This document shows positions 1 through 64,000 of a DNA stretch of 64,000 nt, piece by piece. Position numbers and translations under genes: made by a program. This stretch comes from Haloarcula salinisoli (GTDB lineage: Archaea > Halobacteriota > Halobacteria > Halobacteriales > Haloarculaceae). The notes under the pieces were generated by a model. That model did not search any database and was not told the origin of the DNA. It saw nothing but the letters and a program-made list of their open reading frames with translations. The DNA lies in assembly GCF_019599405.1 (NCBI RefSeq), contig NZ_RKLQ01000001.1, positions 806,001-870,000 on the forward strand, written 5' to 3'. Position 1 is the first letter of the stretch; the number at the start of each line of letters is the position of its first letter.

Positions 1-656
1 ACTGTCGCGGTCTCGTTGGGGCTGACCTCTGTCGGGTAGTCGTCGGCGACGAGGGCACCGGTTTCGTTCTCGGCGAGCAGCGAGAACTCGGTGAAGGTCT
101 CGCTGTCGCCGGGCTGGACGAGCGCACTGCCCGCGACGCCGACCGACAGGACGAGCAACACGCCGATGACGACGTTGACCCGTCTCGCTGCGACAGCACG
201 GAGCGGCCGACCGACCGGGAGGACGAACCGCTGCGTGGGTGGGAGGCGGAGCCGCCGAACGACGGCGACGGCGCTGGCGGCGAGTGTCACCGAGAGGAGT
301 GCCAGCCGGATGGGGGTCGGATTGATTCCCCACGCCGTGAAGTTCAGGAAGAGGACGACCAGCGGGACGACGACGACGCTGAGGCCGACCGAGAGGGTCA
401 GCCGCTCTAGGGCAGACAGAGAGGGCTGGCTGGACTGCCCGCTGGCGCTCCCGGGGAACATCGCCACAGTCAGGGCGTACCCGGGCAGGAAGACGACGAA
501 CGGGACCCCGAGCGCGACGCGCAGCGGCGTCACCAGGGCGCCGGTGTACTGCCAGAGCAGTGCCGTTGTGAGTGCGATGCCGACGACGACCGCGATATCG
601 AGCAGCGTCAGCAGCGCTGTGTGGATACCACGCCCACCGTTTCGAACACGTACCAT
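1..656 (-). CDS. DUF1616-type membrane protein, C-terminus cut by window edge
   Basis: The reading frame runs off the left edge, leaving about 218 N-terminal residues. Translation from the ATG at 656 gives a basic start, then a hydrophobic segment (LLDIAVVVGIALTTALLW), a second ending in VFLPGYALTVAMFPG, and a third around LSVVVVPLVVLFLNF. The order 'PFVVFLPGYAL ... ERLTLSVGLS' matches the haloarchaeal DUF1616 membrane family as I know it. A fourth membrane segment and the start of an extracytoplasmic domain (SETFTEFSLLAENETGALVA) follow. DUF1616 proteins often sit in polysaccharide and S-layer glycosylation loci, which fits the genes downstream, but their biochemical role is unknown. The frame is closed by stops in all other phases, so the call as a gene is firm. 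Confidence 0.75.
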   Translation of the reverse strand, partial: MVRVRNGGRGIHTALLTLLDIAVVVGIALTTALLWQYTGALVTPLRVALGVPFVVFLPGYALTVAMFPGSASGQSSQPSLSALERLTLSVGLSVVVVPLVVLFLNFTAWGINPTPIRLALLSVTLAASAVAVVRRLRLPPTQRFVLPVGRPLRAVAARRVNVVIGVLLVLSVGVAGSALVQPGDSETFTEFSLLAENETGALVADDYPTEVSPNETAT

Positions 657-753
657 TGGCTCACTCCAGCGCGGATTGGTACATAATAAAAAGCTCCCTA
701 CTAGCCACCAGCTATCCAGATATCATCTGGTAACCAAACGGTGGCACCGGGTC

Positions 754-833
754 ATACTGCCAACTGTAACAAACGCAAATAATTCGCCACCTCGGGGTGG
801 CGAATATTTTTACGAACGTACAGCCGGCAGTAT
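754..833 (-). repeat. Stop-codon-linked palindromic element, copy 1
   Basis: An 80-bp element has imperfect outer arms (754-768 and 819-833) and a perfect 10-bp inner stem (782-791 with 796-805, loop TCGG). Its reverse complement aligns along its whole length with the element at 15158-15236. The two share the asymmetric spacer words GTTCGTAAA and GTTTGTTAC, while the arms have changed in a compensating way. It starts on the final A of the TGA that ends the heparinase-family gene. It could be a MITE/PATE-like mobile element or a terminator. Confidence 0.7.
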
Positions 834-2743
834 CACTCCGTCGCGGGGAGCGACCGATATCGGTCGTCTATCGAGACGCCGGTGACGGTCTCGCCGTCGT
901 GTTCGACGGCGACGGACCGACGCGGCCGCCTGGACAGCAGCCACCCGAACTGGACCGACCGCCCTTCTGCCGTCATCGATAGCTTCGGCCTGGTCTCGGC
1001 CCGTCGAAACTCGGGGAAGTACTGGCTCGTCGCCACCGTCGCGCTGTCGGCACCCAACGGGACCAGCGAGGCGAGCGGGTCGTCGGTGTTCCCGTCGGCA
1101 GCGGCCAGTTCGAACCGGGGCTGTGTGCTGTCAGTTTCGGTCGCGACGTCGATACCCGGCTGGACGTGGAGGCGGCTCGTCACCGGCGCGCTCTCGGACG
1201 CGTCGACCGTGTCCCAGACGAGCCACCAGTCCTCGTCGTGGTAGATACGCCGACGGTGGCTGTACTGGGTCTGTAGCCGCCCGCGCCGGCTGTAACGCCC
1301 GTCGAAGAACTGGACACCGTCGCCCTCGGCCTCGCGAACGGTCGGGTCGAGCCGGCGACCGAGCAGGTAGCTGCCGCTGATGGGTATCGGTTCGATATCA
1401 CCGTACTGGACCGTGTTGTGAGCGGCGACGCTGCGGGAGTACTGCCGTTTGTCCGTCGGCGCGTACTCGTAGGTGCCGGTGTCGGTCAGGAGCCGCTGGC
1501 CGTCGGCCCAGAACGTGATGGCGAACTGGTCGTTGTGGCTGTGTCCGGGGAGGTGTGCCGGGCCGCTCTGGCCGCCGTCGACGAGCATACGGTCCTCACC
1601 CTCGCCCAGCCAGTAGTAGCCTGACGCGTCGAGCGACGCCGCCCCCACCGACCCAGACTGGATGCCGACGGCGTCGGCGTATCTCAGACACGCGTCGACC
1701 GGCAGGGCCTCACCGAACACCGCGTCGTTCACGAGCGGGAGCCGACCGTCGGGCGGTCTGAGCTGTCGGAGAAACTCGGTTCCCGACGTCGCGACGTCCA
1801 GGAGCTCGCTCGGCACGTCCCGGCCCTCCCGTCGCAGTGTATCGACGGCCGTGAGATAGCGCGAAAGCGCTATCACGTGGTACATCGGACTCCGCTCGAA
1901 GTGGCCGCCGTCGGCGAGGAACTGGTCGCTCGCGTCGACGAGTATCTCGATACCGGTCTCGGTCCACTGGGTGCCTTCCTCCTCGAACAGCGAGCCCGCA
2001 AGCAGGAGGGCGAGACCGTTCTCTATGAGGTGGTTCCCACCGACGTCGTACTCGACGTGATTGGCGAGGAACGCAGCGTTCCGGTAGAGGATGCGAGCTG
2101 CGAGTGTCTCCACGCCGGTGTCGTTGCGAACCCACGCACAGAACCGGGCGAGATGCACGATGCGGAGGGAGACCGCGTACGGCGTCCAGCCCCGCCGGAG
2201 GTAGCCGTCCGTGCCGATACGCGTCTCGTCGGCGCCGTACCAGTCCTCGAGCCAGTCGCTGAACGCCTCCACCGTCGCAGGACAGGCCTGTGGCTCGTCG
2301 TGGCCGAGATACGCCCACGAGAGAAATTCGAAGCCGTGGAACTGCAGCGCCCAGAGCTCCGGCGGCTCCAGGACCGCCGAACTGAACCAGTCGACGCCGT
2401 CTGACTCGCCGATATCGACCGTGCGGTTGAGAAAGGTCACCGAACCGCGCCCCGCCTCGCTCGCCCGCTCGCGGTAGCGTCGCCGGTCGTCGCCGCCGAG
2501 ACAGCGACGGAGTGTCGTCGTATTGCCCCGGACGGTCTCCGGCGCGAAGGCGAGGCCGCTCGGCACTTTTCGGTCGTACCACTGGTCGGTATCGACCGGG
2601 AGCGACGGCACGACGAGCTGGCGCAGCGTCCGGTCCGCGATGCCGAGCAGCTGCTCGGACTCCATGTTTCTGACCGTGTTGTACAGGACCGGCATCGTCT
2701 CCGTATCCGTCAGCTGGGCCAGTCGAGAGTCGACGTCACTCAT
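833..2743 (-). CDS. Heparinase II/III family polysaccharide lyase-like protein
   Basis: The 636-residue product has the two-part layout of heparinase II/III proteins. An alpha-helical toroid fills the N-terminal half, with GGNHLIENG at about 235-243 and FERSPMYHVI at about 282-291. A C-terminal beta-sandwich begins with GHSHNDQFAITFWADG at about 400. The conserved Asn-His, Tyr-His and SHND positions of the family are present, so a lyase or uronate-binding role is plausible. There is no signal peptide, so it probably works in the cytoplasm or is a modification enzyme as in WbpS/AlgL-like bacterial loci. The start is the ATG at 2743. It heads away from the glycosyltransferase genes but shares their theme, and its stop codon overlaps palindromic element 1. 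The substrate cannot be read from sequence. Confidence 0.85.
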   Translation of the reverse strand: MSDVDSRLAQLTDTETMPVLYNTVRNMESEQLLGIADRTLRQLVVPSLPVDTDQWYDRKVPSGLAFAPETVRGNTTTLRRCLGGDDRRRYRERASEAGRGSVTFLNRTVDIGESDGVDWFSSAVLEPPELWALQFHGFEFLSWAYLGHDEPQACPATVEAFSDWLEDWYGADETRIGTDGYLRRGWTPYAVSLRIVHLARFCAWVRNDTGVETLAARILYRNAAFLANHVEYDVGGNHLIENGLALLLAGSLFEEEGTQWTETGIEILVDASDQFLADGGHFERSPMYHVIALSRYLTAVDTLRREGRDVPSELLDVATSGTEFLRQLRPPDGRLPLVNDAVFGEALPVDACLRYADAVGIQSGSVGAASLDASGYYWLGEGEDRMLVDGGQSGPAHLPGHSHNDQFAITFWADGQRLLTDTGTYEYAPTDKRQYSRSVAAHNTVQYGDIEPIPISGSYLLGRRLDPTVREAEGDGVQFFDGRYSRRGRLQTQYSHRRRIYHDEDWWLVWDTVDASESAPVTSRLHVQPGIDVATETDSTQPRFELAAADGNTDDPLASLVPLGADSATVATSQYFPEFRRAETRPKLSMTAEGRSVQFGWLLSRRPRRSVAVEHDGETVTGVSIDDRYRSLPATE

Positions 2744-3050
2744 CGCTCATCGGGCTCCCGACCCTGCTGGGCCCTGGGTCGGGCCTGGCTGTGGGTCCGT
2801 CGGAGTCTCCGAGCGGGGCAGTTCGACAGCGAGCACGCGCGTTCGAAAGCGGGGTGTCATCTACTGCGACGGCGGACACCGAGGCAGTTTGTTAGTTCGC
2901 TCCTGAAATATCGCGTGGCACCCGATGACGCCGAGACAGACCAGAGCCTGGCTACCCGACGGTGTGGTTACACTGTCACTAACTGAGTACCAGGCTGACG
3001 AGGTAGCCATACGATGGACATCAAAGTGAAAACAATCGAGTTGGTCTCTC
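2744..3050. other. Divergent intergenic region
   Basis: This 307-base spacer lies between the leftward heparinase-family gene and a rightward small membrane protein gene. Frames crossing it are short and lack haloarchaeal codon character. I see no strong hairpin, repeat or clear TATA box; it presumably carries the two divergent promoters. Confidence 0.5.
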
Positions 3051-3455
3051 ATGGGTGTGCGTAGTATCGCGGTCGAACTGTGGAAGCGGTGTGTCTCACT
3101 CGCCGGAACGTCGAATACGCACCGCGAGACAGGCGTGACGGCCTCGAACTCGACTGGACCGTTCCAGGCCGAGCGGCCCAGCGGGAGTGAGGACGACGGC
3201 CGCAAGCTCACCCTGCTCGTCTACGGTCAGAGCCTCTGGATGGCGGTCACCCTGACGCTCCTGTTCGTGTTGGGTCTGTGGTCGCTCCGACTCTACTTCG
3301 TCGTCTCGTTCATCGGCCTGTTGATAAATCGGCTCCTCTTCGCGCCGACACGGCGGAGCCAGCGGTGGTGGCGCGTCGTGAGCGCTCTCACGTGGCTCTG
3401 CTTCCTCGGACTCTCGTATCTGATTTCTCTGCGCATGCAGGCTGCAGTGGCGTGA
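3051..3455 (+). CDS. Small two-helix membrane protein, function unknown
   Basis: The 134-residue product has a polar N-terminal half of about 60 residues, then two predicted membrane helices (roughly SLWMAVTLTLLFVLGLW and LYFVVSFIGLLINRLLF). A basic stretch (APTRRSQRWW) follows, then a third hydrophobic segment (VVSALTWLCFLGLSYLISL). No catalytic motif is visible and I do not recognise the family. The start at 3051 is the first ATG. The N-terminal part has weaker codon character than the rest, so a later start is possible. It sits just upstream of a glycosyltransferase gene in the same direction, in the polysaccharide locus, and may be an accessory membrane component. Confidence 0.55.
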   Translation: MGVRSIAVELWKRCVSLAGTSNTHRETGVTASNSTGPFQAERPSGSEDDGRKLTLLVYGQSLWMAVTLTLLFVLGLWSLRLYFVVSFIGLLINRLLFAPTRRSQRWWRVVSALTWLCFLGLSYLISLRMQAAVA

Positions 3456-3559
3456 CACGCCGTGGTCGCCGCGGGTTTTGGGAGGTTGAACCCGGAGTAG
3501 CTGTGACATAATTAACTGCCGGCTCGGCCTGTGAGAAGCTATGTGGGTCCCAGAAAACC

Positions 3560-4495
3560 ATGACTGAGCCGCGTTCCGAACCGCTCGTCACCGCGGTCAT
3601 CACGACGTACGACAGACCGGCTCGCCTCGAAGCAGCCGTCGAAAGCGTGCTCGAGCAGACCTACGACAGTATCGAACTCGTCGTCGTCGACGACCACTCG
3701 GAGACGCCGGCCGAGGCGGTGCTTTCCGACGTCGACCTCGGGGTTCTTTCCGGGGCCACTATCGTCCGCCACGAGACAAATCGTGGTGCCAACGCGGCAC
3801 GAAACACCGGCATCGACGCCGCGTCGGGCGAGTACGTCGCCTTTCTCGACGACGACGACCAGTGGCACCCGGCGAAACTGGCACGCCAGGTCCGGGCCAT
3901 CGAGCGCCACGGGGACGCCGGCGTCGTCTACACCGGCATCGAACGGGTCGGTCCCGACGAAACCCGCGCCGAGATTCCGCCGGCCGTCGACGGGGACATG
4001 ACGAAGGCGCTGCTCTGTGAGAACGTCGTCGGGTCGATGTCCGTCACGATGGTCCGGACGGAGCTTGCCCAGTCAGTGTCGCTGGACGAGCGGTTCCCCT
4101 GCTGGGCCGACCTGGAGTGGTATATCAAGCTCTCGCGGGAGACGGCGTTCGTTCGGGTTCCGGAACCGCTGGTCGTCTACGACTGTGACTCGGTGGAGCG
4201 GCTGAGCCGCGACTTCGAGAAGACCCACGCGGGCTACGAGCTGTTCGTCGAGGAGTTCGAGCCGCTGGCGGCCGAGTACGGACCGCTCTTCCGACGGAAG
4301 ATGCGCGGCTGGGCCGCCTTCCGTGCCGGCAAGAGCGCGTTCCACGACGGCCGCTACGACCGGGCCCGCGAGCTGCTCGTCACCGCGGTCCGCTCGTACC
4401 CGCTCGAACCGGCCTTCGGGACGTATCTGCTCGCCTCCCTCGGTGACCGGCACAGTCACCGGCTGGCGAGCGCGGTCGCCAGCATCGCCACCTGA
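3560..4495 (+). CDS. Family 2 glycosyltransferase
   Basis: This 311-residue GT-A enzyme transfers a sugar from a nucleotide donor to a lipid- or glycan-linked acceptor at the cytoplasmic face. The GT2 signature is complete. TAVITTYDRPARLEAAVESV lies at the N-terminus, VVVDDHS at about 41-47, and GANAARNTGIDAASGEYVAF at about 76-95, followed by the metal-binding LDDDD at 96-100. A C-terminal helical region follows the catalytic domain and there is no membrane helix. The ATG at 3560 is preceded by a TATA-like CATAATTAAC about 48 bases upstream. The donor and acceptor are not predictable. Confidence 0.9.
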   Translation: MTEPRSEPLVTAVITTYDRPARLEAAVESVLEQTYDSIELVVVDDHSETPAEAVLSDVDLGVLSGATIVRHETNRGANAARNTGIDAASGEYVAFLDDDDQWHPAKLARQVRAIERHGDAGVVYTGIERVGPDETRAEIPPAVDGDMTKALLCENVVGSMSVTMVRTELAQSVSLDERFPCWADLEWYIKLSRETAFVRVPEPLVVYDCDSVERLSRDFEKTHAGYELFVEEFEPLAAEYGPLFRRKMRGWAAFRAGKSAFHDGRYDRARELLVTAVRSYPLEPAFGTYLLASLGDRHSHRLASAVASIAT

Positions 4496-4660
4496 ACGAG
4501 CGCCCGTCGTCCGGCCGCCTTCGACCAGTCGGCACGTGTTAGACGGCGTGTTACTATTTTCCGTTCCCGTCTCCGCGACAACTATGCACGCCAGTGTCCA
4601 GTCGCGACAGCCAGCCACCGGCGCCCGTCCGCAGCGCGACGGCGCCACTGGAGCGATGCC

Positions 4661-5860
4661 ATGAGTGACCACGCCGGCGGTACCACGTCGCGGGAGTCCA
4701 CAGCGGGGACCCACGATGCCAGTGACACAGCGGTCGATGGACAGTCGTTGCCGCGGGTCGCGTTTTTTACCCCGGCGCCCTCCTTCGGCGGCGCACAGCG
4801 GGTGACAGTGACAATCGCGAACAGCCTCGCACAGCGGGGCCACGACGTCGACCTCGTCGCCGGGCGGCTGGAGGGGGAGTTCGCCGATGTCATCAGCGAC
4901 GCGGTGAACACCGTGGAGCTGGACGTGCCGGAGGTCCCGGGCGTAGGTATCCTGGCCGGGATTCCGAAACTCGTCTCCTATCTCGACGCCCGACAGCCGG
5001 CGGTGCTGTTCGCGAGCCGGACGCACACGAACCTCGCCGCGGTGGCCACGGGCGCGCTCGCCGACGTCGACGTCCACGTCGCGATAACGGAGCACAGCCC
5101 CTTCGACTACCAGGCCACGGCCAAGGACAGCGCCACGGCCGCAATTGCCTCCCATTTCTACACCTACGCGGACGACGTCATCACGGTCTCGGAGGGCGTC
5201 GCCGAGACCGTCGTCGAAAATACCCGCGTCTCGACGGACCGGACGACCGTCCTCAACAACCCCATCGACATCGCGGCCATTCGGTCCGGAGCCGAGGAAC
5301 CGGTCGACCACGAGTGGCTCGACGACCCCGACCTGGAACCGATTGTCAGCGTCGGCCGACTGGAACCAGTCAAGGGGTTCTCGACTCTGCTTGAAGCCTT
5401 CGCCGAGCTCCACGTGTCGCGCCCGGAGACGCGACTGATACTCGTCGGCAAGGGGCCGGACCGCGAGCGACTGACGTCGCTGGCCCGGGAGCTGGGCGTC
5501 GCCGACAGCGTCTCGCTCCCGGGCTACACCGACAACCCCTACGCCTACATGGGCCGTGCCTCGGTGTACGTCCTGTCCTCGGCGGTCGAGGGGCTCCCGA
5601 CGGTACTCATCGAAGCGCTCGCCTGTGGCTGTACTATCGTCTCGACGGACTGCCAGTACGGGCCACGCGAGATTCTCGAAGACGGTCGGTACGGCCGGCT
5701 CACCCCGGTCGGCGACGCCGAGGCGCTGGCCGAAACTATCGGCGACGCGCTCGAGGACCCCACGCCACCCGAACGGAGCCGCGAGCGCGCCCAGCATTTC
5801 TCGATGGCGGCCGGCGCCGACCGGTACGAGTCCTACATCGCGTCTGTGACGGACGACTGA
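4661..5860 (+). CDS. Family 4 (GT-B) glycosyltransferase
   Basis: The 399-residue product has a GT-B fold. Its N-terminal domain opens after an acidic, disordered stretch of about 30 residues with the acceptor-side motif FFTPAPSFGGAQRVTVTIAN. The C-terminal donor-binding domain contains SVGRLEPVKGFSTLLEAF and ILVGKGPDRERL. The family signature YVLSSAVEGLPTVLIEALAC carries the EX7E glutamates that bind the nucleotide-sugar. It therefore probably performs retaining sugar transfer in surface glycan assembly. It follows the GT2 gene by 165 bases in the same direction. The start at 4661 is the ATG closest to the conserved fold that still includes the polar leader; an internal start near PRVAFFTP is possible. 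Confidence 0.9.
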   Translation: MSDHAGGTTSRESTAGTHDASDTAVDGQSLPRVAFFTPAPSFGGAQRVTVTIANSLAQRGHDVDLVAGRLEGEFADVISDAVNTVELDVPEVPGVGILAGIPKLVSYLDARQPAVLFASRTHTNLAAVATGALADVDVHVAITEHSPFDYQATAKDSATAAIASHFYTYADDVITVSEGVAETVVENTRVSTDRTTVLNNPIDIAAIRSGAEEPVDHEWLDDPDLEPIVSVGRLEPVKGFSTLLEAFAELHVSRPETRLILVGKGPDRERLTSLARELGVADSVSLPGYTDNPYAYMGRASVYVLSSAVEGLPTVLIEALACGCTIVSTDCQYGPREILEDGRYGRLTPVGDAEALAETIGDALEDPTPPERSRERAQHFSMAAGADRYESYIASVTDD

Positions 5861-6044
5861 CCGGCCCGTCCCAGGGCGTCCGACTGCGGTTTCGACTTCG
5901 GTCCGCGACGCGAGCGCCGACCGCCCGCGGGTCGACCGAGTATCGAGTGGCCAGTCGGTGACTCTCGACACTGTTCCGGGAAACGATGCGTTACTAGTGA
6001 TAACTAAAAAATAACAACACTAACAGAAGCGGTACCGACAGTCG

Positions 6045-6677
6045 ATGCAAGTTGCTGCTATTGGGGCACACCCCGATGATATCGAAATCGGTGCGGGTGC
6101 GTCGATTGCCGTCCACCGCAACCGCGGTGACGCCGTTCGATTTATAATCCTCACGAACGGTGGGAAGGTCGCAGCGCAGTCCCAGCGGCGGGCCGAAGCG
6201 GAGCGAGCGGCCGAGATTCTGAACGTCGACGACGTCCACTTCCTCGACTACGCGGACACAGAGGTCCCGTACAACCAGGAGACGGTCGACGAGCTGGAGG
6301 CGAAGCTGACGGCGGTCGACCCCGACCGGGTGTACATCCACGCCGAGGAGGACACCCACCAGGACCACCGACGGGCCGCGAAGGCCTCGATCACCGCCTC
6401 GCGAAACGTCAACCAGGTCCTCGCCTTCGAGGCCCCCTCGACGCGCTCCTCGTTTGCGCCCCAGTACTACAACTCGGTCCCCGAGGGCGTCATCGAGGGG
6501 AAGATAGAGGCCATTCGCTCACACGAGTCCCAACAGGAGAAGAAGTACCTCGAAGCGGAAGCGATGAAGGGGCTCGCGCGGTTCCGCGGTCGACAGGCCA
6601 ACTCCACGTACGCGGAGGCATTCCAGGTCATCCGCATCAACAACATGTACAAGTCCAACTTCTACGGCTCGCGCTGA
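6045..6677 (+). CDS. PIG-L/LmbE family sugar N-deacetylase
   Basis: The 210-residue product begins directly with the metal-binding motif AIGAHPDDIEIGAG of the PIG-L family, which removes acetyl groups from GlcNAc-linked lipids or small molecules. The downstream histidine pair that completes the zinc site lies in HAEEDTHQDHRRAA at about 102-115. The next segment ends in VLAFEAPSTR, also typical of the family. The length fits single-domain members. It lies between glycosyltransferase and HAD genes, so deacetylation of a hexosamine on a lipid-linked glycan is a reasonable inference. The ATG at 6045 is the only sensible start because the motif begins at residue 4. Confidence 0.88.
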   Translation: MQVAAIGAHPDDIEIGAGASIAVHRNRGDAVRFIILTNGGKVAAQSQRRAEAERAAEILNVDDVHFLDYADTEVPYNQETVDELEAKLTAVDPDRVYIHAEEDTHQDHRRAAKASITASRNVNQVLAFEAPSTRSSFAPQYYNSVPEGVIEGKIEAIRSHESQQEKKYLEAEAMKGLARFRGRQANSTYAEAFQVIRINNMYKSNFYGSR

Positions 6678-6766
6678 GACGGCGTTGGGAGCGATGTCTC
6701 GGGGCCCGCTGAGACGGCGTGGGGAGCGACCCACCGGGCCGGGCCACCCGCTGGCGGCGTGCCGGG

Positions 6767-7453
6767 CTACAATCGACAACTGTCCGGCTGCACCGCCCCG
6801 GCATCGAGGCGCTCGACCGCGTCACGGGCAGCGGCCAGGGAGTCGACCGCGACGTCCGGGACCGCGTCGCCACTGGCCGTCGCGGTCGCGTAGTGGCCGC
6901 GTCTGAGCCTGATAGTCGTCATGCCCAGGCGATTGGGCTGTGGGAAATCGAGCGGCGGCCGGTCCCCGACGACGACGACGGACCCGTGTGCCACACCGAA
7001 CCGGTCGGCCAGCTCGACGAACGGGTCGGGGTCGCGTTTCGAGTCCTCGCGGTCCGCCGTCACGATGAGTTCGTCGACGTAGTCGTCGAGAGCCAGCCGA
7101 GAGAGCTTTCCGCGGCCGTTAGCCCCGCCGGTGATGACGCCGATGTCGTAGGTGTCGCCCAGCGAGTCCAGTGTCCCCGCGGCGTCCGGATACGGGACCA
7201 GCGGCCCCTCGGTGTCGTGATACGCGTTGACGAGTGCCGGGACGTGGTCGTCTGCGAGCCCTGCCGACGACAGCACGACGTCGAAGGTCGCTTTCCGGTG
7301 GCCGTCACTGAAGTACGCCTCGATGAGCTCCTCGGTGAGGTCGACGCCGGTCCGACGCAGGAGCTCCCTGGCAGCGTTCTCCAGTCCCGCTCTGGCGTAC
7401 TGCCGGTCGTCGAACAGCGTCCCGTCCAGGTCGAAACACACTGCTCGGACCAC
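6767..7453 (-). CDS. HAD-family hydrolase (phosphoglycolate phosphatase-like)
   Basis: The 228-residue product has all four HAD motifs. The nucleophile motif is CFDLDGTLFDD near the N-terminus, motif II is GVITGGANG, the lysine is in SKRDPDPF, and the acidic motif is VVVGDRPPLDF. A helical C1 cap follows motif I. Such enzymes dephosphorylate small phosphorylated metabolites; here a sugar phosphate is plausible from context. I place the start at the GTG at 7453, because upstream extension would need a TTG and adds residues unlike the family. It is convergent with the PIG-L gene and divergent from the ATP-grasp gene. Confidence 0.85.
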   Translation of the reverse strand: MVRAVCFDLDGTLFDDRQYARAGLENAARELLRRTGVDLTEELIEAYFSDGHRKATFDVVLSSAGLADDHVPALVNAYHDTEGPLVPYPDAAGTLDSLGDTYDIGVITGGANGRGKLSRLALDDYVDELIVTADREDSKRDPDPFVELADRFGVAHGSVVVVGDRPPLDFPQPNRLGMTTIRLRRGHYATATASGDAVPDVAVDSLAAARDAVERLDAGAVQPDSCRL

Positions 7454-7566
7454 GGTGATACGTATCCCAACTGACCAGAGGGTGAACAAAAAGTATGTAC
7501 CTGCTAGCCGGCCGTCTGCAGGTGAAGTACGTGTATAGCTAAACGGCAGTATCGCCGAGGGCCTCC

Positions 7567-8541
7567 ATGGCGACCGTTCTCGTCACCGGCGTCGGTGGTG
7601 CAAGTGGTATCGGTGCGGTCAGGGCGCTCCAGGAGACGACGACACACGACGTCGTCGGCGTGGACATGGATCCCGAGGCCGCGGGACTGTATCTCGCCGA
7701 CGTCGGACGTTCGATTCCGCCCGCGAGCGACGACGACTGGGCCGTCGTGATCCGGGACGTAATCGAACAGTACGGCGTCGACGTCGTCGTTCCCACCGTC
7801 GACGAGGAGTTACCCCTGCTCGACGGGCTGCCGGACGACGTCCCCGTTGTCGCCCCCCGGGACGACGTTATCGAGGTCACGCTCGACAAGTACGCCACCT
7901 ACCAGCGCCTCGACGAGGCGGGCCACACCGTCCCGCGGACCTGGCTCGCCAGCGAGGCCGACGCGATTCCCGAGTCGGCGTACCCGCTCATCCGGAAGCC
8001 CCGACGGGGCCGCGGGAGCCGGGGCATCGAACGCGTGGAGACGCCAGCGGCACTGTCGCAGTCACTATCGGGGACAGACCGGCCGGCCGACGAGGTGCTC
8101 CTCCAGGCGTTCGTCGGGGGCACCGAGTTCACCACGAGTGCCGTCGTGGCGACTGACGACCGGTTGCTGGCTGTCGTCCCGAAGGAGGCCATCGAGAAAG
8201 ACGGGTCGACGGTCAAAGGCGTGACGCGGGACCACGACGCCGTCACGGAGTCCTGTCGGGCTATCGCCGAGACGCTCGCACCCGGTGGCCCGATGAACGT
8301 CCAGCAGATAGTCGACGACGAGGGCCGGCCACACACCATCGAAATCAACCCACGGTTCTCCTCGACGGCATGTCTGACCGTCAGGGCCGGCGTCAACGAA
8401 CTGGACATGCTCGTCCGGGACGCCCTCGGGGAGTCCGTCACCCCGTCGACGGAGTTCGACGCCGGCGTCTACCTCCTGCGATACGACAATCACGTCTTCG
8501 TCGACAGGGACCAGGTCCACTCGCGGGTCGGCCAATCGTAG
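7567..8541 (+). CDS. ATP-grasp domain protein (carbamoyl-phosphate synthase large-chain-like)
   Basis: The 324-residue product starts with a Rossmann-like pre-ATP-grasp domain (VLVTGVGGASGIGAVRAL). An ATP-grasp fold follows: the lysine-bearing YPLIRKPRRGRGSRGI at about 139-154, the EVLLQAFVGGTEF segment, and the metal-binding INPRFSS near 260. Proteins of this type ligate carboxylates to amines or thiols using ATP; several sit in bacterial capsule loci and modify sugars or make amino-acid-like decorations. The substrate is unknown. A TATA-like GTGTATAGCT lies about 30 bases before the ATG at 7567. The C-terminus (VYLLRYDNHVFVD) matches family length. Confidence 0.88.
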   Translation: MATVLVTGVGGASGIGAVRALQETTTHDVVGVDMDPEAAGLYLADVGRSIPPASDDDWAVVIRDVIEQYGVDVVVPTVDEELPLLDGLPDDVPVVAPRDDVIEVTLDKYATYQRLDEAGHTVPRTWLASEADAIPESAYPLIRKPRRGRGSRGIERVETPAALSQSLSGTDRPADEVLLQAFVGGTEFTTSAVVATDDRLLAVVPKEAIEKDGSTVKGVTRDHDAVTESCRAIAETLAPGGPMNVQQIVDDEGRPHTIEINPRFSSTACLTVRAGVNELDMLVRDALGESVTPSTEFDAGVYLLRYDNHVFVDRDQVHSRVGQS

Positions 8542-8678
8542 CGCGGCGGGACAGGACAGCGACCGAACGCGGGGCAGGAGGGCACTACCCGGGGCCGGCC
8601 CAGGTGGCCGTCGTCCGTTCTCGCCTCGGCGACCAAAATTAACGCTGCCCGGCAGTTGTGCCGGTCGTAGCCAGTGGA

Positions 8679-8687
8679 TAATTATAT
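8679..8687 (+). promoter_or_regulatory. TATA box of beta-helix gene
   Basis: TAATTATAT is centred 29 bases before the ATG at 8712. This is the expected spacing for an archaeal leaderless transcript and supports that start. Confidence 0.6.
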
Positions 8688-8711
8688 CGGATTGCGGGCT
8701 GGTTCAAGACG

Positions 8712-10142
8712 ATGGTAACACGACGGCAGCTCCTGGCCACGGCCTCCGGTATCGGGTCGGTCGGGTTTCTCGGGTATCTGCTCTCCCGGAATAGTGACGA
8801 CTCCGACAGAGCGGTGCCCAACGAGAGCACCCCACGCGAAACTGTGGCTCAGCCGACTGCGGAGGAGGAGGTAGAGGAGACCGAGGAGGACCCCGACATC
8901 TCCCAGCGCGAAGACGTCGTCGATATCCGCGAGTTCGGTGCCGTCGGCGACGGGACGACCGACGATTCCGAGGCGATACTGCGTGCAATCCGTGCCGCAG
9001 AGCCCGGAGAGACTGTCTTCGTCCCCCAGACGGACGACTCGTATCTCCTCTCGTTCGACGGGTCGGGCGACGAAGTGGCGCTCAATCTGGGTCCGGAGAC
9101 GGGGCTGGACGGAATCACTATCACGGGCGAGCGGCCCGCCGAAGGCGCACAGACGCTCCGGGTCGAGCCGGGCTCGTACGACGCCTCGACGTTCAACTGG
9201 ATGCTCAAACTGCGCGGTGACCAGGTCATCGAAGGGCTCACGTTCCGCAATCTCACCTTCGACGGGAGCCGGCCACCGGGAGACGGCCCGGCAGGGGCAG
9301 ACGGCGAGGAGTCACTGCTGGGTGTCCTCCTGCGCCGAGGGAGTGCCAACGGCGGCCACGACATCACCTTCCAGGACTGTGTCGTTCGGAACTGTTCGGC
9401 GACTGCGTTCCGATTCGAGGAATCCGGGGTCGTCTGCGAGCGCGTCACCGCACGCGGCGTCGGACGCCACGGGTTCAACCCGGTCGCGGGGGACACGACA
9501 GTCGACCCTGGATTTCTGGGCACGTCGATAAAGGCGGTCGACTGTGGCGGCACCGGTATCGACCACCGTCGCGGGACGGCACGCCTGGAGGACGTCTACA
9601 CGGAGAACAACCGGTCGGGAAACAAGTGGAAACACCACGTCGAACGGCTCGAGGTGCGCAACCACCGCTCGGTACACGACCGGAACCGGGGCTGGCGGTC
9701 CAACCACTCCTACGAGGAGGGCGACGAGGTGCCGGAGACCCAGCATATCGTCATGGACCGCGTCTTCGTCGAGGAACCACAGATAAGCGGTATCAGAGTC
9801 TCGGGCGACGATACGAACATACGCTGTGATTTCAACGATATCGAGGTCCGCCAGACCGCTGTCAGCGAATCCCTGGGCGGCATCGTCTTCTCCCGGGACG
9901 TCGAGACGCCGTCCCGGACGTCGAACCGCCTGATTGTCGTCAGAACTGACAACGGACCCGGCGTGTTCGTCGGGGACGACGCGGTTCTCAACGTCGGCAC
10001 CTTTCAGCACTACGCGAACGAGGGCGGCCCGTTCAAAGCCGCACGGGGGAACCTCCACTACGAGGAGAAGGCCAACGTCGACCCCGGGCGGAATGTTTTC
10101 GGCACGCCGGGACGGGACACGGTGGGCGCGTTCACCGAGTAG
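8712..10142 (+). CDS. Tat-exported right-handed beta-helix protein (pectate lyase superfamily)
   Basis: The 476-residue product starts with a twin-arginine-like signal (TRRQLLATASGIGSVGFLGY), then a Glu-rich linker of about 40 residues typical of haloarchaeal secreted proteins. The mature part begins DIREFGAVGDGTTDDSEAI, the hallmark opening of the pectate-lyase-3/GH28-like right-handed beta-helix, and continues with repeating strands such as ITITGERP, GLTFRNLTFDGS and ITFQDCVVRN. Such proteins bind or cleave acidic polysaccharides, but no catalytic residues can be assigned with confidence. It closely resembles the first 380 residues of the protein encoded at 11621-13510. It is followed in the same direction by a glycosyltransferase gene. 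Confidence 0.85.
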   Translation: MVTRRQLLATASGIGSVGFLGYLLSRNSDDSDRAVPNESTPRETVAQPTAEEEVEETEEDPDISQREDVVDIREFGAVGDGTTDDSEAILRAIRAAEPGETVFVPQTDDSYLLSFDGSGDEVALNLGPETGLDGITITGERPAEGAQTLRVEPGSYDASTFNWMLKLRGDQVIEGLTFRNLTFDGSRPPGDGPAGADGEESLLGVLLRRGSANGGHDITFQDCVVRNCSATAFRFEESGVVCERVTARGVGRHGFNPVAGDTTVDPGFLGTSIKAVDCGGTGIDHRRGTARLEDVYTENNRSGNKWKHHVERLEVRNHRSVHDRNRGWRSNHSYEEGDEVPETQHIVMDRVFVEEPQISGIRVSGDDTNIRCDFNDIEVRQTAVSESLGGIVFSRDVETPSRTSNRLIVVRTDNGPGVFVGDDAVLNVGTFQHYANEGGPFKAARGNLHYEEKANVDPGRNVFGTPGRDTVGAFTE

Positions 10143-10289
10143 ACGACGGCCGGCTCCCGCTCCAGCTGAGACGGACTGGTGTCTATTGTACCGTATTGGG
10201 CGACCGAACGCCGTTCGAGCGGCGGCTCCCCCAGCGGTTTCAGCCTGTTTCTGGTTGGTTCTATGGCACCACCAGCGAAATTACAGAGT

Positions 10290-10298
10290 CTATACTTA
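10290..10298 (+). promoter_or_regulatory. TATA box of glycosyltransferase gene
   Basis: CTATACTTA is centred about 31 bases before the ATG at 10325. It decides between that ATG and a TTG 129 bases upstream, because transcription from it would not include the TTG. Confidence 0.55.
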
Positions 10299-10324
10299 CT
10301 GTGCAAGGTGTTGACCTCCGTGCC

Positions 10325-11575
10325 ATGTACCAGGCAGTGGTCAGTGCGATGAACCATCCCGACCCGTACAACCCGTACATGGGGCTGTTCAACGCTCGTT
10401 CGTTCGCCTCTCTCGGTGCGCAGGGCGTGGACTTAGACGTCGTCTCCCCGCGACCACGGGCCCCACCCGTCGGTCCGTACTCTGAGTACGGACGGATTCC
10501 CGCGGAGCACGACTACGGGCCCTACGACGTGTCGTATCCGCGTTTCGCGTACCTGTTGCCACAGAAGCTTTTCAAATACACGCTCTCCTCGCGGTCGATA
10601 CAGAAGATGCTGCCCGCGTATCTCGAGGCGAACGTCGCCACGCCGGACATCTGTCACGCCGGGCACATCCACTACGACGGCTACGGTCTCCTGCCCTACT
10701 GCAGAGAAAACGACATTCCGCTCACGGTCATGGGTCGCGGGAAGATACTGAACAACTACCACGACCTGGCCACCGTCAGCCAGCGGAAGATACGGGCGAC
10801 CTTAGAGTACGCCGACGGCATTCTCTGTGTGAGCGACTCGCTGGCCCAGATTGCACAGGATATCGTGGACGAACCGAAGGCGACGGTGTTGCCAAACGGG
10901 GCGGACCCGTCCCGGTATCCCACCGAGAACGAATCCCAGATACGGTCCGAGATGGGACTGGACCCCGAGACGACCGTCGTGCTGTTCTGTGGCGGGTACA
11001 CGGAACGGAAGGGGATTCACGAGATACGCGAGGCCATCGACGATATCGACCACGACGACGTCCACATGGTCTTTGCCGGCCACTACGGCGACCTGCGGGC
11101 CGACCTCATCGACTCGTTGCAGGCAAGTCCCGTCGACTCCTACCAGGTCCTCTGGGAGGTGCCGCCCCTGGCGCTCCGGCGATGGTTCGCCGTCGCGGAC
11201 ATCTTCATGCTGCCGAGCCACGCCGAGGGCAGGCCAAACACCGTGTACGAATCGATGGCCAGCGAGACCGCCGTCGTCGCCTCCGAGGTCTCTGGCATCC
11301 CCGAGCAGGTCGTAGACGGGGAGAGCGGCCGCCTGATACCGCCCAGAGACCCCGGCGCGCTCGCGGCCGCGCTCGACAGACTGATCGAAGACGAGACCAC
11401 CCGGAACCGGTTCGCCGAGAACGGGCTGGCGCGGCTCCGCTCGAAGGGCTGGACCTGGGAGGCACACGGCGAGCGACTCGCCGATATCCACGAGTCGATT
11501 CTGGACGGGGACTGGGACCCCTCGCGTCGAACCACCCCTGCCACCCACACCGACCCGCTGGTCAAACCCACGTAG
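10325..11575 (+). CDS. Family 4 (GT-B) glycosyltransferase
   Basis: The 416-residue product has a GT-B fold. The N-terminal domain opens NPYMGLFNARSFASLGAQGV, the acceptor domain includes HAGHIHYDGYGLLPYC, and the hinge is GILCVSDSLAQIAQD. The donor domain contains VLFCGGYTERKGIHEIREAI, and the EX7E-like signature lies in HAEGRPNTVYESMASETAVV. It probably extends a lipid-linked surface glycan. The start at the ATG at 10325 is chosen for the TATA box 31 bases upstream; a longer frame from a TTG at 10196 adds 43 poorly conserved-looking residues. It converges with the leftward three-gene block that ends at 11621. Confidence 0.9.
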   Translation: MYQAVVSAMNHPDPYNPYMGLFNARSFASLGAQGVDLDVVSPRPRAPPVGPYSEYGRIPAEHDYGPYDVSYPRFAYLLPQKLFKYTLSSRSIQKMLPAYLEANVATPDICHAGHIHYDGYGLLPYCRENDIPLTVMGRGKILNNYHDLATVSQRKIRATLEYADGILCVSDSLAQIAQDIVDEPKATVLPNGADPSRYPTENESQIRSEMGLDPETTVVLFCGGYTERKGIHEIREAIDDIDHDDVHMVFAGHYGDLRADLIDSLQASPVDSYQVLWEVPPLALRRWFAVADIFMLPSHAEGRPNTVYESMASETAVVASEVSGIPEQVVDGESGRLIPPRDPGALAAALDRLIEDETTRNRFAENGLARLRSKGWTWEAHGERLADIHESILDGDWDPSRRTTPATHTDPLVKPT

Positions 11576-11620
11576 CTGGGCGTCGACCGACAGTGGTCGA
11601 CGGCTCGTCGGTCTCGGGGG

Positions 11621-13510
11621 TCACTCCGTCTCTATCGTCCCGTTCAGCGTACTGATTACCGCGTTGCGGCTGTAGGACGTGGACTCGTCCTGTTGCAGGT
11701 CCGGCATCGGTGCGGGCTCGCCGCCGATGCCGACGCCGACGAACCCCCAGTCGTCGGCGACCTCGCTGTAGGACCCGACGCCGACCCAGCCCGAAGCGAT
11801 GCTCGTGTCCTGGACCGTCGCGTCCCACGAGTCGGGTTCGCTCGCGTCGACGGGCCAGACCCGGGCCCGTAGACTGTCGCCAGATGCCTGGAAGCGGGCA
11901 AAAAGCCACTCCTGGTCGGACGGTGTCCCCCACTCCGTCAGAATCTCGGAGTCGCCGTCGACGTACCGCCAGATGCTGAAGGTCCCGGCGGCTGCGTTGA
12001 AGAAGTACGCAGTCTCCGAATCGCCGGTCCCGGACCCGCGCAGCATCAACCGACCGCCGTCGGAGATAGACTGTGCGAGGTCGCTGAGACGGAACAGACC
12101 CAGCAGCTCCGCGTCGCTGGCAGTGCCGACCGGGTCGTAGGATAGCGCGTGCCGGTCGTTCGCAGTCGAATCGAACCGCAAGACGCTCTCGCCCGCGGGG
12201 GAGCTCTCCGCCACTACGGACCAGTCGTCGCTGCTCGAAGCGAACTCCGGCGACCAGTCGGTCGGCGTGGCGCCGACCTCGTCGCTCGTGAAGTTCGTCC
12301 GGTAGGTGGCTGGCTCGTCGGTCGGTGCCGGTGCGGGCTCCTCTTCTTCCACAGTTCCCGAGCTACTGGTGAACGCACCGACGTCGTTGGCGCCGGGGAC
12401 GTTCAGTTCGCCCGACTCCTCGTCGTACTGGCTGCCGATGGAGAGGCTGCCGGAGTTGTCGTCGAGGGCGCCGTCGGGGTTGTTGTAGTGGTAGTAGTCC
12501 GCGATAGCGCTCGACTCGGGGGAGTCGTTTCGGATGCCCGGTCCGTAGTCGGAGTTTTGCACCCGGACGATATCGGCGTCGACCGACGCCGAATCGGTGA
12601 TGTAAATCGGCGCCCGGTTGTCCGGGCCGTAGCCCGTGCTATCGGTGAGTATCTCGGTGATGGTGTAGTTCGCGGCGTTGGAGAGGCGAAAGCCGTGGAG
12701 CTCCGCGTCGATTACCTGGACGGTGTCGAGTGTGACGTCCGTGTTCGTGCCGTCGGGCATCGTCTCACGGAAGCCGCTGTTGCCCCGGGCGTTCCGGAGG
12801 TTCGCGTTCCGAAGCGTCACGCTGTCGGCCGGGCCGCCGGACGCGCCCATCTTCGTCCCGCTCCGATTGCTGTCACAGTAGACGTCCTCCGCGATGTGGG
12901 TCCCGTTGTGGAAGTCGATTCCAACCCCGTCGTTGTCCACCGATTTTATCGACTGGGCGTCGGTGTCGAGCGCCTCGCCGGCACCGGTAAAGTCGAACCC
13001 GTGGAGTCCGTTGTTCCGAGAGGTGATTCGCCGGAGCGTCACCGAGCCGGAACCGCGGTTGGCGAATCCGGTCCCGGCACAGTTCTCCAGCACCAGGTCT
13101 TCCACCCGGATGTCGTGGCCGCCGCCGCCGGGATAGAGATTGAACCCCATCGTCGACTCGTCGCCGTTGACGTCGCGGCTCCCGTCGATTGTGAGCTTCC
13201 GGATACTGATGCCCGAGAGCGCGCCCCTGTCGGCTTCGGCGCCGATGACCCACTGGTTGTTCCGGTCGGTCACGTCGCCCATCTTGAGGCTCGACCCCGG
13301 CCCCTCACCGGTGATGGTCACGTCGTCGGCGACACCAGTGAAGTCGACAGCAGCGCGGTTGTCCGTGCTGACGAGGTAGTCGTCGGCCGTGGCCGGAATC
13401 AGGACGGTATCGCCCGTCCCCGCGTCGGCGATGGCGTCGTTTATCGCGGCCGTGTCGTCGCTGTTCCCGTCGCCTACTGCACCGTAGTCCTGAACGTTGA
13501 GTGTCGCCAT
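11621..13510 (-). CDS. Beta-helix protein with C-terminal lectin-like domain, no signal peptide
   Basis: The 629-residue product begins ATLNVQDYGAVGDGNSDDTA, the opening of pectate-lyase-3-type beta-helices, directly at the ATG with no export signal. About 370 residues of helix repeats follow (VTITGEGPGS, ISIRKLTIDGS, IRVEDLVLENC). Next comes a proline/glutamate linker (EEEEPAPAPTDEPA), then a domain of about 210 residues with the look of a concanavalin-like/LamG sandwich (TNFTSDEVGATPTDWSPEF, WLFARFQASGDSLRARVW). The helix part is paralogous to the Tat-exported protein at 8712. It is the third gene of a tight leftward block, three bases after the preceding stop. A missing signal peptide in a polysaccharide-binding fold is odd and recalls phage tailspikes. 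Confidence 0.8.
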   Translation of the reverse strand: MATLNVQDYGAVGDGNSDDTAAINDAIADAGTGDTVLIPATADDYLVSTDNRAAVDFTGVADDVTITGEGPGSSLKMGDVTDRNNQWVIGAEADRGALSGISIRKLTIDGSRDVNGDESTMGFNLYPGGGGHDIRVEDLVLENCAGTGFANRGSGSVTLRRITSRNNGLHGFDFTGAGEALDTDAQSIKSVDNDGVGIDFHNGTHIAEDVYCDSNRSGTKMGASGGPADSVTLRNANLRNARGNSGFRETMPDGTNTDVTLDTVQVIDAELHGFRLSNAANYTITEILTDSTGYGPDNRAPIYITDSASVDADIVRVQNSDYGPGIRNDSPESSAIADYYHYNNPDGALDDNSGSLSIGSQYDEESGELNVPGANDVGAFTSSSGTVEEEEPAPAPTDEPATYRTNFTSDEVGATPTDWSPEFASSSDDWSVVAESSPAGESVLRFDSTANDRHALSYDPVGTASDAELLGLFRLSDLAQSISDGGRLMLRGSGTGDSETAYFFNAAAGTFSIWRYVDGDSEILTEWGTPSDQEWLFARFQASGDSLRARVWPVDASEPDSWDATVQDTSIASGWVGVGSYSEVADDWGFVGVGIGGEPAPMPDLQQDESTSYSRNAVISTLNGTIETE

Positions 13511-13513
13511 TGC

Positions 13514-14080
13514 TTAGCTCCTGATGTTGGCCCACACCTTCGGAATCCCCGCGATAGCGGAGCCCGACTGGTTGGTGACTGTGACAGTTACCGGCCCGGT
13601 CTCCCCGACCCACGGCGCGGTGTCGGCCACGGCGGCTCGCTCGAAGGTGTTCCCCTCGATTTCGACGAGGAGTTCCTCGCCCTCGTAGACGCGCAGCGCC
13701 ACGTCGGCGACGGTCTCGCCGCTCGGCGTCCCCTTTATCGGAAAGGCAAGTCGCGTCACTTCGAGTGACTCCCCATCGCCAAACAGGAAGTCGTTGACTG
13801 GCTCGTCGACCAGCCCGTCTGCGTAGCTGACGTAGTGACCGATATCGCCGCCGACGGCCCGCGTGGCGTAACCGACGAGCCGCCAGGCGGAGCCGTCGCC
13901 GCTGTATATCGCACCCGAGTCGGTCGCGAAGAACTTCGCACCGGCGACCGGCTCGTACTGGTCGATGTTGGCTTCCTCGTCCCGTCGTTCGACGTCGCGG
14001 TCGAGCTGTTCGAAGTTCTCGTTCAGCGGGACGTGCCAGTCGAGCGTGCCCTCGTTCGGCGTGTTGTATCTGTCTGTCAT
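13514..14080 (-). CDS. Tail-fibre-like small protein, haloarchaeal conserved
   Basis: The 188-residue product opens TDRYNTPNEGTLDWHVPLNE, then a short helical stretch (NFEQLDRDVERRDEEANID) and a strand-rich module (AKFFATDSGAIYSGDGSAWR). The order of a short 'LDWHVPLNENFE' capture helix followed by an 'ATDSGAIYSGDGS' beta module resembles N-terminal parts of phage tail-fibre and appendage proteins. The rest is predicted beta-sandwich (VADVALRVYEGEELLVEIEG). There is no signal peptide or membrane helix. It lies between the lipoprotein and beta-helix genes with gaps of 9 and 3 bases, so the three are surely co-transcribed. I recall similar proteins beside beta-helix genes in other haloarchaea but cannot name a family. 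A structural or adaptor role is an inference. Confidence 0.7.
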   Translation of the reverse strand: MTDRYNTPNEGTLDWHVPLNENFEQLDRDVERRDEEANIDQYEPVAGAKFFATDSGAIYSGDGSAWRLVGYATRAVGGDIGHYVSYADGLVDEPVNDFLFGDGESLEVTRLAFPIKGTPSGETVADVALRVYEGEELLVEIEGNTFERAAVADTAPWVGETGPVTVTVTNQSGSAIAGIPKVWANIRS

Positions 14081-14089
14081 GCGTATCTC

Positions 14090-14905
14090 CTAGGCATCGA
14101 TACCGCCGTAGCCGTACTCGCCGTAGCCCTGCTCGCCGTAATCGTCTTCGAGGGGTGTCGCGGTCTCGGTCGGTGTCGCCGTTTCCGTCACGACCGGCGT
14201 CGCAGTCTCGGTTGGCGTCGCAGTTTCCGTCGGCGTCGCAGTCTCGGTTGGCGTCGCAGTCTCGGTTGGCGTCGCAGTCTCGGTCGGTGTCGGCGTGGCC
14301 GAAGTCCCGTCGCCGACAGTCATCGTGTAGCCGCCGTCGCTATCCTGCGTGTCGACGACCTGGATGTAGTACGTCCCACTGGTCTCTGCCGTCTGGGCAA
14401 CGGTGACAGGCTCGTCCGTCGAGACGTATCTGAGATTGGTGAAGGTCCCGCCGGGGCCGTACAGTATCACGGCGGTGACGCCGGTCGCTGCCGCCCGCGA
14501 GAACTCGACGACCATGTCCTCGCCCGCGGACAGCTCGACCACGTACCAGTCGCTGTCGCTTGCGGTGAGCGTGGCGGTGACCGTCGTTCCCAGACTGACC
14601 CCGTCGGCGGTCCCCTCGCGGTCGTTCGGTTCCGACTCGGAGACGCTGAGTGAGGACGGCTGCTGTATCACCTGTGACCCACCGTAGCCATAGGCCGACA
14701 CTGGGCGGACGCTCTCCCCGCCGTCGAGGTCCGCACAGCCCGCCAGTGCCGCGGTCGTGAGGCCGGCCGCCGCCAGATACGACCGGCGGTCCAGTAGTAA
14801 CCCGTCCTGTTCCGAGTCCGAACTGCTTTCACCGGTTATGATTCGATTACCCCGTTCAAGCAACCCGGTAAGACTCGTCTTCTTTCGTTCGCTGTTATCG
14901 TCCAT
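14090..14905 (-). CDS. Tat lipoprotein with PPC domain and PTETAT repeats
   Basis: The 271-residue product carries RRSYLAAAGLTTAALAGCAD, a twin-arginine signal ending in a lipobox whose Cys would be lipid-modified, so the protein should be anchored outside the membrane. A bacterial pre-peptidase C-terminal (PPC) domain follows, from about SESEPNDREGTADGVSLGTT to GTYYIQVVDTQDSDGGYT. Then come about eight copies of a Thr-Pro-Thr-Glu-Thr-Ala unit, a likely O-glycosylated stalk, and a Gly/Tyr-rich tail (EQGYGEYGYGG). I start at the ATG at 14905, which an AT-rich TATA region 30 bases upstream favours over the GTG four codons earlier. It leads the three-gene leftward block. Confidence 0.8.
   Translation of the reverse strand: MDDNSERKKTSLTGLLERGNRIITGESSSDSEQDGLLLDRRSYLAAAGLTTAALAGCADLDGGESVRPVSAYGYGGSQVIQQPSSLSVSESEPNDREGTADGVSLGTTVTATLTASDSDWYVVELSAGEDMVVEFSRAAATGVTAVILYGPGGTFTNLRYVSTDEPVTVAQTAETSGTYYIQVVDTQDSDGGYTMTVGDGTSATPTPTETATPTETATPTETATPTETATPTETATPVVTETATPTETATPLEDDYGEQGYGEYGYGGIDA
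14156..14300 (-). repeat. Tandem repeats coding PTETAT stalk
   Basis: Units of 18 bases (GTCGCAGTCTCGGTTGGC on the plus strand, with small variants) are repeated in frame. They encode a Thr/Pro/Glu stalk between the PPC domain and the C-terminal tail of the lipoprotein. Confidence 0.8.
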
Positions 14906-14930
14906 TCGCAAACCCACGGTTAGTACACTC

Positions 14931-14940
14931 TTAATTAATA
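14931..14940 (-). promoter_or_regulatory. TATA region of the lipoprotein block
   Basis: An AT-only run (TTAATTAATA on the plus strand) is centred 30 bases upstream of the ATG at 14905. This fits a leaderless transcript for the three-gene block. The rest of the 330-base gap holds palindromic element 2 and otherwise nothing I can assign. Confidence 0.55.
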
Positions 14941-15157
14941 ATTATTACCAGATACCAGCCCTATACCGGCTTTTCACTGCCAGTAATCTATGAGTCAACA
15001 CTGAATACTCGTATATTACGTACAGTTAGTTACCAATAGGGCGGATTTCGTTGACAGGTACGGACCATCCCAGCTACGGCGCAGCTGTGGGCGAGTGGTT
15101 ACCAGATACCATCATGGACGGCCGCCACTGGGTAAGGTAGTGTTACTCCGGGTCGTC

Positions 15158-15236
15158 ATACTGGTGGCTGTAAGTTCGTAAAGATATTCGCCACCCGGGG
15201 TGGCGAATTACTTTAGTTTGTTACAGCCACCAGTAT
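15158..15236 (-). repeat. Stop-codon-linked palindromic element, copy 2
   Basis: The element has perfect 16-bp outer arms (15158-15173 with 15221-15236) around a perfect 10-bp inner stem (15186-15195 with 15199-15208). It begins on the last base of the TGA that ends the oxidoreductase gene. It is the full-length relative of the copy at 754-833. Confidence 0.75.
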
Positions 15237-16375
15237 CAGTCGGCTGGCTGCGGACTGAGCTCGCCCGCCTCGACCATGCTCTCGAGCGGGTTGTCGTCGA
15301 TGTCGAGCGGCAGGTCGATGCGGGCGCGACGTCGTGCTGACTCCCAGCTCGCGAAGATTAGCTCGGTCGACCGCAACGCTGCCCGGCCGCCGATTTCCGG
15401 CGGCCGCCCCGCGTCCAGTGCCCCTACGACCTCGGCGATGGCACGCTCGGTGTAGGTCGCACTGGGACCGCTGTCGGTGGCGACGAACGGGAGCGCGTCG
15501 ACCAGGCGATTCCGCACCCGTCCGAGTCGGCTCGGCGCCGTGCCGTGGATGCCTTCGCGATTCGTGTCGACCCCCGTCCACCCGTTACCCTGGCGGAGCC
15601 GGAGCGGCGGGCCTCCGGTCGCACCGATTTCGAGACAGCCTTCGCTCCCGCGCAGGCGGAGATAGCAGTCGACGAAGTCACTCCCCGCACCGGTCATCGC
15701 CAGCCCGCGGGTCCCGTCCGCGTAGGCCCACGTCGTCAGCCCGTGGTTCTCGTTGTGCGCGCCGAACCAGACGTTCTCCTCGCGGTAATCCACCTGGCCC
15801 ATCACCCAGTCGACGGGCTCGCCGTCGGTCATGTACGAACAGATATCGAAGACGTGCGTCCCGGTGTCGTAGAGGTGCTCCTCGCTGAACTCCAGGCGTT
15901 CGAGCTCGCCGATAGCGCCGTCCTCTAGCAGCCGCTTGGCCTCGCGGACGGGGCCGCCAAAGCGCTTCTGATGGTTGAAACTCAGCTGAACGCCCTCGGC
16001 CTCGCAGGCCTCGACCATCGCCCGGCAGTCGCCCCAGGTCTTGGCCATGGGCTTCTCACAGTGGATGGCGTCGGGCACGCCGGTCTCGGCGCAGTCGATG
16101 ACGATGTCGGCGTGCAGCCCCGGCGGCACGCAGACGCTGACGATGTCGGGCTGTGTCTCGGCGAGCATCCGCTCGTACTGTTTGTAGACGTGTTCGATGT
16201 GGTACTCGACGGCGAAGCGCTCCGCGTTCTCGCGGACGATGTCCGCACACGCCGTCAGCTGGCAGTTATCGAGCGCTTCGTAGCCCGCCGCGTGCCGGTA
16301 GGCCATCGCGAACCCGTCCTGGTCCGGGTCGTCCGGATCCGCCCCTGTGCCGATAAATCCAATGTTGTATCCCAT
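15236..16375 (-). CDS. Gfo/Idh/MocA family NAD(P)-dependent oxidoreductase
   Basis: The 379-residue product starts with a Rossmann segment (NIGFIGTGADPDD). The family's substrate-binding signature HCEKPMAKTWGDCRAMVEAC includes the catalytic-loop EKP, and SFNHQKRFGGPVREAKRLL follows. The C-terminal alpha/beta domain includes LYDTGTHVFDICSYM, with the conserved Asp-His pair expected near the active site. Members oxidise or reduce sugars and sugar nucleotides. In this locus a role in making an unusual nucleotide-sugar is plausible but unproven. The ATG at 16375 directly precedes the Rossmann motif. The stop codon overlaps palindromic element 2. Confidence 0.88.
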   Translation of the reverse strand: MGYNIGFIGTGADPDDPDQDGFAMAYRHAAGYEALDNCQLTACADIVRENAERFAVEYHIEHVYKQYERMLAETQPDIVSVCVPPGLHADIVIDCAETGVPDAIHCEKPMAKTWGDCRAMVEACEAEGVQLSFNHQKRFGGPVREAKRLLEDGAIGELERLEFSEEHLYDTGTHVFDICSYMTDGEPVDWVMGQVDYREENVWFGAHNENHGLTTWAYADGTRGLAMTGAGSDFVDCYLRLRGSEGCLEIGATGGPPLRLRQGNGWTGVDTNREGIHGTAPSRLGRVRNRLVDALPFVATDSGPSATYTERAIAEVVGALDAGRPPEIGGRAALRSTELIFASWESARRRARIDLPLDIDDNPLESMVEAGELSPQPAD

Positions 16376-16755
16376 CTTCCGGTAAAGACACTCGACTTTT
16401 GTGCATTAGTATACACTTACTACGGACACGACGCGTTCCACTTCATGTCTAGATGGTGTCCAGTCGTCTACAGGGGACTGCCGTCCGGACAGGCGGTCCC
16501 TCGTCTGTCGACACCGCAGTTTCGAACTGTTCCCTGAGTGGGGCCTCCCACTCCTTCCGTCTGGAATCCAGTTCGTATCCGGGAACAGACTGTGTCGTCG
16601 GCAGCTGGATTTAACGGCTTATAACTAATGGAACGAACTGGAATTTTCCCGACAGGCTCGGCCCCAATGACTGTTCGATATTCTCATCGCGGCACACACC
16701 AGCGACGTCAGCAGCTCCCCAGACCCAGACCAGCAGGCTATCGGGGTGGCACACG
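16376..16755. other. Divergent intergenic region
   Basis: This 380-base region separates the leftward oxidoreductase and the rightward phosphoesterase-cohesin operon. It has an AT-rich patch (GGATTTAACGGCTTATAACTAATGG, about 16608-16632) that could hold a promoter about 130 bases before the rightward start. I see no open frame with haloarchaeal codon character and no repeat. Confidence 0.5.
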
Positions 16756-17982
16756 ATGACTGAGTCCACGGCGTCGGGCCCCGACAGCTCGCGGACGGTC
16801 AGTCGCCGAACGGTCCTGGGCTCACTCGCCGCCGGTGCCGGCGTGGCGACACTCGGGACGATAGCGGGCGCGGTCGAGGACTACTGGACAGTGGTCGCGC
16901 TCCCGGACACGCAGTACAGTGCGAGAGACGAGCGGTACGCGCGACCCCAGACCAAGTGGATAGGGACCGAGGAACACGTCGCGTTCGTCTCTCACGTGGG
17001 CGACGTTGTCCAGAACCCCGACCGACCGGTCGAGTGGGAGTACATGGACCGTGCCATCTCGAATCTCGACGGGAAGGTCCCCTACGCCATGATACCCGGG
17101 GACCAGGACTATATGACGCCGGACGACCGCAGCTCCTCGATACGGCGGTACAGGCGGCTCTTCGGGCCGGAGCGATATCGGTCCAGGGACTGGTACGGTG
17201 GTTCGGGACCCTCGAACGGCGAGGGGGACCTGAGCTCCTACCAGCTGTTCTCCGCCGGCGGATACGACTTCCTCCACCTGGCCCTGGAGTGGCCGGCCCC
17301 GGGGAACGTCACGGACCCGTCGACGCCGCTGGGCTGGGCACAGACGGTCCTCGACGAGTACCCCGACCGGCCGGCAATTCTCACGACCCACTCGTATCTC
17401 GACGTGCGGGCGGCGGGACGGTCGACCGACGTCGAGGAAGTCAACGGCAACGGGAACAGCGGCGAGGCCATCTGGCAATCGCTCGTCAGCCCAAACGCAC
17501 AGATATTCATGGTCCTCTGTGGCCACTCCTGGCGCGACGACGGTGAGTACCACCAGGTGTCACAGAACGATGCCTGTGGCTCGGTGTACGAGCTGCTCGC
17601 GAACTATCAGGGCGGGGAGAAACGGGGGCAGGGGTTCCTCCGTCGCATCGAGTTCCGGCCCGGAGCGGGGGACAGTGCGCCCGACCGCATCCAGGTCAGA
17701 ACCTACTCGCCAGTGCTGGACGAGTACCGGACCGACGACAACAGCGAGTTCGCCTTCGACGTGGACTTCGACACGCGGTTCGGGACGTCGACGTTCGATA
17801 CTGACTGTTCCGGCGACGCCGACGCCGACGGCGATATCGACGGGCAGGACAGCGAGGTCGTCCAGCGGCGGCTCGCGAACGAGGACGTGGACGTCGACAC
17901 CGACGCGGCCGATATCGACGACGACGGTGACGTCGACATCGGCGACGCCGTTCGCATCCGGAACAAGGGGCGGGGATACTGA
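16756..17982 (+). CDS. Tat-exported calcineurin-like phosphoesterase with C-terminal dockerin
   Basis: The 408-residue product has a Tat signal (SRRTVLGSLAAGAGVATLGT) and a metallophosphoesterase domain. Metal-site motifs are VALPDTQYS (Asp51), SHVGDVVQ (about 80-87), MIPGDQDY where most family members have GNHD/E, LTTHSYL, and CGHSW where GHxH is usual. The last 60 residues form a type I dockerin with two EF-hand-like loops, DADADGDIDGQD and DIDDDGDVDIGD, each followed by a short helix. Dockerins dock calcium-dependently onto cohesins, and the next gene, overlapping by one base, encodes a cohesin. The enzyme therefore probably sits on the cell surface and may act on phosphodiesters of surface glycans or nucleic acids. 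The two altered motifs make activity uncertain. Confidence 0.85.
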   Translation: MTESTASGPDSSRTVSRRTVLGSLAAGAGVATLGTIAGAVEDYWTVVALPDTQYSARDERYARPQTKWIGTEEHVAFVSHVGDVVQNPDRPVEWEYMDRAISNLDGKVPYAMIPGDQDYMTPDDRSSSIRRYRRLFGPERYRSRDWYGGSGPSNGEGDLSSYQLFSAGGYDFLHLALEWPAPGNVTDPSTPLGWAQTVLDEYPDRPAILTTHSYLDVRAAGRSTDVEEVNGNGNSGEAIWQSLVSPNAQIFMVLCGHSWRDDGEYHQVSQNDACGSVYELLANYQGGEKRGQGFLRRIEFRPGAGDSAPDRIQVRTYSPVLDEYRTDDNSEFAFDVDFDTRFGTSTFDTDCSGDADADGDIDGQDSEVVQRRLANEDVDVDTDAADIDDDGDVDIGDAVRIRNKGRGY

Positions 17983-18662
17983 TGGGGGACCACTGGGGCG
18001 TGTGGTTCCTCGCCGCCCTCCTCGTCGTCCCCATCGCTGTGACGCCGGTCGCGGCGACGCAAGCAGCGACCGACGGCGGTCCCTCGACTCAGACCACGAA
18101 CGATAGCGCGACCGCGGCCCAGACCGACAACGCCACCACGACAGTGACGACCGACCCCGGCGGGACCGTCTCCGTGCAGCGCTGGGAGACAGTCACTGTG
18201 ACCGTGCGGGCGAAGGCGACGAACGTGACTGGCTATCAGTCGGCGGTGTCGTACGACCCGAGCGTCCTGCAGGTGCAGACGCTCTCGGGCACCGAGGACT
18301 TCGCCGACCCGGTCGCGACTGTCGACAACGCGAACGGGTCGGTCGTGTTCAACCAGATTCGCTCGGGTGAGACCACGGACCCGGCGCTCGTCGAACTCTC
18401 GGTTCAGGTGATCGGCACCGACGGGCAACGGGGCGACCTGTCGGTCCGCACCCAGGAGACGCGGTTCAGCAACGCCACGGGGGCGACGTTCGACCCGGAC
18501 AGTTCGAACGGTGTGACCATCGCTGTCCAGCCGGGAGAGAACGGGACGGATGGGGCAGAGAGCCCCGGCCAGTCCGGGCTGGGGCTCGGTGGCCCCGCGG
18601 TTCTCCTGGGAGCGCTGGCCGCCGTCGGCTGGCTGATGTTGCGCAGCCGACGGCAGCCGTAA
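17982..18662 (+). CDS. Membrane-anchored cohesin-domain protein
   Basis: The 226-residue product has an N-terminal signal peptide (FLAALLVVPIAVTPVAATQA) and a Thr/Asn-rich spacer. A domain of about 120 residues has cohesin character: GTVSVQRWETVTVTVRAKAT opens it, TGYQSAVSYDPSVLQVQTL is the typical second block, and GSVVFNQIRSG and LVELSVQVIG follow. A Gly/Ser linker then leads to one C-terminal membrane helix (AVLLGALAAVGWLMLRSRRQ) with a basic stop-transfer tail. It should display one cohesin outside the cell. The ATG overlaps the stop of the upstream dockerin-bearing phosphoesterase (TGATG), so the two are co-translated and probably partners. Without that context it could only be called a cohesin-like surface domain. 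Confidence 0.8.
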   Translation: MGDHWGVWFLAALLVVPIAVTPVAATQAATDGGPSTQTTNDSATAAQTDNATTTVTTDPGGTVSVQRWETVTVTVRAKATNVTGYQSAVSYDPSVLQVQTLSGTEDFADPVATVDNANGSVVFNQIRSGETTDPALVELSVQVIGTDGQRGDLSVRTQETRFSNATGATFDPDSSNGVTIAVQPGENGTDGAESPGQSGLGLGGPAVLLGALAAVGWLMLRSRRQP

Positions 18663-18727
18663 CCGCCTCGGAGTTCCCTGGCAGTAGACGGTGAGTAACC
18701 AAACAGAAACGCACGCGTCTGGTATCC

Positions 18728-19504
18728 ATGCCAGACATATCGGTAATCGTTCCGACGCTCGACGCCGACCGGACCTTCGGGTGGGAGTCGAAGCTCCGGG
18801 CCTCGCCCGTCGAGGCCGAGCTGCTCGTCAGAGACGAGGCTAGTGCCTCGGCGGCCCGCAACGCCGGGATTCGGGCGGCCAGCGCGGACAAACTCGTCTT
18901 TCTCGACGACGACTCCGACCCCCGCGGCGACTACTTCCAGCGCGTCTCCGCGCTCCTCGACGAGCATCCCGCGGTGACCGGCCGGATTCGCGACACGGGG
19001 TCGCGGTTCATCCGGCCGGTATCCTCGAGCGACTACGACCAGGGCGAGTCGGGCCACGTCACGGAGACGGTCGTCGGCTGTAACATGGCGATGCGCCGCG
19101 AGGTCCTGGAAGATATCGGCGGGTTCGACGAGCGACTCCCGTACGGCCACGAGGAGACGGAGCTCATCGACCGTCTCTGTGACGCCTACGACGTCTGGTA
19201 CTGTCCCGACCTGGTTGTCGACCATCCCTTCGCCGACTCGCTGGGTGGCTATCTGGAGAAGCAGTACCGACACGGGCGGGAGGCCGTCCCCTACTACGCG
19301 ATTCGAGGCGAGAACTTGCCCCGACGAATGGCCCGCTTCGCACTCGTCCCGAGCCACTACACCGGCCCCACAGCCACGGCGACGGCACTCCAGACGCTCG
19401 GGCAGCTCGTGGCCGTCGCCGGGATGGCACGCGGACTCCTGTGGTATCTGGCCGCGGACGGCGGGGACGGCCCGCTCGACCAGCCCACGGACGAGCGAAT
19501 CTGA
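18728..19504 (+). CDS. Family 2 glycosyltransferase
   Basis: The 258-residue product is a compact GT-A enzyme. DISVIVPTLDADRTF opens the fold, ASASAARNAGIRAASADKLV leads to the metal-binding LDDDSDP, and the galactosyltransferase-like acceptor segment VVGCNMAMRREVLEDIGGFD is followed by YGHEETELIDRL with the catalytic-base acidic pair. A C-terminal hydrophobic helix (LQTLGQLVAVAGMARGLLWY) may hold it to the membrane. It is 66 bases downstream of the cohesin gene. The sugar donor is unknown. Confidence 0.88.
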   Translation: MPDISVIVPTLDADRTFGWESKLRASPVEAELLVRDEASASAARNAGIRAASADKLVFLDDDSDPRGDYFQRVSALLDEHPAVTGRIRDTGSRFIRPVSSSDYDQGESGHVTETVVGCNMAMRREVLEDIGGFDERLPYGHEETELIDRLCDAYDVWYCPDLVVDHPFADSLGGYLEKQYRHGREAVPYYAIRGENLPRRMARFALVPSHYTGPTATATALQTLGQLVAVAGMARGLLWYLAADGGDGPLDQPTDERI

Positions 19505-19779
19505 ACACGGCCGCGGATTCTATCTAATATCAGAGTAATAATAATTTTCGCCCCAGCCACACCAGAACTGCAACCCACCGTGTAGCGGATGCTGGGAGTT
19601 CATTACCGGAAGCGACCACGGCGCTCGCAGTTTGCAGGTCGCTAATTCGGTTAGTCGGCACCGTCGGTGTGCCGGATATTCCACACGTGAGGGCAGCCAG
19701 TTCGCAGGAAGCCCGTAACAATGTCTTACTGAGGTGTCAGTTCGCTTACGGCCGTGCCGTCGGTCGCTACGAAACTTCC

Positions 19780-20706
19780 ATGAGTACGACAAGCTCCAAT
19801 TCGACCGAACGCCGGCTCACGAGTGACGTGGTCATCGGTATCCCCGCGTACAACGAGGCCGACACCGTCGGCGACGTCGTCCGTGCAGCGTCTGCCCCTG
19901 ACGTGGACGTGGTGGTGGTCGACGACGGGAGTGACGACAGCACAGCGGCGGTAGCATCCGACGCCGGCGCCACGGTACTCCAGCACGGTGACAATCGCGG
20001 CTACGGCGCTGCGCTCGGCACGCTGTTTTCGGCCGCCCACGACAGCGGTGTGGACCACCTCGTCGTCGTCGACGCCGACGGACAGCACGACCCCACAGAG
20101 GCCCTCTCGCTCGTCGAGGCCCAGCGGTCCACCGGCGGCGACATCGTCATCGGGAGCCGGTTCGTCGAGGGGTCACAGACGGATATGCCGCTGTACCGAC
20201 GCGCCGGTCTCGGTGTCATCAACGGGCTCACCGGCGCCGCGTTGGCGCTTGGCTACTCGGCCAACGCCGTCGCCGACACCCAGAGTGGCTTCCGGGCGTA
20301 CAACGCCGAGGCCATCGAATTGCTCGCCTGCCGGGCCGACCTGAGCGACGGGATGGACGCCAGCCTCGATATCCTGTTTCACGCCGCGGACGAGGAGTTC
20401 ACCTTCACCGAGACGCCCGTCGACGTGACCTACGACGTCGCAGAGGCCAACACGCACAACCCCGTCGTCCACGGAGCAGTCCTCGTCTCCAACATCTTCG
20501 GTCGCGCCCTCTCGGACCGACCGGGCCGGGTGCTCGGCGTTCCCGGTTCAATCTGTCTCGTCCTGGGCGGCCTGCTCACGAGCGTCTCGCTCACCGGGCT
20601 CACGCTGGCCGTCATCCCGGTGCTGGTCGCAGTGTTAGTCCTGACTGGCAGCGGACTGCTCGGGGCCGCCCTGGCCATCGGTCGGTTGAGGCCGTCCCGT
20701 GAGTGA
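19780..20706 (+). CDS. Polyprenyl-phosphate glycosyltransferase (DPM1-like GT2)
   Basis: The 308-residue product resembles dolichol-phosphate mannosyl/glucosyltransferases. DVVIGIPAYNEADTVGDVVR and VVVVDDGSDDST form the nucleotide-binding core, HGDNRGYGAALGT follows, and VVDADGQHDP carries the DXD metal site. VIGSRFVEG, TDTQSGFRAY-like ADTQSGFRAY and MDASLDILFHA are further family blocks. Two membrane helices end the protein (VPGSICLVLGGLLTSVSL, LAVIPVLVAVLVLTGSGLL), so it likely charges dolichol phosphate at the inner face of the membrane. I use the ATG at 19780; extending upstream adds 37 residues with no conservation signature. Confidence 0.88.
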   Translation: MSTTSSNSTERRLTSDVVIGIPAYNEADTVGDVVRAASAPDVDVVVVDDGSDDSTAAVASDAGATVLQHGDNRGYGAALGTLFSAAHDSGVDHLVVVDADGQHDPTEALSLVEAQRSTGGDIVIGSRFVEGSQTDMPLYRRAGLGVINGLTGAALALGYSANAVADTQSGFRAYNAEAIELLACRADLSDGMDASLDILFHAADEEFTFTETPVDVTYDVAEANTHNPVVHGAVLVSNIFGRALSDRPGRVLGVPGSICLVLGGLLTSVSLTGLTLAVIPVLVAVLVLTGSGLLGAALAIGRLRPSRE

Positions 20707-20953
20707 TACGGCCCGACGCTGTGGGCCTACCCCACGGTGACGCCACTGGTATGTACCTGATACGTTGTTTACACCCGCTGGCGTGCAATTTCTCAGAAGT
20801 GGCTTTGAAACCCACCTATACTGTCAGTGAAAGATAGAAGACAGCGTATACTCTGGGCTAAACCTGACTGCTTTCGGGCGGTTTTCTATCGAGCGGAACG
20901 GCGTCCTGCTATAGACTGCATTACAAATAGAACAAGGGTGGGTTGGTTCTCCC

Positions 20954-22066
20954 ATGACGCCCCGAATGGTCTTCGTGCTCGGAACGCGTCCCGAGATTGT
21001 CAAACTCGCGCCGATAATCAGAGCCTGTGACCGCGCCGCGGTCGACTACAGCGTGGTCCACACGGGCCAGCACTACTCCGAGCGCCTCGACGGGGTCTTC
21101 TTCGACGATTTGGAACTGCCCGCGCCCGACTACAACCTCGAAGTCGGGTCGGGCGACCACGCGGCCCAGACGGGCGAGATGGTGGCTCGCCTCGGCGAGG
21201 TGTTCGAGCGCGAGTCCCCCGATGTCGTCGTCGTCCAGGGCGACACCAACTCGGCGTTCGCGGGCGGCATCGTCGCGAGCAAGCGCGACGCAGAACTGGC
21301 CCACGTCGAAGCCGGCCTCCGGAGCTTCGACCGGGACATGCCCGAAGAACTCAACCGCGTGCTCATCGACCACGCGGCCGAGCACCTGTTTGCTCCCACC
21401 GACGAGGCAGCCGACCAGCTCCGGACGGAGGCGATTCCCGACCGTCGCATCGAGGTGACCGGCAACACCGTCGTCGACGCGGTGCGGCAACACGTTCAGC
21501 TGGCCCGGGAGAAGAGCGACGTGCTCGCGGAACTCGACCTCGGCGAGGCACCCTTTGCCCTCCTGACGGCCCACCGGCCGGGCAACGTCGACGACCCCGA
21601 GCGGTTCCGGGGCCTGCTCGACGGCGTCGGCCAGTACGCCGACGATAGAGAACTCCCGGTTGTCTACCCGGTCCACCCGCGCTCACGCGAGAAAATCGAC
21701 GCGTTCGAACTCGACGTCCCCGACGCCATCGCGTGTATCGAGCCGCTGAACTTCCTCGATTTCCTCCGACTGGAGAGCGAGGCGGATGTCGTTTTCACCG
21801 ACTCCGGCGGCGTCCAGGAGGAGACCTGTGTCCTCGGGACGCCCTGCGTCACCGTCCGCGAGAGCACGGAGCGGCCCGAAACGCTGACCGTGGGGTCGAA
21901 CGTGCTCGCGGAGCCGACTCCAAAGAGCATCGTCGACGCTGCCGACGAGGTGAGACGCGGCCGCAACGACTGGGAACCCCCCTTCGGCGACGGCCACGCG
22001 GCCGAGCGCATCCTCGAGACGCTCGGGGTCGACGTGTCGGCCGTGTCCGGGGAGGTCCCGGTATGA
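20954..22066 (+). CDS. wecB: UDP-N-acetylglucosamine 2-epimerase (non-hydrolysing)
   Basis: The 370-residue enzyme interconverts UDP-GlcNAc and UDP-ManNAc. All family blocks are present in order: FVLGTRPEIVKLAPII at the N-terminus, VVHTGQHYSERLDGVFFDDL, VVVQGDTNSAFAGG, ELAHVEAGLRSFDRDMPEEL with the active-site Glu and His-rich loop, LTAHRPGNVDD, and TDSGGVQEETCVLGTPCV near the C-terminus. Length is normal. Its stop overlaps the start of wecC by four bases (ATGA), so the two form a pathway pair making UDP-ManNAcA, a known haloarchaeal and bacterial surface-glycan precursor. Confidence 0.95.
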   Translation: MTPRMVFVLGTRPEIVKLAPIIRACDRAAVDYSVVHTGQHYSERLDGVFFDDLELPAPDYNLEVGSGDHAAQTGEMVARLGEVFERESPDVVVVQGDTNSAFAGGIVASKRDAELAHVEAGLRSFDRDMPEELNRVLIDHAAEHLFAPTDEAADQLRTEAIPDRRIEVTGNTVVDAVRQHVQLAREKSDVLAELDLGEAPFALLTAHRPGNVDDPERFRGLLDGVGQYADDRELPVVYPVHPRSREKIDAFELDVPDAIACIEPLNFLDFLRLESEADVVFTDSGGVQEETCVLGTPCVTVRESTERPETLTVGSNVLAEPTPKSIVDAADEVRRGRNDWEPPFGDGHAAERILETLGVDVSAVSGEVPV

Positions 22067-23436
22067 CTACCGACTCCGTCAAGGGCGGAGACGGTACCAC
22101 GACCGACTCCGTCAAGGGCGGAGACGGTACCACGACCGACTCCGTCCACGGCGGAGGCGGGACCACTACCGTCTCCGTCCACGGGCTGGGCTACGTGGGT
22201 CTGCCGACGGCGGCGCTGTTCGCCAACAACGGCTACACCGTCTACGGCGTCGACACCCAGCCCGACAAACTCGAACGGCTCCGGACCGACGGTGCCGACT
22301 TCCGGGAGGCAGCGCTCAACGACTACGTCGACCGCGTGCTCGGAACAGACGCGCTGCACCTGCGCGAGCACCCCGTCGAGAGCGACTACCACCTGATATG
22401 CGTGCCGACGCCGTTCGACCACGATCGCGAGGCCGCCGACCTCTCGTACGTCCGGGCCGCCGCCGAGGGCATCGCCCCGAAACTCCGACCGGGCGACACC
22501 GTCGTCGTCGAATCGACGGTCCCGCCGGGGACGACCGCGAACGTGGTCGGCGAGACGCTCGAACGCAACGGGGACCTCCTGCGGGAGACGTTCAACCTCG
22601 CGTTCTGTCCCGAGACCGTCCTGCCGGGCTCGATACTCGAGGAGCTCAGGGGCAACGACCGCATCGTCGGCGGCATCGACGACGAGGCCACGGCCGCCGC
22701 CCGGGACCTCTTTGCTGGCGTGGTCGACGGCGACATCCACACCGCACCCGACGCGGCGACGGCGGAGTTCGCGAAGCTAGCCCAGAACACCCACCGCGAC
22801 GCCAACATCGCCATCGCCAACGAACTCGCGAAGGTGGCCCGCGACCACGGCGTCGTTCCCCGTCCGGCGTTCGACCTCGCCAACGAACACCCGCGAGTCG
22901 ACCTGCTCCACCCGGGGCCGGGCGTCGGCGGCCACTGTCTCCCGGTCGACCCGCTGTATCTGGGCCAGCACTCCGACCACGTCGCTCTCATCGAACACGC
23001 TCGGGCAGTCAACGACGGGATGGTCTACTACGTCCGGGACCTCCTCGAAGAGGGGCTGGGCTCACTCGCCGAGAAGCGCGTCGCCGTCTTCGGGCTGGCC
23101 TACAAGGGGAACGTCGCCGACACCCGCAACAGTCCGGCGACACGGTTCGTCGAGACGCTCGGCGAGACGCCGGAGCTGGTTGCCACCGACGGCGGGAACG
23201 TCGTCGACGTGCGCGTCCACGACCCTCACGTGGCCGAGGCCGGCGTCGACCTCTGGAGCCAATCGGCCGCTCTAGAGGGTGCCGACGCGCTCGTGTTCAT
23301 GACCGACCACGACGAGTTCACCGAGCTGGACCCCGAAACGGTCGCCGAGCGGATGGACGACAACGTCGTCGTCGACGCTCGTGGGCTGACCGACGAGTCC
23401 TGGCACGAGGCTGGGCTTGACGTCAGACGGCTGTGA
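22063..23436 (+). CDS. wecC: UDP-N-acetyl-D-mannosaminuronate dehydrogenase
   Basis: The 457-residue enzyme oxidises UDP-ManNAc to UDP-ManNAcA with two NAD. The Rossmann motif is VSVHGLGYVGLPTAALFANN, then VVVESTVPPGTTANV, FCPETVLPGSILEEL and KLAQNTHRDANIAIANEL. The active-site cysteine lies in GVGGHCLPVDPLYLG, and FGLAYKGNVADTRNSPATR opens the C-terminal domain. About 35 residues before the Rossmann fold are a tandem repeat of Gly-Gly-Asp-Gly-Thr-Thr-Thr-Asp-Ser-Val-Lys, absent from typical members. The ATG at 22063 overlaps the wecB stop, which fixes the start. Confidence 0.93.
   Translation: MTTDSVKGGDGTTTDSVKGGDGTTTDSVHGGGGTTTVSVHGLGYVGLPTAALFANNGYTVYGVDTQPDKLERLRTDGADFREAALNDYVDRVLGTDALHLREHPVESDYHLICVPTPFDHDREAADLSYVRAAAEGIAPKLRPGDTVVVESTVPPGTTANVVGETLERNGDLLRETFNLAFCPETVLPGSILEELRGNDRIVGGIDDEATAAARDLFAGVVDGDIHTAPDAATAEFAKLAQNTHRDANIAIANELAKVARDHGVVPRPAFDLANEHPRVDLLHPGPGVGGHCLPVDPLYLGQHSDHVALIEHARAVNDGMVYYVRDLLEEGLGSLAEKRVAVFGLAYKGNVADTRNSPATRFVETLGETPELVATDGGNVVDVRVHDPHVAEAGVDLWSQSAALEGADALVFMTDHDEFTELDPETVAERMDDNVVVDARGLTDESWHEAGLDVRRL
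22072..22170 (+). repeat. 33-bp tandem repeat at the wecC N-terminus
   Basis: Three adjacent 33-base units (22072-22104, 22105-22137, 22138-22170) lie in frame. The first two are identical and the third has diverged towards the normal N-terminal sequence. Each adds 11 residues ahead of the Rossmann fold. Confidence 0.85.
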
Positions 23437-23521
23437 GGGTATCGTAGAAGGGGACACGACAGGAATCCAGCATCCCCGTTCGTGTTCTAGTCGCTCTGTT
23501 CGTTCGCGTCTGGCCGACGCG

Positions 23522-23839
23522 TCAGGCCGACTTCGAGGTGACGCCGACCTTCGGGGCGACCCCAACGTGTGGGGGGCCGACCACGTAGATACCGCTCACA
23601 GCGAGCCCGGCTCGCTCACTGTGTTTGCGGAGCGTCGCTTCGGAGTCTGCGTCGTACCGGCACATCGTTGCACCGATCAGTCCTTCCTCGTTGAGGAACG
23701 TCTGGGAACCGAGATAGGACATCGGCACCCCCTCACCTCGTAGTTCCTCGATAGCTTCGCCCGAGCTCTCGACCGCCTGCTCCAGCTGCTCGCTTGTTAT
23801 TCCAGCTTCGAACTCGCGCAATACGTCGTAGTTGTTCAT
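23522..23839 (-). CDS. DUF4242 (SCO4226-like nickel-binding) family protein
   Basis: The 105-residue product has the ferredoxin-like DUF4242 layout. It begins YDVLREFEAGITSEQLEQAV, then the central strand MSYLGSQTFLNEEGLIGATM, and ends with EATLRKHSERAGLAVSGIYV, the 'xxHxxxAG' helix of the family. Some bacterial relatives bind nickel; haloarchaeal ones are uncharacterised. A short polar tail follows. It points towards wecC and is divergent from the ZIP transporter region. The ATG at 23839 is the only good start. Function in this cell is unknown; a metal link with the neighbouring ZIP gene is speculative. Confidence 0.7.
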   Translation of the reverse strand: MNNYDVLREFEAGITSEQLEQAVESSGEAIEELRGEGVPMSYLGSQTFLNEEGLIGATMCRYDADSEATLRKHSERAGLAVSGIYVVGPPHVGVAPKVGVTSKSA

Positions 23840-23933
23840 GGTGCTTTCTGAGAAGGAACGATCAGCGGTTCGGGTTCTCCGTTACTGATAGGGGCCCAGT
23901 CATGATAAAGGTATGTCAGATTCGCCCAAGGCT

Positions 23934-23942
23934 ACTTATATT
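23934..23942 (+). promoter_or_regulatory. TATA box of possible RNA gene
   Basis: ACTTATATT lies about 20-25 bases before the first base-paired segment of the structured region at 23958-24082, with no good coding frame following it. Confidence 0.35.
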
Positions 23943-23957
23943 GATTTAATGGGTATA

Positions 23958-24082
23958 CGTAGCGCGACGGGGAGAGTTCCTCCCGAGCGGCTCTGGGTGT
24001 CCCCTGTGGTTACTCAGTAGTCCCCCCACTGTTGGCACGCCCGTCCCCGCTATACAGCGGGACAGTGGGACCCTTCGCTACG
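23958..24082 (+). ncRNA. Candidate structured RNA upstream of ZIP gene
   Basis: CGTAGCG at 23958-23964 pairs perfectly with CGCTACG at 24076-24082 and would close a multibranch fold. Inside lie a hairpin (GGGAG 23970-23974 with CTCCC 23980-23984) and a nested stem-loop (CCCACTG 24025-24031 with CAGTGGG 24063-24069; CCCGCT 24046-24051 with AGCGGG 24056-24061, loop ATAC). No coding frame with haloarchaeal codon use crosses it. I checked for SRP, RNase P and 5S rRNA hallmarks and did not find them. It could be a small RNA or a long leader of the ZIP gene. Confidence 0.3.
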
Positions 24083-24222
24083 AATCGTGCAGTCAGTTCG
24101 ACGCGATGTATCCGCTGTAACGGTCACGGCGTTACTGACAGATTCAGAGCGGTTCGAAACGGCGCTGCTACAAAGAGTGCGCGTACGTATCCGTGACACC
24201 ACTCGTACAGCGAGCGGAGACT

Positions 24223-24233
24223 GCTTAATTAAG
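24223..24233 (+). promoter_or_regulatory. TATA box of ZIP transporter gene
   Basis: GCTTAATTAAG is centred 37 bases upstream of the ATG at 24265. This suggests a short-leader transcript separate from the structured region. The remainder of the 24083-24264 gap shows only a small hairpin (TAACG/CGTTA near 24117-24135). Confidence 0.5.
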
Positions 24234-24264
24234 AGTCTTGGGGCTTCGGTTATCAGGACTGTGC

Positions 24265-24981
24265 ATGGTACTTACGCAGGCGCTGTCGTATACAGCACTC
24301 GCTGTCGTGGCCGCCCTCGTCGGTGGGATCATCGCCGTCTACCGCCCGCCGAGCCCACAGATGGAAAGCAACGTCCAGCACTTCGCGGCCGGGGTCGTCA
24401 CCGCTGCCGTCGCCGCCGAACTGCTCCCGGGGATACACGAACGGGCACCCCAGATAGTCGTCCTCGGCTTCGCTATCGGGGTAGCGACGATGCTGGGTAT
24501 CCACCGCTTGAGCAAGACTATCGAGAAACGCGATATCGGCGGGCAGTACGCCGGTGCGGCCGGGTTGCTCATCACCATCGGGATAGACATGGTCATCGAC
24601 GGGGTCCTGATTGGCGTCACCTTCCTCGACAATCCCGACACCGGAATCATCATCGCCGTGGCGCTGGCCATCGAGGTGCTCTTTCTCGGGGTCGCCGGCG
24701 TCGTCGCGCTGCCGCGGGAACTGGGCATGGCCCGGAAGCTCGCCGTCCCGGCGACGTTCGGACTCTTGCTCGCGACGGGCGTGACCGGTGGTGTGCTCGT
24801 GCTAGAGGGCGTGACAGGCGCTCCCATAGCGATTATCCTCGCCTTCGGTTCCGCCGCCCTGCTGTACCTCGTCACCGAGGAACTGCTCGTGAAAGCTTCG
24901 AAGGTCCCCGAGACGCCGGTGTCGACGACACTGTTTTTCGTCGGCTTTCTCGCCATCTTCTTGCTCGACATGCTCCACTGA
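24265..24981 (+). CDS. ZIP family metal transporter
   Basis: The 238-residue product has about seven or eight membrane helices and no long signal. ZIP signatures are present: HFAAGVVTAAVAAELLPGIH in the fourth-helix-type block, with the Glu and His expected for metal, and LITIGIDMVIDGVLIGVTF in the fifth, where the usual His residues are replaced by Asp (IDMVIDGVLIG). Such acidic variants are frequent in haloarchaea. It probably imports zinc, iron or manganese. I use the ATG at 24265, nine codons downstream of a TTG, because a TATA box lies 37 bases before it. Confidence 0.85.
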   Translation: MVLTQALSYTALAVVAALVGGIIAVYRPPSPQMESNVQHFAAGVVTAAVAAELLPGIHERAPQIVVLGFAIGVATMLGIHRLSKTIEKRDIGGQYAGAAGLLITIGIDMVIDGVLIGVTFLDNPDTGIIIAVALAIEVLFLGVAGVVALPRELGMARKLAVPATFGLLLATGVTGGVLVLEGVTGAPIAIILAFGSAALLYLVTEELLVKASKVPETPVSTTLFFVGFLAIFLLDMLH

Positions 24982-25100
24982 TTACTGGCCTACCGGGAGC
25001 AACGAAGGGAAGATAGAGCAGGTCTCTGGCCTTTACTGTCGCCTCGCTCCCTGGTGGGAGCGTATCGGTCGGGCTCTTCCGACTCTCAGACCGCTCTCAG

Positions 25101-26279
25101 CTACCCATCGGATATTATCTTGATGACGGCGCCCTCTTCCAGCTCCGTCTCGTCGCTGACGCGCATCTCCTTGCGGGCGTCGACGGCGTGGGTGTAGCCG
25201 TCGCCGATATCGGAGTGGACGGCGTAGGCGAGGTCTTTCGGTGTCGAGCCACGCGAGAGCAGGTGGGCGTCCGGGAGGACGTTGCCCTGGCCGTCGGTCC
25301 ACTTCGTGTCGTTCTGGACCGGGTAGGCGGTGATCTGGTCCAGCAGGTCGTAGACGGCGGTGTCCATGGCCCCCTGGACGCCCGTCCCGCCGAACTCGGT
25401 CATCACCTCGCGAATCTTCTCCAGCCCCTGTTGTTGCTGGTCGCTCACGTCACCGACGATGTCGAAGTCGGTGTCTCCTGGGTCGTACTCGACCACGCCG
25501 GCTTTCGCCGCGTTGCGGAGTGCAAGTTCGCCGTCGGCGGTCGCGGGGACCACGATATCGGCGGCCTCGCGCAGCCGCTCGATGTTCTCTTCGGGCGCGA
25601 TATCTGCCTTGTTGGCCACGACGACGATGGGTTTCGTTCGCTCGCGTATCTCGCGGGCCAGCGCCTCGCGGTCCTCGTCGGTCCAGGCAATGGGGTCCTC
25701 GGGGTAGTCCAGCTCACGCAGCGTCCGGGCCACGTCGAGTTCGCTCGCGCCGACGCCGGCCAGCAGGTCGACCAGCGACTCGTCTAAGGCGAAATCCGGC
25801 GACCGGGACTGTCGTTCGATGGACTCCCAGTTGCGTGAGACGATACTCGCGAGCCAGAGGTCCATCTCTTCCTGGATGAAATCGACGTCCTCGACGGGGT
25901 CGTGTTCACCGACCTCGACGGGTTCGCCCTCGGCGTCCGTGCCGCCGGAGGCGTCGACGACGTTCAGGATGACGTCGGCGTTCGTGAGCTCGTCGAGGAA
26001 CTGGTTGCCCAGCCCGCGACCCTCGTGGGCGCCCGGGACCAGCCCGGCCACGTCGATGAGCTCGACGGGGACGTAGCGCTTCCCGTCGCGGCAGTTGTCG
26101 CCCTCGCAGCGCTGCTCGCGGTCGAGACATGGACAGTCGGTGCGGACGTGGCTCACGCCGCGGTTGGCGTCGATAGTCGTGAAGGGATAGTTGCCGACGT
26201 CCACGTCGGCCATGGTCGCGGCCTTGTAAAGAGTAGACTTCCCGGCGTTCGGTTTGCCGGCCAGCGCGATAGAGAGCAT
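25101..26279 (-). CDS. ychF: YchF/OLA1-type ATPase
   Basis: The 392-residue product is a TRAFAC-class P-loop protein. Walker A is [14 protein letters not shown] at about 6-19, switch II lies in [20 protein letters not shown], and the NKAD base-recognition motif is [10 protein letters not shown]. An archaeal insertion bears a cysteine cluster ([15 protein letters not shown], about 49-63), then a helical region and a C-terminal TGS domain ([32 protein letters not shown]). It is thought to act on ribosomes. Length and order are normal. A 39-base gap separates it from the upstream bactofilin-like gene in the same direction. Confidence 0.92.
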
Positions 26280-26318
26280 GCTAGTAGCTACCCCAGTCCG
26301 GGAAAAGGGGGTTTCGGT

Positions 26319-27392
26319 CTACTCCGCAGTGGCCTGTTCTTCGTCGTCGGCCGCCGCGGTCTCGTCGTCCCCTGCGTCACCATCTTCGTCCGCGTCGCCT
26401 GCGACCGTCGCATCGTCGTCTTCTGCCGCGGCGTCGTCAGCGTGGTCCGTCTCCGTAGTGTCAGTGTCAGCCTGTTCCCCGTCCCCAGCCCCGTTGTCTT
26501 CGAGTTCTTCGGCCATCTCGGCCATCGCCGCCGCGTCTTCGTCGGGCCGGTCGAGCACTTCGTCGGTGTGCATCCGCATCTCCCCGCTCGCGCGAATCTT
26601 CCCATCGATTGTGGCGTTCTCGTGAAGCTCGACCGCGTTCGCGGAGATATCGCCCCACACCTTCACACCGGGGCCGATGCGGACGTCGCCGTCGCGGGTC
26701 GTCACGTCGCCCTTTATCTCGCTCCCCTTGCCGAGGACGATGTCCTCACGGGCCCGGAGGCTACCGAAGACGACGTTGTCCCGGCCGACGACCAGGGACT
26801 CCGCGCGGATGTTGCCGTGGAGCCGACAGTCGTCCCCGATGACCGCTGGGGTCGAGACGCGCCAGGCGTCGTCCGAGACGCTCGCGCCGCGGGGAATCAA
26901 CAGTGGTTCGTACTCGTCGTCCTCGCCGAGCATCTCCGAGAGCACCTCCTCGGCGGCTTCGTCCTCGCCGATACGCAGCAGTTGCGAGAGGTACACAAAG
27001 AGGAAGACGATGGTCGGCATCGGGTTGCGGATGACGATCCAGCCGTTGGCCTCGAAGCCGTCCTCGATGTCGACGTCGTCGCCGATGTCGAGGTCACCCG
27101 CGACGCGCAACTCGCCGCCGATGTGGACCCGCTCGCCGATGTAGGCGTCCTCGGCGACGAGGACGTTCTCCGCGACGTCACACCACATGTCGAGCCGACA
27201 GTCGCCGTCGGCCTCGATGTGGCCACCGAAGCGGACGCGTTCGTCCGCGATGACCGACCGGCCGCGAACGCCGAACTCCACCGTGCTCTGGCCGCCGACC
27301 ACCACGTCTCCGTCAGTCACGAGGTCGTGTTCCTCGACAGTCGTCCCGTCGGGAATCGAAAGTTCGGAGAGTAGGTCGGAGCCGAATTGCAC
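26319..27392 (-). CDS. Bactofilin-like polymer-forming beta-helix protein
   Basis: The 357-residue product is built of short hexapeptide-like beta-helix turns (DGDVVVGGQSTVEFGVRGRS; GDLDIGDDVDIEDGFEANGW; GNIRAESLVVGRDNVVFGSL) as in the polymer-forming cytoskeletal family. Two helix blocks (about 15-125 and 195-280) flank a hydrophobic stretch (PMPTIVFLFVYLSQLLRI), an unusual membrane-like insertion. A very acidic tail of about 70 residues, nearly all Asp, Glu, Ala and Thr, ends the protein. I start at the GTG at 27392 (QFGSDLLSELSIP...), because residues coded further upstream are Arg-rich and out of character. A role as a membrane-associated scaffold is inferred. Confidence 0.75.
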   Translation of the reverse strand: MQFGSDLLSELSIPDGTTVEEHDLVTDGDVVVGGQSTVEFGVRGRSVIADERVRFGGHIEADGDCRLDMWCDVAENVLVAEDAYIGERVHIGGELRVAGDLDIGDDVDIEDGFEANGWIVIRNPMPTIVFLFVYLSQLLRIGEDEAAEEVLSEMLGEDDEYEPLLIPRGASVSDDAWRVSTPAVIGDDCRLHGNIRAESLVVGRDNVVFGSLRAREDIVLGKGSEIKGDVTTRDGDVRIGPGVKVWGDISANAVELHENATIDGKIRASGEMRMHTDEVLDRPDEDAAAMAEMAEELEDNGAGDGEQADTDTTETDHADDAAAEDDDATVAGDADEDGDAGDDETAAADDEEQATAE

Positions 27393-27568
27393 AGGTCTAG
27401 AACGCGTTTCGACCGTCTTAAAGCCTGAGGGAGCGCACGACGGACGTCTGACGCCCGTCTGACGGGCGTGTGCGGGCCGGTGCCAACCGGCGCTGATTCC
27501 CCGCCGAATCGCCCCGGAAAATCCCCATCGCGTGTGAACCTGTAGCGAAGCCCTCACGAGCGAGTACG

Positions 27569-27577
27569 CTTTTATCT
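27569..27577 (+). promoter_or_regulatory. TATA box of small conserved gene
   Basis: CTTTTATCT is centred 25 bases before the ATG at 27598, typical of a leaderless haloarchaeal transcript. Confidence 0.6.
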
Positions 27578-27597
27578 GCACATCGCCTATTCCGGGT

Positions 27598-27795
27598 ATG
27601 ACTGTTCTCTCGTTCGACGAGCAGGGCGTCGATGTCGTCTACGACGGGACGGAGTTCAGACTGGAGAAGTCACTCATCGAGGACGCCACCCAGAAGTCCT
27701 ATCCGGACGTGACCGACCACGAAGTCCTCCAGATTGTCGAACCCGACCCGTCGCTGTCCGGCGAACCGCGCCGCATCGCCGAGATAGTGGACTGA
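27598..27795 (+). CDS. Small conserved haloarchaeal protein (DUF5800-like)
   Basis: The 65-residue product (VLSFDEQGVDVVYDGTEFRL at the N-terminus, EPDPSLSGEPRRIAEIVD at the end) matches my recollection of a small protein found across haloarchaea and named DUF5800. Two strands and one helix are likely. There is no cysteine, membrane helix or catalytic motif. The clear TATA box at leaderless distance and strong third-position GC support a real gene. Its stop codon overlaps palindromic element 3. Function is unknown. Confidence 0.75.
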   Translation: MTVLSFDEQGVDVVYDGTEFRLEKSLIEDATQKSYPDVTDHEVLQIVEPDPSLSGEPRRIAEIVD

Positions 27796-27876
27796 TACGG
27801 ATTGTTGTAGTCTCTTACCGGTATCGCCGACACCCGGGTCGGCCGATCACCGGTAAACAGCTACAACAATCCGTAT
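27795..27876 (+). repeat. Stop-codon-linked palindromic element, copy 3 (variant family)
   Basis: The element has perfect 16-bp outer arms (27795-27810 with 27861-27876). The inner stem is built from TTACCGGT/ACCGGTAA (27815-27822 with 27849-27856), ATCG/CGAT and CCGAC/GTCGG. Its layout is the same as the two other copies but the arm sequence differs (ATACGGATTGTTGTAG against ATACTGGTGGCTGTAA). It begins on the last base of the TGA of the small upstream gene. Confidence 0.75.
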
Positions 27877-27885
27877 GAGCGGAAA

Positions 27886-27915
27886 TCCCACGAGGGAACT
27901 TATTTCCTCGTGGGA
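27886..27915. promoter_or_regulatory. Perfect 10-bp inverted repeat upstream of thiolase operon
   Basis: TCCCACGAGG (27886-27895) pairs with CCTCGTGGGA (27906-27915) around GAACTTATTT. A related word (TTTCCTACGGGAAA, about 27957-27970) lies further downstream. Both lie upstream of the TATA-like CATTTAAGTA at about 28000 that probably serves the thiolase gene. It could be an operator or the terminator of the preceding gene. Confidence 0.4.
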
Positions 27916-28030
27916 AAATATAGGTTAATAGTACAATGAGTCGCTGTCTTGCGGTTTTTCCTACGGGAAATCGTGGCAAAAACTCACAGTGGCGGCAAGC
28001 ATTTAAGTACTCAGAACGCACCCCGAGGTA

Positions 28031-29197
28031 ATGACAGACCCACGTATTGCGGGGGCCGGTGTCACACAGTTCGGGAAGCATCCCGAGCGGACCGGCCGGG
28101 ACCTCTTCGCCGAGGCCGGACTCGAAGCGCTCGACCAGTCGGGCGTCGACCCCGACGACGTCGAGGCACTGTACTACGGGAACTTCATGGGCGAACTCGC
28201 CGAGCACCAGGGCCACCAGGGGCCGCTGATGGCCGAGGCAATCGGCGTCGACGCGCCTGCGACGCGGCTGGAGGCAGCCTGTGCCTCCGCCGGGGCCGCG
28301 GTGCGAGAGGCGGTAAAGACGCTGCGGAACGGTGAAGCGGATGTCGTCGTCGTCGGCGGCGCCGAGCGGATGACGAATATCGGCACCGCGGTGGCGACGG
28401 ACGCCTTAGCCATCGCCGCTGACGACCTCTTCGAGGTACGCGCGGGGATGACCTTCCCCGGCGCCTACGCACTGATGGCGCGGGCCTACTTCGAGGAGTA
28501 CGGCGGCTCTCACGAGGACCTCGCCCACGTCGCCGTCAAGAACCACGAGCACGCGCTTGTCAACGAGCACGCCCAGATTCAGAAAGAAATCTCCGTCGAA
28601 GATGCCCTGGAAGCCCCGACAATCGCCGCGCCGCTGGGTCTGTACGACTCCTGTCCCATCACCGACGGCGCCGCCGCAGCGGTGTTGACGACCGACGAGT
28701 ACGCCGAGGAACACGGCCTCGACGCGCCGGTCGCAATCAGCGGGACCGGCCAGGGCGGCGACAACCTCGCACTGCAGGACCGGCCACACCTCGCCCGGAC
28801 TCCCGCGGCGGACAAGGCCGCCCACGAGGCCTACGCCGACGCCGGCATCGAGGCCGACGACGTGGACGTCGCGGAGGTCCACGACTGCTTTACCATCGCC
28901 GAGGTGCTGGCCATCGAGTCGCTCGGCCTGTTCGAATCCGGGGAGGGAATCCACGCCGCGACCGAGGGAACGACGACCCGACACGGCGAGATGCCGGTCA
29001 ACCTCTCGGGCGGGCTGAAGGCCAAGGGCCACCCCGTCGGTGCGACCGGCGTCGCCCAGCTGGCCACCATCGCGTGGGTACTGGACGGCTCGCACCCGCG
29101 GGCTGACGCCGTTCCCGATGGGACGGTCGGCGTCGCCCACAACGCCGGCGGCACGGTCGCGTCTACGACCGTCCACGTCCTGGAGGTGAAAGAATGA
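28031..29197 (+). CDS. Archaeal-type thiolase / acetyl-CoA C-acetyltransferase
   Basis: The 388-residue enzyme belongs to the thiolase superfamily, in the archaeal group found beside DUF35 proteins. The nucleophilic Cys is in RLEAACASAGAAVREAV (Cys84). The second active-site block, VAEVHDCFTIAEVLAIESLG, includes the conserved His-Asp-Cys-Phe. The C-terminal NLSGGLKAKGHPVGATGVAQ carries the His that activates CoA. It condenses or cleaves acyl-CoA, either for the mevalonate pathway or fatty-acid turnover. The next gene overlaps by four bases (ATGA), and such thiolase-DUF35 pairs form a complex with HMG-CoA synthase in other archaea. Confidence 0.92.
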   Translation: MTDPRIAGAGVTQFGKHPERTGRDLFAEAGLEALDQSGVDPDDVEALYYGNFMGELAEHQGHQGPLMAEAIGVDAPATRLEAACASAGAAVREAVKTLRNGEADVVVVGGAERMTNIGTAVATDALAIAADDLFEVRAGMTFPGAYALMARAYFEEYGGSHEDLAHVAVKNHEHALVNEHAQIQKEISVEDALEAPTIAAPLGLYDSCPITDGAAAAVLTTDEYAEEHGLDAPVAISGTGQGGDNLALQDRPHLARTPAADKAAHEAYADAGIEADDVDVAEVHDCFTIAEVLAIESLGLFESGEGIHAATEGTTTRHGEMPVNLSGGLKAKGHPVGATGVAQLATIAWVLDGSHPRADAVPDGTVGVAHNAGGTVASTTVHVLEVKE

Positions 29198-29580
29198 CCG
29201 AAACCCCACGAAACGGCGAGTACGACGACTGGCTCGACAGTATCGAGGACGGCGAGGGCTACTACGTCGAGTGTGACGAGGGTCACGGCTGGCTGCCCCC
29301 GCGGCGGGTCTGTCCCGACTGTGGCTCCCGGGAGCTCCACGACGAACCGCTCCCCGACAGCGGCGAGATAGTCACCCATACCACGATTACCGTCGCCACG
29401 CCGCAGTTCGAGGACGACGCCCCCTACGTCACCGCCATCGCCGACTTCGGGCCCGTTTCGATTACCGGGCTGGTCCGCGGCGTCGACCCCGAGGACGTGT
29501 CCATGGCCGACGTGGTCGGCATCGAGGTCGGCGAGCGCGAGACGACCGGCGAGCGCGCCGTCGTCTTCCGACCGCGGTAG
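29194..29580 (+). CDS. Zn-ribbon/OB-fold DUF35 protein, thiolase partner
   Basis: The 128-residue product has an N-terminal helix (NGEYDDWLDSIEDGEGYYVE) and a rubredoxin-like zinc ribbon (CDEGHGWLPPRRVCPDCGS). In the ribbon the first pair is Cys-x5-type rather than CxxC, while the second CxxC is intact. An OB-fold follows (GEIVTHTTITVATPQFEDDA; FGPVSITGLVRGVD). In archaea such proteins bridge acetoacetyl-CoA thiolase and HMG-CoA synthase and channel the intermediate. It overlaps the thiolase stop, so the two are co-translated. Confidence 0.9.
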   Translation: MTETPRNGEYDDWLDSIEDGEGYYVECDEGHGWLPPRRVCPDCGSRELHDEPLPDSGEIVTHTTITVATPQFEDDAPYVTAIADFGPVSITGLVRGVDPEDVSMADVVGIEVGERETTGERAVVFRPR

Positions 29581-29778
29581 GGTGGCAATTGCGACGAGTT
29601 ACGCACTGACCGAACGGCTGTCGTAGGCCTGGTATGCGTTGCATTCGCTGAAGGGAGCTAACAGCCCCGGCCAGCTATCGGCGCTTTGCTGCCCGTCCAC
29701 GGGCTGGCTCCAGCCGACGAGAAATCAGGGCCACCGCTTTTGGACCTGTCAATTCGTAGTACAAGATGGTGAAATACC

Positions 29779-30045
29779 GTGCCCGAAATCGAAACCCAGT
29801 CCGTCCAGAGCCGCACCGAAGTCGCTACGTACCTTCGAGACCTCGCGACGCAGCTCGATGGCGGGAGCGACGTCCGCCTCGAACTCGGCGGCCAGTCGGT
29901 GACGGTGAACCCGGTCGAACCACTCGTCCTCAAACTGGAGGGGGAGTGGGACCCGACGGGCGAGGCCGGGACCGAGAGCATCGAGTTCGAACTCGTCTGG
30001 GGGCCCGACGCGGATACCGGAGAGACCGGCTCTACGACGCAGTAA
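29779..30045 (+). CDS. Amphi-Trp domain protein
   Basis: The 88-residue product matches the small amphi-Trp domain family: a helix (SRTEVATYLRDLATQLDGGS), then an amphipathic beta region (DVRLELGGQSVTVNPVEPLV) and the closing EGEWDPTGEAGTESIEFELVW with its alternating hydrophobic and Trp residues. The start is a GTG at 29779. Function is unknown. It is convergent with the hydrolase gene. The end at the stop of a Thr-rich tail is unambiguous. Confidence 0.8.
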   Translation: MPEIETQSVQSRTEVATYLRDLATQLDGGSDVRLELGGQSVTVNPVEPLVLKLEGEWDPTGEAGTESIEFELVWGPDADTGETGSTTQ

Positions 30046-30072
30046 TATAGGTTCTCACACACCCCGGCTGTA

Positions 30073-31011
30073 CTATTCGATGTCCACCGTCACAGCCTCG
30101 CCCCGCACCACGTCGACGAACTCCTCGGGGTGTTCGACGTGGGGGAGCAGGAGTGAGTCGCCAAAGACCACGAGCGTCGCGTCGGCTTCGTCGGCGAGCA
30201 CGCGCCCGTCGGCCAGTGGCGTGATGTCGGCGTCCTCGCCCCAGACCAGGGTTATCGGCACGTCGAGGTCGTCGAGCACGTCGCCCAGGTCTTCCTCGGG
30301 GTCGAGGAACCCGGAGATGAACGAGGCCGGCGCGAAGCGGGCGCCGGGCTGGTGGGCGCTGGTCCACTCGTAGTCGACGACTGCGTCGGTGAGCTTCTCC
30401 ATGTCGTAGTAGCCGTGGTCCGCGTGGAAGTGGCGAATCGAGGCCTTCGAGCCGACGAGGTTGTAGATGGCCTGGCCGAGGACCGGCGCCCGGAGGAGCG
30501 ACCGCCGCGGGACCGACCGGCCGCCCATCGAGGTGTCGGTGGGACAGATAAGAATCAGCTCGGCGATATCCACCTCGCGGGCCGCCATCGCCGCGTATGC
30601 GCCCGAAAGCGAGGAGCCCACGACTGTCGCGTCTTCGCTCTCGTCGGCCAGGAAGTCACGAATGAACGCGGTCATGAGCGACGCGGAGTACAGCAGCGGC
30701 GGCCGGTCCGTGTGGCCAAAGCCCGGCAGGTCCGGCGCGACGACGTGGTACTCCTCGGCCAGCGCGTCGAAGACAGCGTGGAACTCGTGGTTCGAGGCGG
30801 CGGCGTTGATGCCGTGTAGCAGGACGAGGTCGGGGTCGTCGGGGTCGCCGGCTTCGGTGTAGGCCACGTCGAACCCCCGCCAGCGGTAGGTCCGCTGGTC
30901 GCCGTGGAGGAACGGTTCGAACTCGTCGGCGCGCGACTGGAGGACACGGTTCGCCACCGCCGCTGTGCCGACCGCACCGACCGCCGCACCGAGCGCGTTG
31001 CGGAGTTTCAT
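30073..31011 (-). CDS. Alpha/beta hydrolase
   Basis: The 312-residue product starts with a hydrophobic segment ([18 protein letters not shown]) that may anchor it to the membrane. An alpha/beta-hydrolase core follows. The oxyanion-hole motif is [16 protein letters not shown], the nucleophile elbow is [15 protein letters not shown] (Ser in the second position of SLSG), the acidic member lies in [11 protein letters not shown], and the catalytic His is in [10 protein letters not shown]. It probably hydrolyses an ester or related bond; the substrate is unknown. The ATG at 31011 is chosen over an upstream frame that adds 52 Pro/Ser-rich residues without family character. Confidence 0.87.
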
Positions 31012-31138
31012 ACTCGCCTGTAGGAGCGGGAACGTGTTTATACGTGGGGGAGATGTGGATACCTGCGCGGGTTCGAGTCGCTGGACTGCTGTGGCGCTCC
31101 GACACACGCCTGAATTCGACGGCGAGCTGTGACCCCTG

Positions 31139-32821
31139 TTACTCGGTTGACTCGGCGGTCTCGCCATTCGACGCCAGACTGGGCCGGCGCCAGAGATACA
31201 CTGCCCCGACGAGAAGGTTGAGTAGTGGAACCAACGCGGCGACGAGATAGAGCAGGCGATGGCTCGGCCAGTCGGTCACCAACTGTGTCGTTTTCGAGTC
31301 CAAGTAGATGAAAAACGGGATCAGGAGCCAGGTCACGGCCGACGTGAGCCCGGTTACCATCGTGGTAACAAGCAACACGACGGTCAGGGGACCCAGGCCC
31401 GTACCGGTAGCCCCACTCTCAATTAGTATCGTCGCCGTGACGAAGGCGACCACACTCAGTGTAGCGAGAACAGTCGTCGCGAGTATCCACCGCCGCCAGC
31501 CAGTGCCGGGGTCGCAGTCCGTGGACTCATCCTGGTCGGGCTGGGACTGGTCCTCCCGCGTCGTCTGCGTAGTATCACCGGCATCTGTCGACGTTTCACC
31601 GTCAGTATCACCGGCATCTGTCGACGTTTCACCGTCAGTATCACCAGCAGCTGTCTGCGTTTCACCGTCAGTTTGTTCGGCCGTGTCCCCTGAAGCCGGC
31701 TCGATTCCCAGTCTTTTGAGTCGTGTCTCGAACGTGGCATCGGGCCAGAACAACCTATCGAACAGTCTATCGAACAGGCCGATGGAACGACTTGGAAATT
31801 GGATGTTCGTGCCCAGTTGTGGATACACTTCGGCGATAGTCGATGGGTCGAACTGCGATGCGACGAACGCGTCGGCGTCGTATACAATTCGTCTGGCCCG
31901 CCAGGACAGTAGTGGTACTGTAAAAAATAGTGGCAAGACGCCCCAGAACAGCGGGCCCGATATGGTGAACAGCCCGAGGAAAAATGCCGGCCACACGAAG
32001 AACATCAGGACGAGCCCTAGAACTGGCACTGTTACAAGCCAGATGGTTGTAGTCCAGTAGCCGTTGGCTGACCGTTCGTCGACCAGTGCGAGTGCGACTG
32101 CGAGAGTCGTATCGTCGACTCGTTCCAGAAACGACTCGGTGACACCGACCGAGTGATACGCGCCACGACCGCCGACGTTGAGATCGAGTTTGGCCTCCTC
32201 GGCTACGATCACGATCCGACCGGGCGAACGGTCGAACCGTTCGTAACAGCTCTCGATGCGCTCGCGTTCCTCCTCGGTCGGGTCTCGTACCAGACCACTG
32301 TTGAGCGACGGTAGCCGAATGTACAACGTTTGGATTGTGTACACTGTCCACGCGACCGCGCCAGCCATCACGAACCAGGCACCGCTTGCATCCACGACGC
32401 CGAGTCGAATGGTCTCGGCCACGATGGCGAGCGCGAACAGCACCGCAAATACCGTCCGCTGGTGACGACGGCGGAACCGGTCCGGAAGCGTGTACGTGCC
32501 GGGGCGACACGCTTCGGCGACCGGCCCAAAATTGCGTCTGACGATGACCAGGCCGGCGACCGCGACCACCGACGTGACGAGGGCGTTCACCACGACGGCG
32601 ACCACTGTGGACCCGACTGCCGACGCCGCCAGCTGCCCCGGTCCGGCGACGACCGCACCGGCGTACGCGACGACCAAAGTTCCGGAATTGAGCGGGGACT
32701 GGACCAGCCCGATAGCGGTGAACCCAGCGTCGATGCGCTTGAGGACGGCGGCCAGGCCTCGACTCACGAGGAAGAGGCTCCCGAGGAAGACGACAAACCC
32801 GAGTGCTGTCCAGTGAATCAC
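31139..32821 (-). CDS. Membrane protein with degenerate M48 peptidase module (single-module type A)
   Basis: The 560-residue product has about four N-terminal membrane helices, then a soluble segment that follows the M48 (HtpX-like) plan: [20 protein letters not shown], then a strand pair and [20 protein letters not shown]. At the zinc-motif position it reads LALVDER where an active enzyme has HEXXH. Two more helices, an EADRxAA-like position ([12 protein letters not shown]), a Thr/Asp/Glu-rich linker with three 11-residue repeats, and three C-terminal helices complete it. With no metal ligands it cannot be an M48 peptidase in the usual sense. The start is a GTG at 32821. It is divergent from the paralogue at 33071. 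Confidence 0.7.
31572..31670 (-). repeat. 33-bp tandem repeats in linker
   Basis: Three units (31572-31604, 31605-31637, 31638-31670) lie in frame; the first two are identical. They encode an Asp-Thr-Asp-Gly-Glu-Thr-rich linker in the degenerate M48-like protein. Confidence 0.8.
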
Positions 32822-33034
32822 TGTTTAGTGCAACCATATTAAACTCAAAAAATCACTCGGTAACGGCCAGATAAAACGGCTGGACTGGCGGCAGCGCTCG
32901 CGTTCAGAGCGCTCTGTGGATGGTTGTATTGAACCCTCCGTGCTCGGGCCCCTAGACAGTTTCCTCTCTCAGACCCTAAGCTGTAGAAGACGAATTCACA
33001 GTTGGTGTCGTCTATTTATTCCCGGTCAAGCCGT

Positions 33035-33043
33035 GAATTTATC
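33035..33043 (+). promoter_or_regulatory. GAATTTATC promoter box
   Basis: GAATTTATC is centred 32 bases before the ATG at 33071. The same GAATTT(T)A word sits 37-38 bases before the three two-module paralogues (36555-36564, 38967-38975 and 41287-41296, minus strand). Confidence 0.5.
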
Positions 33044-33070
33044 ACCCCAACGAGAGTCCACTCGACCAGT

Positions 33071-34285
33071 ATGCCCGTCGTCCCGGGATTGGTCGCAGCA
33101 GCGATTCTGATAGTCGGACTGTTCACCTTCGGTCGTCTCGTCGGGTGGTGGCTCGGGCGGTCCGAAGAGATTACGCCGAGACAGAGATCCGTCTTTGACA
33201 TATTAGTAACATTGGTGCTGCTGTTTTTGATGGTCGGCGTCCCAATGTTGTACCGGCTGTTTCCGGTCGGCTACGCACTTTCTCCGTCGAAGTCGTTATT
33301 CGTTGGGTCGTTACTTACTGCCGCCATCTCGACCACTGTCGCTGTCCTCGGTTTCGGTGGGGCACTGCTGGGTCTGCGTCCGTTTCTATCAGACCGAATG
33401 CAGGTCAGGGGTGAGTTGTGGCGGCGAAACCGGATCGTTCTGGGCGCCTGGGTCGGTATAATACCCTTTGCCGCTATGGCGATAGAGTTGGGAGTTATCT
33501 ATGCAGAACGGCAACTCGGCGTGCTCGTCGCGGTGCCGATAGTCGTCTTTGCTGGCTTGTACCTCAGTGGGTTCGTTGCGTTGCCGGCGCACTGTCCGGT
33601 TATTCGGTTCGGCATTCGGCGGCCGACGGCGGAGGAACGTGACCGAATCGAGGCCATCTACGAGCGATTGGATATTCCACTCCCGAACAGTATCGAAATC
33701 ACCGTCGACGACGATAACGAACGACTGGTCGTGGTAGACAACGACGACGAGCGTGTCCTCGCACTCAGTGATTCACTGTTGCCTGCTGTCGACGACGATA
33801 CCCTGGCGGTCGCTATCGCCCACTCCGAGGGGCGAGCGAGACACGATACGAGTTTCTTCGAGAAGCTCTGGATGGGTAACTTGGTCCTGGCTACCGTTCT
33901 CTACGTCTGGGCCTTCTCCATGCAGTTGTTCTATAACGACCTGTCGACAGAACTTGTTCAAGGAGCGGTGGTTTTGCTATTGCTAATTGTATTCGTCAAT
34001 GTGTTACTATCTTCCTGGAACCGGACTCGGATTTACCTGGCTGACGAATACACCATCGAACACACCGTTCGGTCGTGTGTCACGGCTGTCTACCGCAACT
34101 CCGACGAACGGCTCGGCTGCATCCAGCGACGGCGCTCAGTCGGAAACGACTTGATCAACAGCGTATTGAATAAGTTGGTTCCGGAGCCACAGATGAAACA
34201 TCGGCTCGAACATATCGGACTCGAAGAGGCGAGCAACCCGCCACACTCGGACCAGCAGGGTGGGGACCCGGATAGCATAGCATAG
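33071..34285 (+). CDS. Membrane protein with degenerate M48 peptidase module (single-module type B)
   Basis: The 404-residue product has four or five N-terminal helices (VVPGLVAAAILIVGLFTFGR and later), then the M48-like segment: FGIRRPTAEERDRIEAIYER, a strand pair, and ALSDSLLPAVDDDTLAVAIA followed by HSEGR where HEXXH should be, so only the first His survives. Two further helices, a position equivalent to the EXXXAD motif (YLADEYTIEH), and the terminal MKHRLEHIGL, which parallels the 'HPPxxxRIxxL' end of M48 enzymes, follow. It is closely paralogous to the gene at 42002. I use the ATG at 33071 because the other paralogue begins identically (VVPGLV) and a TATA box fits. Confidence 0.72.
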   Translation: MPVVPGLVAAAILIVGLFTFGRLVGWWLGRSEEITPRQRSVFDILVTLVLLFLMVGVPMLYRLFPVGYALSPSKSLFVGSLLTAAISTTVAVLGFGGALLGLRPFLSDRMQVRGELWRRNRIVLGAWVGIIPFAAMAIELGVIYAERQLGVLVAVPIVVFAGLYLSGFVALPAHCPVIRFGIRRPTAEERDRIEAIYERLDIPLPNSIEITVDDDNERLVVVDNDDERVLALSDSLLPAVDDDTLAVAIAHSEGRARHDTSFFEKLWMGNLVLATVLYVWAFSMQLFYNDLSTELVQGAVVLLLLIVFVNVLLSSWNRTRIYLADEYTIEHTVRSCVTAVYRNSDERLGCIQRRRSVGNDLINSVLNKLVPEPQMKHRLEHIGLEEASNPPHSDQQGGDPDSIA

Positions 34286-34322
34286 AGCTACCCGATAGAG
34301 ATAGTACTCTGCCTGGTAGACC

Positions 34323-34392
34323 CCGACGAACTTGGCGCATCGCTCGATCCGCTCCCCGGAAGCTGGGTAGCGATATCCGCAGCTACTGAGGA
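34323..34392. repeat. Duplicated 3' flank, copy 1
   Basis: This non-coding stretch and the adjoining coding sequence are nearly identical to 36728-36798 and what follows. The word CGCATCGCTCGATCCGCT and the run GAAGCTGGGTAGCGATATCC are shared. It marks a segmental duplication of about 2.4 kb. Confidence 0.8.
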
Positions 34393-36522
34393 CTACCGAT
34401 TGTCTGAGTCCGGAAGGCGGGCCAGCCGTGCTTTGATCGGCGGATGGGGGGCCAGACCGGTTCGCCAGGTGAACGTCGACGAGCGCTTCCGTTCGATGTG
34501 TGACCCGACGGTGCCGAAAGCTTCTCGGACGGTGTCACTGCCGAAGCGCTCACAGAGTCGACTGTCGATTCGATAGAATCCAGCGGCATAGCGGCGGTTG
34601 TAGAACAGTATCACCGGCAAGAGGAGTAGCCCGGCGACCCCCACGACGGGTGCGACCCCGCTGTTGGCCAGTGCCAGCTCGACGGCGTATCCGAGTACCA
34701 GGGCGCACAGCACCCACAAACAGAGTAGAAACCGTCCGTTCGGAGTGAGCTCTCGCCCTCGCTCGTACCCCTCGGCGATTGCGACCGCGAGATGACTATC
34801 GTCGCCGGTCTCGAACAGGGAGGTCGCGACGTGGAGCGTCCGGTGTGTGTCGTCACCGGTGACGAAGACGTCCCAGGGCCACAGCTTCCTGTATACACGC
34901 ACCTCGTCGATAGTATCGTACTCGGCGTCGAGGAGTGGCTGCAAGCGGTCGATTTCCTCCGAGGTCGCTTCTCTGCCGTAGCGGGAATACAGGTGGAGTA
35001 GATACTGATCCCGGTAGGATAGGCCGGTGGCGATGAGGAGCAGCGCCGTCAGACAGAGCCAGAACAGTGAGAAGGACCCGTTGACGACGAGGTCGATGAC
35101 GAGGAGGCTGCAGACGACAACTACGGGGAACTCCCAGCGGGTGTTGATCCCAGTCCGACCGGACGCTGGGAGACTGTCGACGGGCGATCCGCGCCGGCTG
35201 TACACTACAAGCAGCGGGACCAGGGCGGCGAAGACGCCGAAGAGGGCGGAAGACGGTCCGACGAGCCACGTCGAGGCGGGTCCGGATACGTTGTCGGCTG
35301 CCAGCGCGACCGGACGGAGCAGGAGATTACCGACCCAGATGCAGACTGTAATGAAGATTGCCAGGGACCAGTAGGTGACGTCTGCGAGACGGCTCTCCTC
35401 GATACTGTCGCCACCAAGTCGGTCCAATCGACGTGCAAGCGGCAACTCCGTCGTGCCCGAGGCATCTGAGTCATCGTGGTCAATTCCACCATCCATGATG
35501 AGCCAGCCGCCGAGGGCACGGTACGTCCGACGCACGGCTGTGATTCCGAGGTGGCGACTGGCGAAATCGTCCGCGGCAGCGAACGACCACTGTGATAGTT
35601 TCCCCACCAGTCCGATGCACACCAAAAGCCCGGTCACGAGCAACACAAGCGGAAGCAGTGGGGCCTGAAACGCTGTGATACCGATGTCCAATGCCTGGAG
35701 TGCCAACGTGTTCACTGTCGCCAGACTGAACAGGATGAGCAATGCCACCATTGTCTGGTTAGCTACAGTGTATAGGTTCGCGAACGGGCTCCGATGTGTC
35801 GCCTGGGCGAACGCGACGGCCAGTTCGTCGTCAGTGGCGACGTCGAGTAACTCCTCGTGGACGTACGTCAGCCGCTGCCCGAACGAGTTCGTGACGAACA
35901 CAGCAGGCGCTTTCGGATTGGCGTTATCGTCAAGGGAGAAGACGACACTTGTTCCCGGAGACGAGTCGAACGCCTCGAAACAGTTCCGGATGCGGTGCGC
36001 CTCCTCGTCGGTCGGTGACCGATATCTGTCGGCCGGTCGCCGACCACCGTGGAGAATCTTGAACGCGGCGACACTCACCGGAATGAGCGTACTAATCGCC
36101 AGAAGCGGAATGATACCGGCGATAAAAAGCCCAACAGCCGCGGCGAGTGGTGCGTAGATACCGATGCCAATGGCAGCTATTGTCCGCGTCCCGTATCGAA
36201 TAGCGTCGGCCTCGATATCACCAGTGTCGGTGCCGTTTCCGACACGATAGGCGGCGAGCCCGAGGGCTGCAGTAACGGTGGTACCGACAGCGTACACGGC
36301 TGCCGACAGCAGTGGTGACGACGGGCCGACCAAGAGCGTCGGTATCGCGAAGAAGCTGAAACCGATTCCCGGTACGAGGAAGACGAGGAACTGGAGCCCC
36401 ACTGTCAAGCGCATCCGGGTCGTGTGGCTCACTTTTGTTACAACTCGTCTGCGCCCGTAGCCGGCAGCGAGGGCTCCGACGGCGTATAGGAATAAGAAGC
36501 CGACGAGAGTCGGTGTATCCAT
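34393..36522 (-). CDS. Two-module degenerate M48-like membrane protein, copy 1
   Basis: The 709-residue product contains two M48-like modules, each wrapped in membrane helices. Module 1: YRSPTDEEAHRIRNCFEAFD, then VFVTNSFGQRLTYVHEELLD, with AQATHR at the zinc-motif position. Module 2: SEEIDRLQPLLDAEYDTIDE, then TLHVATSLFETGDDSHLAVA, with IAEGYER at that position. Neither has HEXXH. The end, LAPHPPIKARLARL, matches the M48 family's C-terminal 'HPPxxxRIxxL'. The ATG at 36522 lies 38 bases after a GAATTTTATC box. The gene is about 2.4 kb from a near copy with the same 3' flank. Confidence 0.72.
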   Translation of the reverse strand: MDTPTLVGFLFLYAVGALAAGYGRRRVVTKVSHTTRMRLTVGLQFLVFLVPGIGFSFFAIPTLLVGPSSPLLSAAVYAVGTTVTAALGLAAYRVGNGTDTGDIEADAIRYGTRTIAAIGIGIYAPLAAAVGLFIAGIIPLLAISTLIPVSVAAFKILHGGRRPADRYRSPTDEEAHRIRNCFEAFDSSPGTSVVFSLDDNANPKAPAVFVTNSFGQRLTYVHEELLDVATDDELAVAFAQATHRSPFANLYTVANQTMVALLILFSLATVNTLALQALDIGITAFQAPLLPLVLLVTGLLVCIGLVGKLSQWSFAAADDFASRHLGITAVRRTYRALGGWLIMDGGIDHDDSDASGTTELPLARRLDRLGGDSIEESRLADVTYWSLAIFITVCIWVGNLLLRPVALAADNVSGPASTWLVGPSSALFGVFAALVPLLVVYSRRGSPVDSLPASGRTGINTRWEFPVVVVCSLLVIDLVVNGSFSLFWLCLTALLLIATGLSYRDQYLLHLYSRYGREATSEEIDRLQPLLDAEYDTIDEVRVYRKLWPWDVFVTGDDTHRTLHVATSLFETGDDSHLAVAIAEGYERGRELTPNGRFLLCLWVLCALVLGYAVELALANSGVAPVVGVAGLLLLPVILFYNRRYAAGFYRIDSRLCERFGSDTVREAFGTVGSHIERKRSSTFTWRTGLAPHPPIKARLARLPDSDNR

Positions 36523-36534
36523 TGTCTCGTAGTA

Positions 36535-36699
36535 CTGTTCAGATCCTTTCGCCAGATAAAATTCGCGATAGAAGCGGACGAATTATGCGCTTCTTGGGAC
36601 GAACAAAACCGGAACGACGGGTTCAGCGCTGCCTTTGAATTACCGTTCGAGGAGCGTCTCGAACATATCGGGCTCGCAGACGTAGGTACCTCAATGTAA
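36535..36699 (+). pseudogene. C-terminal remnant of an M48-like paralogue
   Basis: One plus-strand frame reads RSFRQIKFAIEADELCASWD, continues without a stop through FSAAFELPFEERLEHIGLAD, and ends at a TAA at 36697-36699. The first part aligns with SWNRTRIYLADEYTIEH of the intact gene at 33071 and the last with its MKHRLEHIGL end. The catalytic half is missing. The EAD of this fragment is closer to the active-family EXXXAD motif than in any intact neighbour. Its position relative to the leftward gene copies mirrors that of the 33071 gene, so it is probably the decayed second copy. Confidence 0.5.
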
Positions 36700-36727
36700 T
36701 CAGCCCGTTGAGAAGCGAATTCCGACA

Positions 36728-36798
36728 CCGACGAACGTGGCGCATCGCTCGATCCGCTCCCCCGGAAGCTGGGTAGCGATATCCGCAGCTACTGACGA
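36728..36798. repeat. Duplicated 3' flank, copy 2
   Basis: This is the partner of 34323-34392; the two differ by a few bases and one added C. The similarity continues into the 3' ends of both two-module genes. Confidence 0.8.
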
Positions 36799-38934
36799 CT
36801 ACCGATTGTCTGGGTCCGAAAGGCGGGTCAGCCGTGCTTTCATCGGTGGATGGGGGGCCAGACCGGTTCGCCAGGTGAACGTCGACGAGCGTTGCCGCTG
36901 GACAGACGGCTCGAGACTGACGTATGCCTCATGGACGGTCTCACTGCCGAAGCGCTCACAGAGCCGTCCATCGAGTCGGTGGAAGCGAGCGGCGTAGCGC
37001 CGGTTGTAGAACAGGATAACTGGCAACAGAAGGGCCCCGGCGACCCCGACGGCGGGCCAGACCGAACTTCCGGCCACGAACAGGAAGACACTATACCCCA
37101 TGACCAGCGGACACAGTGCCCACAGGGAGAGAAGGAACCGGCCGTGTGGGCTGAGTTCCCGCCCCCGCTCGTAGGCCTCGGCGAGTGCGACGGCGAGGAG
37201 GGTATCGTCGGTGGTTTCGAGCAACGAACGTTCGACGTAGAGCCTCCGGTGGGTGTCGTCACCGGTGACGAAGATTTCCCACGGCCAGAGATCCTCGCAC
37301 ACCAGGATCTGGTCGATTGAATCGGCCTCGGTGCCGAGACAGGACCGCAAACGGTCGGCCTCCGCCGCTGATGGGTGCTCGGGAGAGCGTGAAGCTATGT
37401 ACGAATAGTACTGATGGCGGTAGGACAGGCCGGTGGCGAAGAGCAGCAGAACGGCCAGGGCGAGCCAGAAGAAAGACAGGTGCCCATTGAGGACGAGGTC
37501 GGTGACGAGCAGACTGCAGACCACCACGACGGGGAGTTCCAATCGGGTATTGATCCGTGACCGGGCGGCCGAGGGGAGACTATCGACGAGCGACCCCCGG
37601 CGGCGGTACGCGACGAGCAACGGCACCGCGGCGAGTACGAGGCCGACGAGAGCGGAAGCCAGCCCGACGAGCCACGTCGGTAGTGTGGCGGACATACTGT
37701 TGGCGGCCAGCGAGACCGGACGGACGAAGAGGTTGCCCAGCCAGATGCCGACTGCCAGCGAACCTGCGAAGAACCACTCCGTGACAGCCACGAGCTGGGT
37801 GTCGTCGATCAGGCTCCCACCCAGACGCTCGATTCGCCGGACCAGTGGCGGTTCACTCATCGCCGACGCGTTCGGATCGTCGTGGTCTATCTCGGGGTCA
37901 GTGACAAGCCAGTCGCCGAGGGCACGGTATGTCCGACGGACTGTGGTGGTCCCGAAGTGTCGGCAGGCGAAATCGTCCGCGGCTGGGAACGACCACTTCT
38001 CCAGTCTCGCCAGTAGTAGCAGGAACACGAACAGCCCGGTCACAAGGAATACGAGCGGGACCAGCGGGCCCTGAAGCTCTGAAACGCCGACGTCGAACGC
38101 CCACAGAGCCAGCGTGTTCAGTGCTGCTAGGAAATATACGCCGACCAGGACCGCCAGATGCTCTCTGAGGACAGTGAACGCGTTCGCGAACGGACTCCGG
38201 TGTGTCGCCTGGGCGAAGGCGACGGCCAGTTCGTCGTCTGTGGCGACCTCGAGCAACTCCTCGTGGACGAAGGTCACTCGCTGTCCGAACGAGTTCGTGA
38301 CGAAGACAGCAGGCGCTTTCGGAGCGTCGGTATCTTCGAGGGAGAAGACAGCAACCGTCCCGGGCGACGAGTCGAACGCGTCGAAGCAGTCCCGTATGCG
38401 GCGTGCCTCCTCATCGGTCGGGGACCGATAACTGTCGGCTGAACGGGTGCCACCGTCGAAAACACGGAGAAGGCCCATTCCGAGCATGATGGCTGTGACG
38501 ACAATCAGAACTGAGACGAAGTCGAACCAGGCTAGAGCGACAACCGCGACCAGCGAGGCGTATATAGTGAAAACGAGGCCAACTCGTAGTCGCCGGCGCG
38601 ATCGGTACAAATCCGCGAAATAGTCACGACTATCCCTGCCGAGGCGGCATCCAAGATTATACGCGGCAGCCCCGAAGACTGCAGTGACGGTGACACCTAC
38701 GGTGTACACAGCTACCAGCAGTAGTGGTGACACGTCGCCGACCAGTAGTCGGGGTACACCGAGACCACTAAAAGCGAGCGGTGGCATCAAAAGTAAGCAT
38801 CCCACGGCCATACCTCCTAATTTCTCCCCAGCCCCGGAGCGTCCTTCCGTCACAAGCTGCTCAGAGCCGTATCCACCTGCGAGGATGACGCAGACGTACA
38901 GCAGCAAGAATCCGGCGAGAGTGGGTATCCCCAT
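36799..38934 (-). CDS. Two-module degenerate M48-like membrane protein, copy 2
   Basis: The 711-residue product is a close paralogue of the protein at 34393 along its whole length. Module 1 has RSPTDEEARRIRDCFDAFDS, VFVTNSFGQRVTFVHEELLE and AQATHR at the zinc-motif position. Module 2 has AEADRLRSCLGTEADSIDQI, YVERSLLETTDDTLLAVALA and EAYER. About ten membrane helices are spread over both halves. The end LAPHPPMKARLTRL is conserved. The promoter word GAATTTATG lies 37 bases before the ATG at 38934. The 3' flank is duplicated with copy 1. Confidence 0.72.
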   Translation of the reverse strand: MGIPTLAGFLLLYVCVILAGGYGSEQLVTEGRSGAGEKLGGMAVGCLLLMPPLAFSGLGVPRLLVGDVSPLLLVAVYTVGVTVTAVFGAAAYNLGCRLGRDSRDYFADLYRSRRRLRVGLVFTIYASLVAVVALAWFDFVSVLIVVTAIMLGMGLLRVFDGGTRSADSYRSPTDEEARRIRDCFDAFDSSPGTVAVFSLEDTDAPKAPAVFVTNSFGQRVTFVHEELLEVATDDELAVAFAQATHRSPFANAFTVLREHLAVLVGVYFLAALNTLALWAFDVGVSELQGPLVPLVFLVTGLFVFLLLLARLEKWSFPAADDFACRHFGTTTVRRTYRALGDWLVTDPEIDHDDPNASAMSEPPLVRRIERLGGSLIDDTQLVAVTEWFFAGSLAVGIWLGNLFVRPVSLAANSMSATLPTWLVGLASALVGLVLAAVPLLVAYRRRGSLVDSLPSAARSRINTRLELPVVVVCSLLVTDLVLNGHLSFFWLALAVLLLFATGLSYRHQYYSYIASRSPEHPSAAEADRLRSCLGTEADSIDQILVCEDLWPWEIFVTGDDTHRRLYVERSLLETTDDTLLAVALAEAYERGRELSPHGRFLLSLWALCPLVMGYSVFLFVAGSSVWPAVGVAGALLLPVILFYNRRYAARFHRLDGRLCERFGSETVHEAYVSLEPSVQRQRSSTFTWRTGLAPHPPMKARLTRLSDPDNR

Positions 38935-39125
38935 GAGTTCGTACAGTCAGTTCGGAAACCGAGGCACATAAATTCATGGACATTTTGCAAGAATAATATT
39001 CCGTCCTGCCACCGTACGTCCGTGGGTCCGAGGCGGGACTCGACCACGGCTGGGACACCGCCGTACCGAAGCCCGTCGCAGATTCCGTCGTGCAGACGTG
39101 CCCGGCGATATCCGGTCGGCAGCAG

Positions 39126-41255
39126 CTACTCCGGTTGTCGTCCGTCGGATTCGGGAAGCCGGGCGATCCGTGCCGCCATGGACGGATACGGGGCCAGACC
39201 GAGCCGCCAGGCGTGTCGGAACGACCGGTCGTTTTCGATCCACGACCCGACAGTGTCGTATGCGCCACGAACCGTCTCGGTACCGTATTGGTCACAGAGT
39301 CGCGTATCGATGCGGGAGAACCGGCCGGCAATATGCCGAAGGCAAACCATCACCACCGGTATAGCGAGGAGACTGACGACCACTACACCGATGGCCAGCG
39401 GGCCGTAGCTGCCGCGGGTGAGCGTCTCGACCAGCACTAGCAGCCACACCACGAACAAAAAATACATAACTCTGCCGCTGGCGCCGAGTTGTCGACTCCG
39501 CTCGTCTGCCTCCGCGAGTGTGACTGCGAGGTTCGAATCGTCACTGATGTCCAGCACGCCCTCCTCGATATGGAGCGTCCGATGCGTGTCGGTACCGTTC
39601 ACGAAGACACTGTACTGCTTCAGCGTGTCGTGGACGTGAATCCGGTCGACCGATTCGGCCGCCCCACCGAGACAAGAGCGTAGACGGTCTGCTTCCGCCG
39701 CGGACGGTGGCCGTGAGGTCCGGGATTTCACGACCGGGTCGTACCGACTTCGGTAGTTCAGGCCGGTGAGGAGCAGACTCAGGACGGCCACGGCGAACCA
39801 AAAGAAGGAGAGATAGCCAGTGACGACGAGTTCGGTGACGACTATACTGCAGACCACCACCAGGGGGAACTCCCAGCGAGTGTTTAGCTCCGCCCGCATG
39901 GCTGGTGGAAGGGTATCGATGAGCGACCCGTGGCGGCGATACACGACCAGCATCGGAATCGCAGCCAATGCGACGCCGACGACGGCGGATGCCACGCCGA
40001 CGAGCCACGCCGGTAGTGTAGTGGACAGCGGGGCCGCGACCGGACGGACCAGGAGATTCGTCACCCAGAGGGCGGCTGCCAGCATGACCGCGAAGAGCCA
40101 CCCGGTGGTAGCTGCGAGATTGGTTTCCCCAGTTCGGTCCCCGCCAAGGCGGTCGATTCGACGGACCAGCGGCGGTTCCATTCCGCCCGACCCGGTACGG
40201 TCATTGTGGTCGATTTCGGGGTCCACAACGAGCCAGTCGCCGAGAGCACGGTACGTCCGACGGACGGCGGTGGTCCCGAACTGCCGACAGGCGAAATCGT
40301 CTGCGGCGGTGAACGACCACCGGGACAGTGACGACGTTACCCGATGACAGACGACCAGACCAACCAGAACCAACAGGAGCGGGAGGACTGGCCCCCGTAG
40401 CGCCGTGATTCCGATATCGAACGCCCACAGAGACAGCGTGTTCAGTGTCGCCGGGATGTACAGGAGACCCAGCAGTTCCAGCGTCGACGAGGCGGCAGCC
40501 AACACGTGCGTGGACGGACCCCGATAGGTCGCCTGGGCGAACGCGACGGCCAGTTCGTCGTCCGTGGCAAGGTCGAGTAGGTCCTCGTGGACGTAGGTCA
40601 GTCGCTGCCCGAGCGAGTTCGTGACGAAGACTGCAGACGGTTGCGGACTTTCGCTGTCTTCGAACGTACAGACGACGACGGTGCCCGGAGTAGCGTCAAA
40701 CGTATCGAAACAGTCCCGGATGCGGCGTGCCTCCTCGTCGGTGGGGGACCGATACGCATCGGCTGGCCGGCTGCCACCGTGCAGAACCCGGAGGAGACCG
40801 AGCCCCACGATGACCAGCGTGAGGACGACCAGGAGGGAGACGAATCCGCCCCTGAACAGCCCGTAAGCCGCGACGAACGAGGCGTACATCCCGATGCCGA
40901 TAGCAACCAGTGCCCGTATGCGAGTCCTGTAGCGGCCGACGTAGCGCTCGGTATCGTCGTGGCCGAGACGGATTCCGGCTCCGGCGGTGCCGAGCCCGAC
41001 GAGTGCAGTGACGATAACAGCCACTGTGTACACGGCCACCAGTTGCAGGGGCGATGTCGCACCAACTATACGGATGGGTACGTCCAAGATGGAGAGACCG
41101 ATAGCCGGTACCAGAAAGAGGAGACCGCTGATGACGAGTATAGTCTGGTCACGGAGCCGACCGTCGACAACAGTCGAATTTTGTCCAAGCCTGTACCCGA
41201 TAGCGAGGGATCCGCCGAGGTACAAAAGCAAGAAAGCGCCGAGGGTATGAATCAT
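39126..41255 (-). CDS. Two-module degenerate M48-like membrane protein, copy 3
   Basis: The 709-residue product is more distant from the other two copies but colinear. Module 1 has YRSPTDEEARRIRDCFDTFD, VFVTNSLGQRLTYVHEDLLD and AQATYR at the zinc-motif position. Module 2 has SAAEADRLRSCLGGAAESVD, LHIEEGVLDISDDSNLAVTL and AEADER. The end LAPYPSMAARIARL has lost the first conserved His. I choose the ATG at 41255 over a GTG five codons earlier, because it restores the shared N-terminal pattern (IHTLGAFLLLYLGG against DTPTLVGFLFLYAVG) and the GAATTTTACA box is then 37 bases upstream, as in the other copies. Confidence 0.72.
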   Translation of the reverse strand: MIHTLGAFLLLYLGGSLAIGYRLGQNSTVVDGRLRDQTILVISGLLFLVPAIGLSILDVPIRIVGATSPLQLVAVYTVAVIVTALVGLGTAGAGIRLGHDDTERYVGRYRTRIRALVAIGIGMYASFVAAYGLFRGGFVSLLVVLTLVIVGLGLLRVLHGGSRPADAYRSPTDEEARRIRDCFDTFDATPGTVVVCTFEDSESPQPSAVFVTNSLGQRLTYVHEDLLDLATDDELAVAFAQATYRGPSTHVLAAASSTLELLGLLYIPATLNTLSLWAFDIGITALRGPVLPLLLVLVGLVVCHRVTSSLSRWSFTAADDFACRQFGTTAVRRTYRALGDWLVVDPEIDHNDRTGSGGMEPPLVRRIDRLGGDRTGETNLAATTGWLFAVMLAAALWVTNLLVRPVAAPLSTTLPAWLVGVASAVVGVALAAIPMLVVYRRHGSLIDTLPPAMRAELNTRWEFPLVVVCSIVVTELVVTGYLSFFWFAVAVLSLLLTGLNYRSRYDPVVKSRTSRPPSAAEADRLRSCLGGAAESVDRIHVHDTLKQYSVFVNGTDTHRTLHIEEGVLDISDDSNLAVTLAEADERSRQLGASGRVMYFLFVVWLLVLVETLTRGSYGPLAIGVVVVSLLAIPVVMVCLRHIAGRFSRIDTRLCDQYGTETVRGAYDTVGSWIENDRSFRHAWRLGLAPYPSMAARIARLPESDGRQPE

Positions 41256-41563
41256 CAGCAGTACCTCCACGTGGGGAACTCCTGTATGTAAAATTCACGT
41301 TGATATGAAATGAAAAGTGCTGGATTCCGGACGATCGGATGGCTGCGACGCGTCACCGCCGGGTTGTTCGAAGACACCCGGGTAGAGAACGACGCTGGAA
41401 CGTCAAACGAGAAACCTAGGCCCTCGCGTTGGTTCGCCCAGTTTGCGGAGCTCGCATCATGCCCCGGGGGCGGAGGGGTTCTTTCCGAGGCCCATTACAA
41501 CATTCATCATTATTCGCAAGATCATCGGGCCCCTGGATATGACGGCACTTACGAAGCCCTATA

Positions 41564-41785
41564 TCAGGCCCCGATTGTCCCGGCACTGATGCTGAACGGC
41601 CATCCGAAGATAGCAATGGCGATGACGATAATGACGATGATAGCTATGAGTACCCATTCGATGAGGCGCAGTTCACCGATAATCGGTAGTTCTATCGGGA
41701 CCTTCTTGGGTAGATTCTCCTCGGCCGCCAGGTAGTTTTGAGAGAAGCTGGCCTTGACAGCGGCGACGAGGTCGCTGGTGGCGAC
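41564..41785 (-). pseudogene. Start-less remnant of a small membrane protein
   Basis: A 73-codon frame reads SFSQNYLAAEENLPKKVPIE, then a hydrophobic helix (WVLIAIIVIIVIAIAIFGWP) and a short tail, ending at the TGA at 41564-41566. It contains no ATG, GTG or TTG, and a TAG precedes it, so as it stands it has no start. It lies in a 746-base gap (41256-42001) that otherwise holds no frame with haloarchaeal codon character. I do not recognise the family. Confidence 0.35.
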
Positions 41786-42001
41786 CTATCTGCTGCCTGT
41801 ATCCGTCTGTCTCTGTACCACGACAGTGGGTCCGGCGGGTGTTGATTGGGGTTCGACCGTCGAGACGAGGGAACCCGCTCGAGTAGCGAAAGATTTTAGC
41901 CGTGGATACGTCGAGCTGTTCGCCTCTGAACTCTTAGCAGGAGGGTAATTTTGATAACATGGGTGTGTTTATTACGTCCCCGTTGTTAGAATATAATAAC
42001 G

Positions 42002-43207
42002 ATGAGTGTTGTCCCAGGACTGGTCGGGACAGGGATACTGATAGTAGGATTGTTCGCCCTCGGCAGGATTCTGGCATGGTGGTTCACCCAATCCGACGGT
42101 CTCACAGCGAGACAGCGGTCGGTTCATGACAATCTGACGTTTCTCGTTCCTGTGGCTGTTATGATTGCGGTGCCAGCACTGTTCTCTATCGGCGACGAAC
42201 TGCTCGGTACGGGGCCGAATCTGGCGACGGCACTGCTGAATAGCGCGATCGCGACGGCTGTTGTGGTCATTGGTCTGGCTAGCGCAATGCGCGGATTCAG
42301 GCCGTTTATCTCGACTCTCCCGATGGTCGAGGGGGAACTCTCGCGGCGGCGCTGGAGAGTGACGGTCTTTCAGATTGCTTTGATACTCTTCGTCGCCGTG
42401 GTCATCGAACTGGGCGCCCTGTACGCAGCGACGCCGGCCTCAATTGCCATCGGGGTTGTACTAATAGCATCCATAGGCTGGCTCTCCAGTGAAATTTTCG
42501 CGTATCCATCGATGTGTCCGTCTATCCGGTTCGGTATTCGTCGGCCGACGACAGCGGAGCGCGACAAGATCGAACAGGCGTATGACCGGCTGGATATCTC
42601 GTTCCCGGACGGTATCGAAATCACAGTCAACAACGACGCAGAACGCATGGCGGTGTTGGAAAACGGCGACCAGCGATTCCTGGCTTGCAGTGACTCGCTG
42701 CTGTCGTCTGTCACCGCCGACACACTGTCGGTTGCCATTGCTCACGCCGAGGGACGGGCTGCTCACGGGTTAAGTCCGCTACAGAAGGCAAGAGGCTGGA
42801 CCCAAATGTGGACTCTCGTTGTGGGTATCTGGGCCGTGTTCGCCGCTGGGATCGATACCGGACTGGGTGGTGCGTTCAAGATCTGGACAGCCGTGCTCGT
42901 TACACTGCTGATACTCGTCACCCTGCTGATTGCATCGTGGAGTCAGGAACGGGTTCACTTAGGCGACGAGTACACTGTCGAGCACGCCGCCCCGTCGGCC
43001 GTCGCAGCTATCTATGGGAACCCCGAGAAGCGGCCACGGTTTCTACACCTTCGGGATGACTTCGACAAAGACCTCTTGAACGCTACGTTCGGGAAGTTGT
43101 TTACAGAGCCGACGATGAACGAACGGCTCGAACATCTCGGTCTCGGAGACAATAGCAGAGACGGGCAGACAGACCTGGATGCAACAAACCCCGACAACTC
43201 CGCGTAG
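42002..43207 (+). CDS. Membrane protein with degenerate M48 peptidase module (single-module type B, second copy)
   Basis: The 401-residue product is a paralogue of the protein at 33071 with the same start (SVVPGLVGTGILIVGLFALG), the same first soluble block (FGIRRPTTAERDKIEQAYDR), and SDSLLSSVTADTLSVAIA followed by HAEGR where HEXXH is expected. The later VHLGDEYTVEH and MNERLEHLGL blocks are also shared. About seven membrane helices are likely. A TATA-like TGTTTATTA lies about 32 bases before the ATG. It closes the array and is followed by an AT-richer gene of different character. Confidence 0.72.
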   Translation: MSVVPGLVGTGILIVGLFALGRILAWWFTQSDGLTARQRSVHDNLTFLVPVAVMIAVPALFSIGDELLGTGPNLATALLNSAIATAVVVIGLASAMRGFRPFISTLPMVEGELSRRRWRVTVFQIALILFVAVVIELGALYAATPASIAIGVVLIASIGWLSSEIFAYPSMCPSIRFGIRRPTTAERDKIEQAYDRLDISFPDGIEITVNNDAERMAVLENGDQRFLACSDSLLSSVTADTLSVAIAHAEGRAAHGLSPLQKARGWTQMWTLVVGIWAVFAAGIDTGLGGAFKIWTAVLVTLLILVTLLIASWSQERVHLGDEYTVEHAAPSAVAAIYGNPEKRPRFLHLRDDFDKDLLNATFGKLFTEPTMNERLEHLGLGDNSRDGQTDLDATNPDNSA

Positions 43208-43384
43208 CGCACCCCAACACCCAGACAGATAAAGCGTCTGCTCGCTGGCGGAAAACTCAGATAGCAGCTATGCTGGCACCGGAAGTGGTGTTCTGCCGAC
43301 TTTCGCGTCTGTTGGAACGACCAGATAGATTACAATGAGCTTTCCAGACCATCTCATCGCTAGCTATTTGATTCGGAACGTGCG

Positions 43385-46312
43385 CTATAATTCTGGGGAC
43401 GGAAGCGCATCGGCCCAGCCTTCATCAAGCAGGGAAGACTGAGACAGTGAAACTGTCAGCATCATAGCAAGAAGGGCATATGCTGGTGCATATGCTGTAA
43501 TGGCAGGCCCGGGACCGGTCGCCCCTTCTACAAAGGGATAGCTGCCGGCAAGAATCCCAAGTGCCAAACCTACAAGGAAAGCAGTGCAAATCCAGAAGGC
43601 CTCCTCGATACTATTTTTAAGTACATCAAGGATGTTCGGGAAAGTAATCTCTGGTATTTCGATTTCAGCATCTGGCCCTTCAACGGTTCTCACCCAGCGT
43701 GCTATTACGTCGCTTGGGGTGGTGACTGGCTCGTAGAGATTCCTATTATTATTTTGACAGTGGAACCTGCCACAGATTGCACTTCCCTCGATATACCGGA
43801 CGAATTCGGTCACTTTCGCGAGCAGTCTAGCACGCTTCGACCGCGTATATGTCGCCATGTTAGCATACTCCACGAGTTTCTCGCAGAGTTGACCGGCCAC
43901 GGTTAGAATGTGGGTGCGAATAATTTTGCTCAGAAGGGTATTCGCATCGTCATAAATAGACTCGAGAGTCTCATCGGATTCAATGGCCTGCGTTACCCTA
44001 TCAGGGACCAGATCTTCTTCCCGAGAATCCGGGATATCCTCGTTAATAAAGTTTACAATCTGTTGTAACTCCTGAGCATCTGCACAGAGGAAATCTATAT
44101 GCACCGAACCCCAATCAATTGGCTCTTGTGTCAACCCGTCACCGCTGTCGCCGATGATTTCGAGAACTCCCGGGATGTCGTCATTGTTGACATCGCTGTC
44201 GGAGACAACGTTTTGATGTAACACAGCGAATGCCGTATAGATAGATTCGGAGCCGGCATCGCCACTGGGTTCAGTTTGCGACTCTTCGATCTGCTCCTGT
44301 GTGTCGGGCTCATCGCCACTACTGAGTTCAGATTTCAACTCGTCTATCTGCCCCTGTGTGTCGGACTCGTCGTCACCTAGTGCGAAGGTCCGCCAGCTAT
44401 TGATACTATCGTACGAAAAGGTGAACTCGTCGGGGGCATCGTCGCTGTCCGTCGTGGTACTGAACGAATAGGTATCTGCTATCATATCCTCAAGGTCTCC
44501 GGTCATTCCGTCGGTGAAATCAAACTCATTCTCTGTTCGATTAATAATCTCGTCAAGTGAAGAGTCCAATGTATTATATAGGGTATTAATATTCGTTTTG
44601 ATATCTTTGACCGTCGGTACGTCGCTCTCTGAATCAGTCGTTTCGGTATCTTCGACCGCCGACATATCTCTCTGTGAATCATTCGTTTCGACATTTCTGA
44701 CCGGCGACGCCAAGCTCTGTGAAGTGTTCGGAAGTTCTTCAACATTATCACAAAACAGGTATTCAGAGGTATTACTGACACTTTGGAGCACATTCGTCCA
44801 AAGTTGTTGATGCAGGTACAGTGACCAGGTGATTTGGGCTTCAAGAACGCTGTATAGATGTTCGGCGTACTGGCCAGCTCCGATACTCAAGTCCGCGCCT
44901 CCGTAAAGACATCCATCGTTCCCCTGGCCGAAGAACAGAACCGTGGATGGGTCTGTGGGCTTCACCTCGTCTGCTTTGACGACATCACTCATCGAAATCT
45001 TGACACCGACCGTTCTAACGTAACCGCCTGGAGCAGCCGGGCAGGGTTTTATCGGGTCAGCGTCGTATGAACCAAAACCTTCGTATTCTCCGTTCACAGC
45101 TTCGCTGAGGACCACTCCTGTAGTGTCCTCTGCGAATTGTCTGGAACTTTCCCATGTTGAATTGTCAATGTCAACTAACTCCCCACAGATGTCTGGACGT
45201 GAAGGCGTTCCAACGTTTGGGTAAGATGGGCCGGAATATCCAACCTCCAGCTCAGACCGGTGTAGCGTAGCTTTCCTGTCACCGAAAGGTACAGTATCTT
45301 CATACGGGGTTTTCGAGGTGCCCTCTTCCGAGGCATCTCCGTACGATTGACTTGCCTCGCTTTCGCTCTCGGACGACGGCGCTTGCGATGTGCTGAAGCC
45401 ATCATAGCCCTCAATCGAATCGGAAGACGATCCAATTTCGTCTTCAACTGCCTCATCAAACGATTGGACGAATACATTCAGATCTGAAACATCAAAGGGT
45501 GCGGTAACGTTGAATCCATCATTTAGCACGCTATCAATATTTTCTGGTTCAGTCGATAGGAGATCCTCAATTGGGTTAAGTACACTAGAAATCTCATCTA
45601 GGAACTCATTTACAGCGTCTTCAATTGCTATGAACGGTGACTTTATAATATCGGCGAGTTCGTCGGAATCGTAGTATTCGTCGATATTGGGGATCTGATC
45701 TTGTAGATCACTCCAGACCTCTTCAAGCCCCTTTGTAAGGTTCTCGTAATGCTTTGTTGCTTCATTTATCGCTTGGTTCCAGATATTGTGTGAACCAGCG
45801 GACGATGGCACAGCGCTTGACCCGCCCTTACTGTTCGCTACCCGACTCCCGACGATTTCTACCGGCGTAGAAGATATAGTATTATTACCGGAATCACCCC
45901 CATTGTCAGGGTCTACACCGAGCACGTCTTGGATGGTCTCCATATGCTCATTGAGCCATCGGAGAGCGTCTACTCTTGTTGGAACGGATGCAAGCAGTGC
46001 CGAAAGATCATCGTATATATTATAGAAGTCATCTAATGTAGCCCCATATCCGTCTGTAAGATCTCCATATATTCGGTCAAAGAACCTATCCTGTAAAGAA
46101 TCTTTCATTACCTGAGTGATATCTTCCGCATCGAACTCCCAGTCCTCTTCACTCGGTTCCTCCCCAAACTGGTTATTTTCCAGATTGCTTGCTGCTGCTG
46201 TCTGATCTGTAAAGATAGACTGCATTCCCGCGAACAGTCCACCACTGCCGAGTGCGTTCAGAAGGGACCGTCGAGAAACCCCATCCGAATTGAACGAGTT
46301 TCTATCGTTCAT
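43385..46312 (-). CDS. Large Tat-exported acidic protein, function unknown
   Basis: The 975-residue product starts with a twin-arginine signal (Arg14-Arg15, SRRSLLNALGSGGLFAGM). A very long polar, Asp/Glu/Ser-rich region follows with many short helices and few aromatics; stretches such as SQSYGDASEEGTSKTPYEDT look disordered. Two hydrophobic helices lie near the C-terminus (FWICTAFLVGLALGILAG and ITAYAPAYALLAMMLTVSL). It is clearly more AT-rich in base and codon use than most neighbours, which suggests acquisition. TATA-like AAATATAAAAC precedes the ATG at 46312. I recognise no domain. Its membrane-anchored exterior placement and position beside a propeller gene suggest a surface machine, without proof. 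Confidence 0.65.
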   Translation of the reverse strand: MNDRNSFNSDGVSRRSLLNALGSGGLFAGMQSIFTDQTAAASNLENNQFGEEPSEEDWEFDAEDITQVMKDSLQDRFFDRIYGDLTDGYGATLDDFYNIYDDLSALLASVPTRVDALRWLNEHMETIQDVLGVDPDNGGDSGNNTISSTPVEIVGSRVANSKGGSSAVPSSAGSHNIWNQAINEATKHYENLTKGLEEVWSDLQDQIPNIDEYYDSDELADIIKSPFIAIEDAVNEFLDEISSVLNPIEDLLSTEPENIDSVLNDGFNVTAPFDVSDLNVFVQSFDEAVEDEIGSSSDSIEGYDGFSTSQAPSSESESEASQSYGDASEEGTSKTPYEDTVPFGDRKATLHRSELEVGYSGPSYPNVGTPSRPDICGELVDIDNSTWESSRQFAEDTTGVVLSEAVNGEYEGFGSYDADPIKPCPAAPGGYVRTVGVKISMSDVVKADEVKPTDPSTVLFFGQGNDGCLYGGADLSIGAGQYAEHLYSVLEAQITWSLYLHQQLWTNVLQSVSNTSEYLFCDNVEELPNTSQSLASPVRNVETNDSQRDMSAVEDTETTDSESDVPTVKDIKTNINTLYNTLDSSLDEIINRTENEFDFTDGMTGDLEDMIADTYSFSTTTDSDDAPDEFTFSYDSINSWRTFALGDDESDTQGQIDELKSELSSGDEPDTQEQIEESQTEPSGDAGSESIYTAFAVLHQNVVSDSDVNNDDIPGVLEIIGDSGDGLTQEPIDWGSVHIDFLCADAQELQQIVNFINEDIPDSREEDLVPDRVTQAIESDETLESIYDDANTLLSKIIRTHILTVAGQLCEKLVEYANMATYTRSKRARLLAKVTEFVRYIEGSAICGRFHCQNNNRNLYEPVTTPSDVIARWVRTVEGPDAEIEIPEITFPNILDVLKNSIEEAFWICTAFLVGLALGILAGSYPFVEGATGPGPAITAYAPAYALLAMMLTVSLSQSSLLDEGWADALPSPEL

Positions 46313-46407
46313 TTCACGTAATTAGGCACGCAGTTTTATATTTATTCCTTTTGATTTAATCTTAAATTTGCTTTTATATTATTGTACTGAACTGTGTCGG
46401 CAGCAAT

Positions 46408-47766
46408 TCAGGCATCAGGGTCATCAAGATTTAATGTGTCGTCAATTGTCGATTCTGTGTCGCTTTCCTCTGACTCTTCGTCACTGTCTAATGCTTTTTT
46501 TCCGAAAAAGTACCCCATGAGCGCAACGGTGGATCCACCGGCACCAAGAGCCCACGGCGATATTCCATCTTCGTCTCCGTTCGGCCCAGAACTATCCGTC
46601 CCTGCTGTGGTTGTCTTGGTGCTGCTACCAGGTGTGATAGTGGATGAGTCAGTCCTGTTACCTTGCTCGTTTGGTGATGGGTTCTGGTTGGAAAGCGTAC
46701 TTACCTGAGTGTGGTACCCGAAAGACTGATCTTCGGTTCGTGAACCATCGCTTGACGCGTCTGTCCCAGCGTTGAGCGCATAGAGCATTCCGTCGTCACT
46801 CCCGACGAACATCACGCCGTCGACGACTGTCGGCGAAGACAGCATCCGCTCCTCACTCTCGGAGTGGAACGTCCACTCGTACTCCTCGCTGTCGAGGTTG
46901 ACTGCATATATATCACCTAGCGACGTGCAGAAAAACACCGTTCCACCAGCGACGGTTGGTGAACCAAACACGTTCCCAGTGCCTGAAACCCACTGTTCCT
47001 TACCATTGTTCGTATCGAGACACGCGACGGCGCTCGGGCCCCGCGCGAGACCGATATAGAGCGAGTTCTCATATACCGTCGGTGTCGATTCAATCTTGGA
47101 CTCTCTGCCGTGGGTCCACTCGATAGTCCCGTCTGTCCCGTCGACAGCGTAGACTGTACCGTCCTCCGCGGCGAAATACAGCGTTCCCTCGTGTTCGGTC
47201 GGTGTCCTCACAGCATCTGACGGCTCCGTCAAGACCCACTGCTCCTGGCCGTCGCTCGTCGATATCGCGTAGAGTTCACTGCCGCTCCCGATGAATATCT
47301 GTCCGTTGATGGCGATCGGTGACGTCTCTATCTGGGACCCCGTCTGGAACGCCCACTGTATCTCTCCCGACTCCGCGTCAATCGCGTACAACTTACCATC
47401 GTGCATCCCGACGTATATGGTTTGCTGGTACAAGAGGGGCGACGAATTTAGGCCGCCAAGTGTGTACCCGCCATCTATTGAGATAGACCAATCTTCTTCT
47501 CCGGTTGATCGATCCAGTGCGGCAAAGTACCCAAAGTTATTCACGGCGTAAACGCGGTTTTTGTCGATCGCGGGACTGGTAAGGATGCCACCGTTTGGTA
47601 GGCGTGCGTCCCATTGATTTCGGCCAGCAGATACGCTGACTGCATGAACTCGACTTCTGAGATTGCCAAAGAACACCGTCCCACCGGCGACTGTCGGTGA
47701 CGACCGAATCCGCCCCGGTGTTTCGTATTTCCAGTGTAGCTCACCCTGTTCGGTTTCATTTAGCAT
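46408..47766 (-). CDS. PQQ-type beta-propeller repeat protein with C-terminal anchor
   Basis: The 452-residue product has about seven to eight repeats of the PQQ/BamB type, each with a G(G)TVFFG or GSxLYA(I/V) strand and a closing Trp: HWKYETPGRIRSSPTVAGGT, IQWAFQTGSQIETSPIAING, IEWTHGRESKIESTPTVYEN, YEWTFHSESEERMLSSPTVV. A Ser/Thr-rich linker follows, then one membrane helix (WALGAGGSTVALMGYFFGKK) and an acidic tail. No N-terminal signal peptide is present although the C-terminal helix suggests an exported protein. A GGGGGAGGGG stretch precedes the ATG at 47766 and may be a ribosome site. It probably scaffolds protein-protein contact; enzymatic PQQ use is not implied. Confidence 0.82.
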   Translation of the reverse strand: MLNETEQGELHWKYETPGRIRSSPTVAGGTVFFGNLRSRVHAVSVSAGRNQWDARLPNGGILTSPAIDKNRVYAVNNFGYFAALDRSTGEEDWSISIDGGYTLGGLNSSPLLYQQTIYVGMHDGKLYAIDAESGEIQWAFQTGSQIETSPIAINGQIFIGSGSELYAISTSDGQEQWVLTEPSDAVRTPTEHEGTLYFAAEDGTVYAVDGTDGTIEWTHGRESKIESTPTVYENSLYIGLARGPSAVACLDTNNGKEQWVSGTGNVFGSPTVAGGTVFFCTSLGDIYAVNLDSEEYEWTFHSESEERMLSSPTVVDGVMFVGSDDGMLYALNAGTDASSDGSRTEDQSFGYHTQVSTLSNQNPSPNEQGNRTDSSTITPGSSTKTTTAGTDSSGPNGDEDGISPWALGAGGSTVALMGYFFGKKALDSDEESEESDTESTIDDTLNLDDPDA

Positions 47767-47941
47767 ATTCCGTACCCCTCCCCCGAGCGAACACAACCAT
47801 GATTGTGGTATTTAACAACGCTGCAAATAAGTATTTTGCGTTTGATTAGATGTTATATTTTACAAGATAAATATATGAATGCAAATACATCTTGTGGTCG
47901 CTAAAAAAAGACAGGCACTCCGTATGGCTTAGATATCAGGT

Positions 47942-50900
47942 CTAACAACCGCCGAGGACACTTGGGTCGTTTATCGAACCAACAGTATCCCAACTGTCGC
48001 TACAGTGACCCTTCTCCCCCGCCTTCCCACCGATTCCTAGCCGATCGCCCGGAACAGCGGCGACGATACTGACCTTCGACTCGAAGGAGATACTGGTCGA
48101 TCGCCCGAGCCGATGCTCACTACCGTCGATTTCGACCGACACCTTCGCATCTTCACGGACGTACTCCGCCGCGGGTGCATCCTGTGTCGTGCCGGCCGAC
48201 GCAGTCACGGTGAACCGGGGATAGGTGCCCGCCAGAGTGAACTGCCAGACGTTGGTTCTGAGTTCGTGCCAGCCTGGCACGCCGGGCAGTAACATCCCGC
48301 TGGGCGTTCCCCCGGGTGCGACCTCCCACTGGGTCTCGGCGTACCCGGGGTCCAGTTCGCTGGCGTTGGACAGGGGGGCGTTGAGGTCGCTCTCCAGCCA
48401 GTCGTCGGCCCCGGCGACGGTGGTGGTGTTCTCAAGGTCATCGCCTGCCTGTTCGGCTCGCTGCTCGTGTATCCGGAGCGTGTTTTCGTTCAGTTCCGTT
48501 CGAAGTGCCCGCCCCAGTTGTCTCGTTTCCCATGCGGTCTGCCCATCCACCCGACCGTCACTCAGACCGGTCCCAGTGCCCCGAACCCCATCTTCGATAC
48601 CGAACCGTATCGACGACGCCAGATGCTTCTGGAAGCTCCTATCGAGGTACGCGTACTGTAGCGCATCTGGTCGGTCGAACCTCTCCGATGTGTTCTCGGC
48701 AATCTCGGACAATGCCGCGTCGCTTCGGGCTAGCACGGCGACTTGCCGCTCGGTCGACCCGTACCTTGCAAGCTCGTTCGACAGTGCACGCGTGACGTTG
48801 CCGGCTTCGATGCCCGAAAACGGCTGGGCCGCTTCGGTCCCAGCGTGGGCGACAATCGCGTCTCGCTGGGCCGCCAGAGACGCGTTGAGATCGCTGACAC
48901 TCCCGCCGTCCCAGTCTGGATCGCTGACGAGCGGGTCCGCAGCTTTGCCCGCAGAGAGCACCTCTGCTGCGACTCGCAGCTCCACTCCGGAGCGATACGG
49001 ATGCCCCTCGTACGGAGACGCGTACGGCTGGCTACTGCTGTACGCCGCCGGGTAGTATCCAGCGGAGGGCGACTCGGTCGCTGGAACCGTGTTGATATCG
49101 AGCGTATCGAACGTCATGTAGTTCGGCGCCGCGTTTGGCGTGATGTACGTCCCTTCGAGCAGGTCCGGACCGACAGTTCTTCTGACAGCCGTTCCGACTC
49201 CCGGATGATACGTCGCTGTAGTGTCGACTGGTCCGCTGGTCAGCCACGGTTTCGCAGCCGTCGTCGCGCTGAAAAGCGAGGTGCCGCTGGGCCGTTCGAC
49301 TCGCTCGTCTAGCCGACTCATCGCGGTCTCGTGCTTCCGGCTCGTTTCGTTTAACCGTCTCCGCAGTCGGTCCACGAAATACTTTCTCACCTCGGCACGA
49401 ACTTTCTCCGGCGCGTTCTCGTAGTGTGGTCCGTCGACGACGCCGTACACCCAGCGTCTGTCGCCCAGCTGTCTCGAGAGGTTCCGTAACGGGCTCTCAC
49501 CGTGCCCGTCGGTGAATGGGTCGGTGTTCGAAGCTGTGCCGGACAGCAGCTCTCTGCGGGTGACTGTCGTCGAGACGCTCCCCGTGTCATTCGTGAACTC
49601 GCGCAAATCAGCAGCGACCTGTCCGCGGAGTTGCTCTCTATCTTCCGGCGCAGCCTGTACTGTCGCGGAGTCGTCCGCGATAATTTCGACCAGATCTTGG
49701 GAACTAGTGACGGAGTTGCTATCTTGGGTCTGTGAGTAAATATACGACTCAAGTTCTGATTCCACCTCCCTGGGTGTCCTGAAGCTAGAGACGCCTGGAA
49801 GGAGTTCCACGACTGCTTTCTTCGGAATGTCGGAGCCGGCCTCGTTGTACTGGAGATTCGTGTCGGACCACGATGTAAGTGGAGCCGATTCGTAATCGTA
49901 GTCTATACCCTTCTGCTCGACCAATGTATTCGGTCCACTTTCTCCATGAACTGTCAGGTTGGCTCTGTACACGATCTGATGCAAGTTGTCGTTATCGTCG
50001 AGGAACCACCCTTGGAACTTGACTCTGATGAGATAGTAGTCGACTTTTGGTGTGTCGGCATCTGAATCCACCACTCGTTCGATATTTTCAACGTCTACGA
50101 TCCTATATTCAAGAGACTGGAAATCAGCATTCGCGTTCCCAATGATTGCCTCTTTCTCAACATCATCATCGTAGCCGACCTCAACCTCGTACACCCGGTC
50201 GATAGCCCGATCTATGCCACCGTCCCGGGTGAGGTTCCCGTAGACCGTTTTCGCTTCCTCGTCGAGGCTCAGTGTGTGGTTCGTCCCAAGGTGGTCCTCT
50301 CGCCGGACGATGGACTCCCAATCAGGCTCGTCCCGCAACGCCTGCGCGTTCGTCCCGATATCCTCGTAGATGTAGTTCGACCCGCTTCGGAACCTGTCGT
50401 CGGTGATACTGTCCATGACTCGGTCGACGCTCGTGCTGGTCCCGTTGACCGTTTCATAGCCGCGGCGCTGGTCTTCGGCCAGTGCCCGGCCCCACCCGCG
50501 AGTCAATAGCTGTTCGCTGAATCTATCGTCGCTCCCGAACACCCGCCGCTGTGTGTGATAGATGCCCTCGTTGGCGAGCACTTCGAGATGACGGGGTGAG
50601 AGAATGCGGGCGTGTGGTTCCCCGAGTGACTGTGCCTGTGCACGTGTGTAGGCGAAAGGGTACGCGTACATCGCCGTGTAATCCCCGAGTCCCTCGGGGT
50701 TCGGCGCGGATTCCGCCCCGTCCCGGAAGTCCATATTCAACTGCCGCTCGTACTCCTGGGTTCGGTTGTGGAGGTCGAACAGCGGTGTCGCCACCGTCGT
50801 GTTGATCTCTCGGGTCCCTGTTTCCAGGACGTCCCCGTCGCGAGTCATCCGGATGGAGACGCCCTCGAGTGCCACCTTCACGTTGCCGTAGCCGACGGAC

Positions 50901-51412
50901 TCGCTGGTGGCTTCACCGTAGGACATATTCCCGACGTACAGTGTGACTGAGTCGATGGCTGCTCGGGCGTCGCTGGGAGACTCGACCGGGTCCAGCGAGA
51001 CGTTCGTCCGGGTCTCGCCTCTGATAGTCTGGTTGGTCTGGGGCAGCCGCTCGCTGGCTTCCATATATATCAACAGCTTCACGTACCGCTCGAACACCGC
51101 ATCCGAGTCGGCCGATGACCGAGTTTCGCCGGGTGGGACGAGTACATCACCATACTGTGTACCCGCGGCCTCGAGCACTGGGGCTCTGCCAGCTTTGATC
51201 GTCGCCTCTCTGACAGCCGACGCGAGGGCAGTCTGGGTCGCATCTTCGGTCCGCTCCATAGCGAGCTGTGGGTCACGGTCGACGTTCCCGTCCTCCCGAG
51301 TGGCCAGAACAAACACAACCGATTGTGAGGTGACCAGCAACAGCAGTGCGATGAGCGAAAACGGGATTCGCGCCCGCGTATCCTCGAGGAAATCGTCTCT
51401 GGGCCCGGTCAT
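47942..51412 (-). CDS. Large single-helix surface protein of the pilin-like operon (DUF7286-like)
   Basis: The 1156-residue product begins TGPRDDFLEDTRARIPFSLI and has one N-terminal membrane helix (PFSLIALLLLVTSQSVVFVL) followed by a very large extracytoplasmic part with many Asn-x-Ser/Thr sites. It ends in a Cys-containing tail (GEKGHCSDSWDTVGSINDPS). I recall haloarchaeal genes of this size in the same operon order under the name DUF7286, function unknown. The ATG at 51412 overlaps the upstream stop by four bases, fixing the start. It could be a tip or shaft component of an appendage, or a surface sensor. Confidence 0.75.
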   Translation of the reverse strand: MTGPRDDFLEDTRARIPFSLIALLLLVTSQSVVFVLATREDGNVDRDPQLAMERTEDATQTALASAVREATIKAGRAPVLEAAGTQYGDVLVPPGETRSSADSDAVFERYVKLLIYMEASERLPQTNQTIRGETRTNVSLDPVESPSDARAAIDSVTLYVGNMSYGEATSESVGYGNVKVALEGVSIRMTRDGDVLETGTREINTTVATPLFDLHNRTQEYERQLNMDFRDGAESAPNPEGLGDYTAMYAYPFAYTRAQAQSLGEPHARILSPRHLEVLANEGIYHTQRRVFGSDDRFSEQLLTRGWGRALAEDQRRGYETVNGTSTSVDRVMDSITDDRFRSGSNYIYEDIGTNAQALRDEPDWESIVRREDHLGTNHTLSLDEEAKTVYGNLTRDGGIDRAIDRVYEVEVGYDDDVEKEAIIGNANADFQSLEYRIVDVENIERVVDSDADTPKVDYYLIRVKFQGWFLDDNDNLHQIVYRANLTVHGESGPNTLVEQKGIDYDYESAPLTSWSDTNLQYNEAGSDIPKKAVVELLPGVSSFRTPREVESELESYIYSQTQDSNSVTSSQDLVEIIADDSATVQAAPEDREQLRGQVAADLREFTNDTGSVSTTVTRRELLSGTASNTDPFTDGHGESPLRNLSRQLGDRRWVYGVVDGPHYENAPEKVRAEVRKYFVDRLRRRLNETSRKHETAMSRLDERVERPSGTSLFSATTAAKPWLTSGPVDTTATYHPGVGTAVRRTVGPDLLEGTYITPNAAPNYMTFDTLDINTVPATESPSAGYYPAAYSSSQPYASPYEGHPYRSGVELRVAAEVLSAGKAADPLVSDPDWDGGSVSDLNASLAAQRDAIVAHAGTEAAQPFSGIEAGNVTRALSNELARYGSTERQVAVLARSDAALSEIAENTSERFDRPDALQYAYLDRSFQKHLASSIRFGIEDGVRGTGTGLSDGRVDGQTAWETRQLGRALRTELNENTLRIHEQRAEQAGDDLENTTTVAGADDWLESDLNAPLSNASELDPGYAETQWEVAPGGTPSGMLLPGVPGWHELRTNVWQFTLAGTYPRFTVTASAGTTQDAPAAEYVREDAKVSVEIDGSEHRLGRSTSISFESKVSIVAAVPGDRLGIGGKAGEKGHCSDSWDTVGSINDPSVLGGC

Positions 51413-52377
51413 TCGTCCCACACCCGTACGGTAATTTCGACCTCTGAGGCCTGGACGCCCGCTTCGACGTCGCTGGGGTCGTCGTACTCGTTTGCGAGTT
51501 CAGTCGCGATTCGGTCCCCCAGCGCGTCGACCAACCGGTCGTTGGCTTCGGCGCTGTTCGCGGTCGACCGATTGAGTGGGCCGCCGTTTGTCGTCCGGTC
51601 CCCGAGGTCGACGTCGTTCTCCAGGAACGTCTCGAAGCGCTTGTACCGGTAGACGGTCAGTTCCCGCTCCAGGCCGCGCTGTTCGAGGCTGAGGTTGCTC
51701 GCCCGTTCCGGGAAGTACCCGTCGACGATGGACCGTGCGATAGCGTCACCCCAGGCGTCGAAGTCCCTCGAGGCGTCCGGCTCGACGGGCTCCATTCCGC
51801 TCGGTACTGTGGTCGTCACGCTGTGTACCTCTTTGTTCGACGGAGGCGAATCGCCCGCCGACGCTGTCCCCAGGACAGAGGAATTTTCGTACGGTCGCCA
51901 GACTGCCGTCATGTTGAACTTCGACTCGGCCGGAAGCATTCGCACGTACACCGACTCGGCGAGTGCGTCCTCGTATGACTGTCCCGTCACGGTCAACTGT
52001 CCGGTGTTGTCCCACAGGCTCGGCTCGTCGAACCTCGCGTTGGTGACGGCGGCGTCTGCCAGTAGATCAGCCGGCGTCCCGTGGACGACTCGAGTGTAGG
52101 CTGTCTCACTACCCACGTTACCCGCTTCGAACTCCGGTTCCGTGCTGACGGGTTGAATAGAGTACTCCGTCGTCACTGTCGAGCTCAAAAGCGTCTCGGC
52201 CGTGTGGTCGGCCCGGGTTGATTCTCGATCCGAGTCCTGGGTCTGGCCGTAACTGACACCCATTGTGAGCAGACCGACAGCGATACCGAGTATCAGCAGG
52301 GCGAACACCGCATCGACAGCGGTACTGATAGCGCGTTCCCGTCGGGCTGGTCCCCCCAATTGGTCCTCTTCTTTCAT
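51409..52377 (-). CDS. Pilin-like surface protein (DUF7284-like)
   Basis: The 322-residue product has a charged start (KEEDQLGGPARRERA), then a membrane helix (ISTAVDAVFALLILGIAVGLL) that resembles archaeal type IV pilin N-termini, with RRERAISTAVDAVF in place of the cleavage region. An acidic beta-rich exterior domain follows (TEYSIQPVSTEPEFEAGNVG; VEITVRVWDE at the end). It overlaps the downstream gene by four bases. I recall the family as DUF7284. Whether the prepilin peptidase cleaves it cannot be told from sequence. Confidence 0.72.
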   Translation of the reverse strand: MKEEDQLGGPARRERAISTAVDAVFALLILGIAVGLLTMGVSYGQTQDSDRESTRADHTAETLLSSTVTTEYSIQPVSTEPEFEAGNVGSETAYTRVVHGTPADLLADAAVTNARFDEPSLWDNTGQLTVTGQSYEDALAESVYVRMLPAESKFNMTAVWRPYENSSVLGTASAGDSPPSNKEVHSVTTTVPSGMEPVEPDASRDFDAWGDAIARSIVDGYFPERASNLSLEQRGLERELTVYRYKRFETFLENDVDLGDRTTNGGPLNRSTANSAEANDRLVDALGDRIATELANEYDDPSDVEAGVQASEVEITVRVWDE

Positions 52378-52490
52378 ACGTTAAGTTCATTCCCACCGTT
52401 CTGTCGCGGCCCGGGTTGGAGTTGCCAGACGACGACAGTCTCAGATTTATGCGTATATTTCCTTTATTTAGCAGTATTAAAATTTTCCTT

Positions 52491-53993
52491 TTATTTGGTT
52501 GGTATAAATCTGAAACCGACCGCGACCAACAGGACGGATAGTAGCGCCACCCCCGGCCCAAACCCGGGGCCGTCACCGTTCGTGGCGCGTTTGCTCTGTG
52601 ATTTCGTCTGGCGAGCTGTCGAGGCCTGTGCTGTGGTCCTCGTCGGCGTCTCCGTCGCACCAGCGCTCACACCTGGTGGTTCCGAATCGGACTGGTTCGT
52701 TCCGGGCCGCTCTGGGAGTGACTCTCCGAGGAGCGCCTCGTAGCTCTCGGGAGACCGGAGCGGTGGGGTAGCGTTCGTCTCTGTGTACTGTACTGCCTGC
52801 GCACGAACCTCCGGGCCGGCCACAGCTTCGACCGCCGACGTGAAATCCTCGGAGCCGAAAGTTTCCGACGCCGACCATCGCCGCATCACATCGGCGAACG
52901 TCGCGTTACCACCGGTCGCATTACGGATGCGAATATCGAGCTCGGCCACGACGAGCGCGCCTTTTCGATAGTTTGCAGTTGTCCGCTGCCACGTCTGTGG
53001 GTCGTCGAGGACGACCGAACTGTACCTGCTGCCACTGGCGAGGAGCTGCCGAAACGCATCGGGGTCGGTGTTGCCACGCTGTAGCCCCACGAGGGCGCCA
53101 TAATACTGGGCTGTCCCCTCGTCTAACCACCTCGTCGCCGGTGTCGTGGCCCGCCGCCGCTGCTGGGTGTGGACGTACTCGTGGACCCAGGGATTCCCTC
53201 TGCCGCTGGCCTCCATCGTCGCCGAGAGGCGTGCGTCGGCACCGACCGCCAGCCCGTCTGGGCTCCACATGGCTCCGGTAGTCGGCACAACAAACAGGGT
53301 AGATGGCCGTTCCTCATCGCGTAGCTCCAGTCTGCTAGCGTACGTAACGGCGGACATAATCGACGCGGGTCTCGTTATCGGTTGTGCGCTGTCCGGCAGG
53401 ACCAGCCGCACCTGCCCGTCAGCGCCGGTCAGTACCTGGTGTGGTCCGAGATATGCGAACTCCTCGCCAGCGATACCGTCGGTCGCGTTGAAAGCGTATC
53501 GAAGCCCCGGATTGCTCCCCTCAAACGCCCACCGCGTTCGTGTCTCCGGCCGGAGAACCAGCGCCCACTCGTCAGTCCAGTCGACTGCTCCCAGGTGCCG
53601 GTCGTCCAGGTAGAACCCCTCACCGGCAGGATACCGTACTGTGACGTTGCCTATCGTTCCGTTCCCGGTCCACTCGTACGTCTGTCTACCGCGCTGGTTG
53701 AACTGATGCGTGTCTTCGACGGTGACGGCTGCTGTCTCGATACGAAAGACTAACTGTGTGACGTTAGCCGGTATCCGATAGGTAATCGTCGCTTCGACCA
53801 TCGACGAATTCGACTCGACACGTTCTATCGTGACTTGTTCGACTACTTGCGTCGCGTTGGTAGATGGGTCCGTCGCTGTCGGTGCCTCGTCCTGGGAGTT
53901 CACGGGCACGGGACCACCGAGCGCCGAACCCGTAGGGAGCGCGGTGAGGACCAGTAGCAGTACGGCTACGCGGTATCCTGCTGTTTCGGTCAC
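52491..53993 (-). CDS. Secreted gluzincin metallopeptidase (M1/M61-like), membrane-anchored
   Basis: The 500-residue product has a signal peptide (VAVLLLVLTALPTGSALG) and an N-terminal beta domain of about 200 residues as in M61 glycyl aminopeptidases. A catalytic segment follows: HEYVH at 271-275, then WLDEG with the third zinc ligand Glu292, 17 residues after the second His, as in gluzincins. A Thr/Ser-rich linker and a C-terminal helix (GPGVALLSVLLVAVGFRFIP) anchor it. It is thus probably an active surface peptidase, unlike the dead M48 modules nearby. The GTG at 53993 overlaps the upstream stop. It may process pilin-like partners. Confidence 0.8.
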   Translation of the reverse strand: MTETAGYRVAVLLLVLTALPTGSALGGPVPVNSQDEAPTATDPSTNATQVVEQVTIERVESNSSMVEATITYRIPANVTQLVFRIETAAVTVEDTHQFNQRGRQTYEWTGNGTIGNVTVRYPAGEGFYLDDRHLGAVDWTDEWALVLRPETRTRWAFEGSNPGLRYAFNATDGIAGEEFAYLGPHQVLTGADGQVRLVLPDSAQPITRPASIMSAVTYASRLELRDEERPSTLFVVPTTGAMWSPDGLAVGADARLSATMEASGRGNPWVHEYVHTQQRRRATTPATRWLDEGTAQYYGALVGLQRGNTDPDAFRQLLASGSRYSSVVLDDPQTWQRTTANYRKGALVVAELDIRIRNATGGNATFADVMRRWSASETFGSEDFTSAVEAVAGPEVRAQAVQYTETNATPPLRSPESYEALLGESLPERPGTNQSDSEPPGVSAGATETPTRTTAQASTARQTKSQSKRATNGDGPGFGPGVALLSVLLVAVGFRFIPTK

Positions 53994-54451
53994 GCTTCCC
54001 AGGCGCTGACTCGAAGACGGCCCGTGGTGACGTTCCCGGGCGCGTATCGTATCGAGATTGGTCGTTCAGTCGTCGTGGCTCCATCTGGTGGACCCTCGAC
54101 AGCCGAGTCGCGGTCCGCGGCGTATCTCGCTTCTTTTATCACTACCTTCCTCCCGTCGGAGGCCACCGTCTCTACCTGTACCACCATATTGAACCCGGCC
54201 GGAATCGATTCGTTCTCTATCGTCTTGTTGAGCGGCTTTGACGACACGTTGTAGGCTCCGTCGGTCTCCATGTCTTCCCAGACCCGTTCGAGCGTCTGGT
54301 CACCGACTTCACGGTCGGAGGAAGACGAGACCACGTCGACGACAGTACCCCCGTACATACTTAGTGCAACCGCCAATATGGCGACGGCTAACAGTGCTGC
54401 AAGCGGCTCTGTCTGGCCGCGAGTCTCCTCACGCGGCGACGAAGGTAACAC
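53990..54451 (-). CDS. Pilin-like protein (DUF7285-like)
   Basis: The 153-residue product begins LPSSPREETRGQTEPLAALL with a membrane helix (AALLAVAILAVALSMYGGTVV) right after it and an acidic exterior domain (YNVSSKPLNKTIENESIPAG; FNMVVQVETVASDGRKVVIK). 'RGQTEPLAALLAV' is the typical start of archaeal pilin-like proteins of this operon type. The start is a GTG at 54451 inside the 3' end of the preceding gene (23-base overlap); a longer frame would add 50 Arg-rich residues that are a shadow of that gene. It overlaps the peptidase gene by four bases. Confidence 0.72.
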   Translation of the reverse strand: MLPSSPREETRGQTEPLAALLAVAILAVALSMYGGTVVDVVSSSSDREVGDQTLERVWEDMETDGAYNVSSKPLNKTIENESIPAGFNMVVQVETVASDGRKVVIKEARYAADRDSAVEGPPDGATTTERPISIRYAPGNVTTGRLRVSAWEA

Positions 54452-54923
54452 TGACACCCCCCCAATTGACCTGTCTGACACGGAGTTTACCGTCGCCGCT
54501 GTGCCACTCTCCGTCGGAGTTAACCGCGGCATCGCGGGCCGTCTCCGCGTAGCTTTGCATCGCCGACGGGTTCGCAAACACCGATTCCGGGTCCTCACCA
54601 TAGACGATATTTAACCCATCCTCTGGGTTCGGATGGGTCCGTACTGGTGTCATGGTCCCGAAAGCGATACTCGCCCATTCCGTGCCACCCTCGTTTCGCA
54701 TTCCGATTCGTTTCACGTCGATTTTGACCTCGTCGGCGTCATGCTCGTACGTCGCCGATGCGTTGTACGAACTCCCGCTGACCTCGTCTACGGTATTTGC
54801 CGCCTCGGCTGCATCCGGTGGGGGTTGGCTCGGGAGCGAAAGTGCGATGCCCGCGAAGGCGACAGACGCGATTGCGACTCCAACCCACACATACCACGCG
54901 TCGACTGGCGCTTCAAAATCCAT
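54429..54923 (-). CDS. Single-helix surface protein (DUF7283-like)
   Basis: The 164-residue product begins DFEAPVDAWYVWVGVAIASV with one membrane helix (AWYVWVGVAIASVAFAGIAL) close to the start, then an acidic exterior domain of about 130 residues (YEHDADEVKIDVKRIGMRNE; WHSGDGKLRVRQVNWGGVSV). I recall the family as DUF7283, at the head of the same operon in other haloarchaea. The ATG at 54923 is clear. Its end overlaps the start of the next gene. Confidence 0.72.
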   Translation of the reverse strand: MDFEAPVDAWYVWVGVAIASVAFAGIALSLPSQPPPDAAEAANTVDEVSGSSYNASATYEHDADEVKIDVKRIGMRNEGGTEWASIAFGTMTPVRTHPNPEDGLNIVYGEDPESVFANPSAMQSYAETARDAAVNSDGEWHSGDGKLRVRQVNWGGVSVTFVAA

Positions 54924-54998
54924 AGATATTTCCCCCGTTCTGGATGGATACAGTGGCCAGTGCCGTCTGTCGGTCCCGATACTCGACCCCTGTATGGC

Positions 54999-55190
54999 TT
55001 ACAGAATCCCCGCCAGTAGAGTGATAGGCACGATGCAGACTGCGGACGCCTCGGTGAGTGTGGTTCCGGCTCCGTCGCCTACCAGGTCGACCCGATGGAC
55101 CAGTGACAACGGTATCAAGATTCAACACGCGGTTCTCACGCTGACACCGATGACGAGACAGAGTTTGTCGGTCGGTAACCGGGCACCCAT
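54999..55190 (-). pseudogene. Possible decayed two-helix membrane gene with internal TGA
   Basis: From an ATG at 55190 one frame reads GARLPTDKLCLVIGVSVRTA then Cys and a TGA, and continues in the same frame ILIPLSLVHRVDLVGDGAGT and EASAVCIVPITLLAGIL to a TAA at 54999. Read through, it would be a 63-residue protein with two membrane helices. Its place in the 439-base gap of the pilin-like operon makes a lost small gene plausible. Codon character is only moderate, so it may be chance. The rest of the gap (54924-55362) shows nothing else. Confidence 0.3.
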
Positions 55191-55362
55191 CGAGATTTCC
55201 TCGGTACCGCGGGAACCCGACCCGGTCCCGATATCCACAGTTACGCCTGTAGCGGGCGCCCGCTTCACTTGCGAAGCATCCCTCAAATCCTGGTCGGGGA
55301 CACACTGTAGACAAGGATTCGCGATGGGACATAATTAATTCTACCGTCGTACGTATCATAAA

Positions 55363-55824
55363 TTAGGCGATTTGGATGTATACGACCGGATCTCCGTTCG
55401 AATCGGGCTCTAGAGTCAAAACGACCTCTACCCCGTCTCCGGTACTATCTAGTTCGAACTGACTGTCACCATCTGTATCGACGATAGGCGCGGAGACGAA
55501 CCGCTGGTGCGTGCCGCCGGACTCCAACTGGTATTCGATACGGCTGTTACCTTCGTTGACACGGGTAATCTCGAAGTGCGTCACGGCTTCGTACCCCAGC
55601 GATCCGTCCGGAAATGTGAGTGTCACGAACCGCTTGGGCCCCGCTTGTCCAGGTGGTGGCAATTCCTCGTCCTCCATGAGAGAAACAGCTGCTGAATCGA
55701 GAGCAGATACCTCAGTCTCCATCTCGTTCCGGCTGTTCTGCCCGTCGACGTGGTCGATACCGGCGAACAGCATCCCCGTAATTGCGACCGTGAGTACAAC
55801 CGCGACAACGTATCTGACAGGCAT
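55363..55824 (-). CDS. Small single-helix surface protein (DUF7311-like)
   Basis: The 153-residue product begins PVRYVVAVVLTVAITGMLFA, a signal-anchor helix, followed by an acidic beta domain (RFVTLTFPDGSLGYEAVTHF; ITRVNEGNSRIEYQLESGGT; GDGVEVVLTLEPDSNGDPVV). No cysteines or catalytic motifs. I recall a similar haloarchaeal family as DUF7311. It is the first gene of the leftward pilin-like set; the 439 bases to the next gene suggest a separate promoter for the latter. Confidence 0.68.
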   Translation of the reverse strand: MPVRYVVAVVLTVAITGMLFAGIDHVDGQNSRNEMETEVSALDSAAVSLMEDEELPPPGQAGPKRFVTLTFPDGSLGYEAVTHFEITRVNEGNSRIEYQLESGGTHQRFVSAPIVDTDGDSQFELDSTGDGVEVVLTLEPDSNGDPVVYIQIA

Positions 55825-56246
55825 CGTTTTGGACTACAATTTTTCCAGACGGCTAGACACGAGGATTTCCTGGTAATTATCGTCTCTCACTCTCACGCCT
55901 GGCACCGATTGACGTTTTCTTCCCGGAAGCACCGTCTGTCTGGGCCTGACACTACGTTCTCGCTTACCCACCTTTGCGACCGGCTCCAGGTTGTCACAAC
56001 TGCGATAATGATGGCTGAATGCACTTTCGACGACGTTCCGGTACGGCCCGAGTGTGGTGGCTGACCGGGCCGGAAGAATGTCGGGCCCCCGGCTTACTGT
56101 AGAATCAATTCCCACCACTATTTTCACTTTATTCAGTAAATATTTGATAAATAAAGCCTGAAAAAACTTCCGTCTGAGAGATAAAGATGGTTTGACCCTC
56201 CCTGGAAACCAATGCTTTTATACGCAGAATGGGTTCATTACGCCTG
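55825..56246. other. Divergent intergenic region
   Basis: This region is AT-rich in parts and holds the promoter of the rightward gene near its right end (56215-56223). A leftward frame of about 97 codons (55834-56127) is Arg-rich and lacks haloarchaeal codon character, so I do not call it. No repeat is seen. Confidence 0.5.
56215..56223 (+). promoter_or_regulatory. TATA box of pilin-like gene
   Basis: CTTTTATAC is centred 28 bases before the ATG at 56247 and supports that start over a codon six positions earlier. Confidence 0.6.
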
Positions 56247-56717
56247 ATGAACGGCGGAACATATGCCTTTCTCGGCGATGAACGAGCTGTCGCGGGGTTG
56301 CCGATCAGGCTGCTTATCGCTGTAGTACTCGGGATCGCCAGCTTCGCATTAATGATGAACGCGCTAGGTGGTGTCAGCGCTGACCCCCAATCTGAGATAC
56401 GCGTCGAAGTGACCAATGCGCAGACAATGGACGTTTCGGACAGTGACACCCTCGAACTCAGTGTCAGTGCTGGCGATGAAAACGATATCAGCGGGGCAAC
56501 AGTTACCATCGAACCGGACACTGCGAAAGGTGATGTCGTCCAGAGGACGACTCAATCTGACGGTAGTGTCTCGATAACCGATTTTCAATCGACTGCGAAC
56601 GTCAGTCTTCGAACAGACCAGAACCGGGGAACGTTTGATGTAGATGTCCGCCCACCGGGGAACAGTGATCTGAAAGACGAACAGGACGAATCCGAGATTG
56701 TAATCGTGACCGGCTGA
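56247..56717 (+). CDS. Pilin-like protein with carboxypeptidase-regulatory-like domain (DUF7382-like)
   Basis: The 156-residue product begins NGGTYAFLGDERAVAGLPIR followed by a membrane helix (LLIAVVLGIASFALMMNALG). 'DERAVAGLPIRLLIAVV' is a form I know from haloarchaeal pilin-like proteins. The exterior part is a beta-sandwich of the carboxypeptidase-regulatory/Ig type (IRVEVTNAQTMDVSDSDTLE; NDISGATVTIEPDTAKGDVV; GSVSITDF). The start at 56247 is fixed by a TATA box at leaderless distance. It is divergent from the leftward pilin-like set and probably belongs to the same system. Confidence 0.72.
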   Translation: MNGGTYAFLGDERAVAGLPIRLLIAVVLGIASFALMMNALGGVSADPQSEIRVEVTNAQTMDVSDSDTLELSVSAGDENDISGATVTIEPDTAKGDVVQRTTQSDGSVSITDFQSTANVSLRTDQNRGTFDVDVRPPGNSDLKDEQDESEIVIVTG

Positions 56718-56840
56718 CCGCCGGCTATGGTTCCTCAGCCGGTGGTGAGACGGCAATCTCTTCGCAAGCCCGGGATAGAATCTTGGGAGGACGATACAGC
56801 CCCTGGAATCGCCCTCGAGTGGTCGCCGTACGACCAGTGT

Positions 56841-57764
56841 TCAGAGCTGGTCCACCCGGTGCTCAAACAGGACCTCGCCGGTCTCGGTACACCGGGTGGT
56901 GGCCACCCTGTACGATCGACAACACGACTCCACAGTATCTGTGTCCAGCTCAACGCCACCATCAGCAGTCGGACACGTTTCGAGAAAGAGGCGTAATGCG
57001 TTCAGTAACTGCCCTTTTTGTTCAGGAGGCAACTCACTCCATACAGGGATTTCATCTTCTATTATCTGCGCCGCAGCGATATCCGCAAGGAGCGCAGATT
57101 TCGACGGCCACTGGCCCACCCGCATGCCGTCTGCCTCGAGCACTTTCGCACCATCGTAATTCCTGATCACGTACCGGGCGCTATCATCGAGGCCGAACAC
57201 GGTGACAGCGTCTCTCGCGGATATGGACGCTGAATCTGTGTTCCTCATCGCTGCTTGCCAGCGTTCCTGAAAGCCGTCGTCGAGGCAGAGATCGTCTTCC
57301 TGTTCACAGGGTAGCAAGATACCACTCTCTGCCAGAAGTTTGGCTGGTTCATCGTTTTCCGCCGCCAGTGAATCGGCAGTGTCCTGATTGGCTGTATCGT
57401 CCGTTTCACCGGCCTGCCCGCTTGCTTCGTCGGCAGCTGCACCGGGCGTCTCGTCTCCTCCCTCGCTATCAATTGCCCCAAGGCCACTTCGATCGGACAT
57501 TGCCGGTTCTTTCCCGAACAGTTCGAGTATTTCGGGTGGGAGATACGTTTTTGTCAGCGTCGGCGTCCCGGGGACAAGATACCCGCGAGTATATATCAGG
57601 GCCGTAGATGTCACGAAGGTGAGCAAACCGTGTTTTCTTGAACGTCGTGCCGCTACCAAACTGATAGCTGAAGCGAGAATCAGATTGACTATTGTACAGG
57701 CCCAGCACCGATTTTCGCCGGTGTATTCCGGTTTAGATAGGTGGGCCGAGTACGGTATTTTCAC
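56841..57764 (-). CDS. Cys-containing membrane-associated haloarchaeal protein, function unknown
   Basis: The 307-residue product has two hydrophobic segments near the start (CTIVNLILASAISLVAARRS and HGLLTFVTSTALIYTRGYLV) preceded by a CWAC pair. Then come PGTPTLTKTYLPPEILELFG, a disordered acidic linker (about 95-135), and a folded C-terminal half with several cysteines (LPCEQEDDLCLDDGFQERW; VESCCRSYRVATTRCTETGE) that could bind zinc. I have seen similar proteins in haloarchaea but cannot name a family. The start is a GTG at 57764. It is convergent with the pilin-like gene at 56247. Confidence 0.65.
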   Translation of the reverse strand: MKIPYSAHLSKPEYTGENRCWACTIVNLILASAISLVAARRSRKHGLLTFVTSTALIYTRGYLVPGTPTLTKTYLPPEILELFGKEPAMSDRSGLGAIDSEGGDETPGAAADEASGQAGETDDTANQDTADSLAAENDEPAKLLAESGILLPCEQEDDLCLDDGFQERWQAAMRNTDSASISARDAVTVFGLDDSARYVIRNYDGAKVLEADGMRVGQWPSKSALLADIAAAQIIEDEIPVWSELPPEQKGQLLNALRLFLETCPTADGGVELDTDTVESCCRSYRVATTRCTETGEVLFEHRVDQL

Positions 57765-57930
57765 ACCGTCCTCTCCGGAATAATATTATATAAATGTTTT
57801 CTCATGATATAGCCGTGCCGTTCGGTGCCAACTGGATAGCATCGGCGAGATTGGGACAGTACCCGAGTTGGTACGGATATGGGACCTTCAGGGGTGCCGA
57901 GCCGTTCCTGGTTCACAGAGCCACTCGCAA

Positions 57931-58959
57931 TCAGCGATCGGATAGGCACTCCCGGAGCGGCGCCAGCACATCGTCGACGACGGTGTAGGGGTCGGTCTCG
58001 CGTGCCAGGACGGCGTCGACGTGGACGTCTAGCCCGCCCTGTCGCTCGAGTTCGTCGGCGAGCAGGCCGTTGGCGTCCTCGCGTAGCAGCGTCCGAATCT
58101 CGGCGGCAAAGCGGTCCCGGGCCTGCTGTTCGCGGCCGCCGGTCCGGTCCAGATAGTCGCCGTGGTCGTCGAGTGCCCCGAGGAAGTCATCGACCCCCTC
58201 GCCCCGGTTCGCGACAGTCTCGACGATGGGTGGCTCCCAGTTGTCTCCCGCCGTCGTGTCCTCGTCCGCGGTCCCGGCGACCTCGGCCATCTCTGTTCCG
58301 GACGCGCCGTGGTGGCCCGCCGTCGAGCGACCCTGGAGCATCTCGCGCAGTTGCTGGACGGTCCGGTCGGCGCCGTCGAGGTCGGCCTTGTTGACGACGA
58401 ATACGTCGCCGATTTCGAGGATACCCGCTTTCAGCATCTGCACGTCGTCGCCGCTGCCCGGCGGGACGAGTACCGCGACCGTATCCGCAGTGCGGACGAT
58501 GTCGACCTCGTTTTGCCCGGCGCCGACCGTCTCGACGATGACGTAGTCCTTTCCGAAGGCGTCGAGCGCAGTGACGGCGTCGGTGGTCGCCGTGGAGAGC
58601 CCACCGAGCGTCCCCCGTGCCGACATCGAGCGGAAGAAGACGTCCATATCGCCGGCGTTGGAGGCCATCCGGATACGGTCGCCCAGTACCGCGCCACCGG
58701 AGTACGGCGAGGAGGGGTCGATGGCGATGACGCCGACGGTGTGGCCGTCTTCGCGGAGTCGGGCTGCGACCTTGTCCACGAGCGTCGACTTCCCTGCCCC
58801 GGGGCTGCCGGTGACGCCGATGACCTCGGCGTGGCCGGTGTGTTCGTGCAGCGCGGAGACGACCTCGCGGTAGCCCGGCGAGCGGTTCTCTATCTTCGTG
58901 ATAACCCGTGCCAGCGCGCTGTGTTTGCCCGCGAGCAAATCGTCCACGAGGTCGCTCAT
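57931..58959 (-). CDS. meaB: Methylmalonyl-CoA mutase-associated GTPase MeaB
   Basis: The 342-residue product is a G3E GTPase that protects and reloads B12-dependent methylmalonyl-CoA mutase. Walker A is VIGVTGSPGAGKSTLVDKVA, switch regions include AIDPSSPYSGGAVLGDRIRM, the DXXG-type motif lies in DYVIVETVGAGQNEVDIV, and the base-recognition motif is FVVNKADLDGA. An insertion rich in Asp/Glu follows. Length is normal. Its ATG overlaps by four bases the stop of the preceding gene for the B12-binding subunit, so the two are one operon. Confidence 0.92.
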   Translation of the reverse strand: MSDLVDDLLAGKHSALARVITKIENRSPGYREVVSALHEHTGHAEVIGVTGSPGAGKSTLVDKVAARLREDGHTVGVIAIDPSSPYSGGAVLGDRIRMASNAGDMDVFFRSMSARGTLGGLSTATTDAVTALDAFGKDYVIVETVGAGQNEVDIVRTADTVAVLVPPGSGDDVQMLKAGILEIGDVFVVNKADLDGADRTVQQLREMLQGRSTAGHHGASGTEMAEVAGTADEDTTAGDNWEPPIVETVANRGEGVDDFLGALDDHGDYLDRTGGREQQARDRFAAEIRTLLREDANGLLADELERQGGLDVHVDAVLARETDPYTVVDDVLAPLRECLSDR

Positions 58960-59378
58960 CGTTCGGGGGCCTGCTCGCGGATGTACTGTATCATCTCCGC
59001 CATCGACGCGCCGGGGCCGAATATCTCGTCGACGCCCAGCTCTCGCAGCTCCGGCTGGTCGTCGTCGGGAACGATACCGCCCACGAGCACCAGCCGGTCG
59101 TCGAAGGCGTCGTACTCCCGGAGCCCGTCGAGAATCCTGGGGACCAGCGTCTTGTGGGCCCCCGAGAGGATGGAGATGCCGACGACGTCGACGTCCTCCT
59201 GGACGGCAGCCTGTACCACCTCGTCGGGCGACCGGTGGAGCCCGGAGTAGATGACCTCGAAGCCCGCGTCCCGGAGCGCACGGGCGATGACGTGGGCCCC
59301 GCGGTCGTGGCCGTCCAGGCCGACTTTCGCGACCAGACAGCGGATGGTCCGCTCGTCCTGCTCGTGCTCGACGCTCAT
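58956..59378 (-). CDS. B12-binding subunit of methylmalonyl-CoA mutase
   Basis: The 140-residue product is the stand-alone cobalamin-binding domain. The DXHXXG base-off ligand motif is AKVGLDGHDRGAHVIARALR, then EVIYSGLHRSPDEVVQAAVQ, VDVVGISILSGAH with the SXL motif, LVLVGGIVPDDD and IFGPGASMAEMI with the GG/GPG loops. It pairs with a large catalytic subunit encoded elsewhere. I start at the ATG at 59378 (SVEHEQDERTIRCLVAKVG); an upstream frame adds 29 residues with no family similarity. The gene overlaps meaB. Confidence 0.92.
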   Translation of the reverse strand: MSVEHEQDERTIRCLVAKVGLDGHDRGAHVIARALRDAGFEVIYSGLHRSPDEVVQAAVQEDVDVVGISILSGAHKTLVPRILDGLREYDAFDDRLVLVGGIVPDDDQPELRELGVDEIFGPGASMAEMIQYIREQAPER

Positions 59379-59430
59379 GCCAAAAGCTACCACGTCGTCC
59401 GGTTTCACTCTTGCCCCGGTGGGGTCGGCG

Positions 59431-60204
59431 CTACGTGTCGGTCTCTCCGTCGGTGATGACGCCAATAAATCGCGGCTCGCCCTTCTGTTCGAACTCGCTG
59501 AACGAGACCGAGATTGGTATCTCCCTGCCGTCGCGGTGTTGCCCGGTCAGTTCGACCGCCTGCCAGTCCATCGTCCGCTCGCCGGTCCGCAGGTAGCGGT
59601 CGAGCGCCGCGTCGTGGGCCTCGCGGAACCGGTCCGGCATCAGTCTGGTCAGGGGCCCATCGACCAGCTCGGACGGCGAGTAGCCAAAGACTCGCTCGAC
59701 AGCGGGGTTCGCGAACCTGACCGTACTCGTCGCGTCGATGATGACGATAGCGTCCGTGATGTTCTCCACGATGGCCGAGAGCTGTATCTTCGTCCGTTTG
59801 GCCGCCCGTCGGCTGCGCGCCTGGTCGACCACGTTGGACACCCGGTTGGCCAGCACGGCGTAGTGGTCGGGCCCGCTGTCCTTCTGGAGGTAGTCCGTGA
59901 CACCCGCGCTGATGGCGTCGCTCGCGACCTCCTCGCTCCCCTTGCCCGTGTAGAGAACGAACGGGAGGTCGGGATACTGTTCCCGGACCCGTTCGAGGAA
60001 CTCGATGCCGGTCGCGCCCGGCATATTGTGGTCGGAGATGACGCAGTCGACGGGGTTCCCCATGAGGTAGTCGAAGCCGGCCGTCGGGGAGGGCTCGACG
60101 TGCACCGAGAACCGGTCGTCGGTCCGTTCGAGGAACGTCGCGACTAGCTCGGCCAGTTCGCTGTCGTCGTCGACATGGAGTACCCGTATTTCGTCCTCGG
60201 TCAC
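59431..60204 (-). CDS. Response regulator receiver-PAS protein
   Basis: The 257-residue product has a CheY-like receiver domain (EDEIRVLHVDDDSELAELVA with the Asp pair, CVISDHNMPGATGIEFLERV with the phospho-acceptor Asp, FVLYTGKGSEEVA with the Thr and Lys) and a PAS domain (SAIVENITDAIVIIDATSTV; NPAVERVFGYSPSELVDGPL; DGREIPISVSFSEFEQKGEP). No kinase, DNA-binding or cyclic-nucleotide domain follows, so the output is presumably by protein contact. I start at the GTG at 60204, since the receiver fold begins two residues later; upstream ATGs add 15-22 residues without family character. Confidence 0.85.
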   Translation of the reverse strand: MTEDEIRVLHVDDDSELAELVATFLERTDDRFSVHVEPSPTAGFDYLMGNPVDCVISDHNMPGATGIEFLERVREQYPDLPFVLYTGKGSEEVASDAISAGVTDYLQKDSGPDHYAVLANRVSNVVDQARSRRAAKRTKIQLSAIVENITDAIVIIDATSTVRFANPAVERVFGYSPSELVDGPLTRLMPDRFREAHDAALDRYLRTGERTMDWQAVELTGQHRDGREIPISVSFSEFEQKGEPRFIGVITDGETDT

Positions 60205-60323
60205 ACTCTCTACCCGACCGTCCACGTGACAGACACTCCCCAGGGTCATAAGTTTGGGAGCCGATACCACGCGGTGGGAGCCGTCTGTCTGGCCGGTCGC
60301 CGTTCAGTGTCGGTCCCGAGGGG

Positions 60324-60599
60324 TTACATCCCCATGTCGCTGGCCGCCTCGGGCACGGGTAGGGCGTTCGGCGACGTGCCCAGCAATTCGGCGGCGTGGT
60401 CGAGCGCCATGTCGAACCCGTAGTAGCGTTCGAGCTCGTCCCCGTCGGCGGTCGGCCGGACCTTCAGCATCGCGTAGCCCTCGACGTTCTGGGCGATTGC
60501 GGCGGTGCCGTTGGCGCCTTCGAAGGTGAGTAGTCGCTCCGCCTCGGTCTCGGTGTACCGGGCCGTGATGCCGTCGGCCGTCGCTTCGGTCGCTGTCAT
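60324..60599 (-). CDS. Small conserved haloarchaeal protein, function unknown
   Basis: The 91-residue acidic product (TATEATADGITARYTETEAE at the start; GYAMLKVRPTADGDELERYY in the middle; a short Ala/Pro-rich end) looks like a single alpha/beta domain of strands and one helix (FDMALDHAAELLG). I recall similar small proteins in haloarchaea but not a name. No metal or catalytic motif. It is divergent from the HTTM gene, 84 bases away, and follows the receiver-PAS gene's direction. Confidence 0.65.
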   Translation of the reverse strand: MTATEATADGITARYTETEAERLLTFEGANGTAAIAQNVEGYAMLKVRPTADGDELERYYGFDMALDHAAELLGTSPNALPVPEAASDMGM

Positions 60600-60683
60600 T
60601 GCCGGGCGTTAGGACTGAACCGCTTGAAACCTGTCGGTCGGCGGTGGAAGACTTATGTTCCCGACTACTGTGGCTCCGATATC

Positions 60684-62108
60684 GTGACCGAACGCCTCGA
60701 CGCAGTGCAGGCGGCCATCGCCCGGCGACTGGCCATCGACCGCCGGGCGCTCGCGGCGTTTCGCGTCGCCCTGGCGCTCGTCGTGCTCGTCGACCTCGCG
60801 CGACGCCTTCCGGACGTTCGGGCCTTCTACACCGACGCCGGCGTGCTCCCGCGGTCCGTACTCGCCACCCTGTATCCTGGCTATGGCGCCGTCTCGCTGC
60901 ACGCCCTCTCCGGTGGGCTGGTCGTCCAGTTGGCCCTGTTCGCTCTCGCTGGTGTCGCCGCGCTGGCGCTGCTGGTCGGCTACCGGACGCGACTGGCAAC
61001 CGTCGTCTCGCTCGTCTTGCTCGTCTCTCTTCAGCTCCGCAATCCGCTGGTCCTCAACAGCGGGGACGTGCTCCTTCGCCGCCTGCTGTTCTGGGCCGCG
61101 TTCCTCCCGCTGGGGAGCCGGTGGGCTGTCGATAGCGGTGAGCGCACCAACAGTTCCGGAGCCACCGACCGCGTCGTCGGCCTCGCAACCGCCGGGCTCC
61201 TCGCGCAGGTGGTCGTCGTCTATCTGACGAACGCGGTCGTGAAGTTCCGCGCCGACGTCTGGCTGCGGGGCGACGCGGTCAGATACGCCTTCCAGCTCGA
61301 CCACTTCACCGTACTGCTGGGTGACGTTATCGCGGGCTGGACGCCCGCAGTACAGTTCGCGGCCTGGCTCTGGCTCGCCCTGCTGGTCTGCTCGCCACTG
61401 CTGGTCGTCCTGACCGGCCGCGCCAGGGCGGCGCTCGTGGGAGCCTTCGCTGCGATACACGCCGGGATGGTGGTGACAATGCAGCTTGGCGTCTTCCCGC
61501 TGGTGTCGCTTGCCGGACTGGTCCCGTTGCTCCCGGGGTGGGTCTGGGACCGCGTCGAGGCCCGGGTGCCTGTCACCAGACGGCTCCCGCGGCTCCCCCG
61601 GACCCCGCTCGCCAGACGGGTCCCGGCCCTGACCGCGCTCGCTCGAACGCTCGCCGCGCTCTGTCTCGTCGCGCTGGTCGTCGTCAATGCCGTCGGCCTG
61701 GGCGTGGTCGGCGCGCCGGCGGGGACACCGGACCAGGTCACGGAGCGCTCCTGGGATATGTTCGCACCGTCGCCGCCGCGTGCGACGTGGTGGGTCCTCG
61801 CGCCGGCGAACCTCACCTCGGGCGAGCGGGTCAACGCCATAACCGGCGAGCCCTTCGACGCGTCGCGGCCGCCGGAGGTCGCCGAGATGCACCGAAACGA
61901 GCGGTGGCGAAAGTTCTTCGCCGACGCGAAGCGGGAGCCCCAACTCCGTCAGTCGCTGGCCCGGCACCTCTGTACGCGCTGGAACCGGACCCACGACAGC
62001 GGGATGACGGACGTACAGCTGTGGCACATGTCCGAACGGACGGACCTCGACGGCCCGGAGTCTGTCGAGCGGGAGCGACTGGGCAGCTATCGCTGTGGAG
62101 CGACGTGA
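60684..62108 (+). CDS. HTTM domain membrane protein
   Basis: The 474-residue product has the HTTM fold of vitamin-K-dependent gamma-carboxylase relatives: about ten membrane helices with FRVALALVVLVDLARRLPDV at the start, AFYTDAGVLPRSVL after the first helix, and QLRNPLVLNSGDVLLRRLLF with the family's conserved Asn and Arg residues. A polar C-terminal region (WDMFAPSPPRATWWVLAPAN; ERWRKFFADAKREPQLRQSL) follows the last helix, as is usual. The reaction of prokaryotic members is unknown. I start at the GTG at 60684 (TERLDAVQAAIARR), since residues coded upstream are unlike the family. Confidence 0.85.
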   Translation: MTERLDAVQAAIARRLAIDRRALAAFRVALALVVLVDLARRLPDVRAFYTDAGVLPRSVLATLYPGYGAVSLHALSGGLVVQLALFALAGVAALALLVGYRTRLATVVSLVLLVSLQLRNPLVLNSGDVLLRRLLFWAAFLPLGSRWAVDSGERTNSSGATDRVVGLATAGLLAQVVVVYLTNAVVKFRADVWLRGDAVRYAFQLDHFTVLLGDVIAGWTPAVQFAAWLWLALLVCSPLLVVLTGRARAALVGAFAAIHAGMVVTMQLGVFPLVSLAGLVPLLPGWVWDRVEARVPVTRRLPRLPRTPLARRVPALTALARTLAALCLVALVVVNAVGLGVVGAPAGTPDQVTERSWDMFAPSPPRATWWVLAPANLTSGERVNAITGEPFDASRPPEVAEMHRNERWRKFFADAKREPQLRQSLARHLCTRWNRTHDSGMTDVQLWHMSERTDLDGPESVERERLGSYRCGAT

Positions 62109-62146
62109 GTCGAAAGGACCGAGACGGGGCCGGTCGTGGTGCCCAT

Positions 62147-62434
62147 ATGGCGAAGTGGCTCCAGAGCGGTCGACGACGCGACATCTGTATCCTGCTTGCG
62201 GCAGCCGAGGACGGCGAACTGACCGGCCAGCGGCTGAAGACGCGCCTCGAATCGCGCTACGATACGCGCATCGACCCCAAGAGCTTCTACGGGGCCCTGG
62301 AGGCGATGGTCGACAGCGGGTTCGTCGCCCAGCGGACCGACGGTATCGCCGACAAATACTCGCTGACCGAGGCCGGCGAGGCCCGGCTCCGCGAGCAGTT
62401 CGAGTGGATGCGCGAGAGCCTGGGCGAGGCGTGA
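62147..62434 (+). CDS. PadR-family transcription regulator
   Basis: The 95-residue product is a winged helix-turn-helix of the PadR type: SGRRRDICILLAAAEDGELT, the recognition region GQRLKTRLESRYDTRIDPKS, FYGALEAMVDSGFVAQRTDG, then the wing IADKYSLTEAGEARLREQFE. It lacks the extra C-terminal dimerisation helices of longer members, which is common in haloarchaea. It lies 38 bases after the HTTM gene and may be co-transcribed with it. The ATG at 62147 starts the fold; a longer frame would run into the HTTM gene. Confidence 0.88.
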   Translation: MAKWLQSGRRRDICILLAAAEDGELTGQRLKTRLESRYDTRIDPKSFYGALEAMVDSGFVAQRTDGIADKYSLTEAGEARLREQFEWMRESLGEA

Positions 62435-62456
62435 GTGCTCCCGGTCGGCCCGCCGC

Positions 62457-63314
62457 TCAGTCGTACTCGTAGAAGCCCGCGCCAGTCTTCTTTCCGAGGT
62501 CGCCGGCCTCGACCTTCCGTTTGAGCAAGTACGCCGGTTTGTAGCGGTCGCCGAGCTCTTCGTGGAGCGTCTCGCTGGACTCGAGGACCACGTCCAGTCC
62601 GATGTGGTCGGCCAGCTCCAGGGGCCCCATCGGGACGTTCGTCCCCAGGCGCAGGCCCCGGTCGACGTCGCCCTTTGCCGCGACGCCCTCGTCGTAGGCC
62701 CGGATGCCCTCGTTTATCCAGGGCATGAGGACGCGGTTGACGACGAAGCCGGGCCTGTCGTCGGCCTCCCAGGTTTCCTTGTCCAGGTCGGCGGCGAACG
62801 CGTGGGCCAGCTCGACCGTTTCCCGACTCGTGTGTTCGCCGACGACAACTTCGACCCCGGTCATCACCGGGACCGGGTTCATGAAGTGGAGTCCGACGAC
62901 CCGCGCCGGACGGTCGACGGCACTCGCGATACTCGTTATCGAGAGCGTGCTCGTGTTCGTCGCGAGCACCGTCTCCGGGCCGCAGGTCTCGGCGAGGTCG
63001 GCAAAGACCGACTGTTTGACACGGAGGTCCTCGGTGACGGCTTCGACCACGATGTCGGCCTCGCCCAGGGCGGCGAGGTCGGTCGTTCCCTCGATGCGCT
63101 CCCGGGCGCTCTCGGCCGCCGACTGATCGAGGTCGCCACGGTCGACAAACTGGTCGAGGCTCGCCTCGATGGTCTCGAAGCCGTGGTCGACGAACTGCTG
63201 TTCGACGTCGCGCATGACCACGCGGTACCCGTCGACCGCGGCCACCTGCGCGATACCGCTGCCCATCGTGCCCGCGCCGACGACGCCGACGGTGTCGATA
63301 TCGTCGAGGTCCAT
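62457..63314 (-). CDS. 3-hydroxyacyl-CoA dehydrogenase
   Basis: The 285-residue enzyme oxidises 3-hydroxyacyl-CoA with NAD in beta-oxidation or butyrate-type pathways. The NAD site is TVGVVGAGTMGSGIAQVAAV near the N-terminus, the active-site region reads ARVVGLHFMNPVPVMTGVEV with the catalytic His, and the Glu that pairs with it lies in ADIVVEAVTEDL. VNRVLMPWINEGIRAYDEGV and GPLELADHIGLDVVLESSET complete the C-terminal domain. Length is standard for the single-function type. The ATG at 63314 precedes the NAD motif by 12 codons. Confidence 0.92.
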   Translation of the reverse strand: MDLDDIDTVGVVGAGTMGSGIAQVAAVDGYRVVMRDVEQQFVDHGFETIEASLDQFVDRGDLDQSAAESARERIEGTTDLAALGEADIVVEAVTEDLRVKQSVFADLAETCGPETVLATNTSTLSITSIASAVDRPARVVGLHFMNPVPVMTGVEVVVGEHTSRETVELAHAFAADLDKETWEADDRPGFVVNRVLMPWINEGIRAYDEGVAAKGDVDRGLRLGTNVPMGPLELADHIGLDVVLESSETLHEELGDRYKPAYLLKRKVEAGDLGKKTGAGFYEYD

Positions 63315-63557
63315 AGGGTCAGTTGGGCCGGCCGGTGGGTAAGCGTGCCGCCGGGTCAGAAGTATACTAATACTGACTAATCAATTCGACTCAATTGCAT
63401 AGAATTCGATAATCCACAGATGGCTCGATGGTGAAGATATTTACTCGCATCGTAGTAAGTGTCAGCCTAAAGATACTTATGCCGGGCGCCAGAACGAACA
63501 GACGACGCGTTCCAGACTACCGCCCGACCTGTCAGGGCACTATACCTACCCCCATCA

Positions 63558-64000
63558 ATGAGCGAATCACTCGACGCCTCGGCACCGAACGCCGACGCCA
63601 CGGTCGCACAGGTCATCGACACCATCGCGGAAACCACGTCCGACGTCCGGACGGCAATCTTCACGGAGCGGGGCCATAGCGACTCGGTGAACCCGACCGG
63701 CGACGAGCAGCTCGCCGCGGATCTGCGAGCCGACGAGATATTCGAGCAGCGCTTGCTGGCCATCGACGGCGTGGCCAGCTACGCCAGCGAGGAGCGTGAG
63801 GATGTGACCACGGCCACCGGCCGGCTCCACGTCGCCGTCGACCCGCTGGACGGCTCCTCGAACCTCGAGCCAAACAGCGGCATGGGGACCATCTTCGCCG
63901 TCTACACCGAGCGCCCGCCGACCAGCGGACGGAACCTCGTCGCCGCCGGCTTCGTCATCTACGGCCCGGTCACCTCGATGCTGGTGGCCCGCGACGACCG
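63558..64000 (+). CDS. fbp: Class 1 fructose-1,6-bisphosphatase, C-terminus cut by window edge
   Basis: The frame continues off the right edge after 147 residues. It matches the class 1 FBPase N-terminal half: a helix (DATVAQVIDTIAETTSDVRT), then GDEQLAADLRADEIFEQRLL, SYASEEREDV with the metal-binding Glu pair, and HVAVDPLDGSSNLEPNSGMG with the DPLDGSSN active-site motif. Such enzymes dephosphorylate fructose-1,6-bisphosphate in gluconeogenesis, which haloarchaea need because they lack the archaeal FBPA/P route in many lineages. An AT-rich TATA-like patch (AAAGATACTTATG) lies about 85 bases upstream. Confidence 0.9.
   Translation, partial: MSESLDASAPNADATVAQVIDTIAETTSDVRTAIFTERGHSDSVNPTGDEQLAADLRADEIFEQRLLAIDGVASYASEEREDVTTATGRLHVAVDPLDGSSNLEPNSGMGTIFAVYTERPPTSGRNLVAAGFVIYGPVTSMLVARDD

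Follow-up and report, generated by a model that had tools for sequence, protein, structure and literature searches.

Six clustered genes in a 64,000-nucleotide stretch of the Haloarcula salinisoli genome (the window) encode membrane proteins with the layout of M48 peptidases in which the HEXXH motif is missing. The locus raises the question of where such an array came from and what its proteins may do without a zinc site. In this work, we analyzed the relation of these proteins (P1 to P6) to active M48 enzymes, the state of their zinc ligands, their relatives in Halobacteria, the history of the array and the selection acting on it.

Results

Nine M48-like modules in six genes

The six open reading frames described in a first-pass annotation of this DNA are all present (Table 1), and their similarity to one another, well beyond chance, marks them as homologues. 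A 12-row alignment together with hmmsearch located nine modules in the six intact frames, one each in P1, P2 and P6 and two each in P3, P4 and P5, so that the proposed fusion of two modules in three genes was borne out. P3, P4 and P5 are full-length paralogues with 49-58% identity, P2 and P6 share 43% identity (E 1e-93), and P1 is a more distant member, 23-34% identical to the other array proteins (E 1e-6 to 1e-17). Beyond its module, P1 continues with an acidic low-complexity linker and a second hydrophobic domain at the C-terminus; this C-terminal part contains a near-perfect 11-residue repeat and, after it, a separate domain with about four membrane helices, neither of which was seen in other array members. 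Judging from the alignment, the start codon of P2 is probably the ATG at 33071 and not the TTG at 33002.

Table 1. Location of the array genes, associated segments and other features of the insertion within the window
Feature	Position	Strand	Description
Alpha/beta hydrolase gene	30073-31167		insertion flank
Species-specific insertion	31054-57943		about 26.9 kb, between the alpha/beta hydrolase gene and meaB
P1	31139-32821	-	560 aa; one dead M48 module, motif LVDER
P1, C-terminal part	31139-31650	-	11-residue repeat and separate membrane domain
P2	33002-34285	+	427 aa; single dead M48 module, motif HSEGR
75-bp segment, copy 1	34319-34392		downstream of P3; 95% identical to copy 2
P3	34393-36522	-	709 aa; two dead M48 modules, QATHR and EGYER
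Remnant of a P2/P6-type gene	about 36598-36699	+	C-terminus FELPFEERLEHIGLADV...; weak alone, supported by position
75-bp segment, copy 2	36724-36798		downstream of P4
P4	36799-38934	-	711 aa; two dead M48 modules, QATHR and EAYER
P5	39126-41270	-	714 aa; two dead M48 modules, QATYR and ADER
P6	42002-43207	+	401 aa; single dead M48 module, motif HAEGR
Tat-signal protein gene	43385-46312	-	975 residues
PQQ propeller and DUF genes	46408-54601	-	PQQ-type propeller protein, then DUF7286, DUF7284 and DUF7285 proteins
Gluzincin-like protein gene	52491-53993	-	500 residues
meaB	57931-58959		insertion flank

Descent from M48 peptidases

None of the six array proteins passed the Pfam threshold, the best PF01435 score being 16 bits against a gathering score of 20.3 (P4, E 0.011; P2, E 0.069), and none had a significant match in NCBIfam. 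These searches would fit membrane proteins unrelated to M48 that acquired a 'DDxLAxAxA' helix by chance, a reading to which we give next to no credence, as such a convergent resemblance is largely refuted by the profile-profile, Foldseek and PF01435 evidence. For the nine array modules alone, set against a profile of nine active M48 peptidases from haloarchaea, hhalign returned a probability of 96.9% with E 1.9e-10 over 184 columns, and 98.3% with E 2.3e-14 once 19 named relatives were included; three separate M48 landmarks are in register in the profile alignment, ExxxD and HPPTxxRIxRL among them. Besides, a singleton dead relative matches PF01435 by itself at E 8.5e-6. Of the three active M48 genes that the host genome encodes, a dead-module profile (the array plus three relatives) found C6:37368 at E 3e-11 and C2:54829 at E 1e-6, genes with PF01435 E values of 8e-36 and 1e-41, respectively.

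The AlphaFold2 model of P2 (28-row alignment) had a pLDDT of 78 and a pTM of 0.74, with values mostly of 85-97 in the core formed by the strand pair and its flanking helices. In Foldseek, human ZMPSTE24 chains made up the six best solved matches of this model (probability 1.00, E 1e-4 to 1.7e-3), Staphylococcus aureus BlaR1 (M56) came next and the HtpX domain 3cqb was also listed (E 1.2), so that the top matches were all membrane gluzincin peptidases. The low confidence in the arrangement of the membrane helices accounts for the modest TM-scores (0.40), and the full-length model of a two-module protein was poor (pLDDT 59). Taken together, the profile comparisons and the P2 model indicate that the array modules descend from M48, as had been guessed from sequence patterns; this descent and the predicted fold of the single module are both well supported.

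Loss of the zinc site

The nine motif strings given in the first-pass annotation align on the HEXXH of active M48 peptidases, and the zinc ligands are absent as a set in all nine array modules, in none of which HEXXH is intact. Ligand positions were read from an alignment with seven active enzymes and counted in 46 dead modules, made non-redundant at 80% identity. The first zinc His is retained in just three of the 46, P2 and P6 among these, and the position of the catalytic Glu is Glu in 10/46 and in none of the array modules. In the HSEGR of P2, for instance, the first His is kept, the catalytic Glu is replaced by Ser and the second His by Arg. This second His position is never His: Arg occupies it in 36 of the 46 modules and in 9/9 of the array, with Lys in four, Gln in five and Ile in one of the remainder. 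The third ligand, a Glu in active enzymes, is Glu in 0/46, being replaced by V, I, F, R, L, Y or T (I, V or F in the nine array modules). Four residues further on, the Asp of ExxxD is Asp in 46/46. No alternative HEXXH was found, and where isolated HxxxH strings occur, in three modules, they are at other places. The conserved Arg at a zinc-ligand place and the fully conserved Asp suggest, as a hypothesis, that the two residues pair in the emptied site; in P2 they are R278 and D348, numbered on the 427-aa frame. The array proteins may also perform some other, zinc-free reaction.

Single-copy relatives in Halobacteria

A profile search of 292 Halobacteria genomes gave matches in 226, a count that includes active M48 genes; in the loci fetched, matches above 50 bits lacked HEXXH and those below 45 bits had it. 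The dead relatives are singletons of about 370 residues, with one module and one gene per locus and not in tandem, exemplified by those of Haloarcula pellucida, H. argentinensis, H. japonica, Haloferax sulfurifontis, Halorubrum persicum and Halobellus rufus. Judging neighbours by eye from their sequences, the Haloarcula singleton lies between the aEF-2 gene and a gene for an ACT-domain protein with homoserine dehydrogenase, while in other families singletons stand beside hisG and an amidohydrolase gene, near the aIF2-gamma gene or elsewhere. In three plasmid records a zinc-less M48 singleton is annotated 'peptidase'.

The host genome has its own singleton dead M48 gene, before an amidohydrolase gene. 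Here and at a locus of another family, the dead M48 singleton lies directly upstream of the amidohydrolase gene on the same strand (L155:1583-2743 and 2695-4068; L070:7652-8794 and 6282-7580). The amidohydrolase looks MTA/SAH deaminase-like by eye, and the two genes possibly form a conserved pair that hints at function.

The first-pass annotation had taken the array for a system without a described counterpart. This holds for the tandem two-module arrangement, which was not seen elsewhere, but single-copy relatives lacking the zinc ligands are spread widely over Halobacteria. Surveyed more closely, P4-type two-module proteins were not found in the other 145 genomes of the host family, and single-protein searches did not find the array in genome contigs, viral contigs or plasmids, nor, with P2, in phages.

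Origin and duplication of the array

A tree was built from 51 rows, 44 dead and seven active, the active rows being all haloarchaeal. A branch supported at 100/100 parts the dead modules from the active ones, and within the former the nine array modules group (97/95) with four sequences of another family of the order (f7), two of which are the nearest to P1. Support is 100/100 for each of three groups, P2/P6, the P3-5 N-half and the P3-5 C-half; several branches are long. Since the modules of the array and those of the singletons share one clade, to which none of the sampled active M48 enzymes belongs, the simplest reading is that the zinc site was lost once, before the array arose, and the nine dead motifs need not be counted as nine independent losses, for which we found no support. 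The simplest reading of the grouping with f7 is that the array genes came from outside Haloarcula, from another haloarchaeal family; among 61 genomes of f7, arrays were not found and one or two scattered copies per genome were present.

The remnant gene reported earlier is real but small. Its reading FELPFEERLEHIGL resembles the ends of P2 and P6, weakly by sequence (E 0.39), and it occupies a place and frame equivalent to the end of P2: after P2 and after the remnant alike, the 75-bp segment follows and then P3 or P4 on the opposite strand. The pair of 75-bp segments is the apparent trace of a duplication or gene conversion, and the last parts of P3 and P4 are unusually similar to each other (92-98% against about 70%). 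This shared segment, the arrangement and the similar ends point to the duplication of a unit made of a P2-type and a P3-type gene, the ends of which would have been converted later or duplicated a second time. In another haloarchaeal genome (L077:8127-10573), a dead M48 gene adjoins a second copy broken into two frames, so that small tandem duplications of this family occur elsewhere.

Selection on the array

Pairwise dN/dS values (Nei-Gojobori) were 0.41 for P3/P4, 0.48 for P3/P5, 0.48 for P4/P5 and 0.36 for P2/P6, with dS between 0.76 and 1.37, so that selection on the array, presumed earlier from the retained fold, is purifying. In P3-P5, pN was 0.10-0.14 over residues 161-240, which in the first module run from the lead helix through the strand pair to the pseudo-active helix, and 0.35-0.44, about three to four times higher, in the N-terminal membrane helices. 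Fold stability by itself could account for the conservation of this slow-evolving core.

A species-specific insertion

The array lies on an insertion that is absent from related genomes: the alpha/beta hydrolase gene adjoins meaB in six other Haloarcula genomes, with acyl-CoA genes on both sides and the order kept, and a gap of 41 bp separates the homologous flanks in the closest relative, against 26.9 kb (31053 to 57944) in the host. In 2-kb windows, GC is 0.49-0.62 inside the insertion and mostly 0.63-0.69 in the flanks. No integrase and no direct or terminal repeats that would explain the insertion were found, nor any tRNA in the 64-kb window, and the neighbours of the array indicate no pathway.

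Discussion

The array shares with M48 enzymes, both HtpX (M48B) and Ste24/ZMPSTE24 (M48A), the membrane helices around a strand pair and an active-site helix, the placing of ExxxD where a membrane helix ends and the HPPTxxRIxRL tail. It differs from them in having neither HEXXH nor the third zinc Glu, in carrying Arg at the second His and in consisting of proteins that individually fall below the Pfam cut-off. The haloarchaeal singletons labelled 'peptidase' belong to the same family and share the loss of zinc ligands, the Arg and the Asp, whereas they have one module and one gene per locus, do not occur in tandem and represent a branch other than that of the array modules. BlaR1 carries an extracellular penicillin-binding sensor and is active as a zinc protease. 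It and MecR1 (M56), the second-best group of fold matches, resemble the array as membrane-embedded gluzincins, serving in sensing in their case; unlike BlaR1, the array has no penicillin-binding sensor. Other parallels are the pseudometallopeptidases (PMC11266112) and the iRhom-type pseudoproteases, inactive homologues that are retained for binding or regulation. The review of inactive metallopeptidases mentions neither M48 nor gluzincins nor archaea (PMC11266112), HtpX homologues are treated as proteases in a review of Haloferax membrane proteases (PMC9263693), and our search of the open-licence literature found neither inactive M48 homologues nor an archaeal dead M48 family described.

We consider it probable that the array is a local, lineage-specific expansion of haloarchaeal M48-derived pseudopeptidases, polytopic proteins with the HtpX/Ste24 fold that bind, but do not cut, client membrane proteins. 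The zinc site would have been lost once in an ancestor and rebuilt metal-free, with the second His changed to Arg, the third Glu to a hydrophobic residue and the Asp kept. The old substrate chamber might then take up partner proteases or membrane-protein clients, which would be held or regulated but not cleaved, and duplication together with the fusion of two modules would diversify the membrane part around a fixed pseudo-active core. More speculatively, and with rather low confidence, these may be membrane receptors derived from M48 proteases, in which the Arg-Asp-rebuilt site binds or switches and the nine modules form a set with divergent membrane parts. If this were true, the array would be a repertoire of differing client or ligand specificities.

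Other explanations may be weighed against this pseudopeptidase expansion. The array proteins could be regulators, either inhibitors or adaptors or dominant-negative subunits, in mixed complexes with active HtpX-type M48 enzymes, as in the case of rhomboid pseudoproteases. The three active M48 genes in the same genome and the constraint on the fold and on the surface round the old active site fit such a role; the active M48 genes, however, are co-located with neither the array nor the singleton loci read, and single-copy dead relatives exist in many species with no obvious partner gene, so that we regard it as a possible but doubtful alternative. A bank for immunity or decoy purposes, made of accessory, diversifying membrane proteins that give protection from halocins, toxins or viruses acting on membrane proteases, seems still less likely to us. 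Several diverged paralogues with fast membrane parts, a remnant gene, converted flanks and the location on a lower-GC insertion specific to the species are what such a bank might look like, but dN/dS is purifying and not positive, the proteins match no PADLOC defence model at E 0.01, no PHROGs viral family over threshold and nothing in viral contigs or phages, and no toxin or halocin gene was seen beside the array.

As for the array being a set of functionless, pseudogenising duplicates, the remnant and the loss of the enzymatic motif would be expected. Against this stand six full-length frames of up to 714 codons, the retention of dead singletons across Halobacteria, and dN/dS values of 0.36-0.48 with constraint tightest at the lead and pseudo-active helices of the first module. 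Decay is unlikely on these values and on this constraint around the former active-site helix, and we judge it very improbable overall.

The pseudopeptidase reading extends the concept of pseudopeptidases to an archaeal M48 family, none of which appears in the review cited above. Going by its residues, this family, which occurs across Halobacteria and is called 'peptidase' in annotated examples, cannot be an M48-type zinc peptidase, and because the zinc ligands are lost, these labels should be changed. With its small group of paralogues in a genus that can be cultured, the array is suited to testing whether a membrane protease fold can serve a purpose other than proteolysis.

Additional genes were observed on the insertion. 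Beside the array, at a GC of about 0.49, lies the gene of the 975-residue protein, whose N-terminus is of the Tat type and whose C-terminus has membrane helices; it has no real Pfam match and is absent from 31 other Haloarcula genomes. The PQQ-type propeller gene and the DUF7284/7285/7286 genes are a predicted haloarchaeal envelope or pilus-like cluster, inserted with the array. The gluzincin-like protein at 52491-53993 lacks a Pfam match and has a signal-like N-terminus, a hydrophobic C-terminus and an intact motif, HEYVH...WLDEGTAQYY, from residue 271; it is a probable active, exported zinc peptidase of a family for which there is no model.
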